NCBI RefSeq assembly: GCF_000012485.1
Contig: NC_007512.1
Location: 2,072,501 to 2,136,500, forward strand
Source of the DNA: Pelodictyon luteolum DSM 273
GTDB lineage: Bacteria > Bacteroidota > Chlorobiia > Chlorobiales > Chlorobiaceae
Length of the DNA stretch: 64,000 nucleotides
Reading direction: 5' to 3'
The notes under the pieces are model-generated. The model saw only the letters and a program-made list of their open reading frames with translations. It did not search any database and was not told the DNA's origin. Positions 1 through 64,000 of this stretch are shown here, one piece after another; position 1 is the stretch's first letter, and the number at the start of each line of letters is the position of its first letter. Both the position numbers and the translations under genes were made by a program.

Positions 1-623
1 GCAAGTATCGAGCCTAACAAGAGTTCCCATGCACGGGTATGCACAAGATAGAATGTTGGAGAAGGATAGTGATACACCCCATATATGCTTGCCACGAGCG
101 ACAGCGTGCTGGCAACGATAATCCAGCGAAGATATCGGCCATTCAAGAACCGATTGATAAAGACCAGAGCAAGTGGAAAGAAGATATAGAACTGCTCTTC
201 GACGGCAAGAGACCATGTATGAAGCAACGGTTTCTGCAGTGATGCCGTGTCAAAGTACCCGGCCTTAAGCCAAAAGAGGATATTGGATGAGAAGATGGTG
301 GTTGCGGTGATACTCTGCCCCAACTCTTTGAACGCTGTTGCGTCAAAAATAAATGCTCCGACAACGAGCGTAAAGGCAATGACAGGGAACAGTGCCGGAA
401 AAATCCTTCTGATGCGCCGTTCATAGAAGCGTGCGATGGAGAACTTCTCTTCTTTGATATCCTTCAGGATAATCGAGGTGATGAGAAATCCGGAAATGAC
501 GAAAAAGATGTCGACTCCAACGAACCCGCCGGAAAACCCGGGAACGCCAGTATGGAAAAAGAGGACGGCAAGCACGGCTATGGCACGCAGGCCGTCAATG
601 TCGGGGCGGTATTTTAAGGGCAT
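1..623 (-). CDS. Acyltransferase 3 (OafA/YrhL-type), partial
   Basis: Membrane O-acyltransferase that would transfer acetyl or other acyl groups to sugars of a surface polysaccharide. The minus frame from the ATG at 621-623 is open to the window edge, so only the N-terminal ~207 residues are seen. It starts MPLKYRPDIDGLRAIAVL, the classical family N-terminus, followed by hydrophobic helices with GVDIFFVISGFLI, LLHTWSLAVEEQFYIFFP and HTRAWELLLG. All three are family hallmarks, including the catalytic-region HTWSLAVEEQ block. It is the last visible gene of the minus-strand polysaccharide run. The acceptor sugar cannot be told from sequence. Confidence 0.9.
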   Translation of the reverse strand, partial: MPLKYRPDIDGLRAIAVLAVLFFHTGVPGFSGGFVGVDIFFVISGFLITSIILKDIKEEKFSIARFYERRIRRIFPALFPVIAFTLVVGAFIFDATAFKELGQSITATTIFSSNILFWLKAGYFDTASLQKPLLHTWSLAVEEQFYIFFPLALVFINRFLNGRYLRWIIVASTLSLVASIYGVYHYPSPTFYLVHTRAWELLLGSIL

Positions 624-648
624 CGGAATTGGGGGCGGGGGTAAGGTG

Positions 649-1341
649 CTATGCGGCACCCTGTTTGAATATTGAGCCCGGTGGATTCTGCAGGGATTCA
701 AAATTGATATACTTCTCGTTTGGGTATATCTCGAGAAGCGTTTTTAGTAGCCGATCCTTTGCTACGACGAGTGATTCGACTGTTCTGTCGACATGTAGCA
801 CCACCGCATCAGTATGCCGTTTCACAAGTTTATAATCCAGTTCTCCAAGTGCATCCCGAAAATTCCGGTCAGAGTATGAGACACCGTCCTTGATGCCGTA
901 GCGGAATAGCTTCTGTTGAACAACCTCAAAATGATGACGGGAGCGTTCATTGATCGCCTTAAGGGCCTCCCGGTACCGCTCCTCTTCGATGATAAGATCA
1001 AACACAACTTCAGCATATTTGGGAGTAAGGAGAAAATTGAGTGATTTGACATCAAAAGTCAATGCTTCTTCCCGATACTGAAGCGTTGGCCGGATGTCAA
1101 TGTGACGTCCCGGATCGTCACGAAAGGGCTCAATCATGTCAACTTGGTAAAGCTTCAGGGTATTGGCCTGCTGGAGAAGGGTCGCAAGCGCCCGGTTGCC
1201 GGCAGCAATGTGCTCCTGACGCTCTGCGCTCGCTTTCTGGCGATTTTGGTAGATGAAGGCAAACCATGCACCGGCAAACGCCGCAATGAGCGTTGCAACA
1301 ACTTGCACGATATCGCCGAAGCTGATCATCTCAGGGGACAC
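649..1341 (-). CDS. Hypothetical protein with one N-terminal membrane helix
   Basis: 230 residues, family not recognised. Residues about 9-30 form a single hydrophobic segment (DIVQVVATLIAAFAGAWFAF) that should anchor the protein in the inner membrane. The rest is soluble and mostly helical with many charged residues, so the bulk is probably cytoplasmic. It lies between a glycosyltransferase and an acyltransferase on the same strand, but nothing in it resembles a sugar enzyme. Codon use and the 45-bp upstream gap fit a real gene. No function is proposed. Confidence 0.7.
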   Translation of the reverse strand: MSPEMISFGDIVQVVATLIAAFAGAWFAFIYQNRQKASAERQEHIAAGNRALATLLQQANTLKLYQVDMIEPFRDDPGRHIDIRPTLQYREEALTFDVKSLNFLLTPKYAEVVFDLIIEEERYREALKAINERSRHHFEVVQQKLFRYGIKDGVSYSDRNFRDALGELDYKLVKRHTDAVVLHVDRTVESLVVAKDRLLKTLLEIYPNEKYINFESLQNPPGSIFKQGAA

Positions 1342-1386
1342 TGCTTGATAGAAATAATGCGCTGGGCAAGCTGACTCAAACCCACT

Positions 1387-2613
1387 TCAAAGACTTTGAT
1401 ACAAATTCTGATACTGTCGCGCACTCACAATTGAGTCAAACTGCTCAATAGCCCTGCTTCGAGATGCATCACATAGCTCCCGATACCCATCTGATGAACG
1501 ATCTAGCACCCATCTGATGCCAGTGGCAAGATCAACGGGATCAAAAGCCGCAGCTTTGTACCCGGTAATGTTATGTTGCACGATATCCTTGGGGCCAGTA
1601 GCATCGAAACAGACAACCGGGGTACCGCATGACATGGACTCTACCAAGGTCTTGCCAAAGGCATCCATTCGGGAGGGCGCCACAAAGACATCCGCCGCTG
1701 AATATGCCAGACGAAGAGCAACCGTATCGGTCAACCGACCTAGTTCCGTGAACTCAATACAGAGTTCGTCCAATACCTTCTTTTCAGAGCGACCAAATAC
1801 CAGCAGGTGAAGATCACCCGTATTTACATAACGCAGTGCTTCACAAAACAGGCCAAAGCCTTTGTAAAAACCACTGATATTATTTGCACCTACCAGCACA
1901 ATCTTCTTCCCGGTATCCAACCCCAGTAAACGCCTAGCCGCCCCCTTCTCGACAGGAGCAAACTGACTGGTATCGATGTTGTTGCTGATTGTCCTGACAT
2001 CATGGCCTCGAAACACGCTGGACTGTGCCGCACATGAACTCAGCCATTCGCTGATTCCTACGAACTTGATGTTTGCAGGAAGACATTTTCTCTTGTACTG
2101 CACTACCAATGCAGAAAGATCCCACTCATGAGTGCTACCAAGTTGAGGACATTTTCCGCATCCTGTCTTGTATCGGTCACACTCCATGGCATAATGGCAG
2201 CCCCCCGTCATCGGCCACATGTCGCGCATCGTCCAGATCAAGGGCTTCTTGACCTTCCTCAGCGAATGCATGCTCACCAACCCATTGATCCAGTGCAGGT
2301 GGATGATATCAGCACTTTCGTATAGCGGATGCCTGGTGATATCGATACCATTGACACCAGTATTGTAAATCAGTCCCTGGCGTTTACGATAGAGGTGAAT
2401 AGGAAGATTCGCCATGCGATTTGACAGCGCAATGCGGACTTTATCAGCTCCTGACTTGCACAAGGAGGTAACGGAGGGGTCGCCATAGGTCTCCCGACCA
2501 TTAGTAAGCACATGGGAATCGACTCCGATTTCTCTCAAGCCCCGATGCAGCCAGTATGCACCACGGGCAGCTCCACCGGTCAGTTCCCCAGCGACAAGAT
2601 GCAATACCTTCAC
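1387..2613 (-). CDS. Glycosyltransferase family 4 (GT-B fold)
   Basis: 408-residue retaining glycosyltransferase, probably adding a sugar to the lipid-linked polysaccharide repeat at the cytoplasmic membrane. The N-terminal Rossmann half starts MKVLHLVAGELTGGAARG, with the glycine-rich acceptor loop. The C-terminal half carries the donor-binding segment VFVAPSRMDAFGKTLVESMSCGTPVV, i.e. the E-x7-E type motif of GT4 enzymes, then CFDATGPKDIVQ. A Cys-rich patch in the middle (GGCHYAMECDRY, TGCGKCPQLG) is typical of WcaC-like members. It follows gmd by 42 bp on the same strand. Donor and linkage are not predictable. Confidence 0.85.
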   Translation of the reverse strand: MKVLHLVAGELTGGAARGAYWLHRGLREIGVDSHVLTNGRETYGDPSVTSLCKSGADKVRIALSNRMANLPIHLYRKRQGLIYNTGVNGIDITRHPLYESADIIHLHWINGLVSMHSLRKVKKPLIWTMRDMWPMTGGCHYAMECDRYKTGCGKCPQLGSTHEWDLSALVVQYKRKCLPANIKFVGISEWLSSCAAQSSVFRGHDVRTISNNIDTSQFAPVEKGAARRLLGLDTGKKIVLVGANNISGFYKGFGLFCEALRYVNTGDLHLLVFGRSEKKVLDELCIEFTELGRLTDTVALRLAYSAADVFVAPSRMDAFGKTLVESMSCGTPVVCFDATGPKDIVQHNITGYKAAAFDPVDLATGIRWVLDRSSDGYRELCDASRSRAIEQFDSIVSARQYQNLYQSL

Positions 2614-2655
2614 CCAGTGACTCCCATTCCACGCGCGCTCTGCTGCCCCATTCCC

Positions 2656-3771
2656 CTATGCCTCCCTGCTGACAGAAACCGCATACCCGCTACGCCGCAA
2701 TAACGCATGCCGCCTCGCCTGATCAAGGTCATGCGCCACCATCTCGGCGATCATCTCGTCAAGCGCGATCTGCGGTATCCACCCGAGATCAGCTTTTGCT
2801 TTACCCGGATCACCGAGCAAGGTCTCAACTTCAGCAGGACGGAAGTACCGGGGATCAATACGCACAATCGTTGATCCGGTGCGGAGTGTGGATTCTGTCA
2901 TGCTCACCGCCTCAACGATACCAACCTCTTCTTTCCCCTCCCCTTCCCAGCGGATGGAGACACCGAGCTTTGCTGAGGCCTTCTCGATAAACTCCCGCAC
3001 GCTGTACTGCACCCCTGTTGCTATCACATAGTCTTTCGGCTCCTCCTGCTGGAGCATCATCCACTGCATCCGCACATAGTCCTTTGCATGCCCCCAGTCT
3101 CTTTTGGCATCGAGATTACCCATGTAGAGGCACTCTTCCAGCCCCTGGCTGATGTTGGCGAGGGCTCGGGTAATTTTTCTTGTGACGAAGGTCTCACCCC
3201 TTCTTGGGGATTCATGGTTGAAGAGGATCCCGTTGCAGGCGTACATGCCGTATGCTTCACGGTAGTTGACGGTAATCCAGTAGGCGTATAGTTTTGCTAC
3301 AGCGTAGGGGCTACGGGGGTAGAACGGAGTGGTTTCCCGCTGGGGGATCTCCTGCACGAGGCCGTAGAGTTCACTGGTGCTTGCCTGATAGAACCGGCAG
3401 GTTTTCTCCATACCGAGGAACCGTATGGCTTCAAGCAGACGGAGCGTTCCAAGCGCATCGACATCAGCGGTGTACTCCGGGGATTCGAAACTGACCGCTA
3501 CATGGCTCTGTGCGGCGAGGTTGTAGACCTCATCGGGTTTGATTTCTGCTATGAGTCGGGTAAGGTTGCTGCTGTCGGAGAGGTCACCGTAATGGAGGAA
3601 CAGGTTCCGGTGGTTGCTGTGCGGGTCCTGGTAGAGGTGGTCTATCCGCTCGGTGTTGAGCGATGAGGAGCGGCGTTTGATGCCGTGGACCTCGTAACCT
3701 TTTTCAAGGAGGAGTTCCGCAAGGTAGGAGCCGTCCTGGCCGGTAATGCCGGTGATGAGTGCTTTCTTCAT
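2656..3771 (-). CDS. gmd: GDP-mannose 4,6-dehydratase
   Basis: Converts GDP-D-mannose to GDP-4-keto-6-deoxymannose, the first step of GDP-L-fucose synthesis. This is a 371-residue extended short-chain dehydrogenase. It has the NADP-binding loop [14 protein letters not shown] (residues 7-20), YGDLSD, the catalytic Ser region QASTSELYG, the YxxxK pair in [15 protein letters not shown], and [17 protein letters not shown], diagnostic for Gmd. Length matches the family. It lies 12 bp downstream of the GDP-fucose synthase gene, so the two enzymes of the pathway are co-transcribed. Confidence 0.97.
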
Positions 3772-3783
3772 ATACCTTCGTAA

Positions 3784-4737
3784 TTATTCTGCGTGATGCT
3801 GGAGAAAGTCCTGATACGCTAGGTTCAGGCCTTCATGAAGGGTTGTCTTTGCCCTCCAACCAAGCTTATTGAGTCTGGTGCTGTCCATAAGTTTTCGTGG
3901 GGTACCATCCGGCTTGGTGGCGTCGAATGCTATCTCGCCTTTGAACCCGGTCGTAACGACCACAGCCTCTGCCAGTTCCCTGATGGTAAGATCCTCACCA
4001 TAGCCGACATTGATGTGGCTGAGCATGGGTGAAGTGTGCTCTTCGTACACCGCTTTATCGAGGTTCATGACATGCACTGATGCTGCTGCCATGTCATCGA
4101 CATAGAGGAACTCCCTCCTCGGTGTGCCGCTCCCCCATATGGTGACAGTGGGAGCATTACCAACCGTTGCCTCATGGAACCGCCGGATGAGTGCGGGGAT
4201 GACGTGGCTGTTCTCGGGGTGGTAATTGTCACCGGGGCCGTAAAGGTTCGTCGGCATCACGCTACGGTAATCAGTGCCGTACTGCCGGTTATAGCTCTCA
4301 CAGAGCTTGATGCCGGCGATTTTAGCTATGGCGTAGGGTTCGTTCGTCGGCTCAAGCACTCCGGTGAGGAGTGCATTCTCCCGCATGGGCTGCGGTGCCT
4401 GTTTCGGGTAGATGCAGCTGGAGCCGAGGAAGAGGAGCTTCTCCACCCCGTTCCGGTATGCGGCATCAATCACATTGCACTCGACCATCAGGTTCTGGTA
4501 GATGAACTCGGCCGGGTAGGTGTTGTTGGCATGGATGCCGCCGACTTTCGCGGCGGCAAGGTAGACTTGATCAGGTTTTTCGGTAGAGAAAAAATCTTGA
4601 ACGGCCGCCTGGTTGGTCAAGTCGAGCTCAGCATGCGTTCGCGTAATGATGGAAGACGAAGGAACGCCTAAGGCAAGCAGATGGCGGACAATGGCGCCCC
4701 CTACCATGCCGCGATGGCCAGCTACATATAGTTTCAC
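3784..4737 (-). CDS. fcl: GDP-L-fucose synthase (epimerase/reductase)
   Basis: Turns the Gmd product into GDP-L-fucose using NADPH. I chose the GTG at 4735-4737 because the family N-terminus begins at [13 protein letters not shown]; the longer open frame upstream has no family-like sequence. This gives 317 residues, the usual length. Seen: nucleotide loop GHRGMVGG, catalytic [16 protein letters not shown] with the active-site Ser/Cys, the Tyr/Lys pair in [18 protein letters not shown], and [22 protein letters not shown]. With gmd it implies a fucose- or fucose-derivative-containing polysaccharide. Confidence 0.95.
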
Positions 4738-4851
4738 ACTCAATATTACCCCGATTGTTAAATGCTCAGAGAATTCAATTCTATAGTGCCATAGCCCGTC
4801 AGCTCGAACCGGGCCTTTACACTTCCACCGGGCGGCATCAACAACAAACAA

Positions 4852-5595
4852 TCAACTCCTCGGATACAGCTTCCCTCCGGCAGAATGCCATTGCGCCTTA
4901 TGCTTGAGAAATTCATACAGACCAGGATAAAGAACCAGAAGGCTCCCTTGCTCCTCCTCGGAAAAATCTCTCAAAGGATCCGTATACTTCTCGGGCCACT
5001 GTGCTGCTTCCCAAATCTCCCGTATTGAAGATTCCGCAAGGTCACGATCAAAGGAAGAATAAGACATCCCTCCAATAACCTCAGGTACAGTTGATTGTGC
5101 CGCAGCTTCATCCACTGATAAAGCCTCGTCATGAACACCATAGTAAAACGATGCGGGACGATCCGCTATAGCCGTGTGAAATACCCCTCTATATTTCAAC
5201 CTGTAGAGCTCCAGCACCCGGCAATGGGTTTTATCAGTCACCTGACAAGCAAGCTCTTTAGCATGAACCAAAGCACGAGCAGCCGCTATCCAGACTCGCC
5301 TGCTATTATTTCCATCCTGCAACAAGTCCTTTGCCTCTTCATACCCAAGCACACAGGACTCCAGATAAAACCGAGACCGACGCTCGTCTCTATCCCGAAG
5401 TTCTTTCGCCAGAAAAAACAACTGCCCGGCCAATGCGACAAGAATACCGGCAGGCAATGCCATCTCCTCAACCCTAACCGCATTGGGAAATTCCAGCAGT
5501 GAATAAACCCATCCGATACCCGCAAAAAGAATCAGCGACGAGGCCAGGAAAGAAAAGATGTTTACCCTGCGTATCAGCCAGATCTTCATACTCAT
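4852..5595 (-). CDS. Hypothetical membrane protein next to the OLD nuclease
   Basis: About 247 residues, not recognised. ATG at 5595 preferred (GAGAG five bases upstream) over a TTG four codons earlier. Two hydrophobic helices near residues 12-32 and 44-63 (FLASSLILFAGIGWVYSLL; LPAGILVALAGQLFFLAKEL) leave a ~180-residue cytoplasmic tail rich in charged residues. It starts 27 bp after the OLD-family nuclease stop on the same strand, so the two are probably co-transcribed. A role as membrane partner of the nuclease is only a guess; it could equally be an unrelated hitchhiker. Confidence 0.65.
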   Translation of the reverse strand: MSMKIWLIRRVNIFSFLASSLILFAGIGWVYSLLEFPNAVRVEEMALPAGILVALAGQLFFLAKELRDRDERRSRFYLESCVLGYEEAKDLLQDGNNSRRVWIAAARALVHAKELACQVTDKTHCRVLELYRLKYRGVFHTAIADRPASFYYGVHDEALSVDEAAAQSTVPEVIGGMSYSSFDRDLAESSIREIWEAAQWPEKYTDPLRDFSEEEQGSLLVLYPGLYEFLKHKAQWHSAGGKLYPRS

Positions 5596-5622
5596 ACACT
5601 CTCGCAACAGATCATGCGATTA

Positions 5623-7410
5623 TCACGCACAAACCGCCTCCAACCACGAAGCAAGTTCTTCAACGGCCTCTATATCCGAAACCACTGCACGCCAACCGCG
5701 ATCTTCAATATCGTTCACGAATTTCGCCTGCGCCGGTCCCTTCTTGCCAGGCAGTCCAAGATGGTGTTCAATATCTCCAGATGGCCACAGCCATACTTCT
5801 TGTGAACGCAGCGCGCCCCGCATTGCGTCCGCCGTATCTCGTCCAACCGTTGTTGCCCAGAGCGTTACCGCTGCTGAAGGTTTCAGACTATCCTTCCGCT
5901 CCTTATCCCGACATGGTCTGCCGTTATCAAGACGCACCCGTTCATCCTGCTCAGCCAGTTGCCTGAACTCTTCAAGCATACGCAACAGCAAAGGATCATC
6001 CTTTGCAATCATTCCGGAGGAAGGCGCCTTGTCGAGCACATAGTCAAGGTCAGCAATCGCAAAACAGGTCATGCCCATAGCACCCAGCACATTCATGCAA
6101 TCTGAAACAGCTGCACCGCCATCCACCTGCACCAAAGCAACACTTCTGGAACCGAGGCTTTTACCGGTCACGGCCTGAACCAAGACTGGCAACACACGGG
6201 TTTCCGTAATCCCCTCTACAAGCAGCGCACGATCCGCAAACAACCACTCCTTGGCGTTCTTCAAATCGAGCAATGTCTGCAGACGACTGCCATCATCATT
6301 GACATAACGCTGCAACACAGTCTCAAGGGTTGAGGCAACAGTAGTAGAGGATCCCTTGCGAACCAACCTGGTATTGGGTACCGACTCACGATCAATCATG
6401 AGCGGTGAATGCGTGGTAAACAGCACCTGACACCCATTGCGTGACAACCTTTTCAACGCCTCGCGAACCTGTTCGATTGCCTGCGGATGGAGGAACAGTT
6501 CCGGTTCGTCGATAATCAACAACCGTTGACCAGGCTCAGACCCTGAACCCACTGCCCTCTCACGGACTTCAGCCAGATACTGGATCATGGACATCTGAAT
6601 GCTTCGCTGCGCACCATGACCGAGACATGAAAAATCACGAGCCTCACCACCAGCCTCACTGACCTTAACGGTGGCACCCTTAAGCAACGCACCCATTTCA
6701 GGCACTGGGATTTCAAGGTGCAACGCCACACCGGGGAAATAATCACGAAGGACTGAGGTAGCCTCTTCATCAAATCGCTGCAGCGTAACAGAACGACTAC
6801 CCCCATTAGCATTGAAACTCGAACGCAAATCAGCAAGAACCGTTGCCAGCTGACCGGAGTGAGCATCTTCAAGCGCAACCGAAAACTCTGCAAGCAGTTT
6901 ACCGATCGTATTGCTCGACTTCACCTTGCTCGAATCCTCAGCAGCATCCTCCATCGCACCAATAACGACTGGCTCAGGAAACAGCGCCTTCAGCGCTGCA
7001 GCAATACCGGTAGGATTGATAACCCATTCCCCGCTGTCCCCAGCTGAAACATTCCATATAGAAAGCACTGCCGTACTTGCAGCACCAGGAGACGACAGTT
7101 CACGACGGAAGCGCAGTAAGCCACCATCCATCAAGAGTGGTTCAATCCGGCTACGATGCTTTACATCCAGCCTATCAAGAAGACTTGCAGTAATCCCGTT
7201 TATCTCTCCTTCAACAACAACAGGCAGACTGAGCTGATTGAAATCAGCTGCTTCAAGAGCAAAAGGAGCGATGAACCACCGAATAGCCGCCAGCAAATTG
7301 CTCTTCCCAGCATTGTTATACCCCACAAAAGGAGTAAACGCAGCTAATGCAAAGTCAACCTGCTGGCAGGACCGGAAGTTGGAAATGGAAATGCGGGAGA
7401 GGGTGTACAT
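5623..7410 (-). CDS. OLD-family ATP-dependent endonuclease (AAA ATPase + TOPRIM)
   Basis: 595-residue two-domain protein of the overcoming-lysogenisation-defect family, known from phage-defence systems. N-terminal ABC-type ATPase: Walker A GYNNAGKSN at residues 30-38, signature-like LGHGAQRSIQ, Walker B LLIIDEPELFLHP, switch His in FTTHSPLMI. The C-terminal TOPRIM nuclease begins with the metal-binding Glu in LLVEGITETRVLPVL, followed by the acidic FAIADLDYVLD. A UvrD-like helicase (GajB) is absent, so this is not a standard Gabija pair. It sits 18 bp after a sugar-locus methyltransferase, inside an otherwise biosynthetic operon, which suggests later insertion. Confidence 0.9.
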   Translation of the reverse strand: MYTLSRISISNFRSCQQVDFALAAFTPFVGYNNAGKSNLLAAIRWFIAPFALEAADFNQLSLPVVVEGEINGITASLLDRLDVKHRSRIEPLLMDGGLLRFRRELSSPGAASTAVLSIWNVSAGDSGEWVINPTGIAAALKALFPEPVVIGAMEDAAEDSSKVKSSNTIGKLLAEFSVALEDAHSGQLATVLADLRSSFNANGGSRSVTLQRFDEEATSVLRDYFPGVALHLEIPVPEMGALLKGATVKVSEAGGEARDFSCLGHGAQRSIQMSMIQYLAEVRERAVGSGSEPGQRLLIIDEPELFLHPQAIEQVREALKRLSRNGCQVLFTTHSPLMIDRESVPNTRLVRKGSSTTVASTLETVLQRYVNDDGSRLQTLLDLKNAKEWLFADRALLVEGITETRVLPVLVQAVTGKSLGSRSVALVQVDGGAAVSDCMNVLGAMGMTCFAIADLDYVLDKAPSSGMIAKDDPLLLRMLEEFRQLAEQDERVRLDNGRPCRDKERKDSLKPSAAVTLWATTVGRDTADAMRGALRSQEVWLWPSGDIEHHLGLPGKKGPAQAKFVNDIEDRGWRAVVSDIEAVEELASWLEAVCA

Positions 7411-7428
7411 GAGGGCTGAATCAGGGCA

Positions 7429-8070
7429 TTAAACCCTAGGCTGACGAGAAAAGACAAAAAACCTATGATATGGGTTTTCTTGGACTCGATATGTTTTCTC
7501 GATAGAAAATTTTGAGCCCACTATTACTGAGAAGTCTTCAAGAATGCGACTCAACGCGTAATCTTTCTTATTAATCTCCCAGTAATGCTCACCATCAAAA
7601 ACATGCGGCTGAGGGGAGCGCCAGAAATACGGGATGTGATAAGTAAACTCGCCCCACCTAGGGACATGAAACCATAATCTATATACAGGTGATGCGTCCG
7701 GCAAGCTTATAACAACATTGTTCCTTGCAACTCGAACCATCTCCGAAAAGGCTATAAGGCTCGATTCGTAAGGCAAGTGCTCAAGCATTTGAAATGCGCA
7801 GACAACTGAATACGATTCATCCTCAAACGGCATAGCAAGAACAGAACCGATGTAGTCAGGATTGAGCTCCGGATCAATATCAAGTGTTTTGATATTAACC
7901 CCAAATGTTTCGGCCAACGCCTTAAACACCCCCGGCCCTGGGCCCAACTCCAATACTGTTTCGGGGTTATGTGCTAGTACTTCATCAAGTTGATGCCATA
8001 TTGAAAGCCACCTTTTTTTATGCACATACTTAGACCAATCATAATGTGCAGCATCAACTTGCTTATTCAT
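7429..8070 (-). CDS. Class I SAM-dependent methyltransferase
   Basis: 213 residues with a Methyltransf_11 Rossmann core. Motif I is VLELGPGPGVFKAL, the acidic end of beta-2 is KTLDIDPELNPDY, motif II is MPFEDESYSVVCAFQMLEHL, then VRVARNNVVISLPD. The first four bases overlap the last codon of the flippase gene, so the two are translationally coupled. Context points to methylation of a polysaccharide sugar or lipid-linked intermediate, but the substrate cannot be read from sequence. Confidence 0.85.
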   Translation of the reverse strand: MNKQVDAAHYDWSKYVHKKRWLSIWHQLDEVLAHNPETVLELGPGPGVFKALAETFGVNIKTLDIDPELNPDYIGSVLAMPFEDESYSVVCAFQMLEHLPYESSLIAFSEMVRVARNNVVISLPDASPVYRLWFHVPRWGEFTYHIPYFWRSPQPHVFDGEHYWEINKKDYALSRILEDFSVIVGSKFSIEKTYRVQENPYHRFFVFSRQPRV

Positions 8071-9377
8071 CGCTCTGTAAATAACTTTAAAGACTTCAAA
8101 TAAACCATAGCAATTAACATGATATATATCATAACCCCTGCAACCGAAAAGCCCACAACAGCATACAAATCGCTAGAATAAAAGTAATACCCCCACGCAA
8201 GGCCTAAGACTCTTAATAGAATACTGAGAACTTCAAACGCCAATAACATGCCCTGCATATGAAGAATAGGTATTGCAATCACAGCTGGCCGTGCAATAAA
8301 AAAAAAATAACTCATCAACGATAACCACTGCGCATACGCCCCTGCAACAACCCATTTATCGCCAAAAACAACTCCAAATATCCAAGGGCCAGCCAACACA
8401 ACAGTCCCAAAAGGGATTAAGCCGACACTTATCATTCCCTTTGTTGCCCGTATCAATAATTCCGATAAATCCTCAGCATTATTTTTTGCTTCTACAAGCC
8501 TTGGATACAATACATCTGTTACAGAGCTGCCTATCAATTGCGAAGGCAAGCCTAGCACTGATTTCCCAAGCGCATAGAACCCAGCTGCAGCGGGGCTGAA
8601 AAACGATGCAAGCATGAGAACCGGAAGCGACTGCGAAAAGGCATTAATAAAAACCTGTGGGGCGCGGTAGAGGGGGAAATCATAATACTGCCGAGCAAGC
8701 GCTTTTAGATGAGCTATATCAAACTGAAATACAGCAAATCTCTTCTCTCCTCCTGCTCCACGGATTCCTAGTCCCAGCAATGTACTGTACACAAGGCTAC
8801 TCAAAATGGCTCTTGCAATCAGAACCCCTGCTATGGGTTTATAGAGCCCAACTCCAACTGTCGCCGAATTCAAGAACAGCGTCTGAAGAATATTTGCCCT
8901 CGCGGTCAGCTTGAACTGTTTTTTTCTTATCACCCACTGACTATACACCTGCAACACTGCTCCAAAAAACACAGCTACTGGAACAAGGAGCAGATAATCA
9001 CGGATTGCCTCACCACCGCCAACAAGGGGCAGAAGCAGATCATCAGCGAGAATCAGAACAATTCCGATGATAAAGGAAATCACCAGCGCAATCAGAACTG
9101 ACAGTTGACCAATTCCACGCGCATCAGCGTCATCTTTAGGAAGTACAATGGCAATCGGATACATCAGTGCACCGACTGGTACTAAAATACCCGTAAAAGC
9201 CATAAACACCCCAAGTACTCCATACGCTTCCGGCCCGTACAAACGCGTAATGAAAGGAGCGAACAGCATCCCCAATGCCTGGGCCCCAGCTGTTCCACCT
9301 GCCACAACGGCAACATTTTTTACAAAACTGCTTTTCCTCAGACGATCTGTCACGCCAAGTACATCGGCGAATGTCAT
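8067..9377 (-). CDS. Polysaccharide flippase (Wzx-like, MOP superfamily)
   Basis: 436-residue integral membrane protein with about 12 hydrophobic segments, starting after a short basic cytoplasmic N-terminus (RKSSFVKNVAVVAGGTAGAQAL). The opening GGTAGAQALGMLFAPFITRLYGPEAYG is typical of O-antigen flippases, which carry undecaprenyl-linked repeat units across the inner membrane. It is the first gene of the minus-strand block 9.4-0 kb; the accessory island begins directly upstream. Family confidence is high, substrate unknown. Confidence 0.9.
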   Translation of the reverse strand: MTFADVLGVTDRLRKSSFVKNVAVVAGGTAGAQALGMLFAPFITRLYGPEAYGVLGVFMAFTGILVPVGALMYPIAIVLPKDDADARGIGQLSVLIALVISFIIGIVLILADDLLLPLVGGGEAIRDYLLLVPVAVFFGAVLQVYSQWVIRKKQFKLTARANILQTLFLNSATVGVGLYKPIAGVLIARAILSSLVYSTLLGLGIRGAGGEKRFAVFQFDIAHLKALARQYYDFPLYRAPQVFINAFSQSLPVLMLASFFSPAAAGFYALGKSVLGLPSQLIGSSVTDVLYPRLVEAKNNAEDLSELLIRATKGMISVGLIPFGTVVLAGPWIFGVVFGDKWVVAGAYAQWLSLMSYFFFIARPAVIAIPILHMQGMLLAFEVLSILLRVLGLAWGYYFYSSDLYAVVGFSVAGVMIYIMLIAMVYLKSLKLFTER

Positions 9378-9469
9378 TCTTATGGTCTCGTGATTACAAT
9401 CGTTCGAAAAAGAAATATATTATACGCATAAGACCATCCTTAAGTCCGCTAATGCACAGACTGACGTAT

Positions 9470-9574
9470 GAACAGCCGGGGTCCGAACAGCCGGGGTCCG
9501 AACAGCCGGGGTCCGAACAGCCGGGGTCCGAACAGCCGGGGTCCGAACAGCCGGGGTCCGAACAGCCGGGGTCC
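9470..9574. repeat. Seven perfect tandem copies of a 15-bp repeat
   Basis: Unit GAACAGCCGGGGTCC repeated seven times with no mismatch. A further copy of its core lies at about 9640-9653, and the reverse complement core at about 9723-9735. No spacers, so it is not CRISPR. It lies in the gap between the flippase start and a HicA-like gene. Perfect identity suggests recent expansion by slippage. Confidence 0.97.
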
Positions 9575-9758
9575 GGTGAAGCTTTCGTGATGCTGCATAC
9601 GGGGACGGACGGACTTAGGCTGTTCCCCTTACGTAAGTAACAGCCGGGGTCCGCTGGAACTATGGTGATGCTGCCTACGGGGTCCGATGGGGCTTAGGCG
9701 ATGCTGCATACAGGGACGGACGGACCCCGGCTGCTCTTTACGTCAACTACGGACTAAT
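9575..9758. repeat. Intergenic dispersed repeat, copy A
   Basis: Contains two rounds of GATGCTGCATAC/CTGCATACGGGGACGGACGGAC followed by GGCTGTTC- or GGCTGCTC-like sequence and TACGTCAACTAC. Related sequence occurs at 13834-13924 and 14795-14850, with a shorter resemblance near 11135-11160. No gene is seen in it. Confidence 0.7.
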
Positions 9759-10052
9759 TCACTCAAGACTTAAGCCACGATCAAACAAAACACGTTCATA
9801 TATTTTCTGATCCATAGTGCAGTCCACCAGTTCAAGAAATTCGGGAGTCGTCAATTTGCACTGCCTGGCCATAAAACTGAGCAGATCTCCGCCAATCGTT
9901 TTAGGTTTGCCCCCCAAACTCACCTTGGTTTTTACCAGGGTTTTCTTTCCGGCCAGCGAATAATAGTAGTAATACTTATGATCGGTAACGCGGCATGTAA
10001 ACCCTTTCCGTTCCAGCGCCCCTTCAATCTGCCTTTTTTCACGAACCGCCAT
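9759..10052 (-). CDS. Small HicA-like protein (possible toxin)
   Basis: 97 residues. The pattern ALERKGFTCRVTDHKYYYYY, basic KTLVKTKVSLGGKPK, then MARQCKLTTPEFLELVDC resembles small HicA/dsRBD-like proteins in which a conserved His sits in a beta strand; here that would be H24 in DHKYYYYY. The match is by eye and weak. It begins 9 bp after the stop of a 348-residue gene on the same strand, an arrangement like a two-gene toxin-antitoxin operon. An alternative is an RNA-binding accessory protein. Confidence 0.6.
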   Translation of the reverse strand: MAVREKRQIEGALERKGFTCRVTDHKYYYYYSLAGKKTLVKTKVSLGGKPKTIGGDLLSFMARQCKLTTPEFLELVDCTMDQKIYERVLFDRGLSLE

Positions 10053-10061
10053 GCTTACCAG

Positions 10062-11108
10062 TCACTCCTTTATGCGATCCCGCATCAAGCGTTTTACGTT
10101 TCGTGCGCCTTCGGTCAGCATCGCATCATCTTCCTTTCCGTACTCAATCCAATTTGCAACCACTTGCTCCTGCAATTCCGAAAGAAGCTGCTCTCGGGTG
10201 GCGGCAATGACCTCTATATTCCACTGTTCGTCAAGCAGCATAAGATACTGCGAGCTTTCCGTCAGCTCCGGGGAAAGCACTAAGGGAGGGTCGATCGAGA
10301 GTTTTCCTCCCGGGTACTCAACTTCCGATACTTCAAAATCAGACATATCCAAAGGCTCGATTGACTCCACATCATGGATTCGAACAGGCAAATCGCCAGC
10401 ATCAACAGAAACAGTGCCCGTAACTTGTACCAACCCTCTTCTTGCAGCTAACAACTCAGGCTCCCAATCAACATCGTAAACGCATTCAAGTTCTCGATTA
10501 TTCTCTGGATACAGTATGGTAATCCGTCGGCCTGCAAATTCCATTGCCTGAAGATAACCGGTAATCGTTTGGCTTACCCTTTCCTGATGACGAAGCCTCT
10601 CACGAATTGTATTGATCTTTCCCACATCAACGCCTGACAACGATACAACCGGCTGACCCGGGCCACTGATTGCAAGCTTCCATGGCTGTCCTGCCTTCGG
10701 AACAAGTGTCTGGAATGCATTAAGTAACCGTAGACGATAATGAGGGTTTCGTACCTTCAAAAAAGGCTGGTCTTCAGAATCATGCAGACCACGCAGACAA
10801 TCATGCAATGTCTCAATAACTGGCGTTACCTCCTCGATAGAACCAGCCTCAGTATAGCTGCCAACGGTCATTGGCAGTTGATAGCTACCGGCCGTTGGAA
10901 TCCAGCACCGCACCGGGAACATCTTCTGTATGGCTTTGGGAATGTAGCCTGAAGAAACCGACTGCTCATTCCGGGCATCCATCGCCAAAACAAAGACAGC
11001 CCTTTGAAATCCCTGAAGAGCTGCCGATAGAACTTCAGCATCAACCATCGGCTCATCGTGTGGGCCGGATATTCTTAACTCAAGTGAAGGAAGATTTCTC
11101 GGCATCAT
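10062..11108 (-). CDS. Uncharacterised protein, partner of the HicA-like gene
   Basis: 348 residues, family not recognised, no membrane helix or signal peptide. An N-terminal half (residues 1-140) is followed by a region of short beta-strands (GLVQVTGTVSVDAGDLPVRI). A C-terminal segment from about residue 275 (SSQYLMLLDEQWNIEVIAATREQL) loosely resembles small HicB/DUF2442-type folds, ending in a basic helix. It is upstream of, and closely spaced with, the 97-residue gene. Function unknown; the pairing suggests antitoxin or regulator plus effector. Confidence 0.7.
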   Translation of the reverse strand: MMPRNLPSLELRISGPHDEPMVDAEVLSAALQGFQRAVFVLAMDARNEQSVSSGYIPKAIQKMFPVRCWIPTAGSYQLPMTVGSYTEAGSIEEVTPVIETLHDCLRGLHDSEDQPFLKVRNPHYRLRLLNAFQTLVPKAGQPWKLAISGPGQPVVSLSGVDVGKINTIRERLRHQERVSQTITGYLQAMEFAGRRITILYPENNRELECVYDVDWEPELLAARRGLVQVTGTVSVDAGDLPVRIHDVESIEPLDMSDFEVSEVEYPGGKLSIDPPLVLSPELTESSQYLMLLDEQWNIEVIAATREQLLSELQEQVVANWIEYGKEDDAMLTEGARNVKRLMRDRIKE

Positions 11109-11160
11109 TCAGTATACCACGCGATTGTGTACCCGTTTCCCATTAGAACTGTTCACTACG

Positions 11161-11886
11161 TCAAGAGCAATGCTCTCGTTGCGTCGTACGCTCAAAGTCA
11201 CCCCTGTTCGGCTGAACCCCGAGACGGTTCCACCGGATTTCCCGCCGACGCCAGTGCTCTCCGATCGACTGCAGGAACCCGGGCTGCACCAGTTTGGCAC
11301 GAAGCTCAAGCCACCCGTTCCGTTCCTTCCTGATGACGAGCCCTTCGGGGCCCCCCGGACGGCAGGCGCTTTCGGCTTTGGCAAGCATGCCCTTCAGCTC
11401 CGCTATGGTAAAGTTTCCCTCAACAAGCTGAGGAACCGTTTCGATACCCATCCGATGGCAGAGTTCGTCGCGGCGGGCCGTGCTCATAAACGCCTGATGT
11501 TCGAGATCGTAGATATCAAACGCATTGAACCAGTCGGACAGGCGGCTGTACTCGAGACTGTGGCACGCGGCACACCACTCGCCGAAGAGCATGCAGTGCG
11601 GGGGAAGTACCCTGAACCCTTCCTGATGCAGGGCCATCCATGCATCGAGGCGTGTAAACTGTCCCCGGAAGGGGCGATGCAGATAGCTGCCCCGGTTCTG
11701 GACCCGTATCCCTTCCGGGCCATGGGAAAAACCGATGTTAGCACCATCAAGCTTCTCTTCGACAACAACCGGGCCATCAAGCATCGCTTGCGATTCGTCC
11801 TCAGAGAGCACCTTGTCGTCGCGCGGCTTTCCCTCCCCCAGCCATATCAGATGCGGCGTATGGGGAAAACGGAAAAAGGTGTTCAT
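11161..11886 (-). CDS. ATP-dependent RNA ligase family protein
   Basis: 241 residues, nucleotidyltransferase superfamily. Motif I EEKLDGANIGFS places the adenylated lysine at K45; motif III is FGEWCAACHS, motif IV GPEGLVIRKE, motif V ELRAKLV. These are the RNA-ligase core; there is no DNA-ligase OB domain of the usual size. It would reseal nicked RNA. The start ATG overlaps the stop of the upstream PIN-domain gene by four bases (11883-11886), so the two are translationally coupled. RNA cleavage plus RNA ligation in one operon suggests damage and repair of the same RNA. Confidence 0.85.
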   Translation of the reverse strand: MNTFFRFPHTPHLIWLGEGKPRDDKVLSEDESQAMLDGPVVVEEKLDGANIGFSHGPEGIRVQNRGSYLHRPFRGQFTRLDAWMALHQEGFRVLPPHCMLFGEWCAACHSLEYSRLSDWFNAFDIYDLEHQAFMSTARRDELCHRMGIETVPQLVEGNFTIAELKGMLAKAESACRPGGPEGLVIRKERNGWLELRAKLVQPGFLQSIGEHWRRREIRWNRLGVQPNRGDFERTTQREHCS

Positions 11887-12428
11887 CGTTGCTTCCGCTC
11901 TTTCTTTGCTTTCTTATCTTCGTATTTGGCCCGACTCCACACTTCAATCACTGCCTCCAACTCTACACCCCTCGCCTCAAGCGTATCCTGCCAGCCGTGC
12001 CAGTCGCTGTCAGCGGCAAATGCGATGGCACAAGAACTTGTGAGGGCATAAGCTTCAAGTGCGACAGCAACCATTTTCCTGTCCGCACGGTCATGCACGA
12101 CCCGCTGCAGCTCTTCGTCAAGTATGGCGTATCCATCACTATCACAGGAGATATCAACCATATCACAGCATGCGGTATCAAGTTTCTCCAGATAGACCAG
12201 CATGCCGAAATCCCCATGGCAAAGATGGCGGCGATACTCCTCCTCAATCATCCAGGTACTGTCGATGACCATCCTTGATGAAGAACGCCTGAAGTCTTCG
12301 AGCCACTGCCATACCCGCTGACGTAAGGCTGGATCGTCGGGCATCGCGCACACAGCCGTCAATGAGGAAAGATTCAAAGAACTTGCTGCAATAAAGACGT
12401 TGGTGTCGATTACATAGCGGGCTTTCAT
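11883..12428 (-). CDS. PIN-domain ribonuclease-like protein
   Basis: 181 residues. N-terminal RYVIDTNVFIAAS puts the first metal-binding Asp at residue 8. Later acidic positions are MVIDSTWMIEEEY, VVHDRADRKMVAVALEA and AADSDWHGW, consistent with a complete PIN active site. PIN proteins cut single-stranded RNA or tRNA. Its ATG overlaps the original stop of the ATPase gene (12425-12428) and its own stop overlaps the RNA ligase start, so the three genes form one coupled operon. The C-terminus is very basic (KYEDKKAKKERKQR). Confidence 0.82.
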   Translation of the reverse strand: MKARYVIDTNVFIAASSLNLSSLTAVCAMPDDPALRQRVWQWLEDFRRSSSRMVIDSTWMIEEEYRRHLCHGDFGMLVYLEKLDTACCDMVDISCDSDGYAILDEELQRVVHDRADRKMVAVALEAYALTSSCAIAFAADSDWHGWQDTLEARGVELEAVIEVWSRAKYEDKKAKKERKQR

Positions 12429-12517
12429 TGCACAGAACGCTCTTGCTTTTGCCGTTCAAAAAGCAGACGCGCCTGCTCACGGGCATCACCGAGAGCATCC
12501 CCAAAAAAGTGTTCGGG

Positions 12518-13744
12518 TCAGTGGCCGATACGCCCATAACCATCTAGCTCAAGGTGCACCAGTTCGGCATCAGCTCCTTTTCTTTCCACGAAATAGAGCC
12601 GGCAATCATTCTCTCTGGCAACTTGCCGAGCCACCATGGTCTGCAGGCGCCTGAACAGATGCTCGGAATGGGTTTCAACAAGAAACTGGATCTGCCGTTG
12701 CTGGCTGACTTCGACAAAGAGCTCTGATAGCACTGCCTGCGCAAGCGGGTGCAGATGGATCTCCGGCTCTTCAAGGATGATGGTCGATCCCTTAGGAACA
12801 AAGAATGCCAGAGTCACCACTGGCAGGACCTGCGATACACCGATGCCAACATCGCGGAGATTTGCATCGACGCCGTCCCTATGGACAACAATCTCGTAGC
12901 GGGTTGAGCGGCCAAGCTGGCGGACTTCGATACTATCGGCGACTCCCATCCTGTTCAGCCAGTGGGACACGCTTTCGATAATAGCTCCCTTCCCCTCATC
13001 CTTTGCGGGAGCCAGAGCACTGGATAGCAGCACATCGACAACCCGGCTGCCATCGATACCGATATCGCCCGGCATGGTACCGTTCCAGACATAGTCGCGC
13101 TCGGGCTTTCGACGTAAAGGTCCCAGATAGGTAATCGATTCAATCTGGCGACGAATGGCAAGGCTGATGTCCTCGGCTTTCTTCCCATCAACACCCAGAA
13201 GTGAAACAGCTTCGGGAGAAAGCGCTATGGAACGTTGGGGCGCATAGAGTCGGCTTTTCCCCCTCGGCTGCGGCTCCTGTCCAACAAACGCCGAATAGGC
13301 ACCACGATCTCGACGCACCAGACGGAATAAAACATCCTCTCCCGAAATGCTCATCTCCTGCACCACCGCAGCTTTCAGGGAGGTTTTCCCGTAGCTTGCG
13401 CTGAATGCACCATTCTGCACCCATGCGGCAGGACTCTCTTGCCTGTCAACATTGCCGTTTTTATGAAACTCGAAACCAATATCGAATCGGTTCGACGAAG
13501 CATTACGGCTCATCACATCATCGAAATGGCCGAAATTGAAATAATCGCTCACCTCATTGCCGCCGAGGTTAAGATGGACTGTCCTGTCCGGCGAAACCAC
13601 AGTCTGCTTGAGCAGGAGCAGAGCCTGGAAAATCGACGATTTGCCAGAGGAGTTGGTACCAAGAAAAACGGTAAGCGGCTTCAGCTCTATACTGATGCTC
13701 TGGCGCCATGCCTTGAAATGCTTCAATCTCAAGAGATCAAACAC
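12518..13744 (-). CDS. AAA ATPase, DUF3696 family, cut short by a TGA codon
   Basis: 408 residues of an SMC/RecF-like ATPase: Walker A LGTNSSGKSS at residues 28-37, signature-like DVGIGVSQVLPV, Walker B TIILEEPEIHLHP, switch His in FLVETHSEHLFRRL. The frame stops at TGA (12518-12520) after GRIGH. The same frame stays open for 30 more codons, PEHFFGDALGDAREQ to QERSVQ, and ends at a TGA overlapping the PIN gene ATG by four bases. W-P-E-x-F-F-G-D is the expected DUF3696 C-terminus, so a TGG Trp codon has become TGA. The intact gene would be 12425-13744 (439 residues). Confidence 0.88.
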   Translation of the reverse strand: MFDLLRLKHFKAWRQSISIELKPLTVFLGTNSSGKSSIFQALLLLKQTVVSPDRTVHLNLGGNEVSDYFNFGHFDDVMSRNASSNRFDIGFEFHKNGNVDRQESPAAWVQNGAFSASYGKTSLKAAVVQEMSISGEDVLFRLVRRDRGAYSAFVGQEPQPRGKSRLYAPQRSIALSPEAVSLLGVDGKKAEDISLAIRRQIESITYLGPLRRKPERDYVWNGTMPGDIGIDGSRVVDVLLSSALAPAKDEGKGAIIESVSHWLNRMGVADSIEVRQLGRSTRYEIVVHRDGVDANLRDVGIGVSQVLPVVTLAFFVPKGSTIILEEPEIHLHPLAQAVLSELFVEVSQQRQIQFLVETHSEHLFRRLQTMVARQVARENDCRLYFVERKGADAELVHLELDGYGRIGH

Positions 13745-13833
13745 AACACTCCTCCGGTTTTTCTTTCAACAGGGGCAATTATCACCCAATCCTTGTCATG
13801 TCGAGCTCCTGCTCCGACAGATTCAGTTCAAGT

Positions 13834-13924
13834 GATGCTAGATACTGGGGCTGACTTAGGCTGTTCACTACCTCAAGAACGGACTACGGCTGTTCGTACA
13901 TCAACTACAGTGGTTCCTTACGCC
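13834..13924. repeat. Intergenic dispersed repeat, copy B
   Basis: Carries GATGCTAGATACTGGGGCTGACTTAGGCTGTTC, split here as GATGCTAGATACTGGGGC plus TTAGGCTGTTC, then CGGCTGTTCGTACATCAAC. Alignable with copies A and C. Lies between the ATPase start and the VapC remnant. Confidence 0.6.
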
Positions 13925-14355
13925 TTATGAGGTAAAACTGCCCGAAACAGGTCTAACGACATTGAGTTCCCCGAGACTCTTGAACCCGCCATCCTCCGCA
14001 AAGAAAGACATGAGGACCCTCGAGCGAAAGGCAACAGGCTGCTTGAAGTGCATCGGGGGTCTTCAATCTGGAATGTGCCCGAATCTTGGCGGCACGTTCC
14101 AGAACTGGACGGGTAAGCTCTACCTGCAGCAAGCCTGCCGCTTGAAAAAAATCATCATAGCGTCGAAGCAAAAGGTTATCGTTTCGACGTAGAGGGAGCA
14201 CACGACATTCAAGAATCGTCAAAGCGCTGAAGGGCAAGAACGGCATCAGAACAGGCCTCAAACTCAGAGATGATTGCCTGTTTCACTTTTGCAGCAAGGT
14301 GGCCGTCCCCTTCAATGAGATAGATGAGCACATTGCTGTCGAGAAAAACGATCAT
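13925..14355 (-). pseudogene. VapC-like PIN toxin, two frameshifts
   Basis: Three frames together read as one VapC. From the ATG at 14353-14355: MIVFLDSNVLIYLIEGDGH to ACSDAVLALQ. A second frame continues ALTILECRVLPLRRNDNLLLRRYDDF to KTPDALQAACCLSLEG. A third ends FFAEDGGFKSLGELNVV with a stop at 13925-13927. Each break falls where the family runs straight through. The ATG overlaps the antitoxin stop (ATGA), the normal VapBC arrangement. The toxin should be inactive. Confidence 0.8.
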
Positions 14356-14627
14356 GCCTCTTCCCAGGAGTTCCGCTCCTCCTGAATCTGCCGGTCGATA
14401 TCCTCTTTGGACCGATGCCCTTCAGGGGTATAGTTCAGAACCCACTGTGCAGCACTGGGTTGCTCGGCTTGCTCTTTTCTTCCTGTAAGGCACAGATATT
14501 CTGCTTCCGAGAGAACAACAACAGCCGGTCGATTGCGTTGTAAAATATGCACGGGTCCTGCTGCAAGCTTTTCTTCTATAGCTATCATGCCACGCCGCTT
14601 GAGCTCAACTGCCCTGAGCGTATTCAT
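14352..14627 (-). CDS. Phd/YefM-like antitoxin of the broken VapC
   Basis: 91 residues from the ATG at 14627 (MNTLRAVELKRRGMIAI). The open frame continues upstream into repeat copy C, which has no protein-like character, so the shorter start is preferred. The N-terminal block VELKRRGMIAIEEKL plus GPVHILQRNRPAVVVLSEAEY is the Phd/YefM DNA-binding fold. The C-terminal tail (EDIDRQIQEERNSWEEA) would wrap the toxin. Its stop overlaps the VapC ATG. The antitoxin is intact while its toxin is frameshifted. Confidence 0.82.
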   Translation of the reverse strand: MNTLRAVELKRRGMIAIEEKLAAGPVHILQRNRPAVVVLSEAEYLCLTGRKEQAEQPSAAQWVLNYTPEGHRSKEDIDRQIQEERNSWEEA

Positions 14628-14794
14628 GCTTGCTTTAATTGATTGATGATCTTCTGTTATGCGTTCCGCAAAAAGTACCACATTGACCTCGAGACCCTTC
14701 ATCCTGTATCCAGGAAAGCAGGCCAAGTAATTGGAAGAATCAACCCTTCCGAACCATATCGAGTTCCTCAAGCGACACATTCGGCTTGAATGAT

Positions 14795-14850
14795 GCGGCA
14801 TACGGGGACGGACTCCGGCTATTCGTACATCAACTACGGCTGTTCCTGAC
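14795..14850. repeat. Intergenic dispersed repeat, copy C
   Basis: GATGCGGCATACGGGGACGG, then ACTCCGGCTATTCGTACATC and AACTACGGCTGTTCC. Closest to copy B in its second half and to copy A in its first half. Confidence 0.65.
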
Positions 14851-15089
14851 ATTGCATCACGGCTTCGCCGCATTCAGTCACAGTGGATGGTGGGTTGCCC
14901 TTATGAACGCTCTCTTCACGGCAGGGAGTGGGAGTATGGCATCCGGCTGAGCAGAGCGGGTCACTTCCCCTCCCTGGCCGGGTGAAGTGTAATATAGGAA
15001 ATCCAATGGTAGTAAGTATGCTGAAAGAGTACAGATAGGTGTTTTGTTTTAGGCGAGGAACAGCCAGAAGACCCCTCCATTGCTACCTT

Positions 15090-15339
15090 CAAAGCCGAAA
15101 GCACACTGGTGTCAAGAATGATCGTTCAACATCATCCTCACGCTACCTGCATCAACCCTGGTCACCGTCTGCGGCAGGCTCGCTTCCCGGAGCAGCTGAG
15201 CGATTTTCAGGATCCCCCTCCCCCAGGCCTCAATGAGGCCCCGACGGTAAAAGGCGGTGGCAATGAGCGGGTTCCAGGACTTCGACTCATGCGGCTGCAG
15301 GAGCTTTTCGAGGCAGTCTGACCGAAATGAAAGATCCAA
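15090..15339 (-). pseudogene. AlbA_2/ATP-binding regulator fragment joined to a FitB stub
   Basis: Residues such as SWNPLIATAFYRRGLIEAWGRG are the C-terminal part of AlbA_2-type putative transcriptional regulators (NPLIA...GLIE.WGRG). It then runs into LLREASLPQTVTRVDAGSV, which is repeated almost identically at 16475-16560. At 15090-15129 the sequence switches to a near-identical copy of the FitA end/FitB start at 15740-15779 (DTSVLSAL), then degenerates. The N-terminus is missing. This is the wreck of a second AlbA-FitAB locus with FitA deleted. Confidence 0.65.
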
Positions 15340-15349
15340 TTGAAGGAGA

Positions 15350-15769
15350 TCAACACTCCCACGGGTTGACTACTGCGACACTCAAGTCGCTGAAGTGGCG
15401 GATATTTCGTGTAGCAATCGTAGCACTATTGGCCAAAGCAATGCCTGCAATAAAGGTATCACGCATATCTATAGGCCGACCGGCTTCTTTTCGTTCAGCC
15501 GCCAACAGGGCTGCCGCTTTAGCAGCATCGGCATCAAAGAGAAGGATGCGGTGCTGCATTTCATCACTCAATAGCTCTTCAAATCGATTTTCCAGCAAGC
15601 TTTTTCGCTGGCCCGATGGTAAGAGAGCCAAACCATATCGGGCTTCAAACAGGGTAATGCTAGAGAGCCAGATTGATTCAGAGGGCTGACTGTCCACCCA
15701 TTTCACAACCTTCGGGTCGGGCTGCTGCTGCATCAAAGCCGAAAGCACATTGGTGTCAAGAATGATCAT
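15350..15769 (-). CDS. FitB/VapC-type PIN-domain toxin
   Basis: 139 residues, complete. MIILDTNVLSALMQ gives the first active-site Asp at residue 4; the middle Glu is in SSITLFEARYGLALL; the late acidic pair is IDMRDTFIAGIA, followed by TIATRNIRHF and the typical VVNPWE ending of FitB proteins. PIN toxins of this group cleave RNA and are held inactive by FitA on operator DNA. The ATG overlaps the FitA stop by four bases. No defect is seen. Confidence 0.92.
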   Translation of the reverse strand: MIILDTNVLSALMQQQPDPKVVKWVDSQPSESIWLSSITLFEARYGLALLPSGQRKSLLENRFEELLSDEMQHRILLFDADAAKAAALLAAERKEAGRPIDMRDTFIAGIALANSATIATRNIRHFSDLSVAVVNPWEC

Positions 15770-16005
15770 TCAACAAAGCCCATTGGCTCAATTGTCTGAC
15801 CGTGCAGTTCCGGAAGTGGTCCCTGCAAACCAACACCTGCAAAACGGGCAGCAATCCTAGAGCCAAGCATTTGGCGTTTTGGTGAAGTTTCAGTGACCGC
15901 ACTGCGCAATATCTGGTATACTTCCTCCTCAAGGCTACGGCCATGCTGGCTGGCGCGGACTGCAAGACGGATTTTCAAATCCTCTTCAATATTGCGGATA
16001 ATCAT
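15766..16005 (-). CDS. FitA-like ribbon-helix-helix antitoxin
   Basis: 79 residues. N-terminal RHH fold: IIRNIEEDLKIRLAVRASQHGRSLEEEVYQILRSAV, shown here only for its key parts (IIRNI beta strand, GRSLEEEVYQIL helix). The C-terminal part (GPLPELHGQTIEPMGFVE) would block the toxin active site. It would bind its own promoter, in the gap 16006-16155, as a FitAB complex. Paired with FitB through an ATGA overlap. Confidence 0.9.
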   Translation of the reverse strand: MIIRNIEEDLKIRLAVRASQHGRSLEEEVYQILRSAVTETSPKRQMLGSRIAARFAGVGLQGPLPELHGQTIEPMGFVE

Positions 16006-16155
16006 AGCTACAATAGTCTTTTCTTTAGGTTACGATATGTACTGAAACAAACCGTATTGAAGGAAATATTCGTTCACATATGCCGGCATTATGCAAAAGG
16101 GTTCATGATTGCCCCCTCAACTCATCAATTTATACCGCTCTTCGGACAGCGTGTA

Positions 16156-16566
16156 CTATAAGACACCAGAGAGCAGGATGCTCTCCCAAACAGCCGAGAG
16201 AGATGTATTTTCAGGGAAAGAACAGCCGCGTTCAACGGACAGAGAAGCTCTCGAGAGGACATGGAACCCGCCGGTTTTCGGTGCACCGCGAAACTCGATC
16301 AATCCCACAGCCCTGAGTTTACCGAGCCTTCTGGTCGCGGTCCTGATGCTGATCCCGAGAACCGCTGCCAGCGTTTTGGCAATGATGCCGGGGTGCTGAC
16401 TGATAGCGGTCAGCAGCTCATTTACTCCACCATTTACTCCCTCATGCCGGTCTGGAAAGGCAAAAGTCACCATCACGCTACCTGCATCAACCCTGGTCAC
16501 CGTCTGCGGCAGGCTCGCCTCGCGAAGCAGCCAGGCGATTTTCAGCCGATCGTCGTAGAGCGTCAA
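16156..16566 (-). pseudogene. C-terminal remnant of an AlbA_2-type regulator
   Basis: The reading frame contains LLREASLPQTVTRVDAGSVM, VTFAFPDRHEGVNGGVNELL and a winged-helix segment (HPGIIAKTLAAVLGISIRTATRRLGKLRAVGLIEF, key parts ISQHPGI and RTATRRLGKL). These are the C-terminal HTH of AlbA_2/ATP-binding regulators. The ATP-binding and AlbA parts are absent. The sequence upstream (16567-16690) reads QKKELVFQDVVGNETAFVTG in another frame, which I do not recognise. Confidence 0.65.
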
Positions 16567-16691
16567 ACCATATCGTGGTCACCTTTCCGGTAACGAAAGC
16601 GGTTTCGTTACCAACGACGTCCTGAAACACCAACTCCTTTTTTTGTGTCAGTTGTGACTCATACCACCATAAACCCCAACAGCAGTGCATC

Positions 16692-17532
16692 TCAAAGCTC
16701 TATCTGAAAACGGGGTGCGAACAATAGCCCGCTCACACGCGCCGACACCATGCCTTCAACCCGCAAGACGCGGTGCGCATCCTTCTCTATGTCATGGACA
16801 TGCAGGAGCACCTTGCCCGCCCTGCTGCGCCGCAGCGAATAGGGTTCGACCAGCCGCCGGCTGAGGGTCCCGTTCAGGGCCCGGTAGTCGATTTCGACGC
16901 ACATGCGGGGCATGCTGTCGATAGAGATGGATGACGTCATAGAGGTCGCGCGGCCGGGTCCGATCCCCCAGCGCCCGGACTTTTTCACCGAAAACCTCGG
17001 CATAGGAGTATGCCAGCACACGGATACCCTCTCGAGGCATATCGCTGTATGGATGCAGAACCGGCATCCGCTGAGGCTCCTCGACCACGCACTCGTCTGC
17101 ACTCAAGTCAATCTTGATGCGTGGAAGGTTTTTCCCGGTCGGAGAAATCGGGCCCCGATAGGAGAGTTTTCCCTGGCAGACAAGTTTGCCTCGTGGATTC
17201 CTGTACAGCTCGATAGACTGCATGGCCTCAGGAAATTCGATACCGGTCTCATCATAGATCCAGCGCCCGAGTGAGGCCAGGATTTTCCGAAGAAAGCCTT
17301 CATCAAGATGCGCCGGATCAAGCAGCGTGAAATCGAGATCCTCTGAAAACCGATAGGTCTCGAACAGGCATTTCTTCAGGCAGGTCCCCCCTTTGAACAC
17401 CCAGGAATCCGCAACCTCTTCCTGACTGGCAAGTCCGGCAAGCACCCAGCCAAGAACATAGTCCTTCTCGACAACATGAGGCGAGAGCGATACGCGTGAG
17501 GCCATATCAAGGAGTTCCGCACGTCCGATCAT
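16692..17532 (-). pseudogene. AbiEii-type nucleotidyltransferase toxin, deleted and frameshifted
   Basis: The first ~225 residues are a good AbiEii/AbiGii (DUF1814) toxin: VEKDYVLGWVLAG, motif I WVFKGGTCLKK, motif II RFSEDLDFTLL, KIDLSADE, RPRDLYDVIHLYR. Then the frame turns into a Pro/Arg-rich tail ending at 16792. The next frame, from MPRMCVEIDYRALNG through RRLVEPYSLRRSRAGKV to LFAPRFQIEL (stop near 16692), is the WYL-like C-terminal domain such proteins carry. The segment between is missing. So there is an internal deletion with a frameshift at about 16910; the toxin is probably dead. Confidence 0.75.
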
Positions 17533-18347
17533 CGCTCGCCCCTCTTCAGCCAGTGCTCCGGAACACGGAGGCGCCAGCGGCTGACGACCTTGGGACAGGG
17601 CGCTCCCGGGTCGAGCCTAGCGAGACCCTGCGTCATGCGCAGATGGGCTTCACGCGGCAACTGGCCGGCAAGAGGGTTGCCCTCAAGCAGGAATCCGAGC
17701 CGTTTGAAAACAGCTCCGTTGCCCAGGCGCAGGGCGTACTCCAGCAAGGCTCCGTCATCACGGTCCGGATGAGCGAGATAGGACTGCAGACAATCTGCGA
17801 CATGCTGCACCCCGCCGCCAATCTCCGGCAGGGCGAGCATATCGACAATGGTACGCGGCACATCAGAGACCATGACGCGGGTACGGTGCCGCCAGACCGG
17901 TCGCAGTCCGAACAGGTGGCCTTCAGGAACATGCGTCAGCAAAAACCGGGCTCCATGAGCACTCAGCTCTTTCCTGCCGACCCGCCTTGCGCTCAGCACG
18001 ACAATGTCGGTGAAAATCTGCTCGGTCAGGTCCCAATGCTCGGCGGCAGTCCGACCACCGATATAGGCCGGAGCGAACAGTTCGGGAACAAGAACCCATG
18101 GATCGTCAAGAACCTGCGCCTTGCCGAGCGACTCCAGCGGCACCGGAACATACCGGCCGGGACCCACCCGGCTAAGCCAGCCCTGCTCCCTCCATCGCGA
18201 CAACTGCTGCACCGCGGCCTTTCGCGACATCCCCAGAACAGCGACGGCGTCATCGATGGCAATAACATCACCGCCTGCCGCAACCAATCTGGCCAGCAAA
18301 GCCTTCTTTCCCTTCGGAACGGCTGATAGAGAAGCCTGTACCATCAT
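17529..18347 (-). CDS. AbiEi-type antitoxin (first copy)
   Basis: 272 residues. N-terminal winged helix (GGDVIAIDDAVAVLGMSRKAAVQQLSRW; key parts LGMSRKAAVQQL and WLSRVGPGRYVPVPL), then the AbiEi C-terminal domain with VPELFAPAYIGGRTAAEHW and VSDVPRTIVDMLALPE. AbiEi represses its own promoter and counters the AbiEii nucleotidyltransferase. It overlaps the toxin start by four bases. Complete, unlike its toxin. Confidence 0.88.
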   Translation of the reverse strand: MMVQASLSAVPKGKKALLARLVAAGGDVIAIDDAVAVLGMSRKAAVQQLSRWREQGWLSRVGPGRYVPVPLESLGKAQVLDDPWVLVPELFAPAYIGGRTAAEHWDLTEQIFTDIVVLSARRVGRKELSAHGARFLLTHVPEGHLFGLRPVWRHRTRVMVSDVPRTIVDMLALPEIGGGVQHVADCLQSYLAHPDRDDGALLEYALRLGNGAVFKRLGFLLEGNPLAGQLPREAHLRMTQGLARLDPGAPCPKVVSRWRLRVPEHWLKRGER

Positions 18348-18371
18348 CGGACAAAAACCTGGTGTACGTAT

Positions 18372-18653
18372 TCATCGACCACTTACATACACCAAGATAC
18401 AATAAAAACGCAAATAATGCGATTTTTTAGTCCCAGAGTATACTGGGCAGAGAATCACATCGGATAGATCGGAAGCCGGGTCTGGCCATGCACGGAACCA
18501 CTCGGGCAGGGTGGGTTTTACCCCCTCATTTACTCCGCCATTGAGGAGCCAGGCAAGGACATAGTCCCGCTCGATGACACTCTCAAGAATGCGCCGCCCT
18601 CCAGTGCGCATAAGTCCGTTTGCTACGAGGGAGATGTTGCGTTGCGGGATCAT
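18372..18653 (-). pseudogene. AbiEii toxin remnant, N-terminus only (second copy)
   Basis: The first ~37 residues (MIPQRNISLVANGLMRTGG, SVIERDYVLAWLL) match the AbiEii start. After that the frame runs into unrelated sequence that includes GGVNEGVK, echoing the AlbA remnant at 16440. No GGT or SED motif is left. The ATG overlaps the stop of the antitoxin gene by four bases, as in an intact locus. Confidence 0.75.
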
Positions 18654-19468
18654 CAGCTGCTCCTCACCATGTCAAGCTCTTCCTCACTCACATTCAACTG
18701 CAGCCTCCATCGCGCCAACGAAGATCCCTCTTGAGGAAGCAGCGGATCAAGGCGCTGATAGGTATCGGTGAGGCTCTCACGCAAAGGCTGCAACACATCC
18801 TCTTCAGCCATTCCGTAGTATTCAAGCAGGTAACCGAGCCGGCGGACAACCGCCCCGACATCCAGCTGAAGAGCGTACTGTACAAGCTGGCTGCTGTTGA
18901 TTGCCTCCCTGCGCATCCACATGGCCTTGGCCACTTCGGTGATACCGCCCGAGAAATCGGGGCGGCGGAGGCAGTCAACAATGGTGCGTTCCCTATCGCT
19001 CACGATGACGAATCGTTCCTTGTCGACCCAATACTTCATGACACCGAAGAACTGTTCTGGACGCAACTGCACAAATCGGAAATCATAGCCACCGACCGCT
19101 TTGACACGAAGGCGCCGCGTACAGGAAACGGTGATGGTAAGGCTCGGCTGTGTCACCATGCGATGCAACTCCATCGCACTGCCATGCGAGATGAAGTAGG
19201 GAGCCTCACCGGCCAGCTCGCGCGCAATGATGTATGGACTGTCGACATGTTCGGTTGCCCGGCCGAGCTCAAAGGGCACCAGGCAGAAGAGCCCGGGCTT
19301 GAGTCGCGTCACAACGCCCCGCTGCTGTGCTTTGTGCACCAGACTTCGTGAAGCTGAAGCGCTAAGGCCGGTGATAGCGGCTACATCACCCAATGTGAAT
19401 GTAGGCCGCTGCCGTTCATGCAATCCGGTGAGAAGTTGAGCAACCCGGGGCCCGAGAGTTTTGGCCAT
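18653..19468 (-). CDS. AbiEi-type antitoxin (second copy)
   Basis: 271 residues, same family as 17529-18347 but clearly diverged. Winged helix LGDVAAITGLSASASRSLVHK, with VTRLKPGLFCLVPFELG; C-terminal domain with SPYIIARELAGEAPYFISHGSAMELH, REQ-type FRFVQLRPEQFF and VSDRERTIVDCLRRPD. Ends with an ATGA overlap to a toxin of which only the first ~37 codons remain. Complete antitoxin without a functional toxin. Confidence 0.88.
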   Translation of the reverse strand: MAKTLGPRVAQLLTGLHERQRPTFTLGDVAAITGLSASASRSLVHKAQQRGVVTRLKPGLFCLVPFELGRATEHVDSPYIIARELAGEAPYFISHGSAMELHRMVTQPSLTITVSCTRRLRVKAVGGYDFRFVQLRPEQFFGVMKYWVDKERFVIVSDRERTIVDCLRRPDFSGGITEVAKAMWMRREAINSSQLVQYALQLDVGAVVRRLGYLLEYYGMAEEDVLQPLRESLTDTYQRLDPLLPQEGSSLARWRLQLNVSEEELDMVRSS

Positions 19469-19932
19469 TACATGATATTTTTTGGTCTATTCGTTACCCA
19501 TAAAGGAACGAAACCACCAAAAAATATCAATATCCGCAATACATGTTGTTTATGTGCGCAGCCGTTCTTGCCGACGGTGGCGGAAGTATCAAGAGGCTTT
19601 CCTGACGCTATGGATGGTCCGTGGCAGGATTCCTTATGCGCTTTCTGCAGCTCGTCAGAAAAAACCGCACTCATAAGCGGCAATGATATCGAGCACCTCC
19701 GCATAAAACATATCCCGCACGGAATCAGTGCGTCCCAACTTCAGTACCTTCCGGTATTCCCTGGTTTTTTTACGGAGTATGCCAGCCAGTCGTCATAGAG
19801 CGCTATAGCGACCACGCCGGCAGCGAGCATGGTCGACAATGCGAGACCCGACTGCAACAAGGCACCGATATCCAACAAATACCTATATTGCCCCTACGAA
19901 CACCGTACTTCCAGAGAAAAAAACGCGCCTGC
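19469..19932. other. Gap with a short membrane-like remnant
   Basis: No convincing gene. On the minus strand, about 19757-19893, a 45-codon open stretch reads LLQSGLALSTMLAAGVVAIA then YDDWLAYSVKK and stops; it looks like the C-terminus of a lost membrane protein. The longer open frames here have no family-like features. This gap holds the promoter of the recombinase gene. Confidence 0.4.
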
Positions 19933-21882
19933 ATGCAGAAAAGCGACGAGACACGCCAACGGTTCCTGGAGCTGATCGAACGGCTCGACGGGGCCTATGC
20001 ACCCAATACCATCCGGGCATACCGTGCCGATATGGAGGAGTTCATCGGGTACTGTGACCTGCACGGCCTCCCTGCCCTTCCGGCCGAGCCCTCAACCATC
20101 GCCCGGTTTCTGGAGAGTGTCACCGACATCGGCATCAAGAGCAGCTCCATCAGAAGAAAATCCTGCTCGATCAGCATCATCCACCAGCTCAGCGACCTTG
20201 AAGACCCGACGAAGAGTGAGGCGGTGAAGATCGCCCTGCGGAAAGTCTACCGAAAACTCGGGCGGCGGTTCACAGAAGCCCGGCCCATCACCCGCCCCAT
20301 GCTTGAAGCGATGCTTCCGGAGCCGGAGGGCGACCTTCGCTCGAAACGCGACCGCGCCCTGCTCCTCATCGCCTATGACAGCCTGCGACGCCGTCAGGAG
20401 CTCACCAGCCTCCGCACGGAAGACATCGCCTATCATGAGGACTTCGCCATCGTGCAGCTCCGTAAAAACAAAGACGACCGCCTCTCTACCGGCCACTGGA
20501 TCCGACTCGGAAACGAGGCCACCCTTGCCCTGAAAGCATGGCTGGATGCTGCCGGAATCGAGGAGGGCTACATCATCCGCGGCGTTACGAACAAGGGAGA
20601 GATAAGCGCGGAGCTCGGCGCTCGCCAGATAGGCCGCATCGTCAACCGCCTTGCCCGTGCCGCCGGGTTCGACGCGGAGATGGTGCAATCAATCAGCAGC
20701 AACTCCCTCCGCATCGGCGGCGCCCAGGACCTGCTCCGCAGCGGAGCGACATTCGCCCAGATCATGCAGAAAGGCGGCTGGGATAAAACCGACACCCTCC
20801 TGCGCTATCTGGAACGGACCCGCCAGCCTGGCATGATCTGCGAAGAGGGCTCGCCATACAGGACGGCAGCGGGCGGAGAGGAAGACATTGGGGACGAAGC
20901 AGACAACGGGGAGAAGTGTTCATGCCCCGGATACCGGGACACTCTTGCACGCCGGCGGTTCCAGTCGACGCTTGAGCAGATGGAAGGGGCGTACGCTCCC
21001 GGCACCCTCGTCGGCTACCACTCCGGCATGGAGTCGTTCATCCGCTACTGTGAAGAACACCGCCTGGCGGCCCTTCCCGCCTCGCCGATGACGGTCGCGG
21101 ACTTTATCGGGAGCCTTTCGGAAAGCGGCATGAAAAGCCGCACCATCCAGAAGAAAGTCGAAGCCATCAGCGTCTTCCACCGGCTCGGCGACCACGACGA
21201 TCCCACCAGAGCCTCATATACGCGCATCGCCATGCGGAAAGTCTACCGCAAGCTCGGCCGTCAGGCCCGGCAGGCATACGGCATCACCCGTCCCATGCTG
21301 GAAGGGATGATGCAGGCTGCCGGAGACAGAGGCATACACACCCTCTGCGACCGGGCCCTGCTTCTTCTGGCGTACGACAGCCTGCGCCGCCGTCAGGAAC
21401 TTGTAGGACTCAGGATAGAGGATCTTGAGTACACGGAGGACGGCGCAGTCCTGCTGCTCCGCAAAAGCAAGACGGACCAGTACGGCGTCGGCCACTGGAT
21501 CCACCTCAACCCCGAAACCGCTTGTACCCTGAAGGCGTGGATTGAGGCCGCAGGCCTTACGGAGGGGTTCATTCTCCGCACCATCGACCGGAAAGGCGAA
21601 ATCAAAACACCACTCCGCACCGAAGAGATCTCGGCGATCTATAAACGGCTGGCCGAAGCGGCCGGTCTGGATGCCGCCATCGTCGGCCGCATCAGCAGCC
21701 ACTCCATGCGGGTAGGGGCCGCCCAGGACATGCTCAATAGCGGCGCAACCCTTACCGAGATCATGCAGAAAGGGGGATGGATGAAATCCGATACCGTCAT
21801 GCGCTATATCGACCGTACCCGCCCTCCGGGGCTTGTCTGCGAGGACGAAGAAACAAAGCCCCGATGTGGAGAGGATGACTGA
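19933..21882 (+). CDS. Tandem-fused double tyrosine recombinase
   Basis: 649 residues from the ATG at 19933 (an upstream TTG at 19888 would add 15). Two full-length phage-integrase-type units in one frame: residues ~5-300 and ~335-632, joined by an acidic linker with a CSCPGY motif. Each has a SAM-like N-terminal domain (AYAPNTIRAYRADMEEFI / AYAPGTLVGYHSGMESFI) and a catalytic domain. Unit 2 has the whole active site: R486 (SLRRRQEL), K511/K513, H590-x-x-R593 (SSHSMRVG), W616, Y625. Unit 1 has R153, K178/K180, R260, W283, Y292 but Asn257 where the box-II His should be (SSNSLRIG). It is the only plus-strand gene between 0 and 30 kb. Confidence 0.9.
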   Translation: MQKSDETRQRFLELIERLDGAYAPNTIRAYRADMEEFIGYCDLHGLPALPAEPSTIARFLESVTDIGIKSSSIRRKSCSISIIHQLSDLEDPTKSEAVKIALRKVYRKLGRRFTEARPITRPMLEAMLPEPEGDLRSKRDRALLLIAYDSLRRRQELTSLRTEDIAYHEDFAIVQLRKNKDDRLSTGHWIRLGNEATLALKAWLDAAGIEEGYIIRGVTNKGEISAELGARQIGRIVNRLARAAGFDAEMVQSISSNSLRIGGAQDLLRSGATFAQIMQKGGWDKTDTLLRYLERTRQPGMICEEGSPYRTAAGGEEDIGDEADNGEKCSCPGYRDTLARRRFQSTLEQMEGAYAPGTLVGYHSGMESFIRYCEEHRLAALPASPMTVADFIGSLSESGMKSRTIQKKVEAISVFHRLGDHDDPTRASYTRIAMRKVYRKLGRQARQAYGITRPMLEGMMQAAGDRGIHTLCDRALLLLAYDSLRRRQELVGLRIEDLEYTEDGAVLLLRKSKTDQYGVGHWIHLNPETACTLKAWIEAAGLTEGFILRTIDRKGEIKTPLRTEEISAIYKRLAEAAGLDAAIVGRISSHSMRVGAAQDMLNSGATLTEIMQKGGWMKSDTVMRYIDRTRPPGLVCEDEETKPRCGEDD

Positions 21883-21912
21883 CCGAGGGCAAACCCTAAC
21901 AGCCTGCAACCC

Positions 21913-23010
21913 TCAGCGGGACGCCCCGCCCCCGTCCTCCACAACAGGCATCCTTGAGAGCGCAGCGTGCATGACCCCGTAAACCAGAAATATACCGAGC
22001 ACAGAAACCATCAGCACTCCTGTATCGCCGTAGAAAAAGGTTGCCGGAACAGCAAAACAAAACGCAAGCACCCAGCAGAACGGAGAGACCGCACCGTTGC
22101 GCAGACTGGGTTTCGGGCGGCTGAGGTAGCGCCGCACGATTTTGAGCTTCACGAGGCTGTGCAGATGGTTGGTGTCCGGCTGGCCGGGATGGCTGCGGGT
22201 CCATATGCGCCGGAACATGCTGAAGAGGGTCTCTATGAGAGGGTACGAGCATACCACGATGGGCGCCCATGGGGAGACTGACGGGTTGCGGGCAGGCAGC
22301 ATGACGGCCGTCCAGGCGAGCAGGAACCCCATGAGGTATGCCCCGCCGTCCCCCATGAAGATCTTGCCGAAGGGGAAGTTGAGAAACATGAACCCTGCAA
22401 CGCAGAGGATAAAGAGAATACAGAGCTTGGCCAGATGCGTGTCGCCCACCTGCCAGGCGATGGCGGCGAGCATGCCGAAGCAGATCATGAGTACACCTCC
22501 GGCAAGGCCGTTGAACCCGTCGATGATGTTGATGGAGTTAGCCACCCCGCCGACGGCAAAAGCGGTGAAGGCAACGGTGAAGGGCATCCATTGAAGCAGA
22601 ACATCGAACCCCGGCACATCGACCCGCGTCAGGCTGTAGCCGGTCAGGTACCACGCGGCCACACCGCTCAGCATGGTCGCCAGAAGCCTGTCCCTCACGC
22701 CGACCCGTTTGGTGAGGTCTTCAATGAAGCCCGCCACGAATGCCGGCAATGCGGCTATGAGCATGAGCCCGAGAAGCAGCCCGCTGCCTGCTGGAAGCAG
22801 GAGCCAGGCAACAAACAGTGCGGCAAAAATGGCAAGCCCGCCAATACGGGGGGTTGGGGCTGTATGGAACTTCTGCACCCCGTCCGATGAATCATGCGTA
22901 TGCTTGCCGTGCCAGCGCCCCGTGAGGACGATGAGCACCGACATGGCGGTACTCGTCAGTCCGACGAGCGCCGCCGTCGAGGGTTCGACAAGCTGAAGTT
23001 GCTGAGGCAT
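21913..23010 (-). CDS. Undecaprenyl-phosphate sugar-1-phosphate transferase (WecA/MraY family), copy 1
   Basis: 365 residues from ATG 23010 (the frame extends 18 codons upstream without family features). About ten membrane helices. Seen: KFHTAPTPRIGGLAIF (family N-terminal motif), SINIIDGFNGLAGGV (Asp-containing metal/nucleotide site), FPFGKIFMGDGGAYLMGF, and the cytoplasmic loop HPGQPDTNHLHSLVKLKIVRR with its His-rich motif. Starts lipid-linked repeat-unit synthesis on undecaprenyl phosphate. Paralogue of 24577-25665. Confidence 0.92.
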   Translation of the reverse strand: MPQQLQLVEPSTAALVGLTSTAMSVLIVLTGRWHGKHTHDSSDGVQKFHTAPTPRIGGLAIFAALFVAWLLLPAGSGLLLGLMLIAALPAFVAGFIEDLTKRVGVRDRLLATMLSGVAAWYLTGYSLTRVDVPGFDVLLQWMPFTVAFTAFAVGGVANSINIIDGFNGLAGGVLMICFGMLAAIAWQVGDTHLAKLCILFILCVAGFMFLNFPFGKIFMGDGGAYLMGFLLAWTAVMLPARNPSVSPWAPIVVCSYPLIETLFSMFRRIWTRSHPGQPDTNHLHSLVKLKIVRRYLSRPKPSLRNGAVSPFCWVLAFCFAVPATFFYGDTGVLMVSVLGIFLVYGVMHAALSRMPVVEDGGGASR

Positions 23011-23064
23011 TAAATGCTGGCGGTTGGGATGGTGGCGTGTTGGAAAAGAAATGAAAAGGAACAA

Positions 23065-24183
23065 TCACTGCCAGCCGAGGGACTCCCTGAGCTGCCTCAG
23101 CTTCGACTGCTGCTCGCTGTCAGCAGCGGCGTTCTTCAATGCTTCAACAACAAAGGCCCAGAGCACGGCGAGAAACCCTGCTGCGAGGGCCGCGATGAGA
23201 ACAATCTTCGAGCGCTGGGGCTTTGAGGGGTCCAGCGGCACATCAGCCCTGTTGAGCACCTGCACCCTCGGTGCCTCACGCTGTTCAGCGACTTTTGCGA
23301 GCTCGATCTGGCGACGCAGGGCGTCAAGCCGGGTCTCAGCGTATTTGAGGGCGCCGACGGCGCGGATATATGCCTGTTCTTTACTTGAAACCCGACTGAT
23401 GAACGCCGGGTTGTTCTCGACGGCGGCAAGCTCTTCCCAGAGGGCGTTCAGCTGCTGGCGGGGAAGGCCGTCCTGAAAGGTGCCTGCATCGATATTGCCG
23501 ATGACCACCAGTTCAACCTCTTTCATCGCAATGCGGGCCTTGAGCTCGGACGCAGCTTTGACGAGAGAGGCAACGTTCCCGCCCATCGAGCCTGATTTCG
23601 CACCCGCCTGCACCTCCTGCATGGCCGAACCAGCTTCTTCCAGCGTCCTTTCGGCATCGGGCAGCTGCTTTTCAAGAAGCATGCGCCGCTCTGCAGCAGG
23701 AGTCAGGATGAACTGGCTGGTCAGCTTCTGAAGCATCCCGGGATAGGCGTTGGCAAGAGCCGCAGCCCTTTCGGGGTTGCTGTCATCAACATCCAGCGTG
23801 ATCGACCCGTCTTTTTCAAGCTTGACACTGGTGGCCTCCGTAATCACCGCTCTTGCATCACGCAGGCTCGTAACGCCGTAAGCCTTCTGAAGATCAAACC
23901 GTGCAACGAGACTGTCGCCCATCGGCTGGCTCTCGATGAGAGAAACAAATATGTTCTTGTCCTCGCCCCGTGGCAGCAATGTAGTTGTAGCGGTATACGT
24001 GACCGGCATAAACAGGGTCACCGCAGCGACAATGACGGCCACGGCAATCGGCAGGCCGAGAATGAGCTTTTTGTGCTTTGCGAGGGTTATGGCGAGGTCA
24101 AGGAGACTGATTTCATCGTCGTAGGGATCGGGGCGCTGAAATTGGGGATTACCAGTGGACAATGGAGCATCATGCATGTGCAA
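23065..24183 (-). CDS. Wzz-type chain-length determinant, copy 2
   Basis: 372 residues. N-terminal cytoplasmic part DDEISLLDLAITLAKHKKL, first membrane helix about 40-60 (AVAVIVAAVTLFMP), large periplasmic domain with coiled-coil (ERTLEEAGSAMQEV), and a second helix near the C-terminus in QRSKIVLIAALAAGFLAVLW. No tyrosine-kinase domain. Sets polysaccharide length together with the polymerase. The C-terminal membrane block is nearly identical to that of the other Wzz (27062-28093), indicating duplication. Confidence 0.9.
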   Translation of the reverse strand: MHMHDAPLSTGNPQFQRPDPYDDEISLLDLAITLAKHKKLILGLPIAVAVIVAAVTLFMPVTYTATTTLLPRGEDKNIFVSLIESQPMGDSLVARFDLQKAYGVTSLRDARAVITEATSVKLEKDGSITLDVDDSNPERAAALANAYPGMLQKLTSQFILTPAAERRMLLEKQLPDAERTLEEAGSAMQEVQAGAKSGSMGGNVASLVKAASELKARIAMKEVELVVIGNIDAGTFQDGLPRQQLNALWEELAAVENNPAFISRVSSKEQAYIRAVGALKYAETRLDALRRQIELAKVAEQREAPRVQVLNRADVPLDPSKPQRSKIVLIAALAAGFLAVLWAFVVEALKNAAADSEQQSKLRQLRESLGWQ

Positions 24184-24295
24184 TGCGGTTTTGCAGTATA
24201 TAAAGAGGGGAAATTGCCCCGAAACAACCGCAAAACACCACTATAAAGCATAAGGCTTCGCTTCCTTCAGCTACAGAAGAAGGGGCATTGCCATG

Positions 24296-24366
24296 GTATT
24301 TTCAGCTGGCAACGGTAGACCCGCACTGGTGATGCGGCCTGCGGTCGTGCCGGGTAGCTGAAAATA
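24296..24366. ncRNA. Candidate structured RNA leader or attenuator
   Basis: An 11-bp outer stem (TATTTTCAGCT at 24297-24307 with AGCTGAAAATA at 24356-24366) encloses inner complementary blocks CCGCA/TGCGG around 24321-24343. It lies in the 393-bp gene-free gap upstream of the second Wzz gene (24183). No known riboswitch class was matched by eye. No T-run follows on the minus strand, so it is not an ordinary terminator. The rest of the gap (24184-24295, 24367-24576) shows nothing definite. Confidence 0.4.
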
Positions 24367-24576
24367 TAGGCATTCTTCCCTAATACTCATCAAAAAACCG
24401 AACAGACTGAAGTGACTTTTGTGCAAGTGCCTCTCATCGTAGAGTATGACGATACACAACATACATATAAAAAATATATACCATAAAGCGAACTGCACTT
24501 GAAACCATACGGATGAGGGCTACAGGGAATAAACTGCATGCATCCGAAACAATGCCCAGAAATCCCCCCGGTCCCG

Positions 24577-25665
24577 CTACTCCTGTTCGACGGCAGCCAT
24601 CCGATACAGGAGGGCGTGCAAGAGGGCAAAGGCGGCAACACTGAGAGCCAAAATGAACTGGAGTGCAGCCGCTTTGGTGCTGAACCACAGGGCTGGAGCG
24701 GCAAACATGGCCGTGAGGACCCAAGAGACGGGTGATACCATCGCATTGCGCAGCCGTCTTGGAAAGCGGGAAAAGTAACGCCGGATGATCTTAAGCTTGA
24801 TAAGACTGTGCAGGTGCTGCGAGTCGGCAGCACCGGGTCCGGTTCGGTTGATAAGACGGCGCAGTATGCTGAACAGGGTTTCAATGAGAGGGTAGGAGCA
24901 CACCACAACAGAGGCCCACGGGGAAACAGCAGGGTTGCGCATGGGAAGCATGAGGGCGACCCAGGCCAGCATGAATCCCATGAAGTAGGCTCCCCCGTCC
25001 CCCATGAAGATCTTGCCGAACGGGAAGTTCAGCATCATGAATCCGCCAACCGATAAGGTCAACAGAAAACAGAGCTGCACCAGCACAAGATCTCCTGTCG
25101 ACAGCGCTATGAGGCCGAGCGCCGTAAAACAGATCATCAGCACACCGCCAGCGAGCCCGTTGAAGCCGTCGATGATGTTTACGGCATTTGCTACCCCACC
25201 CACCGCAAATGCCGTAACAGCAAGGGAGACTGGCATGAGGGCAACAATGCGGTCAAGAGCGGCAATATCGCTGCGGGTAATGGCATACCCGGTCAGCATT
25301 GCAGCGAGAAGTCCGCTGAGCATGGTTGCAAGAAGCCGCTCACCGACACCCACGCGTTTGGTAAAATCCTCCGTCAGCCCTGCGGCGAACGCCGGAACAG
25401 AGGCAAGAAGCATCTGGCCGAGCAGACGGCCTGCTGCATCGGGGAGCAGCATCCATGCGACGAAAAGTGCCAGATAGAGAGCTACTCCTCCAATCCTCGG
25501 GGTGGGTTCGTCATGGAACTTCTGGATCCCGTCATGAGAGTCGAATGAGTGCTTTCCATGCCAGGACTTGCTCAGCACCAGTGCGCCCGATACTCCGGCA
25601 CTGATGATGGGTGGATAGATCATCGAGGCATGAAAGACATCTGCGACTTCTGCGACATTATGCAT
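24577..25665 (-). CDS. Undecaprenyl-phosphate sugar-1-phosphate transferase (WecA/MraY family), copy 2
   Basis: 362 residues, same architecture as 21913-23010: KFHDEPTPRIGGVALY, AVNIIDGFNGLAGGVLMICF, NFPFGKIFMGDGGAYFMGF, ADSQHLHSLIKLKIIRRYFS. The nucleotide-binding Asp residues and the His-rich loop are present, so it should be active. Lies 16 bp after the Wzi gene. Having two initiating transferases in one locus is unusual; they may use different sugars or be a fresh duplication. Confidence 0.92.
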   Translation of the reverse strand: MHNVAEVADVFHASMIYPPIISAGVSGALVLSKSWHGKHSFDSHDGIQKFHDEPTPRIGGVALYLALFVAWMLLPDAAGRLLGQMLLASVPAFAAGLTEDFTKRVGVGERLLATMLSGLLAAMLTGYAITRSDIAALDRIVALMPVSLAVTAFAVGGVANAVNIIDGFNGLAGGVLMICFTALGLIALSTGDLVLVQLCFLLTLSVGGFMMLNFPFGKIFMGDGGAYFMGFMLAWVALMLPMRNPAVSPWASVVVCSYPLIETLFSILRRLINRTGPGAADSQHLHSLIKLKIIRRYFSRFPRRLRNAMVSPVSWVLTAMFAAPALWFSTKAAALQFILALSVAAFALLHALLYRMAAVEQE

Positions 25666-25681
25666 AGAGCTGCGCCATAGT

Positions 25682-27058
25682 TCAGAGCAGCGATTTCGTT
25701 ACCCTCAGCAGCATACCCGGATTCAGCTCACTCCCGCTCCCTGTATCGAGGCTCAGCTGCTGACTGAACGACCAGCCGTCTTTAAGGTACATCGTGTTGG
25801 TAACGTCAAGCGAGACAAGGTAGGTCTGCTCCTCACCTTCAAGGGGCGCACTGAAACTGCCGGAGTTGCGCACCCAGGCCACACGCAGCAGCGGGTTGAG
25901 CATCTCTCCATACTGCAGCATCAGGGATGCGTTGGCACCCGTAATGCGGTTGAGCGGGCTGTAGCCGTTATTTGCAAGGGAGATAAACCGGATGAACGGG
26001 TGGCCGATTCCCCACCCCTCATGCACCCAGCCCCCATAAGTGCCGTTGGTAAAGTAGTTGTCGGGTTCAGTAGGGGTTTTGCCGCCGCTCCGGGTATCGA
26101 TGTATTCGACATTCAATCGCCGGAAGTGGTCCGAGGGTTCCTTGTTGATGAGGGAAAGACCAGCGAGGTAATCAGCAGGGTACCAGAAGCGCAGGCCGCT
26201 GCCGTCTTCGAACAGGGTCTGTATGTAGAGGTACCAGTCGCGGGAATACCCCTTGAACTGCAGGGCGTATTCGATTGAGCCGAGATGGTTGCCGAGCGCA
26301 TTGATCTGATCGCTCTCCGTTGCGCTCTCATCCCCGCTCTTTCCGACAAGGATGCGGAGAAAATCCTTGAACCCGGACGGCTGACCCTCTCCGCCCCATT
26401 CGGCAAGGTGATGGATGCCGGCAAGAAAGTTTATGCCCTCGTCAGGCACCGTACTTCCGAGTTTGAGATAGAGAAACTTCTCATGCAGGTACGCATCGGG
26501 CAGATACTGCTCACTGCCCAACCATCCGTGCGCGAAGTAGGCATTGACTCCGAGCCAGTCGGCGACATCGACAAACCCGTTGGTGGATAGAGCTATTTTC
26601 GGTATGGGCGGTGCGTTGCGGCTGTAGGCTTCCGGACCGACGGTGAGGAGGCTGTCGGCAAGGCCGAAGAACTCGCTTTTGCGGCCGAGTGTCAGATGGA
26701 GATCGCTGAACTTGAAGCCGACATACGCATCGGTAAACAGCACATCGGAATCACCCGCTGTTCTTGCCGTCACATCAAGACCGTATGTCCAGTCGAACCG
26801 CTTGTAGTCATCGGCTTCTTTTCCAAGCTGCAGGCGGGTGAACGATGTAGTGCCGCTGTCGTCGGGAATAATGCCGTCACGGTTTGCCCACATCCAGAAC
26901 GGAGGGTGGTCGTCCGAGGAGACCGCCGTGCCGGCTGTTATGTCGAAACGGTCGATCAAGTCCGGCTGCTGCGCACTGCCCCCGAGAGGAGCAATAAACA
27001 GCAGAAAGAACAGAATAAGGGTGGTACGGATACCCGGCATAGCAATGATGGGATTCAA
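25682..27058 (-). CDS. Wzi-family capsule assembly outer-membrane protein
   Basis: 458 residues with an N-terminal signal peptide (TTLILFFLLFIAPLGGSAQQ). The body alternates short amphipathic strands (VGFKFSDLHLTLGRKSEFFG; SRDWYLYIQTLFEDG), as expected for a beta-barrel. Wzi proteins bind exported polysaccharide at the cell surface. Position between Wzz and the WecA-like gene supports the role. The start is uncertain within the first few codons. Confidence 0.85.
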   Translation of the reverse strand: MNPIIAMPGIRTTLILFFLLFIAPLGGSAQQPDLIDRFDITAGTAVSSDDHPPFWMWANRDGIIPDDSGTTSFTRLQLGKEADDYKRFDWTYGLDVTARTAGDSDVLFTDAYVGFKFSDLHLTLGRKSEFFGLADSLLTVGPEAYSRNAPPIPKIALSTNGFVDVADWLGVNAYFAHGWLGSEQYLPDAYLHEKFLYLKLGSTVPDEGINFLAGIHHLAEWGGEGQPSGFKDFLRILVGKSGDESATESDQINALGNHLGSIEYALQFKGYSRDWYLYIQTLFEDGSGLRFWYPADYLAGLSLINKEPSDHFRRLNVEYIDTRSGGKTPTEPDNYFTNGTYGGWVHEGWGIGHPFIRFISLANNGYSPLNRITGANASLMLQYGEMLNPLLRVAWVRNSGSFSAPLEGEEQTYLVSLDVTNTMYLKDGWSFSQQLSLDTGSGSELNPGMLLRVTKSLL

Positions 27059-27061
27059 GGG

Positions 27062-28093
27062 TTACCAGCGGAGATTTGCTTTCAATGCATCGAGCTGGGC
27101 TTCCTGCTCCTTATCCTCTTTGGCCTTCTGGAGGGCTTCAGCAACAAATGCATACAGGACCGCAAGGAACCCTGCAGCCAGTGCCGCAATCAGCACAATC
27201 TTGCTCCGCTGCGGTTTTGACTTATCCTCTGGCACAACGGCTTTCTCGAGCACCTGGATGACAGTGCTCTCTTTCGATTCATCGAGCTTGGCCATTTCAT
27301 ACTGCTTGGCAAGGATTTCGTAGAGAGTCTCGGCATATTTGAGATCGCGGACCTTGCGGATATAACGGAGGGCGATGTCGGGAGCCTGCCCGGTTCCCAT
27401 CAGCTGGCCGGCCTGCGCGTCCAGCTGAAGGACCCCGGTTCTCTGCTGCAGCTGCTTCAGGCTGACTTCAGCATCGGCCAGCCCCTCTTTTGCCAGATTG
27501 AGCTGCTTCTCGAAAAAGATGCGGCGCTGTGAAGCGTCAGTGACCGCAAACACCTGCGTCAACTTCTGGAGCTCTTCCGTGTACCCGTTGGCAAGTACTG
27601 CAGCCCGCTTCGGGTCCTGGTCATCGACCGCAATGGTGATGAGCCCATCCTTGCCCGTTGTCACCGTTGTCGCATCACCGAGCGCCTCTCGTGCATCGGC
27701 AAGGGTTTCTGCCTTGTATACATCCTGCAGCTTGAAGCGCTTGATCATGTTGTTCTGCAGGGGCCTGCTCTCAAGCATTGCCACATAGGTGTCATTGGGG
27801 TTCTTGATGCCGAGGGAACTGCCGCCAAGCCCGCCGAGAGCACCGAGCTGGCTGAGCATGGCCGATGCGCTCGACTGCTGCTGCGGGGGAAGAATGCGGG
27901 TATCGGCAGTGTAGATGTTCGGCTGGAAGAGGGTGTAGATGGATACGATTACCGCGACCGCAAAGGGAGCCCCGATGATGAGCTTCTTGTACTTGGCAAG
28001 GGTGATGGCGAGATCAAGCAGACTGATCTCGTCTTCGTAGCCGTCCTGCATTGCTGGCTGCCTGCTCTGAGCTGGAAGTATTGATTCTGCCAT
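27062..28093 (-). CDS. Wzz-type chain-length determinant, copy 1
   Basis: 343 residues. N-terminal EDEISLLDLAITLAKYKKLI, membrane helix about 41-58, periplasmic part with FAVTDASQRRIFFEKQLNLA and a coiled-coil, and a second helix within SKPQRSKIVLIAALAAGFLA. Lacks a kinase domain. It is 38 bp downstream of the Wza-type export gene and 3 bp upstream of the Wzi gene. The shared N- and C-terminal blocks with 23065-24183 show common descent. Confidence 0.92.
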   Translation of the reverse strand: MAESILPAQSRQPAMQDGYEDEISLLDLAITLAKYKKLIIGAPFAVAVIVSIYTLFQPNIYTADTRILPPQQQSSASAMLSQLGALGGLGGSSLGIKNPNDTYVAMLESRPLQNNMIKRFKLQDVYKAETLADAREALGDATTVTTGKDGLITIAVDDQDPKRAAVLANGYTEELQKLTQVFAVTDASQRRIFFEKQLNLAKEGLADAEVSLKQLQQRTGVLQLDAQAGQLMGTGQAPDIALRYIRKVRDLKYAETLYEILAKQYEMAKLDESKESTVIQVLEKAVVPEDKSKPQRSKIVLIAALAAGFLAVLYAFVAEALQKAKEDKEQEAQLDALKANLRW

Positions 28094-28131
28094 GAGTATG
28101 AGATGCGTTGATTACCGTGAAGTGAGCTGGA

Positions 28132-30033
28132 TTATTTCAGTGCGTTGAGGCCGGCGGCACCAAGACCGAACTGGTAGAGGATGGTGGTCCAGTCTTTCAG
28201 CGACTGTGTCAGGCTCTTGCCGCGCGAAAGCTTTTCGGGAACAACGATTGCGTCACCCGGGCTTACATCCGAGCCTCCGCTGTGGCGACGGCTTTTTACC
28301 GTACCATCCGCACAGATGCGGTACACTGCTCCCCGGTCACCGGTAGGACTGACCCCACCAGCAAGAGCCAGATAGTTGCTCACGCTCCGCTCATCTTTGA
28401 AGATGAAGGTGTTCTGCTGGTACACGGCGCCGATGACATCGACCGTTGAGGGTCTTTCGGGAATATAAATCCTGTCGCCATCCTGCAGGGGGAAGTCGGG
28501 CAATGCATCGATGCCTGCATCAGCACTCGAGATATCCAAAATTATCCTGCCCTGTGATTTCACAGCACGGAGTTTCCGGACCAGATTGCGCGAGGCTTCG
28601 TACTCGCCTTTGATATTGGCCGTTTCTGCCTGGTCGGTTGCGTTTTTCAGGCGTTGCTTAACGCTGATATCAATCTCTTTCTCATAGCGATCAACCGCTT
28701 CATCGATCTTGACCTGCTGCTCCCTGCGCACACTTTCACGATTCAGCTGGGCTCCATAGACATAACCATCTTTGGATATACCACCAATACGAACCATAAG
28801 GCTTTTCAGTGTCTCCGATGGCTGTAGCTCAAAAACACCGTTCTGCTTTACAGATCCGTCGACCCGCACAAAAGCGCGTTCAATTTTAGCCTGGATCGGC
28901 ACGGCCGAAGGGGCCACAATGCGGATAATGTCGGTCGGGACAAGCGGAAGCTTCGCCAGCTCGTTCTGTACTGATATCCAGTCAGCCTTCAGCTCCTTGA
29001 TGGTTTTGTACCGATGGTCTACATTTTTTTCAACGATGACTGTTGTGAGGTCAGCGGCCGACTCAAAACCACCGGACCACATGAGAAGATCAGCCACGGA
29101 GGCTTTTTCTTTCAGCTCAAAAATTGCCGGCTGCTTGACATCACCGAACACAGCAACCTGCGGGCCTATTGCTGGAATGTATATGACATCGCCATCTCGA
29201 AGCGAGAGGTCAGAGGACGTGTTGCCATGCAGAAGAATGGCATACAAGTCAAATGATACAAGCGGGGAGCCAGAACGCTTCAACTTGATATTGCGCATAC
29301 TGCCAGTTACCGATGGACCGCCGGAAGCGAACAAGGCGTTGAGCAGGGAACTCATTGCGCTGAGGGTGTAGGTCCCTGGGCGAAGAGCATGACCGGTCAC
29401 ATAAATCTGCACGCTTCGGGTACGTGCAACCGTGGCACTGAGTTCAAAGTTGGTGAACACCCGACCGACAGCTTTTCTAAGATGCGCGTCAAGGTCACGA
29501 TACCGGACACCTGCGATATGGATTTGACCGACTCTCGGAAGATAGATGGTTCCATCACGGTTGACTGCCAAGGAAATATTGACATCAATCATTCCCCAAC
29601 CGAGAATCTGCAGGACATCACCGGGGCCAATGACATAATCGGCATTGACCTGAACCGCATTGAGGGGGGCATAAGTAGAAGGAACCTTTGTAAACAGATC
29701 TCGCCCGAAGACAGGAAGAGCGGATCCGGTTGTCGCAGAAACATACTCCTGAAAACTGCTGGTAATATTGAGTGACGGCCCAGCAATCTGAGCATCGGGT
29801 ACTACCGGGTTATCATCAACTAACGCACTCTGTGCAGGCCTCATGCTCTGGGGTATGGGCATAGCCTGCTGAACTCCACCTGGAGCAACAAATGACGAAA
29901 CTGATGGCATCATCATGGAGCCAGTTTGAGCGGCGCTTAACGCACTGCCTGAAGTGGCCGCATTTTCAGCAAACACACAAGCCGGCAGCACAACAAGCGC
30001 CGCAGCCGCAACAATGAATTGACGGTATCTCAT
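28132..30033 (-). CDS. Wza-like polysaccharide export protein (SLBB domains)
   Basis: 633 residues with an export signal; LVVLPACVFAEN could be a lipobox (Cys after LPA) or a signal-peptidase I site. The Poly_export domain has YVIGPGDVLQILGWG, then several SLBB domains, recognisable by VYVTGHALRPGTYTL-like and DVIGAVYQQNTFIF segments with DGDVIYIP and DGDRIYIPE. Forms the outer-membrane export channel. It is the first biosynthetic gene of the operon, 59 bp downstream of the XRE regulator with the G tract. Confidence 0.92.
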   Translation of the reverse strand: MRYRQFIVAAAALVVLPACVFAENAATSGSALSAAQTGSMMMPSVSSFVAPGGVQQAMPIPQSMRPAQSALVDDNPVVPDAQIAGPSLNITSSFQEYVSATTGSALPVFGRDLFTKVPSTYAPLNAVQVNADYVIGPGDVLQILGWGMIDVNISLAVNRDGTIYLPRVGQIHIAGVRYRDLDAHLRKAVGRVFTNFELSATVARTRSVQIYVTGHALRPGTYTLSAMSSLLNALFASGGPSVTGSMRNIKLKRSGSPLVSFDLYAILLHGNTSSDLSLRDGDVIYIPAIGPQVAVFGDVKQPAIFELKEKASVADLLMWSGGFESAADLTTVIVEKNVDHRYKTIKELKADWISVQNELAKLPLVPTDIIRIVAPSAVPIQAKIERAFVRVDGSVKQNGVFELQPSETLKSLMVRIGGISKDGYVYGAQLNRESVRREQQVKIDEAVDRYEKEIDISVKQRLKNATDQAETANIKGEYEASRNLVRKLRAVKSQGRIILDISSADAGIDALPDFPLQDGDRIYIPERPSTVDVIGAVYQQNTFIFKDERSVSNYLALAGGVSPTGDRGAVYRICADGTVKSRRHSGGSDVSPGDAIVVPEKLSRGKSLTQSLKDWTTILYQFGLGAAGLNALK

Positions 30034-30092
30034 AGGGGATTTTGGGGGTATGGAGGGGGAGAAAAAAACAGGAAAAGCTTCGCTACCTTCAG

Positions 30093-30455
30093 TTACACAT
30101 GAAGAGTTCTCGGAGAGAAAACTCCCAAACCCGATCCCGGCCGCGCTTCAATAAATAAAAACCGGCAGCGACCCGCCAGAAGCCCTACAACCCTATTCTT
30201 TTTGGATGTTTGCTTCGGGGGGGGGGGGGGGTAAACAAGGTCCTTCATCAAGTCGTGCATCGCCAGATTCAATGCATCTGCGATCTTGGCATAATTCAGG
30301 AGCGTGATATTGCGTTCACCCCGCTCGACCATGCCGATGTAGGTTCTGTGCAATCCCGCCTTTTCAGCCAGATCCTCCTGCGAGAACCCCTGCCTCACAC
30401 GCTCATGCCGGATGTTCTTTCCCAGCATACGGATGATGTCACCAGCAGAAGACAT
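30093..30455 (-). CDS. XRE-family regulator with a homopolymer tract
   Basis: 120 residues. HTH: IRHERVRQGFSQEDLAEKAG, LHRTYIGMVERGERNITLL, residues 15-55. After residue 75 comes PPPPP coded by the G tract at 30217-30231, then a 40-residue tail without family character. One base more would end the protein after EANIQKE (~87 residues), one less after RSKHPKRIGL (~89). It is the first gene of the minus-strand export operon. The HTH is close to that of 31579-32751 (LHRTYIG.VERGE.NIT in both). Confidence 0.85.
   Translation of the reverse strand: MSSAGDIIRMLGKNIRHERVRQGFSQEDLAEKAGLHRTYIGMVERGERNITLLNYAKIADALNLAMHDLMKDLVYPPPPPKQTSKKNRVVGLLAGRCRFLFIEARPGSGLGVFSPRTLHV
30217..30231. repeat. 15-bp poly-G tract in the regulator gene
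   Basis: Fifteen consecutive G on the plus strand (C on the coding strand). Tracts of this length in coding sequence are typical slippage sites. Here a length change alters only the C-terminus after the HTH. Confidence 0.95.
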
Positions 30456-30852
30456 AGAGTACTCTCATTTGGAATGAAGGACCAGGCCGTTGAGGGAATT
30501 ACACCGAATAGCCACACAAAAAGTCACACAACACACAGATAAACACAGAACAAAACACATCGGCACTATAATACCACTCGACATCGCGAGAGTCTACATG
30601 CTATACATAGACCGACTATTAATAGCAGATTATCCCGAAAAAAGAAATCAATATAGCGGTCCGGATAGTACAAAGGCTGTCCTATCCAAGTTATTATGGT
30701 ACGACGTGGGGAAGAAAGTATTGCGGGTTTTCTGCGCATTATTCGTAACATTGCCATACAGCCCTATACTCGTAATCAAGATGGTCCGTGACTGACGGCC
30801 CGGGGAAGCCGTGCAGGAAGTGCGGCGAGACAACGATATCCCGCTTACCTCC
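30456..30852. promoter_or_regulatory. Divergent intergenic region
   Basis: 397 bp between the XRE gene (minus) and the PAP2 gene (plus), so it must hold promoters for the polysaccharide export operon and for the phosphatase. The open frames inside lack family features. No operator could be named. Confidence 0.5.
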
Positions 30853-31401
30853 ATGAAGAAAATTCATTTCAGATGTCTTGCGGCCTTGTGGCTGCTGCTT
30901 GCCGGACTCAGCGGAAGATCAGGGCCGGCATATGCCGCCGACGGCATCGAAACGGCAGGGACCGCCCTGGCGGCTGCACTCCCTGCCGCTGCCGGGGGAC
31001 TTTGCCTGCTGCATGAAGACAGAGAGGGCGCAGTGCAGCTGCTGGAATCGACCGCACTGACCCTTGGCGTTACCTACGCACTGAAATATGCCATTGATGA
31101 AGACCGCCCGGACGGAGGGACGCACTCATTCCCGTCGGGACACACCTCGGTATCTTTTTCAGCCGCCGAGTTCATGCGTTCCCGGTACGGATGGAACTAC
31201 GGCCTTCCTGCATACGCCCTCGCCGGGTTCGTTGGGTGCAGCCGGATAGAGGCTGACCGTCACCATGTGCACGATGTGCTCGCAGGAGCCGCGGTCGGCG
31301 TCCTCAGCAGCATGCTCTTCACAACGCCCCGAAACGGGCTCCGGCTGTCAGCAACCGCCGACGATGGAGGTTGCGCCCTGCACCTCACCCTGATCCGGTA
31401 A
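30853..31401 (+). CDS. PAP2-family phosphatase, exported
   Basis: 182 residues from ATG 30853 (upstream GTG at 30811 is less likely, as the signal peptide starts MKKIHFRCLAALWLLLAG). Signal peptide to about AYA. All three PAP2 motifs are present: KYAIDEDRP, FPSGHTSVSF, and SRIEADRHHVHDVLAG. Likely dephosphorylates a lipid pyrophosphate such as undecaprenyl pyrophosphate, or a lipid A phosphate, on the periplasmic side. That fits carrier recycling for the adjacent polysaccharide locus. Confidence 0.88.
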   Translation: MKKIHFRCLAALWLLLAGLSGRSGPAYAADGIETAGTALAAALPAAAGGLCLLHEDREGAVQLLESTALTLGVTYALKYAIDEDRPDGGTHSFPSGHTSVSFSAAEFMRSRYGWNYGLPAYALAGFVGCSRIEADRHHVHDVLAGAAVGVLSSMLFTTPRNGLRLSATADDGGCALHLTLIR

Positions 31402-31578
31402 CCACGACAACAAAAAAGCGCCAGCCTGTTGTGGATCCCGCCTTTACAGAACTGCTTCCTGCCAGAAGATGCTATCAATAGTCTATTGCACGGAAGAGCC
31501 CAAGACGTTATTTATCTTAACATAAGGGCCCATCAGATCGCCCGACTCCTCCAGGTATGTTCCAGTCAGTAGATACAG

Positions 31579-32751
31579 ATGTCCGTGGATTCCTCCGACA
31601 GCATCACCCGCCTTCTTGGTCTTCGCGTACGACGTTGGCGCATGGCCTTGGGCTATTCTCAAGAAAAACTGGCTGAATGCGCCGGCCTGCACCGAACCTA
31701 CATCGGAACCGTTGAACGCGGAGAGCAGAACATTACGGTAGCCAATGCCGAGAAAATCGCAAACGCTTTACACGTAACGCTTTCAGACATTCTGGGAACC
31801 CAGCAGTTACGAGAGTTCTACGAGCTGTTTCCAGGCAGCTTCTCCATCATGAACCCAGAGGGCAAAGTGATTGCCTGGAACCCGTTCATGCGCGATGTCA
31901 TTGCCGGAGTGCCGGAGGAAGCAATGTACGGCATCGATGGGATGGCAACCGTTCACCCCGATGACCGGGCCTTTGCCATTGAGCAGTTTTCAGCCATTCT
32001 CAGCTCAGGCAATGAAATAACCGGTGAAGCCCGGGTGCTGCTGAACGGTGGACCCGAGTATGTCTGGCGTTCGATTTCAGGGCGACGAATCGAGGTGGAT
32101 GGGGAAGCATGCGTCCTTGCGTTAGGAATAGATATTACCGAACACAAGCGGCTTGATGCCGTGAGAACCTATACTGACCAGCTCTTCAGCATGGATGAGT
32201 CTGTCAGCGTGGATGTACTGCTGCAGACTGCGCTTAATGCCGCTGAAGAGATTACGGAAAGCTCTACGGGGTTTTGCCATTTCATAGGGGACGAACGCAT
32301 TGGGGACCAGCCGGCTCAGATCTGGTCAAGCAACGCGGCCAGGATGCTCGAGCATGCGGGAATCGTGAGCGCGCGACGCGACCACCTGAACTCGTCGGAC
32401 GTATGGAAAGATATCATAGAGTCGAAGCAGGCTGTAATCCATAATGATGGCGCATCCATCAGAAAAATACGGGGCATACCCTCTGATGCCCCAAGCCATA
32501 TCTCCAGAGAACTGCTCATACCGCTCAAGAAATCCGGTCAGGTCGCAGCCATTTTCGGCGTTGCAAACAAGCCCTTCAACTACACGGATGATGACGTGGC
32601 CATCGTGACACGGATTGCCTCCCTGATGTGGAATGTCGTTTCCCGCCGGATAGCAGAAGAAACTGTCCGGAGGATCAAGAGCTCCGTGGAGCCCAAAGCA
32701 GCAATCCGTTCGGGACACAGCTCAAGACCGCATACACGGCACGGCAGCTGA
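31579..32751 (+). CDS. XRE regulator with PAS and GAF sensor domains
   Basis: 390 residues. HTH residues ~15-65 (RWRMALGYSQEKLAECAG; LHRTYIGTVERGEQNIT), PAS ~75-195 (FPGSFSIMNPEGKVIAWNPF; ALGIDITEHKRLDAV), GAF ~205-370 (LLQTALNAAEEITESSTGFCHF; SRELLIPLKKSGQVAAIFGVANK). No kinase or GGDEF output, so it probably senses a ligand and acts directly on DNA. It is transcribed away from the export operon but shares its HTH type with the regulator at 30093-30455. Targets unknown. Confidence 0.87.
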   Translation: MSVDSSDSITRLLGLRVRRWRMALGYSQEKLAECAGLHRTYIGTVERGEQNITVANAEKIANALHVTLSDILGTQQLREFYELFPGSFSIMNPEGKVIAWNPFMRDVIAGVPEEAMYGIDGMATVHPDDRAFAIEQFSAILSSGNEITGEARVLLNGGPEYVWRSISGRRIEVDGEACVLALGIDITEHKRLDAVRTYTDQLFSMDESVSVDVLLQTALNAAEEITESSTGFCHFIGDERIGDQPAQIWSSNAARMLEHAGIVSARRDHLNSSDVWKDIIESKQAVIHNDGASIRKIRGIPSDAPSHISRELLIPLKKSGQVAAIFGVANKPFNYTDDDVAIVTRIASLMWNVVSRRIAEETVRRIKSSVEPKAAIRSGHSSRPHTRHGS

Positions 32752-32758
32752 GTGCCCC

Positions 32759-34288
32759 TCACGCCGGCCCCCCGCTTTTCTCAACACCTTTCTCAACACT
32801 TTTCTCCACCTCATTAAGCACCTCCATCAGCCGCCGCTTTGCCTTGTGCCGCAACCGAAGCTCCTTGAGCATTGCAGTCCACTCTTCCTGCCGGCCTGTA
32901 TCCCTATAGACCCTCTGCATCTTCAGCATAGAGCCGGAAGCCTCCATATAGGCCTTCGGCTTCACCTCACCAATCAGGTTGTCGATGATAAGGCGCCATA
33001 TCGAGAGCGAAAGATCCGGATGGGTTACGGCCACAGCATCGGCAACCTGTTCACCGATGCCCCTGTAACAGCCCCCGTGCCCGCAAAGATCCCGGTACAG
33101 TGCGACCGCATCATCATTGCGCATTTCATAGATGGCGATTTCAATCAGGAGGTTCCGGTTCGGAAACGACCGGGGGCCCCGGCTCTCAGGAACAACCGCC
33201 CGGCCGGTCTCCGGCTCAGGCAGCACCCATGCGCCTTGCTCCGTACCGGAAAAAGCGGGACAGCGTCCGTTCAACAGATATCCCATCACAGAGTCCCGGA
33301 CAGCCGGCCAGACACCCGCACCCTCCGCCGCATTATGCAATTCCCTGAACGCCTCCACCCCCGGGCGCTCGAAAAAGTCCTTTTCCCGGTAGGCAGCCGC
33401 CATGAGCCAGTTTTCCTCCATTTCCGCCAGTTCCCGAAGCCGCCGCTGGAGCTTTGCGGCGATGCCGGGCGCATCCTTGAAGGTCCGCATATATCCCTCT
33501 CTGCACCAGTGCCGCGCCCGATTTGTGTCACCGGCCTCAAGCAGAAGCTTGACAAGGGCATCATACTCCCAGGTGGCATCGGCCTCCGCTTCAAGCAGAG
33601 GAATGATCCTGCCGCCTTCACCGGCCCGCCGGTACGCGTCCATCAACTGCCTGACCACCACGGTGCGCAGGTCTCTCTCCCGCCACCGGTCGAACTCCGG
33701 AACCGACATATCCCGCAGCCGCTCTTCAAGCACAGCACCAAGGTCGTGCCAGACGGGTGCGGTGTAGCGCGCATCATCAAGCAGGACGTCCACACCCGAA
33801 AGCAGTTCGCATTCATCTTCATAAAGGGCCTCAAAGAGCCATGACAGCTGATCAAGCTTCGAGCGCCTGGTGTCGGGCAGTGCCTTCAGCACCAAGCGCA
33901 TGCAGTCCGATATCCCCATGGCCGTCTCGCCCTCATCATGGGCGTTCGAGACCTGTACCGTGCCTCTCTGCAGCAGTTCACGGCCAAGATCGAGAACCGC
34001 ATCAGCATGCCCCCGCTCAAGAAGAGCCCGGAAGCGCAATTCAACATGGGAATAATCGGGAAGCGATTCGCCGCAGTCCTGGTAATCCGACCACGCGTCA
34101 AGGGAAGTCAACCCGCGGATCTCCTTCTGCAAGGCGCAAACAAGCGGTCCAACGCTGCCGCTTTCCAGCTGAACACGGTCCCGGACCCACCTGGCTACCC
34201 CCGGAACTTCGCGGGCAAGCCCCGCCACCATGGCCACCAGCTCATCCCTGCCTGCTCCCTGGAGCATCGACTCAATATCCATCATCAT
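32759..34288 (-). CDS. Large helical-repeat hypothetical protein
   Basis: About 509 residues from ATG 34288 (MMMDIESML); a GTG at 34336, 3 bp after the upstream gene stop, would add 16. No signal peptide or membrane helix. Alpha-helical repeats with TPR/HEAT-like spacing, e.g. LLEAGDTNRARHWCREGYMR and LAEMEENWLMAAAYREKDFF. Such regions are often the tail of SWIM zinc-finger proteins, but the zinc finger (CxCx-n-CxH) is not here. It follows the SEC-C gene directly and is probably co-transcribed. Function unknown. Confidence 0.7.
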   Translation of the reverse strand: MMMDIESMLQGAGRDELVAMVAGLAREVPGVARWVRDRVQLESGSVGPLVCALQKEIRGLTSLDAWSDYQDCGESLPDYSHVELRFRALLERGHADAVLDLGRELLQRGTVQVSNAHDEGETAMGISDCMRLVLKALPDTRRSKLDQLSWLFEALYEDECELLSGVDVLLDDARYTAPVWHDLGAVLEERLRDMSVPEFDRWRERDLRTVVVRQLMDAYRRAGEGGRIIPLLEAEADATWEYDALVKLLLEAGDTNRARHWCREGYMRTFKDAPGIAAKLQRRLRELAEMEENWLMAAAYREKDFFERPGVEAFRELHNAAEGAGVWPAVRDSVMGYLLNGRCPAFSGTEQGAWVLPEPETGRAVVPESRGPRSFPNRNLLIEIAIYEMRNDDAVALYRDLCGHGGCYRGIGEQVADAVAVTHPDLSLSIWRLIIDNLIGEVKPKAYMEASGSMLKMQRVYRDTGRQEEWTAMLKELRLRHKAKRRLMEVLNEVEKSVEKGVEKSGGPA

Positions 34289-34339
34289 CCCGTAGTGTTT
34301 TTGTTCAGAAGAGATGCGCGCCACCGTGCCGGACACCCC

Positions 34340-35644
34340 TCAGCCACCGTCTCCCCCGCCACAGCACTTCTTGTACTTCTTCCCGCTCCCGCAGGGGCAG
34401 GGGTCGTTCCGACCCGGCTGCCGGCTGCCCCGTACCGTCCGATTCAAGCCCTGCTCAGCAAGATATGCCTCACGCCACGGCTGCCAGTACTCCTGCAGGT
34501 CCAGCACACACCCGCCCAACTCGTCAATCAGATCCTCTTTCATGGCAAGCATCTCATTTTCATCAACCCCGGACTCCTCGTCAAACACCCCCGACAGCAG
34601 GGCAAAAGGCGTCATCACCCGCCGTCCCTCCTCATCGCCATAGGTCCGCGTCCACACATCCTCATCAATCATTGTGCCCAGCAGAAACCCGGCCGACCAG
34701 TCCACTGCCGCCTGCAGCCGCTCTTCACCCGGTTCAAACTGCAGATTCTCACATAACGGCAGGTAATTGTCAGGATCATTGGTGAGCTGACGCACCACTG
34801 CGTTGAAGTATGCGTAGATCAGCCCCATCCCCTTTTCCATCTCCGCCTTCGAAGCAAAATCCGGCTGCCGGCCCGGAGCCTCCATATCCCACACCAGCGG
34901 CAGCCACCTGCTCGGCATGATGGTTACCGGATGAACGGCAAGCGCCGAAAACAGCCCGTCAAGCGCAAGCATCGACATCGCCCCTTCAGGAAGCGCATCC
35001 GAAGAAAGAAACTCCTGAAGTTCCATCAAAAACTCCTCTCCCGGCTCAACCTCAGCAACGGCTCTCATACGGGAGCCCGAAAACCTGTTCTTCACCTGAT
35101 CATTGAATACACTGCAGTCAAACGCCTCAGGCTGAAACCCCTCGCCAAGCAGCTGCACTGCCGCTTTATGCTCCTCTTCATCCAAAACATCCTTAAAGCT
35201 TTCAAGCAGCATAAGATACCCTGGCACCCCTCCGCAATCCTCCGGCGGGCACGCTCCGCTGCCACCAAGGCACCAGAGCGGATCATCATCCTCCCCGATT
35301 TCCGATACCTTTTCAAGCACAACCTCATGCTGCCAGTCATCACCTAAATCATAACAGTACAGACACCGGTCACCCGGTTCGCGGAGCAGATCCGACAGGA
35401 GATACTCCCGCTCATCAAGCACATCCGGACTGTCCTCATCACCGTCAATCGGACCATACCGCACCCTCTCGCTCTCTTCGCCGCCCTCAAACTCATGCAG
35501 ATGCATGTTCTCCCACCCCATCACCATCTGAATCACCATATGGACAAGACCCAGATGAGCGTCATCGGGAATCCTGATCCGCCGCCACACCGCGGGCTCT
35601 GCACCGAGCAGCGATACACGAACCTCATAAACCACCATACGCAC
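34340..35644 (-). CDS. pRiA4b ORF-3-like / UPF0149 / SEC-C protein
   Basis: 434 residues with three domains. N-terminal pRiA4b ORF-3-like domain ([49 protein letters not shown]), middle UPF0149/YecA-like domain ([20 protein letters not shown]), and a C-terminal SEC-C zinc motif [21 protein letters not shown]. Nucleic-acid or chaperone-type binding is suggested by SEC-C only. The other copy of the first domain lies at 35932-36816. Confidence 0.85.
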
Positions 35645-35800
35645 CTCACCTCAAGCATTATGTTGAAAAAAATCAATCTGGCACAACATCCCGCAATGGA
35701 CATTCCGCAATGACCATCCCGCATATACAGGACAAAAAAACCAACAGCAGGCGCGCCAACAGATACAGTACAGAACCAAAGGGCAGATTAATGTTCCATA

Positions 35801-35863
35801 AAGGAACCGGAAAGGGCCCCGAAAGGGACCGGAAAGGGACCGGAAAGGAACCGGAAAGCAACC
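35801..35863. repeat. 11-bp minisatellite, five units plus a partial
   Basis: Unit AAGGGACCGGA with single-base variants (AAGGAACCGGA, AAGGGCCCCGA). Lies in the 287-bp gap between two pRiA4b-domain genes. No gene is seen in this gap. Confidence 0.9.
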
Positions 35864-35931
35864 AATAATGACTGCTCCTGAACCGCTCACCCTCTCCCCG
35901 CGATTCTATCAAGTGGCCATCCGCCCCCTCT

Positions 35932-36816
35932 TCATATCTCCCACTCCCCCCGGGGCAGCTGCCTGTCACGGGTCCACCGCTGGTAATCCACCAGCCGGTC
36001 GTTGATTTGAAGGATATCTACCTTCGCCCTGTCAAAACCCCCACCCGGCTGCTGGCGCTCGCCGTACCACACCCTGAACTGCTCATGGTCCGGGTGTCGG
36101 GGATCGGCCATCACCCGGCAGAATTCGCTGAAGCCGTCAGGTCCTCCGACATCCTCGGGCGGGGGCGCACCCTCGCCCTCCAGGCACCAGACGGGGTAAT
36201 GGATGCCCCGGGGCTCGAAACGGCTGTGCTCAAGGGTGAGCTCATGTTCCCAATAGTCCCCGAAATCATAGATGTAGCTGAACCGGCGTCCTTTGCGGCG
36301 CACGAGGTCCTGCAGCCGATAGCCCGCTTCGTCAAGAGGGCGGCCCGGATCATCCGGGTCGAGGTGCTCCATAAAGCACGTCCTGCCGATTGTGAACTGA
36401 TGCACATGATAGTCATCCCATCCCATGACGACCTGCAGCACATCGTGCAGCCGGTCGAGCGTGATGCTCCCGGGCACCATGAAACGACGCCATATCTCCG
36501 GCTGGACGTCCTGCAGGGTGATGCGCATAAGGTAATAACGATCAGTGGGCTCTCTGAACGTGGTGCCAAAGGGAATTTCCGGATCACTGAAGGGACCCTC
36601 AAGCAGGCGTGCGACCTCATGGCCACACACCCCGCAGCGCCCCTTCAGGAGGAGGTCTCCGGCGAGCATTGAGCCGGAATACCCGACAATGGGAACGCCT
36701 TTCCGGCAGTTCGTGCAGAAGACATGGGCAAGAATCTGCTCCTGAAATTCCGGGGGAACGGAGTCCCAGCATGCCGCGGCCTCCGGAGAAAATCCGGGAA
36801 ACGGGATGATGGCCAT
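35932..36816 (-). CDS. pRiA4b ORF-3-like domain protein
   Basis: 294 residues from ATG 36816 (MAIIPFPGFSPEAAACW). The open frame continues 120 codons upstream, but that part has no protein-like character and includes a CT-repeat. N-terminal zinc-ribbon-like Cys pairs (FCTNCRKG and RCGVCGHE), then the pRiA4b domain (YYLMRITLQDVQPEIWRRF; VMGWDDYHVHQFTIG; YIYDFGDYWEHELTLE; EDVGGPDGFSEF). Function unknown; the family occurs on plasmids and mobile elements. Confidence 0.82.
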   Translation of the reverse strand: MAIIPFPGFSPEAAACWDSVPPEFQEQILAHVFCTNCRKGVPIVGYSGSMLAGDLLLKGRCGVCGHEVARLLEGPFSDPEIPFGTTFREPTDRYYLMRITLQDVQPEIWRRFMVPGSITLDRLHDVLQVVMGWDDYHVHQFTIGRTCFMEHLDPDDPGRPLDEAGYRLQDLVRRKGRRFSYIYDFGDYWEHELTLEHSRFEPRGIHYPVWCLEGEGAPPPEDVGGPDGFSEFCRVMADPRHPDHEQFRVWYGERQQPGGGFDRAKVDILQINDRLVDYQRWTRDRQLPRGEWEI

Positions 36817-37332
36817 CTGTAATAGCAGGTTGGTGCCGGCAATGAGCACGGGGCCGGCGGGGTTGATGCTTCGGCTTGAAAACGCCCTGAAAGATACGAC
36901 GATCTGTATGGAAATCCAGAACAACCGGGACCTGCTGCTCTGGAGGCCGAAGAGACTGCTCTCTCTCTCTCTCTGCACGAACCATGAAATCCATCTCTCT
37001 GCATAACCACCAGACCACACGCCCTCATCCGGGTATGGCTGTGCAGCCGTAGAACAGGCTTTCAATGGTGTTTGCCCTGGCCTCGCGATGCGTATACACT
37101 GAATTTTACGACATGTCGGGCATGATAGAACAATAAAAGCGACAGATCCCGGCATTGCATGGCCGTACTGCAACAAATCACGACAAAGGACGCTTCACCG
37201 ATCCAGGGGGCGCCAACCGAATCGCGGAAAGACCTTTCCATAGTACCCTTTGGCATTACCCTCGTTGTTGCTGGGTTGGTTTAAATATTTTCTAAACTCA
37301 ACGAGAGCTCAAACCTTTCTACGGGAGGAAAG
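36817..37332. promoter_or_regulatory. Intergenic region with candidate XRE operator
   Basis: No gene seen. A (CT)n run lies at about 36957-36975. Just upstream of the XRE/ImmA gene, GTTGGTTTA...TAAACTCAAC (about 37272-37301) is an imperfect inverted repeat around AATATTTTC, a plausible autoregulatory site. A strong ribosome site GGGAGGAAAG directly precedes ATG 37333. Confidence 0.5.
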
Positions 37333-38410
37333 ATGATCGGAGAACGCATCAGGCAGGCAAGGCAGATAGCCGGACTGACCTTGCTGCAGCTGGGTGCAGA
37401 GGTGGGCGTTTCAGATACCGCCATCCAGAAATACGAGCGAGGGGTCATAACCCCATCCTCATCGCAGCTGCTCGCACTGGCCGAGGCGTGCAATGTCCGT
37501 ACCGAATACTTTTTCCGCACATCGTCCGTGACCCTCCGTCACGAAGAGTTCCCAAAACGCTCCACCTTCGGTAAAACAGCCAGGGAAACCATCCGGCTCA
37601 AAGTCATCGAACGCGCCGAACGATGGGTCCGGCTACTCGACGCCTTTCCTAAACCGCCCATCCCCACATTCACAGTACCTGAAGGGGTGAGGCCATACAT
37701 CGACGACCCGCTACAAATCGTAGCGGCCGCCGAAGCCGTCCGAGAAGAGTGGAAGCTCGGCATTGATCCGATTGCGGACCTGTGCGGCAGCCTTGAGGCC
37801 CTCGGATTCATCGTCATAATGCTCAATGAGAACGACCCCCTGGTTTTCCGGGTTCACCGCCGAAGCGCACACCGCTTCCGGGCGGACATATCCCCTCATC
37901 GCTATTTCCCGACGGTGGCCGGGCGACCGCCAGCGCTTTACCCTTGCGCACGAGCTCGGTCACAGGCTGCTCTCAGGGCGCCTTCGCGGCGGAATTGATG
38001 AAGAGAATGCATGCGACCGCTTCGCAGGTGCGTTTCTTGCCCCCCGTTCCTCGGTACAGTTCCTTCTTGGCAAAGAGCACTTGAAAATAGAATGGCAGGA
38101 GTTACTGAAACTCAAGCATGAATTCGGCCTGTCGATGCTGGGCTGGCTGATGCGGGCCCGTCAGTGCGAAATCATTACTGATGCGGTCTATACGAAGCAG
38201 ATCAAACAGTTTTCGGCCAGGGGCTGGCGAAAGAAGGAGCCGGGCCCGCCCTTGGCCGAAGAATCCTCGCAGTTCTTCGAACTGTTTGTGTGGCGTGCGC
38301 CGGGCGAAGGATGCATAACCCCGTCCAAGGCTGCCGAACTGCTCGGCATCCCGCTCATCATCCTCCAGAAAAAAAGGCTGATCGAACAGCACGATGATGC
38401 TCCTCAATAG
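37333..38410 (+). pseudogene. XRE / ImmA-IrrE metallopeptidase fusion, +1 frameshift
   Basis: Two overlapping frames make one protein of ~358 residues. Frame 1 has the HTH (RIRQARQIAGLTLLQLGAEVG; AIQKYERG) and reads to MLNENDP. Frame 2 resumes at WFSGFTAEAHTASGRTYP and contains the zinc-peptidase motif FTLAHELGHRLLSG, then NACDRFAGAFLAP. The switch falls in CCCCC at 37836-37840; one C fewer restores the family sequence. Such proteins cleave a repressor partner or act as antitoxins. Could be real decay, slippage control, or a sequencing error. Confidence 0.8.
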
Positions 38411-38444
38411 AGACGATAACATGAACCGGAACGCTTTGATCTAT

Positions 38445-38964
38445 TCAACATCCCTCAAAACACCTCAGCAGTCGATCCAGCTCGGCAATCCCCTTCCTCG
38501 ACAGATCAAGCACGGGCCTTGAAAAACTACCCGCATAACTCTGACGCTCCATCAGGTCAAGGTCGAGCAATTTCTCAATCTGTTTCTTGCATTGCAGACA
38601 CCGTTCTGGCGGACGGTGGCCGAGAATCGCAAGCAACAGCCCCTCAAGGCATGGCATAGAACCGACCATTTCGATGCCGGATTTTCGTGCGCTCTTTGTT
38701 ACCCGGTCGGCCCATTCAATGTCGGTGTCAAGCAACACGACACATGCATCGTAACAAAAGCGCTGACTCAGCTTCACGGCATACCCGATGACATGCTCGG
38801 GCCCTTTTCCATGGGCATTGCGTACGCTCACACTGACCCCTTCCCTCCGGGAACAATACAAATCACGAAGATGCGTGAGAAAAAACAACCTCAGAGTCCC
38901 CTTCACCAACCGCAAGCAGGGTTTTTCTGACCTGCCGCTGTTGTCGTCGGACCCCCATCCTCAT
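38445..38964 (-). pseudogene. RloB-like TOPRIM/nuclease partner, frameshifted
   Basis: From ATG 38964, which overlaps the RloA-like stop by four bases, the frame reads RKTLLAVGEGDSEVVF and then fails. The next frame continues FLTHLRDLYCSRREGVSVSV, NAHGKGPEHVIGYAV, VVLLDTDIEWADR, GSMPCLEGLLLAI to its stop at 38445. The join lies in a six-T run on the coding strand (A-run 38880-38885); five T would restore EGDSEVVFLTHLRD, the expected RloB start. Intact length would be ~172 residues. The acidic LLDTDIEW could be the metal site. Confidence 0.75.
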
Positions 38965-40145
38965 AGCTGTGGAATGGCGCCATAGGCGCCTGCCATGTAC
39001 TTGGCGTACAGGTTGTCATCAGCACGAACGCCCTTGAGGCTGTCCAAGCGCCAAGCATCGCTCACGCCCTCATCATCCTTTTCCACCAGCACGACCTGAG
39101 CTTTGTGAAGCAGGCTCAACACCTCAATCGAGTGGCTTGTGAACAGGATCTGTGCATGGTGCGGGTTCGTTGCCGGCGAGAAAAAAAGGTCAAGGAGAGG
39201 GGCAAGCATATGGGGGTGGAGATCAGCCTCAAGCTCGTCGATGACAGCCAGCCCCCCATACTGCAGGGCAGGGAGAATGCGGGAGAGAAGAACGAACGCC
39301 CCTTGGGTACCGCTGGACTCATGCAGGAACATCAGGCGATGCTCCCTCCCTCCGACCCGGTGCACGCCGAACGGAACATTGATCTCCTTGACTGTGCCAC
39401 CCTCATCCCTCACCGCCTGTTTCTCAATCTGCACATCGATGAGGCCGAAATCCCACTCGTGCAGAAGGGCTGCCATCCGAGTTTTGAAGTTGGCATTGCC
39501 GGCATAGAAATCCGATGCCAGAAGTAGCTGATTATGATCCGCCCCCAGCCGACCAAATGCATGGACATTACTCCAGACGTTTGCTGACAGCAGCCGCAGT
39601 GCAAGAGGCACTTCGTACTGGGCGGCTGTCGAAATCAGCGATGCATTCTCGCGCACTTTCCCGGCCTCCTTTCCGAGGAGGCCGAACTGACGTTGCTTGA
39701 CTACATACCCCTTCTTCCCGGGACTCCAGTCGCGGACAAAGACATAGGAGAAGGAACGGGTCTGACGGGAGTAGAGTGACTCGTGATACACCCGCTCCCT
39801 TGAAGCTCGCAACCGGTAACGCCACTCCCGTCCGTCCAGCTGGAACGAAACCTCGAACGTGCTGGGCTCGGACTCTCTGGAAAAATGCGCAAAAAGGGGA
39901 ATCGGTTCGTCCGGCTTTGCCTGGAAGGAGTGCCTGACGAACCAGTCCACAAAAACCAGGGACTTGAGCAGAGCGGTCTTCCCGCTCGCATTTGGTCCGA
40001 TGATGGTGACAGCCTTTGACAGACGGGTACCGTCTGCAAGACCAACGGACCTGCCGTCCTCGGGGGGATGGCCGTTCAGCTCCAGCGAGATCCGGACAGA
40101 ATCTCTAAACGACTGGAAGTTCTCAAGAGTAAAAGAGCGCAGCAT
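38961..40145 (-). CDS. RloA-like AAA ATPase
   Basis: 394 residues, AAA_15/21 type. MLRSFTLENFQSFRDSV is the usual start; Walker A IGPNASGKTALL at residues 49-60; signature region HESSGTQGAFVLLSRILPAL; Walker B GLAVIDELEADLHPHM; switch His in ILFTSHSIEVLSLL. Pairs with the RloB-like gene through an ATGA overlap. RloAB/AbiL pairs are associated with restriction loci and abortive infection. No restriction genes are adjacent. Confidence 0.87.
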   Translation of the reverse strand: MLRSFTLENFQSFRDSVRISLELNGHPPEDGRSVGLADGTRLSKAVTIIGPNASGKTALLKSLVFVDWFVRHSFQAKPDEPIPLFAHFSRESEPSTFEVSFQLDGREWRYRLRASRERVYHESLYSRQTRSFSYVFVRDWSPGKKGYVVKQRQFGLLGKEAGKVRENASLISTAAQYEVPLALRLLSANVWSNVHAFGRLGADHNQLLLASDFYAGNANFKTRMAALLHEWDFGLIDVQIEKQAVRDEGGTVKEINVPFGVHRVGGREHRLMFLHESSGTQGAFVLLSRILPALQYGGLAVIDELEADLHPHMLAPLLDLFFSPATNPHHAQILFTSHSIEVLSLLHKAQVVLVEKDDEGVSDAWRLDSLKGVRADDNLYAKYMAGAYGAIPQL

Positions 40146-40336
40146 AGTTCATCATATTAGGCCGTTTTCAACAAATATTTGTATAATAATGACTTTTATC
40201 ATGAATACAAACTCATATAGAAACAAGAACGAACGGAATATTCAAGAACCCTTACCCACCTTAATTCCCGGCTGATTTATAACTATGTCCCCGATAATTC
40301 TTTGAGAAACTGACTGTTATGCGCAAATAGGCCTTT

Positions 40337-40360
40337 GTTATAAAGTCTCGGGAATTTAAG
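40337..40360. repeat. 24-bp direct repeat, left copy
   Basis: GTTATAAAGTCTCGGGAATT followed by TAAG. Matches the right copy at 41278-41301 at 21 of 24 positions. The two copies bracket the AbiE-like module. Nothing else is seen in 40146-40470. Confidence 0.75.
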
Positions 40361-40470
40361 GATGTATAGGAAGGATTCTTGCTTTCTTTCCTTTGCCGCT
40401 AGGTTGGAAGTGTCGTATATTTGTGTTGAGGATGTGTCGTATTTTTGATTGATTAAGACCTTTATTTAAA

Positions 40471-40884
40471 ATGAGTAGGAAGGGAACGGTAGGCGCTAGA
40501 ATTACTGCGAGAGTGGCGCGGACGAAAGCATCGGTTTTTATCCGTGATGACTTCCGTGACATCAGCGACTATGACCAGGTTGGAAGGGTGCTCAGGACGT
40601 TGACGAAACAGGGGCAGCTGATTCGCCTGGGGTATGGTGTTTATGTCAAGGCGAAAAAGTCGCCGATCAATGGTGAGCCGGTTCCCGTTGCTCCATTGCC
40701 TGTTATCGCCAAAGAAGCTCTGCAGCGTCTGGGAATTGAAACGCTTCCATCCCGTCTTGAAAACGCCTACAATGCCGGAGAGACAACACAGGTTCCTACC
40801 GGGCGTCTGATCGGTGTGAAGGGGCGCATTAGCCGGAAGCTTGGTTATCGGGGGGCCTTTGTCAGCTATGAACGTGCGTCCTGA
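40471..40884 (+). CDS. AbiEi/DUF6088-like antitoxin (third AbiE-type locus)
   Basis: 137 residues. A winged-helix N-terminus (ISDYDQVGRVLRTLTKQGQL; IRLGYGVYVKAK) is followed by KEALQRLGIETLPSRLENAYNAG and RISRKLGYRGAFVSYE, the pattern of the small DUF6088 antitoxins paired with AbiEii toxins. Complete. The toxin gene starts 17 bp before its stop. Confidence 0.85.
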   Translation: MSRKGTVGARITARVARTKASVFIRDDFRDISDYDQVGRVLRTLTKQGQLIRLGYGVYVKAKKSPINGEPVPVAPLPVIAKEALQRLGIETLPSRLENAYNAGETTQVPTGRLIGVKGRISRKLGYRGAFVSYERAS

Positions 40885-41095
40885 GCAGGAAGAGTTTGAC
40901 GAACTGGCGCTGCTTACAGGAATCGATCCGTCTTTTATTGAAAAGGATTGGTTCGTAACTCAAGTAGTCGCAGCTATTGCATCCTTTGCGTATGAAGGGT
41001 TCCTGTTCGTATTTGGTGGCGGAACGGCTCTGGTTTTTGTTGCACCATTGATATACGGAATTGACTGGGAACACAGGACAGGACATGCTCTATGA
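40868..41095 (+). pseudogene. AbiEii-type toxin, truncated after motif I
   Basis: From ATG 40868: MNVRPEQEEFDELALLTGID, SFIEKDWFVTQVVAAIASF, FLFVFGGGTAL. These match the toxin N-terminus through GGGTAL. The frame then runs VFVAPLIYGIDWEHR and stops; the SED-x-D catalytic motif and everything after it are gone. Third AbiEii in the window that is not intact. Confidence 0.78.
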
Positions 41096-41516
41096 GGATC
41101 ATTCTGCGATAACGGGTGCTGAAGAGGTATGTTGACAAAAGGGCACCATTCATTCTACCTTGATATTTATCTGGACGGAAAGCGGGATTACGGCCACATC
41201 CTGACCGAACCGACCAAGCCTCAACGCCAGATACTCAAGGCTCTCGACATTCCCTTCCTTGAAGAAAGCGCGGCATAGTTATACAGTCTCGGGAATTCAG
41301 GTTACCCAACCGGCAACACGAGATGAAAAGAACCATCGAAGCAAACGATGCAGAAGAATCTGCTCTTAGCGCTCTCTGCGGGAACGACATCCCACGAGGC
41401 TACAGTCTTTTGGGAGAATCCGGGGAACATTTTTTGGGCTGAAGCATTTCCAGAAAAATATGCATTATACTATAGATTAGAATTTGAGAGCCAAACGATG
41501 CAGAGGGCTGAATGTA
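41096..41516. other. Decayed region with a short unrecognised open frame
   Basis: Plus frame 41129-41278 (49 codons: MLTKGHHSFYLDIYLDGKRD, HILTEPTKPQRQILKALDIP) looks like the C-terminal end of a lost protein, possibly a transposase; family not recognised. The right 24-bp direct repeat starts at its stop codon (41278-41301). Otherwise nothing definite; the promoter of the next gene must lie here. Confidence 0.45.
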
Positions 41517-42056
41517 ATGGGTGACTACAAGGCAAAGCTTCTCACGCGCCTCGATGCGCGTGACCAGGTCAAGGAGTGGCAGCGGGAAGGGCTGCGGGTG
41601 GTGTTCACGAACGGATGTTTTGATATCCTGCATGCCGGCCATGTCGGTTACCTCACCGAGTCGAGGAGGCTTGGAGACCGGCTCATCATAGGACTGAACA
41701 GCGATGCCTCGGTACGGAGGATTAAAGGCCCCCTGCGGCCGGTATGCAGTGAAGAGGACCGCGCTGCGGTGCTCTCAGCGCTCCGGGCGGTCGACGCCGT
41801 CACTCTTTTCGATGAAGACACCCCTGAAGAGCTGATAGGGCTGCTCCTGCCGGACATCCTTGTAAAAGGAGCCGACTGGGCGGTGGAAAACATTGCGGGC
41901 GCCAAAGCGGTGCTTGCCCAAGGGGGCAGCGTACTGAACGTGCCGCTGCTTGAGGGCCGCTCCACCACCGGCATCATCGAACGGATAGTTGCCGCATACG
42001 CCGGAGAGCGGCAGTTGACCGCCAGGGGCGGAGGGGACCGGGGTGGAACACCTTAA
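41517..42056 (+). CDS. rfaE2: D-glycero-beta-D-manno-heptose 1-phosphate adenylyltransferase
   Basis: 179 residues from ATG 41517; a TTG at 41484 would add 11 residues outside the family. Single cytidylyltransferase-like domain: VVFTNGCFDILHAGHVGYL with the HxGH motif, LIIGLNSDASVRRIKGP, DILVKGADW, and the C-terminal LLEGRSTTGIIERI. Makes ADP-heptose for the LPS inner core. The kinase half found in fused HldE is absent, so it must be encoded elsewhere. Overlaps the TamB gene by 14 bp. Confidence 0.95.
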   Translation: MGDYKAKLLTRLDARDQVKEWQREGLRVVFTNGCFDILHAGHVGYLTESRRLGDRLIIGLNSDASVRRIKGPLRPVCSEEDRAAVLSALRAVDAVTLFDEDTPEELIGLLLPDILVKGADWAVENIAGAKAVLAQGGSVLNVPLLEGRSTTGIIERIVAAYAGERQLTARGGGDRGGTP

Positions 42057-45000
42057 ACAGCTTGCAATACGGATTCTGGCGGCACTCTCCGCACTCCTCC
42101 TCCTGCTCTCGCTCCTTCTGGCGATAGTGCTCAACAGCGGCGTACTCAACCACTGGGCGAAAGAAGCCGGTACGGCCCTTTTCAACAAGGAACTGACCGG
42201 GCGGCTTGAGCTTGAGGGGGTAGAACTCAAGTTCCCGAACCGCGTGACCCTCATCCGTCCCCGGATCTATGAGCCCGGAGAACGCATTCCCGCACTCTCT
42301 GCATCGCGGGTTTCGGCGCGCATCAACTTCCTTCCCCTTCTGCAAAAGGACATCACCGTCCTCCGGTTCCGCAGAATCAGCGCCGATTCCCTCACTGCAA
42401 GAGTGACTGAGCGCGAGAACGGAAAACTCAACCTTGCCGTCATCTTCACTCCCCGCCAGCCCGATTCCACAAAGCCGGGACTGCAGGAGTTTTCCTGCCG
42501 CCGCCTCCGGCTCCAGAATGCCGCAGTATCCTACACGCCCTTTGCCGCGTCCGGCACTGCAAGGGCAGCCGTTGCCGCCCGGAACCTCGACCTCCGCCTC
42601 TCAAACTTCACCCTGCAGGAAAAGCTCCTGAAGGGATCCCTTGAGCAGCTCCGCTTCACACTTCCCCGTGAACGCTTTACCCTCCGGGAAGGGTCGGGAC
42701 AGTTCTTCATTACCGATAAGCGGGCCGAGGTGATAGGCCTGAAAGCCGCCGGCGGAAAGAGCCGGGCAACCCTCTCCCTCTCACTCGACGCCATTGACCT
42801 GCACCACTTCGACCCCGAGCATGCCCTCCAGACGGGGAGTTCGTTCGTGAACGTGGAGGAGATCCTGCTGGACACCGACGACATCGCAATGCTGGCGCCC
42901 GGGGTTCAGCTCCCCAAAGGCACCTATACCCTTAAAGGCAATATGAAAGGCAACGCCCGCGAAGCCGAGCTGCTCGACCTTCTTGCCACCCACAACGGAA
43001 GCCGCCTGAAGCTGAAAGGCCGCTTCATGAACCTGCAGGACAGGGAAGCGCTGGCCTACACCATCACGATCGACAGCTCGAAGGTGAGCGCACCGTTCCT
43101 CTCAGCACTCTCACCGGAAGGAACCGTGCGCCAGATTGCGGAGCAATCGGGCGGCGTGTCGTTCACCGGCAAGGCCGAGGGAAACCTGACAGCCGTCAAG
43201 ACCGATGTAGCCTTTACGACCGGAGCCGGAAAAGGATCACTCGAGGCGACGGCCACAACAACCCCGAACAGCGGGGTGCACTACGCCGGCATACTTGAAC
43301 TCCGGGAGTTCGAGCCGCACCGGCTCGTCCAGATGGACGGCATAAAAAGCCGCATCGCCCTGAAGGGAACCATTGAGGGGACGCAGTCGAGGGAAGGCAT
43401 TGAGGACATGAAAGCCGAGGTGGTGCTCGGCGAGTCCCTGTGGCACCGCCAGCAGGTTCAGTCGGGCCTCATCCGGGCGGACTACCGCAACAGGAACCTG
43501 CAGTACAGCGTGGAGATGAAGGGTGCAGAGTCCACCGGCCTCTCGCTCGAAGGGAACATGAACTTCAGCACCGCAAACCCGGCCTACAGCCTTGGCGGCA
43601 CCCTGGAGGGCATCAATATGGCCCGCCTCCTGCCCTCCAGCACCTACAGCACCGACCTCGGCGGCGCGGTTGCGCTGAAAGGCGAGGGGTTCGACCCCTC
43701 CAGCCTCAACCTCGCCCTCACCGTCCGCTTCACGCCCTCATCCCTGAACGGCCTCCGCATCCAGGACGGCTCCCGCCTCAGCGCCGAAGTTGCCCAGTCG
43801 GACGGGGCCTCCGAGATTACCCTTTCGAGCGACTTCATGGACCTGCAGCTGCAGGGCAACTACTCGGTGCAGCAGCTCGCAGCACTCAGCCAGTACGCAG
43901 CTGCGGGCATTACACGCGAAGCAGCAAAGGAGAACATCTGGTCAGGCGCCGCGCCCCCGCCGCTCAAGGCCGACCCGGTGCTGAAAAAACCCTTCATCCT
44001 CAACTACAGCATCAATGTGAAGGAAAGCGCTCCGCTCGAGCTGTTCCTGCCTCTTGGAGACCTGTCGTTCAGGGGAAGTGCGGTGGGGCGTGCACTGTCC
44101 GCCGCAGGCCTCTGCTCGGTCACATCATCGATCGACGTACCAACCATCCTTTCCGGTTCAGGGGGAAAACTGCCGACGGGCAGGAACAGCAGCGACCTCT
44201 CCATCAGCGGACTGAATGTGCAGGCACAGCTGGAGTGCGATGGAAGCGGGGCTGAGAGCCTCTCGCTTACCGGCAGGACCCGGGAAGCCGAAACCCTCGG
44301 CCGTAAGATCGGCTCCGCTTCGTTCTCCCTCCGCTACGCCGCATCCACCTTAGACCTGAAGCTCGATATGGATGTGCCCGAACCGGGAGGGCGGATCACG
44401 CTCGATGTGGCGGCGGTACGCAGCGGCAGAACCTACCGGCTGTCAGTCAACCGCCTCTCTCTGGCCGACAGCTCCGGCATATGGTCGACCGCCGGCACCC
44501 CGCAGGTGCTGGTTGAGCGCTCCGCACTGCGCTTCAACCGGTTCAATGTCGCTAAAGGCACACAGAAGCTGGTGCTTGAGGGTGACCTCTCAAGCCGTGA
44601 ACCGGGTTCGTTCACAGCCAGCCTTACGGGGTTCCGGCTCGACGAACTGCAGCGATTCACCCTCGACCCTTCGCTTGCGCCCCTCTCCGGAACAATCGAT
44701 GCCTCGCTCTTGATCAGCGGAAGTCCCGCATCAAAAACCAGCACACTCGACGTAGAGGGACGCAACGTCCGTTATGACCGGTTCCAGATCGGCCGTCTCC
44801 AGGCATCCCTCCGCCACCGCCCGGGCACCCTCAGCTTCCAGATGGAGAGCAACGCCGCAGGGGGTGCCGGTGGCGGCACCCTCGCCCTGAACACCATCAC
44901 AGGCTCGGGAACGGTGCCGCTCGAACTCAACTACTTCCCGCTCCGTATAGCGGTGCCGGACCGCCAGCGCATCGAGGCATCGTTCCAGTCCCGGAACCTG

Positions 45001-46650
45001 TCGGCAGAGGTGCTGGAGTTCGCCCTCCCCTTCTTTGCCTCCGCTGAAGGCATGGTACCCTCAACGCTGCGCATCGAAGGCCGCACCCCCTCACCCGAAG
45101 TCTACCTCCAGAGCGAACTGCGCAATACGAAAATCAGGGTGGCGCCGACTGAAGTCGCCTACACCCTCAACGGCGACATCGTCGTGACCCCGAGGCAGCT
45201 CGAGCTGCGCCAGCTCCAGCTGAGCGATTCACTCAAAGGAACCGGTACCCTCTCAGGCACCCTGCAGCTCCGAAACCTCGAACCCGGCGCGATCTCGGTA
45301 GACGCAAGGCTGCGCAACCTCCTGCTCTACAACAAGAAAGACAAGAAGGACGAAACCTCGTTCGGCACCATTGTGGGCACAAGCCCCGGCATGCGCCTCC
45401 GGGGCGACATATCCGCACCGGTACTTGAGGGCGAGCTGCGGGTCAACCAGGCATCATTCTCGCTCTACCGCTCGGGGGCAAACGAAAGCACGAAGTATAT
45501 AGGGGCGGAGAAGTTCATCGAGTTCGTTCCCCGCTACCCCAAACCGGTGCTGCCCGGAGACAGGCCGGCATTAAAACGCCCGAAGGACGCGGAGTTCTAC
45601 TACTCGCTCATCGACATTCTGGAGATCAGGGACTTCAAGCTCTCGGGGCAGGAACCGATGCGCTACAGCATGATCTTTGACCGGCTGCGTGGTGAAGGGC
45701 TTGAAACGACGGTCAACAACCTCTCGCTCACCGTCAACAAGCACAACCAGCAGTACCGGCTGTTCGGCTCCGTGCAGGTGGTCGGCGGCAAGTACCGGTT
45801 CTCAAACTCCAACTTCGACCTCGAGGACGGAGGGCGCATCAGCTGGAACAACGACGAGATACGAAACGGAGCCATTACGGACCTCTACGGCTCGAAGTTC
45901 GTCAGCGCCCTCTACCAGCCCACTGCCGAGCGTGACAACGTGAAGCTGCTGCTGGCCATCACCGGCACCATCAACGAGCCGCGGGTAGCGATGGGATACT
46001 ACCTCAACGAAACCGCCCAGCCATACGCCGCAACCACCACCCTCGGCAGCCACTCGGCACAGATCGACCCGAACGCCGAACTGAACGTGATCTCCATGCT
46101 GCTCTCACGGCAGTGGTATATCCGGCCCGGAAGCAACGGAGCGGGGGGCGGAGGCATTGCCGCCTCCAGCGTCGGCCTTTCAGCCGGCACCGGGCTGCTT
46201 TCCGCGCAGGTATCGAGCGCCGTTCGCAACCTTGCCGGATTGGAAAGTTTCAACCTGAACGTCGGCACCGGAGAGGATGGCGCACTCACCGGCCTCGACC
46301 TCTACTTCGCCATGCATGTACCCGGCACTGGAGGCAAGCTGCGCTTCATCGGCACCGGCAGCTCCTCGGACATCAAGCAGTCGTCCCTCTTCGGCCAGTA
46401 CGGCACGTCCCAGAAACTTGAATACCGCATCACCCCCAAAATATCCGCCGAAGCCTACCGCTCCTACGGCCAGAGCTCCAGCGAACTCATCAGCACCAAC
46501 CTCCAGAAACCCACCGAAACCTGGGGCGTGAGCCTCTCCTACAAAGAGCGCTTCCATACCTGGGACCAGTTCTGGCGCCGCATCACCGGCAAAAAGCAAC
46601 AGAAAGAAAAGCCCGCCCGGGAAAAAGAGCAGGAAATGGTGCCGCGCTGA
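42043..46650 (+). CDS. tamB: TamB / AsmA-like inter-membrane transport protein
   Basis: 1535 residues, GTG start at 42043. One N-terminal membrane anchor (ALSALLLLLSLLLAIVLNSG), a long beta-rich periplasmic groove of repeated short strands, and a C-terminal DUF490/TamB domain from about residue 1150, with the FSNSNFDLEDGGRISWNNDE hallmark. Such proteins bridge inner and outer membranes and help move phospholipids or assemble outer-membrane proteins. The C-terminus is charged (KKQQKEKPAREKEQEMVPR). Length is within the family range. No TamA-like gene is nearby. Confidence 0.9.
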   Translation: MEHLKQLAIRILAALSALLLLLSLLLAIVLNSGVLNHWAKEAGTALFNKELTGRLELEGVELKFPNRVTLIRPRIYEPGERIPALSASRVSARINFLPLLQKDITVLRFRRISADSLTARVTERENGKLNLAVIFTPRQPDSTKPGLQEFSCRRLRLQNAAVSYTPFAASGTARAAVAARNLDLRLSNFTLQEKLLKGSLEQLRFTLPRERFTLREGSGQFFITDKRAEVIGLKAAGGKSRATLSLSLDAIDLHHFDPEHALQTGSSFVNVEEILLDTDDIAMLAPGVQLPKGTYTLKGNMKGNAREAELLDLLATHNGSRLKLKGRFMNLQDREALAYTITIDSSKVSAPFLSALSPEGTVRQIAEQSGGVSFTGKAEGNLTAVKTDVAFTTGAGKGSLEATATTTPNSGVHYAGILELREFEPHRLVQMDGIKSRIALKGTIEGTQSREGIEDMKAEVVLGESLWHRQQVQSGLIRADYRNRNLQYSVEMKGAESTGLSLEGNMNFSTANPAYSLGGTLEGINMARLLPSSTYSTDLGGAVALKGEGFDPSSLNLALTVRFTPSSLNGLRIQDGSRLSAEVAQSDGASEITLSSDFMDLQLQGNYSVQQLAALSQYAAAGITREAAKENIWSGAAPPPLKADPVLKKPFILNYSINVKESAPLELFLPLGDLSFRGSAVGRALSAAGLCSVTSSIDVPTILSGSGGKLPTGRNSSDLSISGLNVQAQLECDGSGAESLSLTGRTREAETLGRKIGSASFSLRYAASTLDLKLDMDVPEPGGRITLDVAAVRSGRTYRLSVNRLSLADSSGIWSTAGTPQVLVERSALRFNRFNVAKGTQKLVLEGDLSSREPGSFTASLTGFRLDELQRFTLDPSLAPLSGTIDASLLISGSPASKTSTLDVEGRNVRYDRFQIGRLQASLRHRPGTLSFQMESNAAGGAGGGTLALNTITGSGTVPLELNYFPLRIAVPDRQRIEASFQSRNLSAEVLEFALPFFASAEGMVPSTLRIEGRTPSPEVYLQSELRNTKIRVAPTEVAYTLNGDIVVTPRQLELRQLQLSDSLKGTGTLSGTLQLRNLEPGAISVDARLRNLLLYNKKDKKDETSFGTIVGTSPGMRLRGDISAPVLEGELRVNQASFSLYRSGANESTKYIGAEKFIEFVPRYPKPVLPGDRPALKRPKDAEFYYSLIDILEIRDFKLSGQEPMRYSMIFDRLRGEGLETTVNNLSLTVNKHNQQYRLFGSVQVVGGKYRFSNSNFDLEDGGRISWNNDEIRNGAITDLYGSKFVSALYQPTAERDNVKLLLAITGTINEPRVAMGYYLNETAQPYAATTTLGSHSAQIDPNAELNVISMLLSRQWYIRPGSNGAGGGGIAASSVGLSAGTGLLSAQVSSAVRNLAGLESFNLNVGTGEDGALTGLDLYFAMHVPGTGGKLRFIGTGSSSDIKQSSLFGQYGTSQKLEYRITPKISAEAYRSYGQSSSELISTNLQKPTETWGVSLSYKERFHTWDQFWRRITGKKQQKEKPAREKEQEMVPR

Positions 46651-47071
46651 GGAATTCGAAAGAGGCTTAAGGCAGAAGAGAGATGCCGTATCGAATTCGG
46701 TGTACGATAGTTGTTCAAGACTACCCTTCAGGCCCTGACAGCCATCTCATCCAGCGCCCGGTAACCACAGAGCGCTGGAACGGACTGTTTGGCTTTTCCG
46801 GCTCTGTCATTGCAAGCCATCCATGCTGAAAGCCCTGGAAGAATATGGCGACTGTACTTCGTAGTGTGAGCAGAGCAAGTCCTCAGTGCGTCAGTATCTC
46901 TTTTCTGGTTCGAGGCAGATTGCAATACCAAAGCAGGGGTGCCATGGAAGAGGCAATATCGGAGACTTCGACACCTTCGACACTAACTTCGACACCTTCG
47001 ACACTAGCTTCGACACTCGCAAGTTCATGAACTGAAGTGGACCCCAGCCATCAGACAACATCTGCTCGAGT
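46651..47071. repeat. Gene-free gap with a 21-bp tandem repeat
   Basis: Two perfect copies of ACTTCGACACCTTCGACACTA, shown here as ACTTCGACAC/CTTCGACACTA, at 46965-47006, with a partial third to about 47016. No gene is recognised in the gap; the open frames through the repeat are only its translation. Confidence 0.7.
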
Positions 47072-47239
47072 TTAAGCAGGCTCGTACCACACGCCCCGCC
47101 CTCGGCCATGCTGTGTCAGATTGCCCTGTCCGGCCAGGTTCCGGAAGTGCAGTTGCAAGGTATTGCGACTCGCGCCGGTCAGCCTGACCGCCTCGCTGGT
47201 GGTAGTCAGATCGGCACCTGCGAGACAGCGGACCTGGTC
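47072..47239 (-). pseudogene. Winged-helix C-terminal remnant in frame with the Fic gene
   Basis: 55 codons directly after and in frame with the stop of the mobile mystery B gene: LTTTSEAVRLTGASRNTLQL, HFRNLAGQGNLTQHGRGRGV, then WYEPA and a stop at 47072-47074. This is the C-terminal HTH common in Fic and ATP-binding regulators. Either a remnant of another gene or a C-terminal extension cut off by the TGA at 47240-47242. Confidence 0.6.
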
Positions 47240-47836
47240 TCAGGATCTTGCAAATACAGATAATGGATTGAAATCACCTTGATCGGCCGCTTTTACCGCA
47301 TCGAGATATGTCTTCCTTATATTCCCATCAAGAGAGAGATCCCCGGTGCCCCAAGTGAACTGAGGTCGTTTGAACACCTGTTCGACGATGATGTCGGCCA
47401 TTAATCGACTATGTCGACCGTTACCGTCAGGAAAACAGTGAATGCTGACAAGCCGGTGCTTGAAGCGGACCGCAATGTCATCAGGGCAAAATACTTCATT
47501 GGCGATCCAGCAGCCGACATCGCCCAGCAAGTTTCTTAACTCGACACCAATCTGCCATTTATCAACCCCGATATTTGTATTGCTTTTCCTGAATTCTCCA
47601 GCCCACAACCAAACGTCTCCAAACATTCGCTTATGGAGCTCCCTGACGAACCGCTCCGTAAGGATATCCCCCTGACGAAATCTGCGCGATAAAGACCAGT
47701 GCACTGCCTGTTCGATATTTTGCTGCTCGAACTCGTCAAGCTCCCCCCTTGTGGAAATGGTAGGAATAAGCAATCCATCTTGATCATCCTCACCGATCGG
47801 CGTCTGGCCAGGAAGATATTTAAAATCTAGTCCCAT
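47240..47836 (-). CDS. Mobile mystery protein B (Fic domain)
   Basis: 198 residues, normal length for the family. N-terminus GLDFKYLPGQTPIGEDDQDGL (typical DxTPL/GQTPI start), LHKRMFGDVWLWAGEFRKSN, and Fic motif IHCFPDGNGRHSRL with catalytic His133; a Cys replaces the usual Pro after it. Probably an AMP-transferase-type toxin. Pairs with mobile mystery protein A through a 10-bp overlap. Confidence 0.9.
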   Translation of the reverse strand: MGLDFKYLPGQTPIGEDDQDGLLIPTISTRGELDEFEQQNIEQAVHWSLSRRFRQGDILTERFVRELHKRMFGDVWLWAGEFRKSNTNIGVDKWQIGVELRNLLGDVGCWIANEVFCPDDIAVRFKHRLVSIHCFPDGNGRHSRLMADIIVEQVFKRPQFTWGTGDLSLDGNIRKTYLDAVKAADQGDFNPLSVFARS

Positions 47837-48285
47837 AACATTTTAGGCATTTCCCGCTTAATCTCTTCTGCCCGCTCCCTGATAGCGGCCTCAATACGCT
47901 CTGCGGAATTTTCCTGAGCTTCAAGCCTCATGCTCTGTGCGGCTCTTAGCACAATGTTGGAAGCAAGCTCCCGGGCTTTTCTGTCAACCAGCGCATTGAT
48001 GCTGCCATCGTTCGGGACGAGCCCATACACCAGCTTCATATCCAAGGCTGATGCGATTTCCCTTAGAGATTTGATGGTTATGGATCCTTCTTTTTCCCGC
48101 TGCTCAATATTCTGGATGTTTTGCTTTGTGACCCCCAACTTGTTGCCGAGCTGCTGCATCGACATGCCGAGGGCTGTCCTGATGGCTTTTATCCAGCCTG
48201 TAGGTGGAGCCGTGAGTGCGGCAGCAGGATAAAATGCCTGCATTTTATCGTCCAGATGCTTCTGTTGTAATAATCTGCTCTTCAT
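47827..48285 (-). CDS. Mobile mystery protein A (XRE-type partner)
   Basis: 152 residues. HTH: WIKAIRTALGMSMQQLGNKL, GVTKQNIQNIEQREKEGSIT, residues 30-75. C-terminal helices (ASNIVLRAAQSMRLEAQ). The A/B pair is known from mobile elements and behaves like a toxin-antitoxin couple; A would repress the operon. Complete. Confidence 0.9.
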   Translation of the reverse strand: MKSRLLQQKHLDDKMQAFYPAAALTAPPTGWIKAIRTALGMSMQQLGNKLGVTKQNIQNIEQREKEGSITIKSLREIASALDMKLVYGLVPNDGSINALVDRKARELASNIVLRAAQSMRLEAQENSAERIEAAIRERAEEIKREMPKMLWD

Positions 48286-48426
48286 GACGTCAATCCTTAT
48301 ATTGTCAAATACATAACAAAAGTAATGCTATATATTGACATTTCATATCTTTATGACAATAGATATATTTACCATTTATCGATCGACAGTGAGCGGACAA
48401 CATCGCGAGTGTGAGGGCTGCGCGAT

Positions 48427-49113
48427 ATTGAGGAACATAAGACACGACCGAGGGACATTGAATCCGCCCTGCACGACAACTTCTTACATCAGGAGGAAAA
48501 GCGGAACCTGCAACGGGAAGCGATTGCGCATAGTACCGTGCAGAAGAGAATAGACTCCATGCATGCGGAAGGAATGCTGCAGGACCCTGTGTCCGGCACC
48601 TTCATACAGTGGCTGCATGAGCAGTTCTATCTAAATCTGCCGGAGAGCATGTGCCAAATTGAAAAGCAGGGACGGTCGCTGACCATTGTTCCAGGTGAAT
48701 ACCGGAACAGAGCGGAGCAGGATGTCAGTGTAGGCCTGCATCAGCCTCCATCAAGCATACATGTCAATGATTTTATGGCCTATTCAATGGAGCGCGCTAT
48801 ACCCTTGCACCCATGGGAAAAGGCATGCGCATCGTCGCCATGGCCGCAGCTCATCATCGGTTTAACTACATTCATCCTTTCCCGGACGGCAATGGCAGGG
48901 TTAGCCGATTGTTGATCAATACGGGATACTGCGGATTTCCTGGTGTGCAGTTTCTCAGCCAGACCGTTCTGAGTCAGACCTGCCTGGATTCTGGCCTGAC
49001 GCAGTAACTCCCCAATCCGGAACTGCTCATAGCCCCGATCAAAAGTTCAGGCAAAATCCGCCGGAAGATTCGCCCCTTTTCTCAAGTGTACAGCTCAAGA
49101 TCATCCATGCTCC
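48427..49113 (+). pseudogene. Decayed, internally deleted copy of the Fic-HigA locus
   Basis: 48427-48915 is nearly identical to 49584-50070 in the intact Fic gene, except for a 2-bp insertion (GAGCGCGCTATACC for GAGCGCTATACC) that shifts the frame before the Fic motif. At 48914 the sequence jumps to a near-identical copy of 50745-50942, the HigA gene. The 675 bp between are missing. The 5' end of the Fic gene is also lost. Confidence 0.85.
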
Positions 49114-49397
49114 CCCCGCATGTATCCCTTGAGGTGGATAGTAATCCAACACAGAAATACCCAATCAAACCTGGGCACCAGAGAACATTGAGGAGACCGC
49201 CGGGACGCCTAAGGGGAGCGCACATGGAGGTAGTTTCAATGCGGTCGGCTCACTGCAGAAAACAGCGAAAAAAAACAAACCGGTCGTTCGATAAACAGCA
49301 GAGAAAAACATCGGCAAAAATATCGGCATAATTTTTACCATAAAACGCGTAAATTGTTTTGTTTATAACATAAAAGCAAAAAAATAATCGGCAGAAA
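49114..49397. promoter_or_regulatory. Gap upstream of the Fic gene
   Basis: No gene seen. The last 90 bp are AT-rich, unlike the surroundings; TTGTTT (about 49354) and TATAAC (about 49364) lie close together and no properly spaced promoter could be fixed. Confidence 0.35.
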
Positions 49398-50585
49398 ATG
49401 ACACTTATAGAAGTACCTGCCCGTATAGACCCATGTATGCCCAGCGCACTGGAACCCGAAGTAGTCGATTTGATCGCCTCGCTGTCATCTGCAGCAGGAT
49501 TGCTCGACAGTTCCCTGCATCCGGTAACGGCTGGTAGCCTTGCAGATCTGGTAAGGGTCATGAACTGCTACTATTCCAACCTCATTGAGGGACATAAGAC
49601 ACGACCGAGGGACATTGAATCCGCCCTGCACGACAACTTCTTACATCAGGAGGAAAAGCGGAACCTGCAACGGGAAGCGATTGCGCATATTACCGTGCAG
49701 AAGAGAATAGACTCCATGCATGCGGAAGGAATGCTGCAGGACCCTGTGTCCGGCACCTTCATACAGTGGTTGCATAAGCAGTTCTATCTAAATCTGCCAG
49801 AGAGCATGTGCCAAATTAAAAAGCAGGGACGGTCGCTGACCATCGTTCCAGGTGAATACCGGAACAGAGCGGAGCAGGATGTCAGTGTAGGCCTGCATCA
49901 GCCTCCATCAAGCATACATGTCAATGATTTTATGGCCTATTTCATGGAGCGCTATACCCTTGCATCCATGGGAAAAGGCATGCGCATCGTCGCCATGGCC
50001 GCAGCTCATCATCGGTTTAACTACATTCATCCTTTCCCGGACGGCAATGGCAGGGTTAGCCGATTGTTGAGTCATGCTATGGGCCTATACGCTGGAATCG
50101 GGGCACATGGCCTCTGGTCAATATCCAGAGGGCTTGCAAGGGGGCTTGAGGGGCCTGGTGATTATATGAGGATGATGGAGCGTGCCGATATGGCACGCCA
50201 AGGCGACCTTGATCTGCGAGGAAACCTCTCCCTCAGGGCACTGAATGATTTCATCATCTGGTTCCTCAAGGTCTCTCTGGACCAGATCACGTTTATGCAG
50301 AGCTTGTTTGCATTTGATTCGCTCTCGTCAAGGCTGCGGATGTACTGTCTCAGAGAGGAGTGGGACCGCGAAGCATTCACGCTGCTTGAAGCCGTCCTTG
50401 TCCGAGGCGAGATTCCGCGGGGCGAAGTCGCCCGCATCACATCAAAAAAAGAGCGGAGCGCAAGGATAATGCTCAGCGGCCTCATACAGCATGGCATCCT
50501 CGGCTCAAGCACCCCGAAATCCCCTGTCTCACTCCGCTTCCCCGTTTCCGCCGCCGAAACCCTCTTTCCGAATCTCTTCCCTTAA
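49398..50585 (+). CDS. Fic-family protein (class II, intramolecular inhibition)
   Basis: 395 residues, complete. N-terminal inhibitory helix [13 protein letters not shown] carries the S-x3-E-G motif (S60, E64, G65), which blocks ATP in the active site. DUF4172/Fic_N region, then the Fic core with [14 protein letters not shown] at 211-224 (catalytic His211), and a C-terminal winged helix ([22 protein letters not shown]). Likely modifies a target protein with AMP. A degenerate duplicate lies just upstream; a HigBA-type pair follows on the other strand. Confidence 0.92.
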
Positions 50586-50663
50586 AGACCAAAAGGGGCA
50601 GCGCCAACAATTCGCAGGCGTAATCCAGCATATGAAAGGTGAGGTTCGCCGACCATCAATCAA

Positions 50664-50939
50664 CTACTGAATCACCACCTTCAGTTTTTTCCCGAGGGCC
50701 TCGGCATAATGGGCAAGCGTCGACAAACGAATATCTTCCGAATGGTTCTCAATACGGGATACTGCGGATTTCCTGGTGTGCAGTTTCTCAGCCAGATCGT
50801 TCTGAGTCAGACCTGCCTGGATTCTGACCTGACGCAGTAACTCCCCAATCCGGAACTGCTCATAGCCCCGTTCAAAAGTTCGGGCAAAATCTGGAGAAGA
50901 TTCGCCCCTTTTCTCAGTGTACCGATCAAGATCATCCAT
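50664..50939 (-). CDS. higA: HigA-type XRE antitoxin
   Basis: 91 residues from ATG 50939 ([12 protein letters not shown]); the frame runs 16 codons further upstream into the toxin gene. [43 protein letters not shown]. Its ATG overlaps the toxin end by 8 bp, the usual higBA order. Intact, while HigB is broken; a second partial copy lies at 48914-49113. Confidence 0.88.
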
Positions 50940-51280
50940 TGTTATTCCTCTCGAGATAGTCATGTTTACGTTTTGTAGCAAGCGCAATTTCCGAGGCGGG
51001 GGTCTTCTGGCTTTTCTTTCGGAATCCGTTGGTCAATACAACCAGACGCCCACCATCTAGAAATCCCAACAGGCGAAAAGCATTACTTCCCTGCTGAGCC
51101 CGAATCTCCCAAATGCCATCGGAACCCTGGAATTTTATTGAAATACTCGGTCGATACCGAATGTAGCTCTCGTACCAATCGAAGCACCCAAAGAACCTTC
51201 TTGACTTCCTTGTCAGAAAGGGTATCCAGGTATTCATCGACAGGACTTTTCCCCGACGGGGTCTTAAAGAAGAAGATTTC
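50932..51280 (-). pseudogene. HigB-type (Gp49/RelE-like) toxin, frameshifted
   Basis: One frame reads [46 protein letters not shown], then loses the family. The next frame continues [45 protein letters not shown] to its stop at 50932. The switch lies near 51135. No in-frame start codon precedes the first segment (a TGA is immediately upstream). Toxin probably inactive. Confidence 0.8.
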
Positions 51281-51750
51281 TCACAGATCAAATGTTAACA
51301 AAAAGGTGAACCACCTGCAACAGTATAAAGTTTCGACTTGCGCAGGAGCAGTCTCGAGGAGCTGAGAGAGAACGACTTTGAGATTGATGGCCTGACCGGG
51401 TATCGCTGTTCCGATTCTCCCATGAGGGTTTCGATCCAGTTGCCGATTTTCTGGATTTCGCCGACGAAGTGGACCGCCTGATTGCCCTGGGGAAGCCCGA
51501 GGCTTCAGTCTCGCTGCATCCCACTACCGACTGATCCAGCTCGACTGGCTGTGGAGTTCACCCTGTGATGAGATTGTTTCGTTGAACCGCATGGAGGAGG
51601 GCGGGTTTAGAAGTCACCATGACGATCACCATGACGATAACTATGACGATAACTATGACGTCAGACCTCCTCTGTCCGGCCCTTCAGGCGGTTCAAAGGG
51701 GGCATCTGGCAACCTTTTTTGTGGAAGGGAATTTTGTACATTAAGGGTAT
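51281..51750. other. Gap with gene debris and a 12-bp tandem repeat
   Basis: About 51420-51532 plus, a frame reads EGFDPVADFLDFADEVDRLI, ALGKPEASVSLHPTTD and stops: a C-terminal fragment, family not recognised. At 51619-51662 the 12-bp unit ATGACGATAACT (variant ATGACGATCACC) repeats about 3.6 times. The rest shows nothing definite. Confidence 0.5.
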
Positions 51751-53007
51751 ATGGTTTTTGCATTAAACAGGGGTTGCAGCGTGAAGGGAAAGCGGATTGT
51801 ACTGGGGGTGTGCGGCGGAATTGCCGCGTATAAAACACCACATCTGGTGCGTCTCCTGAAAAAGGCGGGCGCTGAGGTGAGGGTTGCGCTGACCGAAGCC
51901 GGCGGGCGGTTCGTCAGCGAGCTCTCTCTTGCGACCGTGTCCCAGGAACCCGTCCTCCGCAGCATGTTCCCCGCAACCGACACTCCCGGAGTCGACTATA
52001 CAACCCACATCTCGCTTGGAGAGTGGGCCGACGCCCTCGTCATTGCGCCGGCAACAGCCAATACGATCGCCAAACTGGCCGCAGGGCTGTCGGACGACAT
52101 GCTGACCGCCTGCTTCATCACCCTCCGTCCCGACCGGCCGGTGCTCATCTTCCCCGCCATGGACGGCTATATGTTCGCATCCCCTTCGGTGCAGCGCAAT
52201 ACAGGTACCCTCTCTCAACAGGGGTGCCGGGTGTTCAGCCCCGAACAGGGAGAACTCGCTTCAGGCCAGTGCGGCCTCGGCCGCATGGCTGATCCCGAAG
52301 AGATCGTACGCCAGCTTCAGGAAGCACTCACACCGGACCCTATCCTCAGCGGAAAACATGTGGTGGTGACTGCCGGCCCGACGCGCGAAAAGATCGACGG
52401 GGTGCGCTTCATTTCCAATTACTCTTCGGGCAGGATGGGCTTCGCCATCGCCCGGGCGGCTTACCGTCGCGGTGCCCGTGTGACCTTGATTGCCGGTCCT
52501 GTGCAGCTTCCAACCCCCGAAGGCATTGTGTGCATCAAGGTCGAGAGCGCCCGGGAGATGGACGAAGCCGCACGCGCTCTGTACGAGGGCACGGATATCT
52601 TCATCGGGGCGGCAGCGGTGGCCGACTACCGTCCGCTGGAAGCGGTTGAGGGCAAGCTGAAAAAAGGTGCAGAGACGATGGCGGTACAGCTCCAGCTGAA
52701 CCCCGACATCCTTGCCGGGTTCGGAGCACAGAAAAAGGCGGGACAGCTCGCCGTAGGCTTTGCGCTCGAAACCGCCGGAGGCCTCCTAAACGCAAAAGGC
52801 AAGCTCGAATCGAAGAACCTCGACCTCATCGCATTCAATACCTTCGAACAGCCGGGTTCGGGCTTTGAGGGCGATACGAACCGCCTGACCCTTATTGAGC
52901 GGAACGGCAGAACGGATGCGCTCCCCCTTATGACGAAAGACGAAGCCGCAGGAAAGCTGCTTGAGGCCGTCTCCCGGATTATGGGGGCGGAGGGAGGGAA
53001 CGCTTGA
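51751..53007 (+). CDS. coaBC: Phosphopantothenoylcysteine decarboxylase / phosphopantothenate-cysteine ligase
   Basis: 418 residues; ATG 51751 has AAGGG just upstream, GTG 51781 is an alternative that starts at the family core. CoaC half (1-190): flavoprotein loop LGVCGGIAAYKT, catalytic His in YTTHISLGEWAD, VIAPATANTIAKLA, PAMDGYMFASPSVQRN (PAMD instead of PAMN, as in Bacteroidetes/Chlorobi). CoaB half: VTAGPTREKIDGVRFISNYS, SGRMG, AAAVADYRP, LKKG. Two steps of coenzyme A synthesis. Starts a four-gene run. Confidence 0.96.
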   Translation: MVFALNRGCSVKGKRIVLGVCGGIAAYKTPHLVRLLKKAGAEVRVALTEAGGRFVSELSLATVSQEPVLRSMFPATDTPGVDYTTHISLGEWADALVIAPATANTIAKLAAGLSDDMLTACFITLRPDRPVLIFPAMDGYMFASPSVQRNTGTLSQQGCRVFSPEQGELASGQCGLGRMADPEEIVRQLQEALTPDPILSGKHVVVTAGPTREKIDGVRFISNYSSGRMGFAIARAAYRRGARVTLIAGPVQLPTPEGIVCIKVESAREMDEAARALYEGTDIFIGAAAVADYRPLEAVEGKLKKGAETMAVQLQLNPDILAGFGAQKKAGQLAVGFALETAGGLLNAKGKLESKNLDLIAFNTFEQPGSGFEGDTNRLTLIERNGRTDALPLMTKDEAAGKLLEAVSRIMGAEGGNA

Positions 53008-53603
53008 AGGACGTACCCACAGCAGAAGCACTCGGGGCACTCCGCCTGGAAACGCTCGAGTGCCGGAAATGCCGGCTTGCCGAAACCCGCAACACGGTTG
53101 TGTTCGGTGAAGGCGACCCTGAATCGAAGCTGGTGGTGATCGGTGAAGGACCCGGGGCCGAGGAGGATGCAACAGGCAAGCCATTCGTCGGCCGCTCGGG
53201 CCAGCTGCTCACCAAAATCCTTGCGGCAATCGGCTTCAGCCGCGAGGAAGTGTTCATCTGCAACATCGTCAAGTGCCGGCCGCCACAGAACCGCAACCCG
53301 GCGCATGATGAAATAGCGGCATGTACCCCGTGGCTGAAAAGCCAGATCGAAATCATCCGTCCGAAGGTGATCCTCCTGCTCGGAAAGGTTGCGGCAAACA
53401 CCATCCTCCAGAACTCGCTTTCGATGGGTGCGATGCGGGGGAAGGTGCTTCAGTGGGAAGGAGTCGACTGCTTCGTGACCTACCATCCGGCCGCACTGCT
53501 CCGCAACCCCAACTGGAAGCGGGGGTGCTGGGAGGACGTGCAGCTGCTCAGGCACCATTATGACAACATTACCATGCCCGTCAAGGAGACGGGGGCTGAA
53601 TGA
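53004..53603 (+). CDS. udg: Uracil-DNA glycosylase, family 4/5 (Fe-S)
   Basis: 199 residues. TTG start at 53004 overlaps the coaBC stop (TTGA), with GGAGGGA upstream. Motif A GEGPGAEEDATGKPFVGRSG, motif B YHPAALLRNP. Cluster cysteines: LECRKCRLAET, NIVKCRPPQNRNP and AACTPWL. Removes uracil from DNA. Overlaps dnaB by four bases, so the helicase is translationally coupled to it. Confidence 0.94.
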   Translation: MKDVPTAEALGALRLETLECRKCRLAETRNTVVFGEGDPESKLVVIGEGPGAEEDATGKPFVGRSGQLLTKILAAIGFSREEVFICNIVKCRPPQNRNPAHDEIAACTPWLKSQIEIIRPKVILLLGKVAANTILQNSLSMGAMRGKVLQWEGVDCFVTYHPAALLRNPNWKRGCWEDVQLLRHHYDNITMPVKETGAE

Positions 53604-55135
53604 AAAGGGACAGAAAAGAGGACAGGAACATCATAGATTTCGATCAGGACATCGATTTTTCCAGAGAGAGCCGCATACCGCCCTACTCCACGGAAATCGA
53701 GCAGGAGGTGCTTGCGTGCCTTCTGCTTGAGGAGGATCCGATAGAGCAGGTCGTGCAGATCTTCGCCGACAGCGGAGCACTGGTGTTCTATGAGCGGCGC
53801 CACCAGATCATCTTCCGGGCAATGATGCAGCTCTACAACAAGCGGCAGGCGATCGACCTCATCACTGTGAGCGAAGAGCTGGTGAAGATGGGCGAGCTCG
53901 ACAACATCGGCGGAAGACACTATCTGGCGGAACTCTCCGGCAAGGTGATCAGCGCTGCCAATGTGGAGTACTATGCGCGCCTGGCAAAGGAGAAGTTCCT
54001 CTACCGGAGGATGATATCGATATCGACGAAGATCTCGGAGAGCTCCTACAGTTCGTCGATGGACATCTTCGATCTTGTGGAGCACGCCTCCCAGCAGTTC
54101 TTCAACATCTCGCAGGCGGGCATCAAGAAAAGGGCCACTCCCATCAAGGAGCTGGTGAAGAACGGCATCCATATGCTCGAAACCCTCCGCGCCTCCCAGT
54201 CATCGGTGACCGGTGTTGGATCGGGGTTCTCGGAGCTCGACCAGATGACGGCCGGGTTCCAGCGCTCTGACATGATCATCATCGCTGCGCGTCCTTCGGC
54301 CGGCAAAACCGCATTTTCGCTGGCGCTCGCCCGCAACGCGGCCGTCGATTTCCAGACACCGGTGCTCTTCTTCTCCCTTGAAATGGCCGAAGTGCAGCTG
54401 GCCGTCAGGCTCATGTGCGCCGAGGCCATGGTGGAGTCGCAGCTGGTGAGGACCGGCAGGATTTCAAACGAGATGATGGGACGCATCATCAACAATATGG
54501 ACAAGCTGAACGAGGCAAAGCTCTTCATCGACGACACGCCGGGCATCTCCATCATGGAGCTGACCGCCAAGACCCGGCGCATGAAGCAGGAGCATGACAT
54601 CGGCATGGTGGTCGTCGACTACCTCCAGCTGGTAAGTCCCGTGCGTGACGGCAAGAGCAACCGCGAGCAGGAGATCGCCCAGATATCGAGGTCACTGAAA
54701 GCGCTGGCAAAAGAGCTCAACATCCCGGTCATCGCCCTCGCCCAGCTCAACCGCTCCGTCGAGCAGCGCACCGGCGACCGCCGCCCGCAGCTTTCCGACC
54801 TTCGTGAATCGGGCTCCATCGAGCAGGATGCCGACGTGGTGATGTTCCTCTCACGCCCCGAGATGTACGGCAAACAGACCTTCGAAGACGGCTCCTCCAC
54901 CAAAGACGTGGTGGAGATCGTCATCGGCAAACAGCGAAACGGTCCGATCGGCGACATCCGCCTGCTGTTCCTGAAGAACCACGGACGGTTCCAGTCGATG
55001 GCCAACGCCTACATCACCGCAGCAGCTGAATCCGAAGTCGATTACGGCAACACCGACCACTACCGGGCGCCCGAAGCGGACCAGCCGCCGGACAGAGAGG
55101 GGGCCTATATCAATCATGACGAAGCACCGTTTTAA
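53600..55135 (+). CDS. dnaB: Replicative DNA helicase DnaB
   Basis: 511 residues. N-terminal DnaB domain from about residue 28 (PPYSTEIEQEVLACLLLEED), RecA-like C-terminal domain with Walker A AARPSAGKTAFSLALARN (Lys236), FFSLEMAEVQLAVRLM, Walker B VVVDYLQLVSP, LAQLNRSVEQR, LSDLRESGSIEQDADVVMFL (arginine-finger region). No intein. Acidic tail ADQPPDREGAYINHDEAPF. Unwinds DNA at the fork as a hexamer. Confidence 0.98.
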   Translation: MKRDRKEDRNIIDFDQDIDFSRESRIPPYSTEIEQEVLACLLLEEDPIEQVVQIFADSGALVFYERRHQIIFRAMMQLYNKRQAIDLITVSEELVKMGELDNIGGRHYLAELSGKVISAANVEYYARLAKEKFLYRRMISISTKISESSYSSSMDIFDLVEHASQQFFNISQAGIKKRATPIKELVKNGIHMLETLRASQSSVTGVGSGFSELDQMTAGFQRSDMIIIAARPSAGKTAFSLALARNAAVDFQTPVLFFSLEMAEVQLAVRLMCAEAMVESQLVRTGRISNEMMGRIINNMDKLNEAKLFIDDTPGISIMELTAKTRRMKQEHDIGMVVVDYLQLVSPVRDGKSNREQEIAQISRSLKALAKELNIPVIALAQLNRSVEQRTGDRRPQLSDLRESGSIEQDADVVMFLSRPEMYGKQTFEDGSSTKDVVEIVIGKQRNGPIGDIRLLFLKNHGRFQSMANAYITAAAESEVDYGNTDHYRAPEADQPPDREGAYINHDEAPF

Positions 55136-55147
55136 CCTGATTACCTC

Positions 55148-56953
55148 ATGCCCGCACACACACCGAACGAGGAGCCTCCCGCCACCCGGAAAGGAGCGGA
55201 AGATGCAGTACCAGGCGCCCGAAAAAGCCGGCGGCGCAAGGAGGAGCGCTACACGGGCATCGCCGCATCCCGCGGCATCGCAATCGGGGAGTGCTATGCG
55301 TTCGTAAAAGAGACGGAGATTCCGCTTCCCCTGAAGCTGGAACCCGAAAAGACCGAAGCGGAGGTCGAGCGGTTCCTCACTGCGCTCGGCCGCTCGGAGA
55401 AGGAGCTCCGTAAAATAGAGCGCGTCACCATCAAGAAGCTCGGAAAAAGCTACTCGAACCTCTTTCAGGCGCAAATCATGGTGCTGCACGATCCCGTGCT
55501 CACCGAATCGGTCACCCGGCGCATCCGCTCTGAGATGCGGCCTGCGAACCTCGTCATCGAGGAGGAGTTCTCGAAGTACCTTGAGCTGTTCCGCAAGTCG
55601 GACGACGAACTGTTCCAGGAGCGCGCCGACGACATGCAGGACATCAAGGACCGCATCATCCGCAATCTCCATGTCCGTAAACTGCACTCATGGATCCCTG
55701 AAGGGGTGATTGTAGCCTCCGACCACCTCTCACCGGCCGACATCGTGCTGCTCAGCCGCAGCAACATCAAGGGGTTCGTCACTGACACGGGAGGAAAGAC
55801 CTCGCATATCTCCCTCATCTGCAAGTCACTGAAGATTCCGATGGTCGTCGGGCTCGGCAAACTGTCGCAGAAGGTGGTTGCAGGACGGCAGATGATCATC
55901 GACGGAAGCACCGGCACGGTGCTTGTCGACCCTTCGGAAGAGAGCATTGCGGAATACACCGCCCGCCAGAAGGCCGAGCAGAAAAGCGAAGAGGATGAGT
56001 CGGAAGCGGCCGTCTATCCCGCAATGACGAAGTGCGGCGTACGGATCTGCTTCTACGCGAACATCGACTTCAAGGAGGAACTCGACGCCATCTGCGCTGC
56101 CGGCGCCGAAGGCGTGGGGCTGTTCCGGAGCGAGAACCTGTTCACCGACGCATCCAAAGTACCCTCAGAGTCCCTCCAGGAACGCTACTACTTCCAGATG
56201 GCCGACGCCATCGCCCCCCTGCCGCTCGATATCCGTCTTTTTGACATCGGAGGGGACAAGCTGATGTACTCGCCAGTCAAGGAACCCAACCCCAACCTCG
56301 GCTGGCGGGGCGTGCGCATCCTGCTCGACCTGCCTGAAATCATCGAAGCACAGATCACGGCCATACTGAAAGCCAACCTCCACGGCAACATCGACATCCT
56401 CGTACCGATGATCATGTCGCTTGACGAGATTGCGGCGGTACGCGCCATTCTGGACAGGCTCTACCTGGAGATTTCACAGAAAAGCGGACTGCAGATCGAA
56501 AAACCCGGCTTCGGCGCCATGATTGAAGTGCCGGCAGCCGTGGAGCTGATCGAGGAGATCACCCGGGTGGTCGACTTCATCAGCATCGGCACCAACGATC
56601 TCACCCAGTACACCCTTGCCGTCGACCGCAACAACGTCATCGTACAGGACCTGTTCGAGAAGTTCCACCCCGCACTCATCCGCCAGCTGTACCGCATTAT
56701 TTCAACGGCACAGAAAAACCGCTGCAAGGCGATCATATGCGGCGACATGGGTTCCGACCCGCTCGCCCTTCCATTCCTCCTCGGATGCGGCCTCCGCCAC
56801 TTCAGCGTGGTCAGCTCCGACATCGCAAAACTCAAGTCGCTCGTCGGCCGCTACACGCTCGAAGAAACCGAAGGGCTCGCCCGTGAGTGCCTGATGCTCA
56901 CCACCGCAGAAGCCATCAAGGACCGCCTTGAACGGTGCCGCAGCATGCACTGA
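55148..56953 (+). CDS. ptsI: Phosphoenolpyruvate-protein phosphotransferase (PTS enzyme I)
   Basis: 601 residues, 12 bp after dnaB. Leading basic extension of ~35 residues (RKSRRRKEERY) before the family start TGIAASRGIAIGE. Active His220 in TDTGGKTSHISLICKS, PEP-binding VGLFRSENLFTD, DIGGDKLMYSPVKEPNPNLG, WRGVRILLD, IGTNDLTQYTLAVDR, ICGDMGSDP. No HPr, IIA or sugar permease nearby, so it probably feeds a regulatory phosphorelay rather than sugar uptake. Confidence 0.96.
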   Translation: MPAHTPNEEPPATRKGAEDAVPGARKSRRRKEERYTGIAASRGIAIGECYAFVKETEIPLPLKLEPEKTEAEVERFLTALGRSEKELRKIERVTIKKLGKSYSNLFQAQIMVLHDPVLTESVTRRIRSEMRPANLVIEEEFSKYLELFRKSDDELFQERADDMQDIKDRIIRNLHVRKLHSWIPEGVIVASDHLSPADIVLLSRSNIKGFVTDTGGKTSHISLICKSLKIPMVVGLGKLSQKVVAGRQMIIDGSTGTVLVDPSEESIAEYTARQKAEQKSEEDESEAAVYPAMTKCGVRICFYANIDFKEELDAICAAGAEGVGLFRSENLFTDASKVPSESLQERYYFQMADAIAPLPLDIRLFDIGGDKLMYSPVKEPNPNLGWRGVRILLDLPEIIEAQITAILKANLHGNIDILVPMIMSLDEIAAVRAILDRLYLEISQKSGLQIEKPGFGAMIEVPAAVELIEEITRVVDFISIGTNDLTQYTLAVDRNNVIVQDLFEKFHPALIRQLYRIISTAQKNRCKAIICGDMGSDPLALPFLLGCGLRHFSVVSSDIAKLKSLVGRYTLEETEGLARECLMLTTAEAIKDRLERCRSMH

Positions 56954-57254
56954 AAACCGCCCTGGATTCCACAGTAAAAACACAGGCCCCCAGCACACCC
57001 CTTGCAGGCAGCGTATGCTCCGCCGACAAGGGGAAGATGGAACGATGCCTGCTCACCCGTGCCCGTTCATTACGAATACAGCCCCCTGCACGTCCTCATA
57101 CCAGAGCCGTATGCGACGTCCCCCCCCCCTTTACCGACGCTCCCGTCCGGCAGAGAGAGAGGAAGAGAGCAAGAGAGAGCCGTAGCACTCCTGGCACCGC
57201 CGTCAGACGGATTTCCCTTTTTTTCCATAATCCAACCAGCAGGATTCGTTGTTT
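56954..57254. other. Gap upstream of hipBA
   Basis: No gene recognised; overlapping frames here lack family features. A run of ten C lies at 57120-57129. Confidence 0.5.
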
Positions 57255-57272
57255 TATCCCGAAAAACGGATA
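57255..57272. promoter_or_regulatory. HipB-type operator O1
   Basis: TATCCCGAAAAACGGATA: a perfect match to the E. coli HipB consensus TATCC-N8-GGATA, 98 bp upstream of hipB. Confidence 0.9.
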
Positions 57273-57281
57273 AATTGATTT

Positions 57282-57299
57282 TATCCCATATAAAGGATA
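57282..57299. promoter_or_regulatory. HipB-type operator O2 and overlapping promoter
   Basis: TATCCCATATAAAGGATA, second perfect TATCC-N8-GGATA, 27 bp from the first. TTGATT at 57275-57280 and GATAAT at 57296-57301 could be -35 and -10 boxes with 15-bp spacing; binding at O2 would cover the promoter. Confidence 0.88.
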
Positions 57300-57369
57300 A
57301 TCGAGTGTTGGCCATTGACAGTGAGACCCTCATAACGAGGGTACCATCAAAATTCGTACAAGACGCCAG

Positions 57370-57612
57370 ATGAACACCATCCGCACCACGAAACAACTTG
57401 CACTGCTGCTGCAGGGATATCGCAAGGAACAGCAGCTGTCACAGGAGCAAGCGGCAGAGAGAGTCGGGATGAGCCAAAAAATGGTATCGGCCTTTGAAAA
57501 CCACCCGGAACGCTGCTCCATCGGAAACCTCTTCAAACTGCTTTCCGCCCTCGGCCTTGAACTCTCGCTCAAAAGAAAAGCAGATGGATCAACAGACAAA
57601 GGCGAGTGGTAA
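57370..57612 (+). CDS. hipB: HipB antitoxin / repressor
   Basis: 80 residues, XRE fold: QLALLLQGYRKEQQLSQEQA, AERVGMSQKMVSAFENHPER, CSIGNLFKLLSALGLELSL. Binds the two TATCC-N8-GGATA operators upstream and inhibits HipA. Its TAA shares one base with the hipA ATG (TAATG at 57610-57614). Confidence 0.93.
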   Translation: MNTIRTTKQLALLLQGYRKEQQLSQEQAAERVGMSQKMVSAFENHPERCSIGNLFKLLSALGLELSLKRKADGSTDKGEW

Positions 57613-58937
57613 TGGGCAGAGCATCAAGCACGAAAATGCTCCGGCTCCTGATGAATGGAGAGGATGTCGGAAACTGGACTGTCCGCCCAAACGGTATGCA
57701 TGAGTTCGGCTATACCGCCTCGTGGCTTACCCTGCCGCATGCCCGGCCGATCTCTCTTTCCATGCCGTTACGAACTGAACCTTACCGTGGTGAAGCGGTC
57801 TACGCCTACTTCGACAACCTGCTGCCGAACAATGACCAGATCAGGCGAAGAATCCAGAACCGCTTTGCCGCCGGAGGCATCGATCCGTTTTCGCTCCTGC
57901 AGGAAACCGGACGCGATTGTGTTGGTGCCATCCAGCTTCTCGCCCCAAACGATACAGGAGAAGATATCCGAACCATCCGGGCAACGGCTCTTGACCCGGC
58001 AGGAATCGCATCCCTCTGCAATAATACAACCCGGGACGCCGCCTTCGGCAAAAGAGAACAGGCGGGTGACGAATTCAGGATTTCTCTTTCCGGGGCAAAG
58101 GAAAAAACGGCCCTTCTTTTTCATGAAGGCCGGTGGATGATTCCCCACGGCACCACACCCTCAACCCATATCCTCAAACTGCCACTCGGCACAATCGGCC
58201 AAAACCATATCAACATGGATTTGTCGATCGAAAACGAGTGGCTCTCCCTGAAGATCCTCGAGGCATACGGAATTCCTGTCGCCAAAGCAACCATCGAAAC
58301 CTTCAGCGACGTGAAATCGCTCGTTGTAGAACGCTTCGACAGAAAACCGTCCCGTGAAGGGGACTGGATCATGCGCCTCCCGCAGGAAGACCTATGCCAG
58401 GCCACCGGGACACCGCCTTGGCAGAAATACGAAAGCGATGGTGGTCCGGGCATCGAAGCCATCATGCAGCTCCTCCTCGGCTCAGCGCGTGCAGAGGATG
58501 ACCGGAAGCTGTTCTTCCAGATACAGGTTGCCTTTTTTCTTCTCGCGGCTATCGATGGGCACGCAAAAAACTTCAGCATCTTCCTTGGTCCCACAGGAAC
58601 GTTCCACCTCACGCCCCTCTATGATACCCTCTCGGCTTTTCCTGTCATCGGAAACGGCCGAAATCAGCTTCCTCCCGGAGAAATCACCATGGCCATGGCT
58701 CTTTGGGGTAAAAGCCGTGTGTACCGATGGGCAAACATGACACGGCGCCACTTCATCACCACTGCAAGAAGCTGCGGCCTTACAGGGCGTGCCGCCGAAA
58801 CCATCATCGATGATATGCTGCAGCGAACGCCGCAGGTTCTTATGGATACCGCCCGACAACTCCCGTCCGGGTTCCCGGAAAGCGTAGCCGGAGCAATCTT
58901 TGACGGTGTGGAGCAGTCACAGGAAAGAATTGGATGA
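57612..58937 (+). CDS. hipA: HipA serine/threonine kinase toxin
   Basis: 441 residues from ATG 57612. N-terminal domain with MPLRTEPYRGEAVYAYFDNL, LPNNDQIRRRI; autophosphorylation loop FRISLSGAKEKTALLF (Ser158 by alignment with the E. coli regulatory Ser); catalytic DGHAKNFSIFLGP and metal-binding LTPLYDTLS. All expected active-site residues are present. In E. coli HipA phosphorylates GltX and causes persistence; the target here is inferred. One-base overlap with hipB. Confidence 0.93.
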   Translation: MGRASSTKMLRLLMNGEDVGNWTVRPNGMHEFGYTASWLTLPHARPISLSMPLRTEPYRGEAVYAYFDNLLPNNDQIRRRIQNRFAAGGIDPFSLLQETGRDCVGAIQLLAPNDTGEDIRTIRATALDPAGIASLCNNTTRDAAFGKREQAGDEFRISLSGAKEKTALLFHEGRWMIPHGTTPSTHILKLPLGTIGQNHINMDLSIENEWLSLKILEAYGIPVAKATIETFSDVKSLVVERFDRKPSREGDWIMRLPQEDLCQATGTPPWQKYESDGGPGIEAIMQLLLGSARAEDDRKLFFQIQVAFFLLAAIDGHAKNFSIFLGPTGTFHLTPLYDTLSAFPVIGNGRNQLPPGEITMAMALWGKSRVYRWANMTRRHFITTARSCGLTGRAAETIIDDMLQRTPQVLMDTARQLPSGFPESVAGAIFDGVEQSQERIG

Positions 58938-58997
58938 AAGAGACCCTGTGCCCTGAAATGAGACCGTACGGCAGTCTTTTCCGCCAATACATGCTAC

Positions 58998-59597
58998 TTG
59001 AGAAAGGAGGCCCTCGCTGACATCCCTCTACTCTCATCTCCTGGGGAACTGTTCGAGGCCGAGCTGCCCCGCTTCAGCCGGGTTGGAGAGGAGTGCCGGC
59101 CGCTGACAGGGTTGTTTCATAGCTACCTGCTTCGTGGCAGCTTTCCCCAGACCGCACTACTGGAAAGCACCCCTATGGCACAGAAACTTCTTCGTGAAGA
59201 CATTGTCGACAAAGTCCTCAAGCGCGACATCTGCTCCATGTTCGGCGTAAGGAGACTCAAGGAGCTTGAGCAGACATTTCTGTATTTCTGCCAGCATGAC
59301 GGGGGGATGCTTGACATCCCCACACGCTGCAACAATCTTGATGTCAATAAAAAGACTGTACTCAACTTCATGATGCTGCTTGAATCAGCTCACCTGATAT
59401 AGAGGCTGAAGCCGCCTGGTTACGGCAAGGAAATACTGAGGGGCCGAGAGAGAAAGGCCTGCTGGAAGACTCCACAGCGCTTGGCCGGGTTGTTGAAACA
59501 GCATTTTTCAAACACGTCTTCGAATGCCACCACAAAGAGAGCGGCGCATTTTCGTACGGGAGAGACCCTTCCACCCAGCATGAGATTGATTCCATAT
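58998..59597 (+). pseudogene. AAA_14/DUF4143 ATPase, decayed fragment A
   Basis: Middle of a DUF4143 ATPase: LLREDIVDKVLKRDICSMFG, VRRLKELEQTFLYFCQHDGG, LDVNKKTVLNFMMLLESAHL, then a TAG (59400-59402) where the family has Tyr (HLIYRL). In the same frame RLKPPGYGKEILRGR follows, then a jump to the C-terminal part ETAFFKHVFECHHKESGAFS ending near 59597. Walker motifs are missing. Confidence 0.8.
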
Positions 59598-59791
59598 TGT
59601 TTTTCTCTCTGATCTCACTGAGAATGTATCAATCGATTATTATCGAAGACTTTCGCCGGGGGCGTACTTTTTACCGGCTTTTTGTCGGGACCCCTTTTCT
59701 GTCTTTTCGATACGGAATTTTGTTGCATGTAGCGATGTTTTAGTATATGTTACATGTTACAGGATCAAACAATAACTCAAGGATGGATACT
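59598..59791. other. Gap upstream of mazEF
   Basis: No gene. The MazE start at 59792 has AAGGATGG just upstream; no clear promoter. Confidence 0.3.
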
Positions 59792-60004
59792 ATGGCGGGG
59801 GTAGCCGAAAGAGTTCAAAAGTACAGGGCGGGCTTACGCAAGGCCGGGATGCGCCCGTTGCAAATATGGGTTCCCGATACCCGGCGGGCAGGGTTCGCGG
59901 CGGAGTGCAGGCGGCAATCGGCCCTTTTGAAAAAAGATCATCAGGAAAAGGAAGTCCTGCAGTTTCTGGAAAAGGCCGCAGACCGTGAAGGGTGGACGGC
60001 ATGA
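59792..60004 (+). CDS. MazE-like antitoxin (DUF3018)
   Basis: 70 residues from ATG 59792 (MAGVAERVQKYRAGL); AAGGA lies 9 bp upstream, while the ATG at 59783 has its ribosome site too close. The sequence RKAGMRPLQIWVPDTRRAGF, AAECRRQSALL is the DUF3018 signature. Counters MazF; its stop overlaps the toxin ATG (ATGA). Confidence 0.88.
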   Translation: MAGVAERVQKYRAGLRKAGMRPLQIWVPDTRRAGFAAECRRQSALLKKDHQEKEVLQFLEKAADREGWTA

Positions 60005-60324
60005 AGCGGGGCGAGCTCGTCTCCATTGCATTATCAGGCGACTACGGCAAGCCACGCCCTGCCCTCGTCGTTCAGTCTGATTTCTTTTCTGAACATCCTT
60101 CTGTGACGGTGCTGCCCGTGACCAGCGAACTTCGTTCAGCGCCGTTGTTTCGCATTGAGATTCCTCCGACGGCAGACAACAACCTGAAAAAGCTTTCCCA
60201 AGTGATGGTGGATAAAATCCAGACCGTCCCTTCTGAAAAGGTGGGGCCTGTTTTTGGACGGCTCGATGATACAAGCTTACTCGCCATTAACCGGGCATTG
60301 GCTTTGTGGCTGGGGTTTGCGTAG
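60001..60324 (+). CDS. MazF/PemK-like mRNA interferase
   Basis: 107 residues from ATG 60001. MKRGELVSIALSGDYGKPRP, ALVVQSD, TVLPVTSELRSAPLFRIEIP, LKKLSQVMVDKIQTVPSEKV, VFGRLDDTSLLAINRAL: the complete MazF fold with the substrate-binding Q and the D-K-I motif. Would cut mRNA at specific sequences. Confidence 0.92.
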   Translation: MKRGELVSIALSGDYGKPRPALVVQSDFFSEHPSVTVLPVTSELRSAPLFRIEIPPTADNNLKKLSQVMVDKIQTVPSEKVGPVFGRLDDTSLLAINRALALWLGFA

Positions 60325-60943
60325 GCTTGCCCCACCAATCATTCACGACCGCGTTGATTACGCAGCCTTTTGTTAAGCCCGTCCCAACCATCGATTACAT
60401 CCGTTCTCCAAGGCCGAAGGATCGCCAAGGATGTAGGTTTCGCCAAACCTCGAACACATTGCAGCCCTTCGATGGAAAGTGTTCTCGAGTTGACCCGAAA
60501 GGCGCTTCACCATTCTTCTGCATGTGGTATTAATCCTAGCCTTGCCGTTTTCCTCAACCAGAACGCAGCGCCTTGCATGGTACTGAGTAAATCTACTCAG
60601 TACCATGCAGGGCAGCTCTGTTTGGTGCAAGCGTGACAATGCGTGAGCTTCACTCCAACTGCATTCGTAGGGCGGTCCGGCCGCCATGGGCTGCCGGATG
60701 CGGTATCCCATCAGCCTGATAGCCATTTCGGCGATTCTGCCCCATACGAGCCAGCTGCGGGAGGTTCAGCTCGATGGAGTCGTAGATGTGGATGATTCCT
60801 TTGTTGGGGTGGGGGGAGATGGCCGTGGAGCGTGATGAGGTTGGGGTTACTGGTTTGATGAGATTCTGCAGGCGCTGGAGATGGGCGGTGTGATGCATTT
60901 TCCTGTAAGCCCTGATTTCAATTCGGCTGCAGGGCTTTTGCCG
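60325..60943. other. Gene-poor region with a DUF4143 end fragment
   Basis: No intact gene. On the minus strand, just beyond repeat R1, AAELKSGLTGKC (about 60900-60940) echoes the AEIKSGMT of the intact ATPase and may be its remnant. A strong hairpin lies at 60574-60609. Confidence 0.4.
60574..60609. other. Perfect 16-bp inverted repeat with 4-nt loop
   Basis: TGCATGGTACTGAGTA, loop AATC, TACTCAGTACCATGCA in part (arms 60574-60589 and 60594-60609). No T-run on either side, so not a classical terminator. Confidence 0.85.
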
Positions 60944-61099
60944 GTTATGCAATTTTCAAGTTCAACTTGAATATTACATACTTCAGAACAAGTACCGAAC
61001 AGAAACCCGTAGGATGCATCATAACAACCGACGCGGCTTCCAGTCCCTGTCTTCATCCTTCAGGGAGCCATTCTTTCTACCATGCAGGCGGGGACAGCA
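60944..61099. repeat. Direct repeat R1 (~155 bp)
   Basis: Nearly identical to R2 (62534-62689). Both begin GTTATGCAATTTTCAAGTTC and contain the palindrome TTCAAGTTCAACTTGAA (60955-60971). R2 is the upstream region of the intact DUF4143 ATPase, so R1 is probably the promoter of a lost copy. Confidence 0.92.
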
Positions 61100-61385
61100 A
61101 AAACACGTCTTCGAATGCCACCACAAAGAGAGCGTCGCATTTTCGTACTGGAGAGACCCTTCCACCCAGCATGAGATTGATGTCATCGCCGACACAGGCG
61201 AACGACCCGTGCCGTTCGAGGTCAAGTTCATGGACGGTGCTAAAGAGACCGGGAACCTGAAAAAACTGAAAGCATTCTGCAGGACCCGCTCCGTCGAGGG
61301 CGGGTGTGTAATCACCCGTGATGCCGCTAAGGGCTCCCGGGTGTCGCTGCCCCCCTCCCCCCTCATCCATGCTCATCGACGAGCC
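61098..61385 (+). pseudogene. DUF4143 ATPase C-terminal remnant (fragment B)
   Basis: Frame reads KHVFECHHKESVAFSYWRDP, QHEIDVIADTGERPVPFEVK, GNLKKLKAFCRTRSVEGG, VITRDAA: the nuclease-like C-terminal domain of DUF4143 proteins. The first part is a near-copy of 59510-59590 in fragment A. No N-terminal part; convergent with the intact gene that follows. Confidence 0.75.
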
Positions 61386-62532
61386 TTGAGGCGCTTTGGT
61401 AGCCGATCACATCGACATCACTCCGCCGTTGGTGTTCCGTGCCGCCATAGATCAGGCTTAACGTCTGAACGCGTTCACCGAGCGTGTTATGGACAGCGTG
61501 CAACGAGGTAAAAGCCTCCTTCGCAACAGTCATTCCTGATTTAATTTCGGCAAGACCGATCTTCTCCCCATCTTCAAAGAGCAGGTCGACCTCCCTGCCG
61601 TTGCTGTCCCGGTAAAAAAAGAGACGGGAGTGCCGCCCCAGATTTTTCTGCCTCTTCACGACCTCCAGGACAACCAGATTCTCGAACAGGTTCCCTCGAA
61701 GGGGGTGTGAAGCCAGATGCGTTTCATCACGGATGCCGATAAGCCAGGCGGCCAGACCCACATCACAAAAGTAGAGCTTGGGTGATTTGGTCAGGCGCTT
61801 GCCAATGTTGGCGAACCATGGAGGGAGAAGGAAAACGATAAAAGATGCCTCAAGAACGCTCATCCATGCCCTTGCCGTCTGGCTCGAAATGCCCGAGTCG
61901 GCCGCCAGACTGTGCAGGTTCAGAAGCTGACCGGTCCTGCCGGCGGCAAGACGCACAAAGGTTTCGAATGCGCTGAGATTGCGGAGCTGCATCAGTTCGC
62001 GAAGATCCCTTTCAATGTATGTTGCAAAATAGTCTCCGAGCAGGACCGTCGGATCAAGCCTGTCGGCATGGATGCGCGGGTATCCTCCGGCATAAAGCAT
62101 TCGGTTGATGGAGGTGTCGGCGCCAGCGCCCTGCAGCTCCGCAATGGAGAGGGGGAGAAGTTCGAGCAGAGCCGTACGACCTGCCAGAGATTGGCTGACG
62201 CTACGACTAAGCTCGAAGTGATGGCTGCCAGTAAGGATGAACTCGCCTTTGCGGTTATGCAGGTCAACCCGGACCTGAAGCCAGGAAAGCAGTTCGGGCA
62301 CTCTCTGAATCTCATCAAGAACGGCTCCCTCGGGAAACTGCTCAAGGTACCCCCGGGGGTCGGACTGTGCGAAGGCCCTCGTATCCGGCCGTTCGAGGTT
62401 GCTGTATGGCTTTTCTGGAAAGCATTGCCTACAGAGAGTTGTTTTTCCAGATTGGCGGGGCCCGGTGAGGGTGACGATCGGGTACTGCCCTGACCTCTCC
62501 TTCATGGTAGGAGCAAGATGTCTTTGGATCAT
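61363..62532 (-). CDS. AAA_14/DUF4143 ATPase, intact
   Basis: 389 residues from ATG 62532 (MIQRHLAPTMKERSG); the frame upstream is only repeat R2. Walker A TLTGPRQSGKTTLCRQ, Walker B AVLDEIQRVPELLSWL, sensor region FILTGSHHFELSRSVSQSL, DUF4143 domain with AAGRTGQLLNLHSLAADSGI, and a PDDEXK-like end with VDLLFEDGEKIGLAEIKSG. Function of the family is unknown; it is often found near toxin-antitoxin loci. Confidence 0.92.
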   Translation of the reverse strand: MIQRHLAPTMKERSGQYPIVTLTGPRQSGKTTLCRQCFPEKPYSNLERPDTRAFAQSDPRGYLEQFPEGAVLDEIQRVPELLSWLQVRVDLHNRKGEFILTGSHHFELSRSVSQSLAGRTALLELLPLSIAELQGAGADTSINRMLYAGGYPRIHADRLDPTVLLGDYFATYIERDLRELMQLRNLSAFETFVRLAAGRTGQLLNLHSLAADSGISSQTARAWMSVLEASFIVFLLPPWFANIGKRLTKSPKLYFCDVGLAAWLIGIRDETHLASHPLRGNLFENLVVLEVVKRQKNLGRHSRLFFYRDSNGREVDLLFEDGEKIGLAEIKSGMTVAKEAFTSLHAVHNTLGERVQTLSLIYGGTEHQRRSDVDVIGYQSASRLVDEHG

Positions 62533-62533
62533 T

Positions 62534-62689
62534 GTTATGCAATTTTCAAGTTCAACTTGAATATTACATACTTCAGAACAAGTACCAAACAGAAACCCGT
62601 AGGATGCATCATAACAACCGACGCGGCTTCCAGCGCCTGTCTTCATCCATCAGGGTGCCATTCTTTCTACAATGCAGGCGGAGACAGCA
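62534..62689. repeat. Direct repeat R2 (~155 bp)
   Basis: Partner of R1, with the palindrome at 62545-62561. Lies directly upstream of the intact DUF4143 gene (minus), so it should hold its promoter. Confidence 0.92.
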
Positions 62690-62779
62690 TAATGACCAGA
62701 TAAGGATAACCATCATTTAGAAAGAACACATATACAGCAATAAACAGTTATCCTCAAAGAAGGAGGATTCTACCCTGTG

Positions 62780-63115
62780 GATTCAAATTTCGGGGTCTTC
62801 ATGGACTCATGTCCCGACCGGCGGGGCCAACAGCTGATACTGCGGCGGGAAGCCCTTCCTGCAGAAGAACAGAGGCGTCATCCCATGGCACCCGGTGCAT
62901 GACAATGCTGCACCATATCGATAGCGATGATGCCGGTTATCTGGAAATCGCGGAGTTCATTGCTTCGTACGGGGAACCTGCAGCTGTCAACCAGGACCTG
63001 CATGAGCTTTTCACCCGGACTGCATTCAATGTCGCCACAGCACATCGCGACCTTCATCTGAGAAACCATCTGTTTCTCCGCTCGCCGACGGGATGGAGGC
63101 TTTCCCCCGTTTCCC
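62780..63115 (+). pseudogene. HipA-family remnant
   Basis: Starts DSNFGVFMDSCPDRRGQQLI, RREALPAEEQRR, then a frame change to DDAGYLEIAEFIASYGEPAA, LHELFTRTAFNVATAHRDLH, LRNHLFLRSPTGWRLSP. These are scattered parts of a HipA-type kinase (FNVA..RD.HLRNH is the catalytic region). Segments between are missing. Ends against the foldase gene. Confidence 0.7.
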
Positions 63116-63129
63116 GAACCCCGCCCCGT

Positions 63130-64000
63130 TCAGGGGCGGGTATCCTCGATCTTGGCCTGTTTGCGGATGGAAGCGAAGTATTCGCTGAAGAGCTGTTCCT
63201 GCTTCATCTGCAGGAGACGGGGGGCGACAGCCGCTTTTTCAAGGGCGGGGTCCAGCCCTTCGGGAAGAGTTTTCTTCTGCACCATGAAGACGGCAAAGCC
63301 GTCATTACCCCTGACAGGCAGGGAGAGCTTCTGCACCGGCATGCCGGCCATGGCCTCCACAAGGGGACGGTCAACCCCGTAGCCCGGAATGAACCCGTCG
63401 CTCCAGCGGATGTCGTCGGCAGTGAAGAGGCTGAAGTTCTTGTCCGCGGCAGCGATCTTCTGCAGCGTGGCGCCGGGAACCGAGACCAGCGCCTGCAGCT
63501 TCTTTTTGATGAACTCCCCCTTTTTCTCCCGTTTCAGTTCTGTGGTAATGGCCGATTTAAGCTCATCGTCAAGCTTGCGGTAACCGGTGTCGTTCTTCCC
63601 GGTAAGGCTCATGACATAGAATCCCCGCTCGGTATCAAGTACGTCGGAGAGGTCGCCCTCACCGGCCTTGAAGGCGAATGAAGCAATCTTTTCGCTGTAG
63701 CCGATGGAGGGAATCGGCATGTTGCGGGTGAAGTCGCCGGTTTTGGCAATCTCGCGTTTTTCAGTTTCGGCTGTCTTCGCAAACCCTTTATCCTTCGCAT
63801 CCATCTGGAACGCCATGGCGATGCGGCGCACACTCTCGGCAGTTTCGGTCGAAGGACGGATGTTGCGGGAAAGGGCGGAGCCGACAAATGCACTGCGGTC
63901 GAACCCTTCCACCTTGATGATGTGAAGGCCGAAGCGGGTTGCGACAGGGCCTACAACCGTTCCCGGCGCTGCACTGAAGACCGCATCGGCGAACTCCGGC
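63130..64000 (-). CDS. Peptidyl-prolyl isomerase, SurA/PpiD type, partial
   Basis: The C-terminal ~290 residues are in the window; the frame is open to the right edge. A rotamase segment is visible just inside the edge (PEFADAVFSAAPGTVVGPVA, TRFGLHIIKVEGF). Then a helical linker, a second parvulin-like part (SDVLDTERGFYVMSLTGKN), and a C-terminus rich in Lys and Gln ending AKIEDTRP. Would help fold exported or outer-membrane proteins. Whether it has an N-terminal membrane anchor (PpiD) lies outside the window. Confidence 0.85.
   Translation of the reverse strand, partial: PEFADAVFSAAPGTVVGPVATRFGLHIIKVEGFDRSAFVGSALSRNIRPSTETAESVRRIAMAFQMDAKDKGFAKTAETEKREIAKTGDFTRNMPIPSIGYSEKIASFAFKAGEGDLSDVLDTERGFYVMSLTGKNDTGYRKLDDELKSAITTELKREKKGEFIKKKLQALVSVPGATLQKIAAADKNFSLFTADDIRWSDGFIPGYGVDRPLVEAMAGMPVQKLSLPVRGNDGFAVFMVQKKTLPEGLDPALEKAAVAPRLLQMKQEQLFSEYFASIRKQAKIEDTRP

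Follow-up and report, generated by a model that had tools for sequence, protein, structure and literature searches.

The window, the 64,000-nt stretch of the Pelodictyon luteolum DSM 273 genome that was analyzed, carries on its minus strand the genes of an ATPase, a PIN protein and an RNA ligase. Together they may form a mobile defense-type cassette in which the candidate system HEC-03 (ATPase plus PIN protein) is joined by the ligase, that is, an ATPase-gated PIN ribonuclease with built-in resealing (probability a little below one half, about 0.48). This reading is carried by the gene order, the active sites and folds of the PIN protein and the ligase, the wide conservation, the coupled divergence within subtypes and the defense neighborhood, and it predicts the activities, the target and the role of the ligase.

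Organization of the Locus

The following features were assigned to the cassette.

11161..11886, minus strand: RNA ligase (PF09414), stand-alone nucleotidyltransferase core, 241 aa
11883..12428, minus strand: PIN-fold predicted RNase (HEC-03A-like), acidic site intact, 181 aa
12425..12517, minus strand: C-terminal remainder of the ATPase frame past the stop, which on read-through would share an ATGA with the start of the PIN gene
12518..12520, minus strand: in-frame TGA in the ATPase at the conserved Trp of NWPExFFGD, located by alignment with intact relatives
12518..13744, minus strand: DUF3696 AAA_15-type ABC ATPase (HEC-03B-like), shortened ORF of 408 aa with a GTG start

A preliminary description had placed the three genes on one strand with two ATGA overlaps, and this arrangement was recovered at 11161–13744. 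The PIN and ligase genes, both intact in the window, overlap by ATGA at 11883–11886. The ATPase and PIN genes share an ATGA at 12425–12428 if the TGA is read through, and are separated by an 89-bp gap as the sequence stands. One PIN match and one ligase match were found in the genome.

When the TGA was read through for the search, the ATPase matched AAA_15 (2e-25), AAA_21 (6e-22) and DUF3696 (1e-10) in Pfam, in agreement with its earlier assignment to DUF3696, and HEC-03B in PADLOC (2e-88). Walker A (GTNSSGKS), Walker B (ILEEPEIHLHP), GIGVSQ and ETHSEH were present, with the signature and the H-loop intact. The Trp of NWPExFFGD is kept in the intact relatives aligned and is replaced by TGA in the window, so the window ATPase is probably impaired, or else the TGA base is a sequence error.

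The PIN Protein and the RNA Ligase

The PIN protein had no significant match to a Pfam PIN family, and a hit to TRS130_4HB fell under the cut-off and was disregarded. HEC-03A was the sole PADLOC model matched, and weakly so (2e-11, 42 bits). Searches of solved structures with the single sequence or a profile returned no usable match. The complete acidic site described earlier is in place (D8-T-N, E64, D113xxD116-RK and D140xDW), and D8TN, E64, D113xxD116 and W143 are common to 25 PIN homologues. The structure model (mean pLDDT 96) adopted the PIN fold. Foldseek alone gave a weak result and VIA-align a clear one: of the 50 rows listed, almost all were PIN-domain proteins, the best match among them being VapC21 (Z 10.0, rmsd 2.8, 122 aligned), and HARP (Z 7.2, rmsd 3.7, 124 aligned), SMG6 and Nob1 also appeared. 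The modeled fold suggests that the PIN protein cuts RNA.

The ligase matched PF09414 (RNA_ligase, 2e-29) and none of the PADLOC models. All the nucleotidyltransferase motifs attributed to it previously (I, III, IIIa, IV and V) were found, the active-site sequences being EEK45xDG, FGE, FDxYD, EGxVI and, for motif V, RxK. Its model (pLDDT 89, with a low-confidence tail) was closest to the Naegleria RNA ligase (8e-9), followed by archaeal Rnl3-type and T4 Rnl2-type enzymes. Whereas well-studied RNA ligases have accessory domains, the 241-aa protein is a core domain that lacks the N- or C-terminal class domains of Rnl2, Rnl3 and Rnl5. The Rnl3 model TIGR01209 gave only 14 bits (cut-off 136.9).

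Recurrence of the Three Genes

The preliminary description had made its interpretation dependent on whether the three families co-occur elsewhere, and they do so in a fixed order more often than expected by chance. In a ligase-anchored scan with one genome per species, the best 80 loci comprised 62 ATPase–PIN–ligase trios, all in the same order, together with 14 PIN–ligase pairs (three of them at a contig end), three ligases alone and one ligase behind PD-T4-4. The PIN gene lay directly upstream of the ligase in 76 of these 80 loci, often with a 4-base overlap. More distant plasmid ligases (about 26–32% identity), whose neighbors differ and include an AAA ATPase and a potassium channel, were left uncounted. 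Since this sample had been picked via the ligase, a second one was anchored on the PIN gene; it comprised 32 loci from four groups, the window, the center genomes and fragments being left out. Trios in the same order made up 25 of the 32, and the other seven were ATPase–PIN pairs with no ligase beside them, a share that may in reality be larger because the PIN profile was built from mostly ligase-linked PINs. An unlinked ligase occurred elsewhere in one of the seven genomes with a ligase-free pair. Since one ligase-free locus (L124) also sits deep among ligase-bearing PINs on the tree, the ligase seems to be dispensable at times. Downstream of another ligase-free pair, directly 3' of it, tandem repeats with a GTYVPR-like translation were seen (L116:1813-2370).

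Trios were found in Pseudomonadota, Verrucomicrobiota and Thermodesulfobacteriota, in other genomes of the window's genus, and on an Actinomycetota plasmid. The plasmid-borne trios belong to Aeromonas, Tistrella, Azotobacter and Rhodococcus. Protein BLAST for the PIN protein in plasmids returned nothing, although PIN genes do adjoin plasmid ligases, because the PIN family is too divergent for a single-sequence search. Within the window's genus the cassette is patchy (6 of 36 other genomes). Two relatives in the genus carry decayed copies of the window's subtype: L112 (G034) has a PIN gene at the contig end and a ligase remnant with a stop, and L114 (G020) has an internal stop in the PIN gene.

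Wherever the PIN-anchored samples contained an intact PIN gene with complete flanking sequence, the ATPase, the ligase or both adjoined it. That the PIN is never alone there, and that the cassette occurs on plasmids, would suit an addiction-type pair kept as a selfish element, the ligase being an enzymatic antidote that offsets only a leaky PIN, but seven of the 32 PIN loci have no adjoining ligase and the ATPase and PIN are strongly tied (r 0.88), which makes this very improbable.

Divergence of the Cassette and the Place of the Ligase

Distances of the ATPase and the PIN protein were correlated at r 0.88, and those of the ligase with either at about 0.3. The low values for the ligase arise from a deep split of the ATPase and PIN into two subtypes that the ligase ignores. 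Identities of the ATPase and the PIN protein are 61% and 55% inside a subtype and 33% and 25% across the split; the ligases, a set of close relatives only, which narrows its range, are 61% identical within the subtypes and likewise between them. Strict three-gene co-evolution across the whole family was thereby ruled out. Inside each subtype all three proteins co-diverge, with r 0.76–0.87 in the large subtype and 0.42–0.61 in the small subtype, and every value exceeded those of the permutations. Because it does not track the subtype split, the ligase need not contact the ATPase or the PIN protein.

The ligase was also found next to other defense-type genes. In L047:3831-6738 it lies directly 3' of PD-T4-4_A (7e-203) and PD-T4-4_B (2e-93), with a DUF3800 gene (PDC-M04A) next; in L063 it stands after a GmrSD-like gene and before a PLD-helicase-like gene; and in L061:3697-5649 it is followed by a Schlafen AlbA_2/HATPase_c_4 protein. 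Because it is common to both ATPase–PIN subtypes and adjoins PD-T4-4, GmrSD-like and Schlafen-like genes, the ligase appears from sequence comparison to behave as a portable module and not as a strictly co-evolved third subunit. A broader proposal, which we put forward tentatively and with some doubt, is that the cassette provides self-reversing RNA-cutting immunity, with an ATPase-gated PIN protein and its own ligase, and that several unrelated defense nucleases (two HEC-03 subtypes, PD-T4-4, GmrSD-like and Schlafen-like) have acquired this ligase as a portable repair module, which would make their damage reversible.

The same observations could be explained if the defense unit were the ATPase and PIN (HEC-03) only and the ligase a general RNA-repair passenger found near many defense genes, with no particular action on PIN products. 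Such a passenger could be equally similar within and between subtypes, could adjoin the unrelated genes listed above and could be missing from some HEC-03 loci, as is observed. However, its fixed place directly behind the PIN gene in 76 of 80 loci, often with the 4-base overlap, its coupled divergence inside the subtypes and its retention with the PIN alone after loss of the ATPase speak against a passenger, which we regard as unlikely.

Loss of the ATPase

On the midpoint-rooted PIN tree, the PIN–ligase pairs without an ATPase cluster as a single group (support 100/98) among the trio PINs, and most of them adjoin a gspA-like gene. In one Burkholderiales clade the PIN and ligase were kept under purifying selection after the ATPase had been lost (dN/dS mostly 0.04–0.3), as would be expected if the ligase tolerated or balanced the nuclease. 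In one Burkholderiales genus the PIN gene occurs in 22 of 42 genomes, 15–17 times as an ATPase-less pair and four times with a shrunken ATPase. The ATPase-less clade, found mostly at one chromosomal site, looks vertically inherited and more housekeeping-like. Four trio-like loci (L137, L138, L140 and L141) have an ATPase of <300 residues from the start codon with an altered Walker B, and they form a group separate from the ATPase-less pairs.

These pairs bear on a further explanation, namely that the PIN protein and ligase constitute an RNA-processing unit that cuts and then joins or circularizes RNA, as proposed for HARP and Rnl3 (PMC12153264), with the ATPase as a regulator and defense secondary or absent. 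The purifying selection on ATPase-free pairs, their mostly single chromosomal site and their presence in 15–17 of the 42 genomes agree with it, as do the HARP–Rnl3 precedent and the resemblance of the PIN model to HARP (Z 7.2). Most loci, however, retain the ATPase, are patchy and lie beside defense genes; the PIN protein has no HARP family match, and the Rnl3 score of the ligase is 14 bits against a cut-off of 136.9. We regard a processing unit as unlikely.

Defense Neighborhood

The nearest upstream genes of 53 trios included nine DrmMI/type IIG-like genes, three Argonaute genes, two type I specificity genes and two HmaB genes, counts that may overlap. Beside the ATPase-less pairs such a defense neighbor was found in one of 25, a set that spans both sides. 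The preliminary description had derived a defense role from gene types and island context, and this context is supported by the HEC-03 match together with the restriction/DISARM-type, Argonaute and Hma genes upstream. A supposed RtcR, an RNA-repair regulator, upstream of two trios was rejected; such proteins score above the cut-off for NorR and far below it for RtcR.

In the window itself, the cassette lies in an island with the following genes outside the system.

15350-16005, minus strand: FitAB/VapBC-like pair
16792-17532, minus strand: AbiEii, its match confined to the N-terminal half of the best model
17529-18347, minus strand: AbiEi
19888..21882, plus strand: phage-integrase family protein

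A second AbiEi gene is located within 16792-19468 on the minus strand, with no AbiEii called beside it, and a truncated PIN-domain (VapC-like) remnant lies near the cassette at 13953-14261 (minus). Just 3' of the ligase, also on the minus strand, are two genes with no Pfam or PADLOC match, at 10062-11108 (348 aa) and 9759-10052 (97 aa, HicA-like by eye). A short tandem repeat at 9275-9640, with EQPGS repeated in translation, separates a polysaccharide gene from the island.

Proposed Mechanism

Immune nucleases that act on the RNA of their host must spare healthy cells. In the ATPase-gated reading that we prefer, the DUF3696 ATPase would probably sense infection and hold or release the PIN protein, by comparison with PARIS and related ATPase–nuclease systems. 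Judging from its fold and active site, the PIN protein would then cut an RNA of the cell, with tRNA or rRNA as the likeliest target, and the ligase, as its family suggests, would reseal the cut RNA. Leaky or brief activation could thus be reversed, and growth would stop only under sustained infection. The earlier reading of the three genes as an RNA damage-and-repair defense system stands as far as the co-occurrence of the families and their defense context go; it has to be modified in that the ligase is portable and not a strict subunit, and in that the window ATPase is probably impaired by its stop.

RNase P-type PIN enzymes leave 5'-phosphate and 3'-OH ends. The trio contains no kinase or phosphatase gene, which would fit if its PIN protein left the same ends. 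VapC toxin products are reported to carry 5'-OH ends (PMC6459853), and such ends could not be sealed by an ATP-dependent ligase alone. These ends speak against the preferred reading, as do the loci that lack the ligase, the indifference of the ligase to the subtype split, the housekeeping-like ATPase-less clade and the missing accessory domains of the ligase.

If the proposed mechanism is true, a ligase of its own means that recovery is built into some abortive defenses, and the reversibility of growth arrest becomes directly testable. The natural variants, with or without the ligase, with or without the ATPase, and in two subtypes with a common ligase, are ready-made controls.

Comparison with Known Systems

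The cassette resembles VapBC in the PIN fold with its acidic site. The preliminary description had considered that the PIN protein might be an antitoxin-bound VapC with another partner; no small VapB-type DNA-binding antitoxin gene was found beside it, its neighbors being the ATPase and/or the ligase. The ATPase also matches the NsnB model of Menshen (1e-59), more weakly than HEC-03B. Menshen carries DUF262 and predicted OLD-type proteins (PMC10952713), partners that are absent from the window cassette, in which neither the PIN protein nor the ligase matched NsnA or NsnC at E up to 0.1 and no DUF262 match was found.

PrrC, a tRNA nuclease linked to an ATPase, offers a parallel in that an RNA ligase repairs the cut it makes. 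That ligase is encoded by the phage (T4 Pnk–Rnl1) and acts with a kinase (PMC12409363), whereas here the ligase is part of the cassette. HARP has in common with the cassette a PIN nuclease gene that adjoins an RNA ligase gene, Rnl3 (PMC12153264), but the PIN and ligase families are others and there is no ATPase; the PIN protein had no sequence match to the HARP family, and the likeness is in fold only. PARIS is also a pair of ABC-type ATPase and nuclease (AriA–AriB), in which AriB cuts tRNA (PMC12409363). Its effector is a Toprim protein and it has no ligase, whereas the window effector is a PIN protein; the AriA model scored far below HEC-03B, and in the PADLOC search no AriB-type effector was found, the PIN protein matching HEC-03A only.

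The closest system is HEC-03, a Hma-embedded candidate in PADLOC, whose HEC-03B and HEC-03A models are matched by the adjacent ATPase and PIN protein of the window. The ATPase–PIN half is therefore not new, and the earlier statement that no described system with this trio was known holds for the ligase-bearing form, as far as PADLOC and the literature searched show. In that literature no paper on the trio and no validation of HEC-03 itself were found; an earlier mention elsewhere is possible. The locus nearest to the HEC-03 models (L131, HEC-03A 7e-76) has no ligase beside its pair. HEC-03 has no ligase model in PADLOC, whereas the window cassette has a ligase, and a system that is listed but barely described thus gains a gene missed by current detection models.

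Follow-up and report, generated by a model that had tools for sequence, protein, structure and literature searches.

What is to be made of a single gene that encodes two tyrosine recombinases, only one of which retains the usual box-II histidine? The question is raised by a locus of Pelodictyon luteolum DSM 273, found in a window of 64,000 bases (the whole stretch of DNA analysed here), which corresponds to positions 2072501–2136500 of the complete 2,364,842-base genome. It touches upon a long-standing one: tyrosine recombinases work as tetramers, and how the active pair of subunits is chosen has been debated for a long time. The architecture of the gene, its occurrence in relatives, its likeness to known recombinases and its genomic surroundings are considered in turn, along with the possible roles of the pair.

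Architecture and catalytic residues

The gene is located on the forward strand, at 19933–21882: a single unbroken frame of 649 codons runs from an ATG at 19933 to a stop codon ending at 21882, and encodes a protein of 649 aa. The frame could also start at a TTG at 19888. Pfam recognizes two domains twice each in the product, a catalytic one (PF00589, E 3e-33) and an N-terminal SAM-like one (PF02899, E 2e-13). Alignment and structural model indicate that unit 1 (19933–20844, residues 1 to about 304) and unit 2 (20947–21882, residues 339–649) both contain an N-terminal and a catalytic domain. They are separated by a variable linker (20845–20946, residues 305–338), recognized from the alignment of relatives and as the part where the model has its lowest confidence. 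The two units are 53% identical across 300 residues (E 6e-116), far above what may be expected by chance. The single frame, the doubled domains and the alignment between units all bear out the first-pass annotation, which had described two whole tyrosine recombinases in one gene.

The catalytic residues were located by alignment with P1 Cre. At the positions of Cre R173, E176, K201, H289, R292, W315 and Y324, unit 2 features R, E, K, H, R, W and Y, while unit 1 features R, E, K, N, R, W and Y. In unit 1, Asn257 occupies the position of the box-II histidine and Tyr292 is retained; in unit 2, His590, Arg593 and Tyr625 are present. Both units contain the triplet GGW, whose Trp falls at the second-His position (Cre W315). 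The catalytic set of the tyrosine recombinase superfamily is therefore complete in unit 2, and complete in unit 1 but for the replacement of His by Asn. These are the residues that had been read from the sequence at first. It had also been claimed that the replacement leaves unit 1 with a weakened site: the Asn is indeed there, but the weakening is uncertain, because several H289 substitutions are tolerated by Cre.

Occurrence, origin and constraint

Of the 86 genomes of the family, three contain a full double: the window genome, C. phaeovibrioides BrKhr17, where the protein is 96% identical to that of the window, and Chlorobium sp. N1 (G087), where identity is 60%. The two units were never found as separate genes in the same 86 genomes. 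A wider search, covering 394 genomes sampled across the phylum Bacteroidota and short-pattern scans of genome contigs, revealed no further doubles, and no relatives were found in viral contigs. A 700-aa frame from another genome (G147) was considered as a candidate and rejected: it contains a single recombinase behind another domain. The presence of the double in three independent genomes rules out a lost stop codon or a fusion produced by assembly. Neither of the two simpler situations envisaged by the first-pass annotation, a gene unique to one assembly or units encoded separately in close relatives, was thus encountered.

The asymmetry between the two active sites is just as regular. In each of the three doubles, unit 1 features Asn and unit 2 features His; His is also present in each of the 20 other recombinases compared, i.e. 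18 single-unit relatives and two distant ones from the window genome. The linker, in contrast to the units, is not conserved, as its aligned length is about 34 residues in the window genome and BrKhr17, and about 10 in N1.

Identity reaches 62% between unit 1 sequences and 58–60% between unit 2 sequences, and is 50–55% when the two units are compared with each other. Unit 1 of the window genome, in particular, is 62% identical to unit 1 of N1, versus 52–53% to its own unit 2. In the phylogenetic tree, unit 1 sequences (support 99/96) and unit 2 sequences (97/92) form distinct groups within one clade (100/100). Since each unit 1 is nearer to the other unit 1 than to its own unit 2, and the two kinds are separated in the tree, the sequences indicate a single duplication and fusion, older than the split between the lineages. 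The dN/dS ratios, calculated against BrKhr17, are 0.17 for unit 1 and 0.19 for unit 2; against N1, they are 0.38 and 0.31, respectively. Being low in each unit, they indicate that both are maintained under similar purifying selection.

Two incomplete forms were also found. Genome G060, whose core gene is 99% identical to that of the window genome, features only a remnant of the recombinase. In the metagenome-assembled genome bin.97 (G185), the start of a 5488-base contig (C17) carries the N-terminus of unit 1 in frame with the beginning of the catalytic domain of unit 2, the switch being located at a run shared by the two. This chimera may reflect a genuine deletion, and suggests that a single unit may suffice there, which speaks against the heterodimeric reading given below; it may also be an assembly artefact, as the locus runs off the contig end.

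Relation to known recombinases

The solved structures nearest to the double are those of Cre, as found both by sequence search and by fold comparison, the latter made with a model of low confidence (pLDDT 65, pTM 0.32), which is uninformative on the packing of the two units. With Cre as its closest match, and a Trp at the W315 position, the double belongs to the Cre type. The first-pass annotation had contrasted it with ordinary XerC/D and integrases: the comparison is better drawn with Cre-type enzymes. P1 Cre and D6 Dre, the best matches by sequence and structure, are similar to the double in fold and in the catalytic set of unit 2. They are, however, made of one unit of about 340 aa and act on near-palindromic sites, whereas the double is composed of two diverged, fused units, one of them with Asn in place of His289, and no near-palindromic, lox-type site was found beside its gene in the three genomes. 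The closest natural relatives found are Cre-like recombinases from plasmids of Methylobacterium, Roseomonas and Pseudosulfitobacter (about 36% identity); they differ from the double in being single units of about 300–350 aa, all with His.

XerC and XerD are related recombinases, which pair as a heterodimer, recognize an asymmetric site and exchange strands in a set order. They are two separate proteins, while the double is one chain, scoring well under the NCBIfam equivalog cut-offs (109 bits versus 329.6 for TIGR02225, 93.6 versus 335 for TIGR02224). The tree places two further tyrosine recombinases of the window genome at a great distance from the Cre-like clade. Some likeness exists with GInt islands (ginABCD), where several tyrosine recombinases act jointly at the edge of a cargo island; there, three putative integrases are encoded by separate genes, along with a small fourth protein, and are not fused (PMC5385486), whereas here a single fused gene is found, with no adjacent recombinase on either side.

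The double may also be compared to RecF8, an engineered heterodimer derived from Cre, which likewise links two Cre-type monomers, each with alterations of its own in helix J. RecF8 was made by man for one asymmetric target, and no box-II asymmetry is described in the available part of its report (PMC8776779); the Chlorobium double, in contrast, arose by duplication. No paper on natural fused tyrosine recombinases was found in the literature searched.

The shared block and the search for a target site

The double is located at the right end of a block (14833–21851), whose counterpart in BrKhr17 (G028) is found at positions 5752–12765 of the segment C54:8000–27000. Over these 7 kb, the two genomes are 97.7% identical, while a core gene is only about 74% identical and the flanking DNA shows no similarity. 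Because of this difference, the block is judged, from sequence comparison, to have been recently transferred between species. In BrKhr17 it is inserted between polysaccharide genes, at a polysaccharide locus different from that of the window. No clean empty site for the BrKhr17 insertion was found; a few other genomes contain relatives of the flanking genes about 2 kb apart.

The block carries, on the reverse strand, a VapBC-like pair (15350–16005), composed of a PIN toxin (15350–15769) and a FitA-like ribbon-helix-helix antitoxin (15766–16005), and a group of AbiE genes (16792–19468), composed of AbiEii (16792–17532), AbiEi (17529–18347) and a second AbiEi (18653–19468). The first AbiEii, of 246 aa, is matched by the PADLOC model PDLC02317 over positions 1–209 of 396 only; in the second system, the toxin position is occupied by a 93-aa ORF (18372–18653) with no Pfam match. 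Their sequences suggest that the AbiE systems are decaying. On the right side, a WecA-like glycosyl transferase gene (PF00953) and a Wzz-like gene (21913–24183, reverse strand) are convergent with the recombinase, so that its position at the edge of an island, next to a polysaccharide operon, is as first described. In all four genomes where the flank is assembled (window genome, N1, BrKhr17 and G060), a WecA-like gene adjoins the recombinase, or its remnant, or is located within 2 kb of it.

A pair of half-sites was looked for near the gene and none was found. No lox-like palindrome was detected near the gene in the three genomes, and no upstream motif is conserved between the window genome and N1 above the level of shuffled sequences. 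The two ends of the block do not share an att core: the longest string common to both is at shuffle level, at variance with a Campbell-type phage or island integrase. Absence of a local site is to be expected if the site is asymmetric, and equally if there is no local site. One pair of 23-bp inverted repeats, separated by an 11-bp gap (19473–19529), was considered and rejected as a recombinase site. AbiEi operators are inverted repeats of this kind, and the pair adjoins the start of the AbiEi gene at 18653–19468: it is therefore probably an AbiE operator.

Helix J, proposed mode of action and alternatives

Helix J is the main DNA-reading helix of Cre. Its sequence is LGARQIGRIV in unit 1 and LRTEEISAIY in unit 2; in the alignment of the three doubles with P1 Cre, the position of R259 is occupied by Arg in unit 1 and by Glu or Asp in unit 2. 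In RecF8, the two fused monomers were altered at R259, E262 and E266 so that each reads a half-site of its own, and their linkage restricts activity to the asymmetric site (PMC8776779). As to the box-II position, Cre H289A is competent for recombination, with about four-fold slower formation of presynaptic complexes (PMC4381057), while Flp H305 mutants are able to cleave, but do not complete recombination. In natural groups the histidine may also be replaced, as by Tyr in IntDes, or less well conserved, as in IntBPP-1 (PMC8138268).

By analogy with RecF8 and Cre H289A, the explanation favoured here, to which an even chance may be assigned, is that the double is a natural single-chain, heterodimeric Cre-type recombinase, acting on an asymmetric site, where the Asn-containing unit would change the order or the rate of strand exchange. 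Tandem duplication and fusion would have been followed by divergence of helix J between the units. Because of this divergence, a single polypeptide would be predicted to occupy one asymmetric core site, with unit 1 on one arm and unit 2 on the other, and the usual synapse of four subunits would be assembled from two polypeptides. Each unit would probably cut, since the Tyr nucleophile and both arginines are kept in each. The Asn of unit 1 might determine which pair of strands is exchanged first, or slow down cleavage or ligation by that unit. The most likely cellular substrate would be DNA of the toxin-antitoxin and defence island, whose right end is the recombinase itself. Action in a fixed order, as proposed by the first-pass annotation, finds analogical support in the tendency of Cre H289A to begin strand exchange in reverse order, reported in PMC4381057, citing Gelato 2005; it counts against the analogy that it concerns Ala in Cre, and Asn in the Chlorobium double.

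The fusion might, alternatively, be incidental, with one resolvase or integrase made of two Cre-like units that are interchangeable, act on the same symmetric site and are linked through tandem duplication only. This would fit with the 53% identity still shared by the units, with plasmid relatives occurring as single units, with an unconserved linker length and with the tolerance of Cre to H289 substitutions. Yet helix J and box-II residues differ consistently between the units, down to 60% identity, and three genomes retain the double form, under equal constraint on its units: an accidental fusion is unlikely, although still worth considering. Loss of the histidine in unit 1 only, and the behaviour of the Flp mutants, might rather point to a unit 1 mainly serving as a DNA-binding or architectural arm, with unit 2 performing most of the chemistry in a single exchange, and the Holliday junction being finished by replication or repair. 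In a non-catalytic arm, however, drift would be expected to affect R, K, R, W and Y, which unit 1 retains with a low dN/dS, and Cre H289A still recombines; such a division of labour is rather improbable.

The constant proximity of the WecA-like gene in the four genomes might suggest an invertase, responsible for phase variation of the adjoining polysaccharide operon. No convincing promoter-flanking inverted repeats are found in 19470–42100, though, and the BrKhr17 block, which has toxin-antitoxin genes as its cargo, is located in another polysaccharide locus, so that this role appears very improbable. It is scarcely likely that the double is a relic left by a lost mobile element and now decaying, with the Asn as first sign of decay: while G060 only features a remnant, and the double is confined to one clade, full-length frames are found in three genomes, dN/dS is low in both units and the identical Asn is present in two lineages.

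The double architecture is confirmed, and the heterodimeric mechanism is plausible in the light of sequence and analogy. A linked pair of recombinases, similar to those constructed for genome editing, seems to have arisen naturally in a small group of green sulfur bacteria, as a counterpart of engineered forms such as RecF8. The natural linkers, of about 34 and about 10 residues, offer evolved substitutes for artificial linkers, and a covalently joined pair, in which one active site carries a fixed change, provides a ready-made test for the role of box II in strand order.

A dispersed repeat as candidate recombination site

The block ends on its left in a dispersed palindromic repeat (14784–14850), with core GAACAGCCGNNGTCCG, which was considered as a candidate recombination site. 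In the window, the same family also features an array of seven 15-bp tandem units and inverted copies (9470–9743) and degenerate copies between defence-gene modules (13851–13921); elsewhere in the genome, copies are located at positions 615452, 1082877, 1854666, 2015733 and 2017861. The family includes tandem arrays and palindromic units of about 100 bp, several of which adjoin toxin-antitoxin modules. No Rfam match was found in the window at gathering thresholds, and a gapped inverted-pair pattern of the repeat gave zero matches, as the copies vary.

The left end of the block falls within the repeat in the window genome, in BrKhr17 and in bin.97, in three different contexts, and a second difference between the window genome and G060 begins at a repeat unit. 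Toxin-antitoxin genes (PIN/IrrE, HipA, RES, DarT) are found at other copies. The five genomes that contain the gene, or what remains of it, all feature the repeat; the other 60 genomes of the genus gave one single match, located within a gene. The double might accordingly move toxin-antitoxin and defence modules as cassettes among Chlorobium genomes, at GAACAGCCGNNGTCCG repeats, as in an integron, but with a Cre-type enzyme. Such a role seems improbable. The association of gene and repeat is confounded by ancestry, because the five genomes belong to one clade of six, whose remaining member lacks both. In addition, the right end of the block has no repeat, simple tandem arrays are found in conserved loci, and homologous recombination at the repeats would look alike.

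Two other sets of genes were observed in the course of this comparison. Between repeat copies of the window, at 11161–13744, a gene with an RNA-ligase domain is located by genes matching the PADLOC candidate system HEC-03 (A, B). G060 (C24, 3594–10800) and G185 (C92) share another block, with HipA, RES and DarT/macro-domain genes, at about 97.7% identity, although a core protein of the window genome, a genome near-identical to G060, is only 62% identical to its G185 counterpart.
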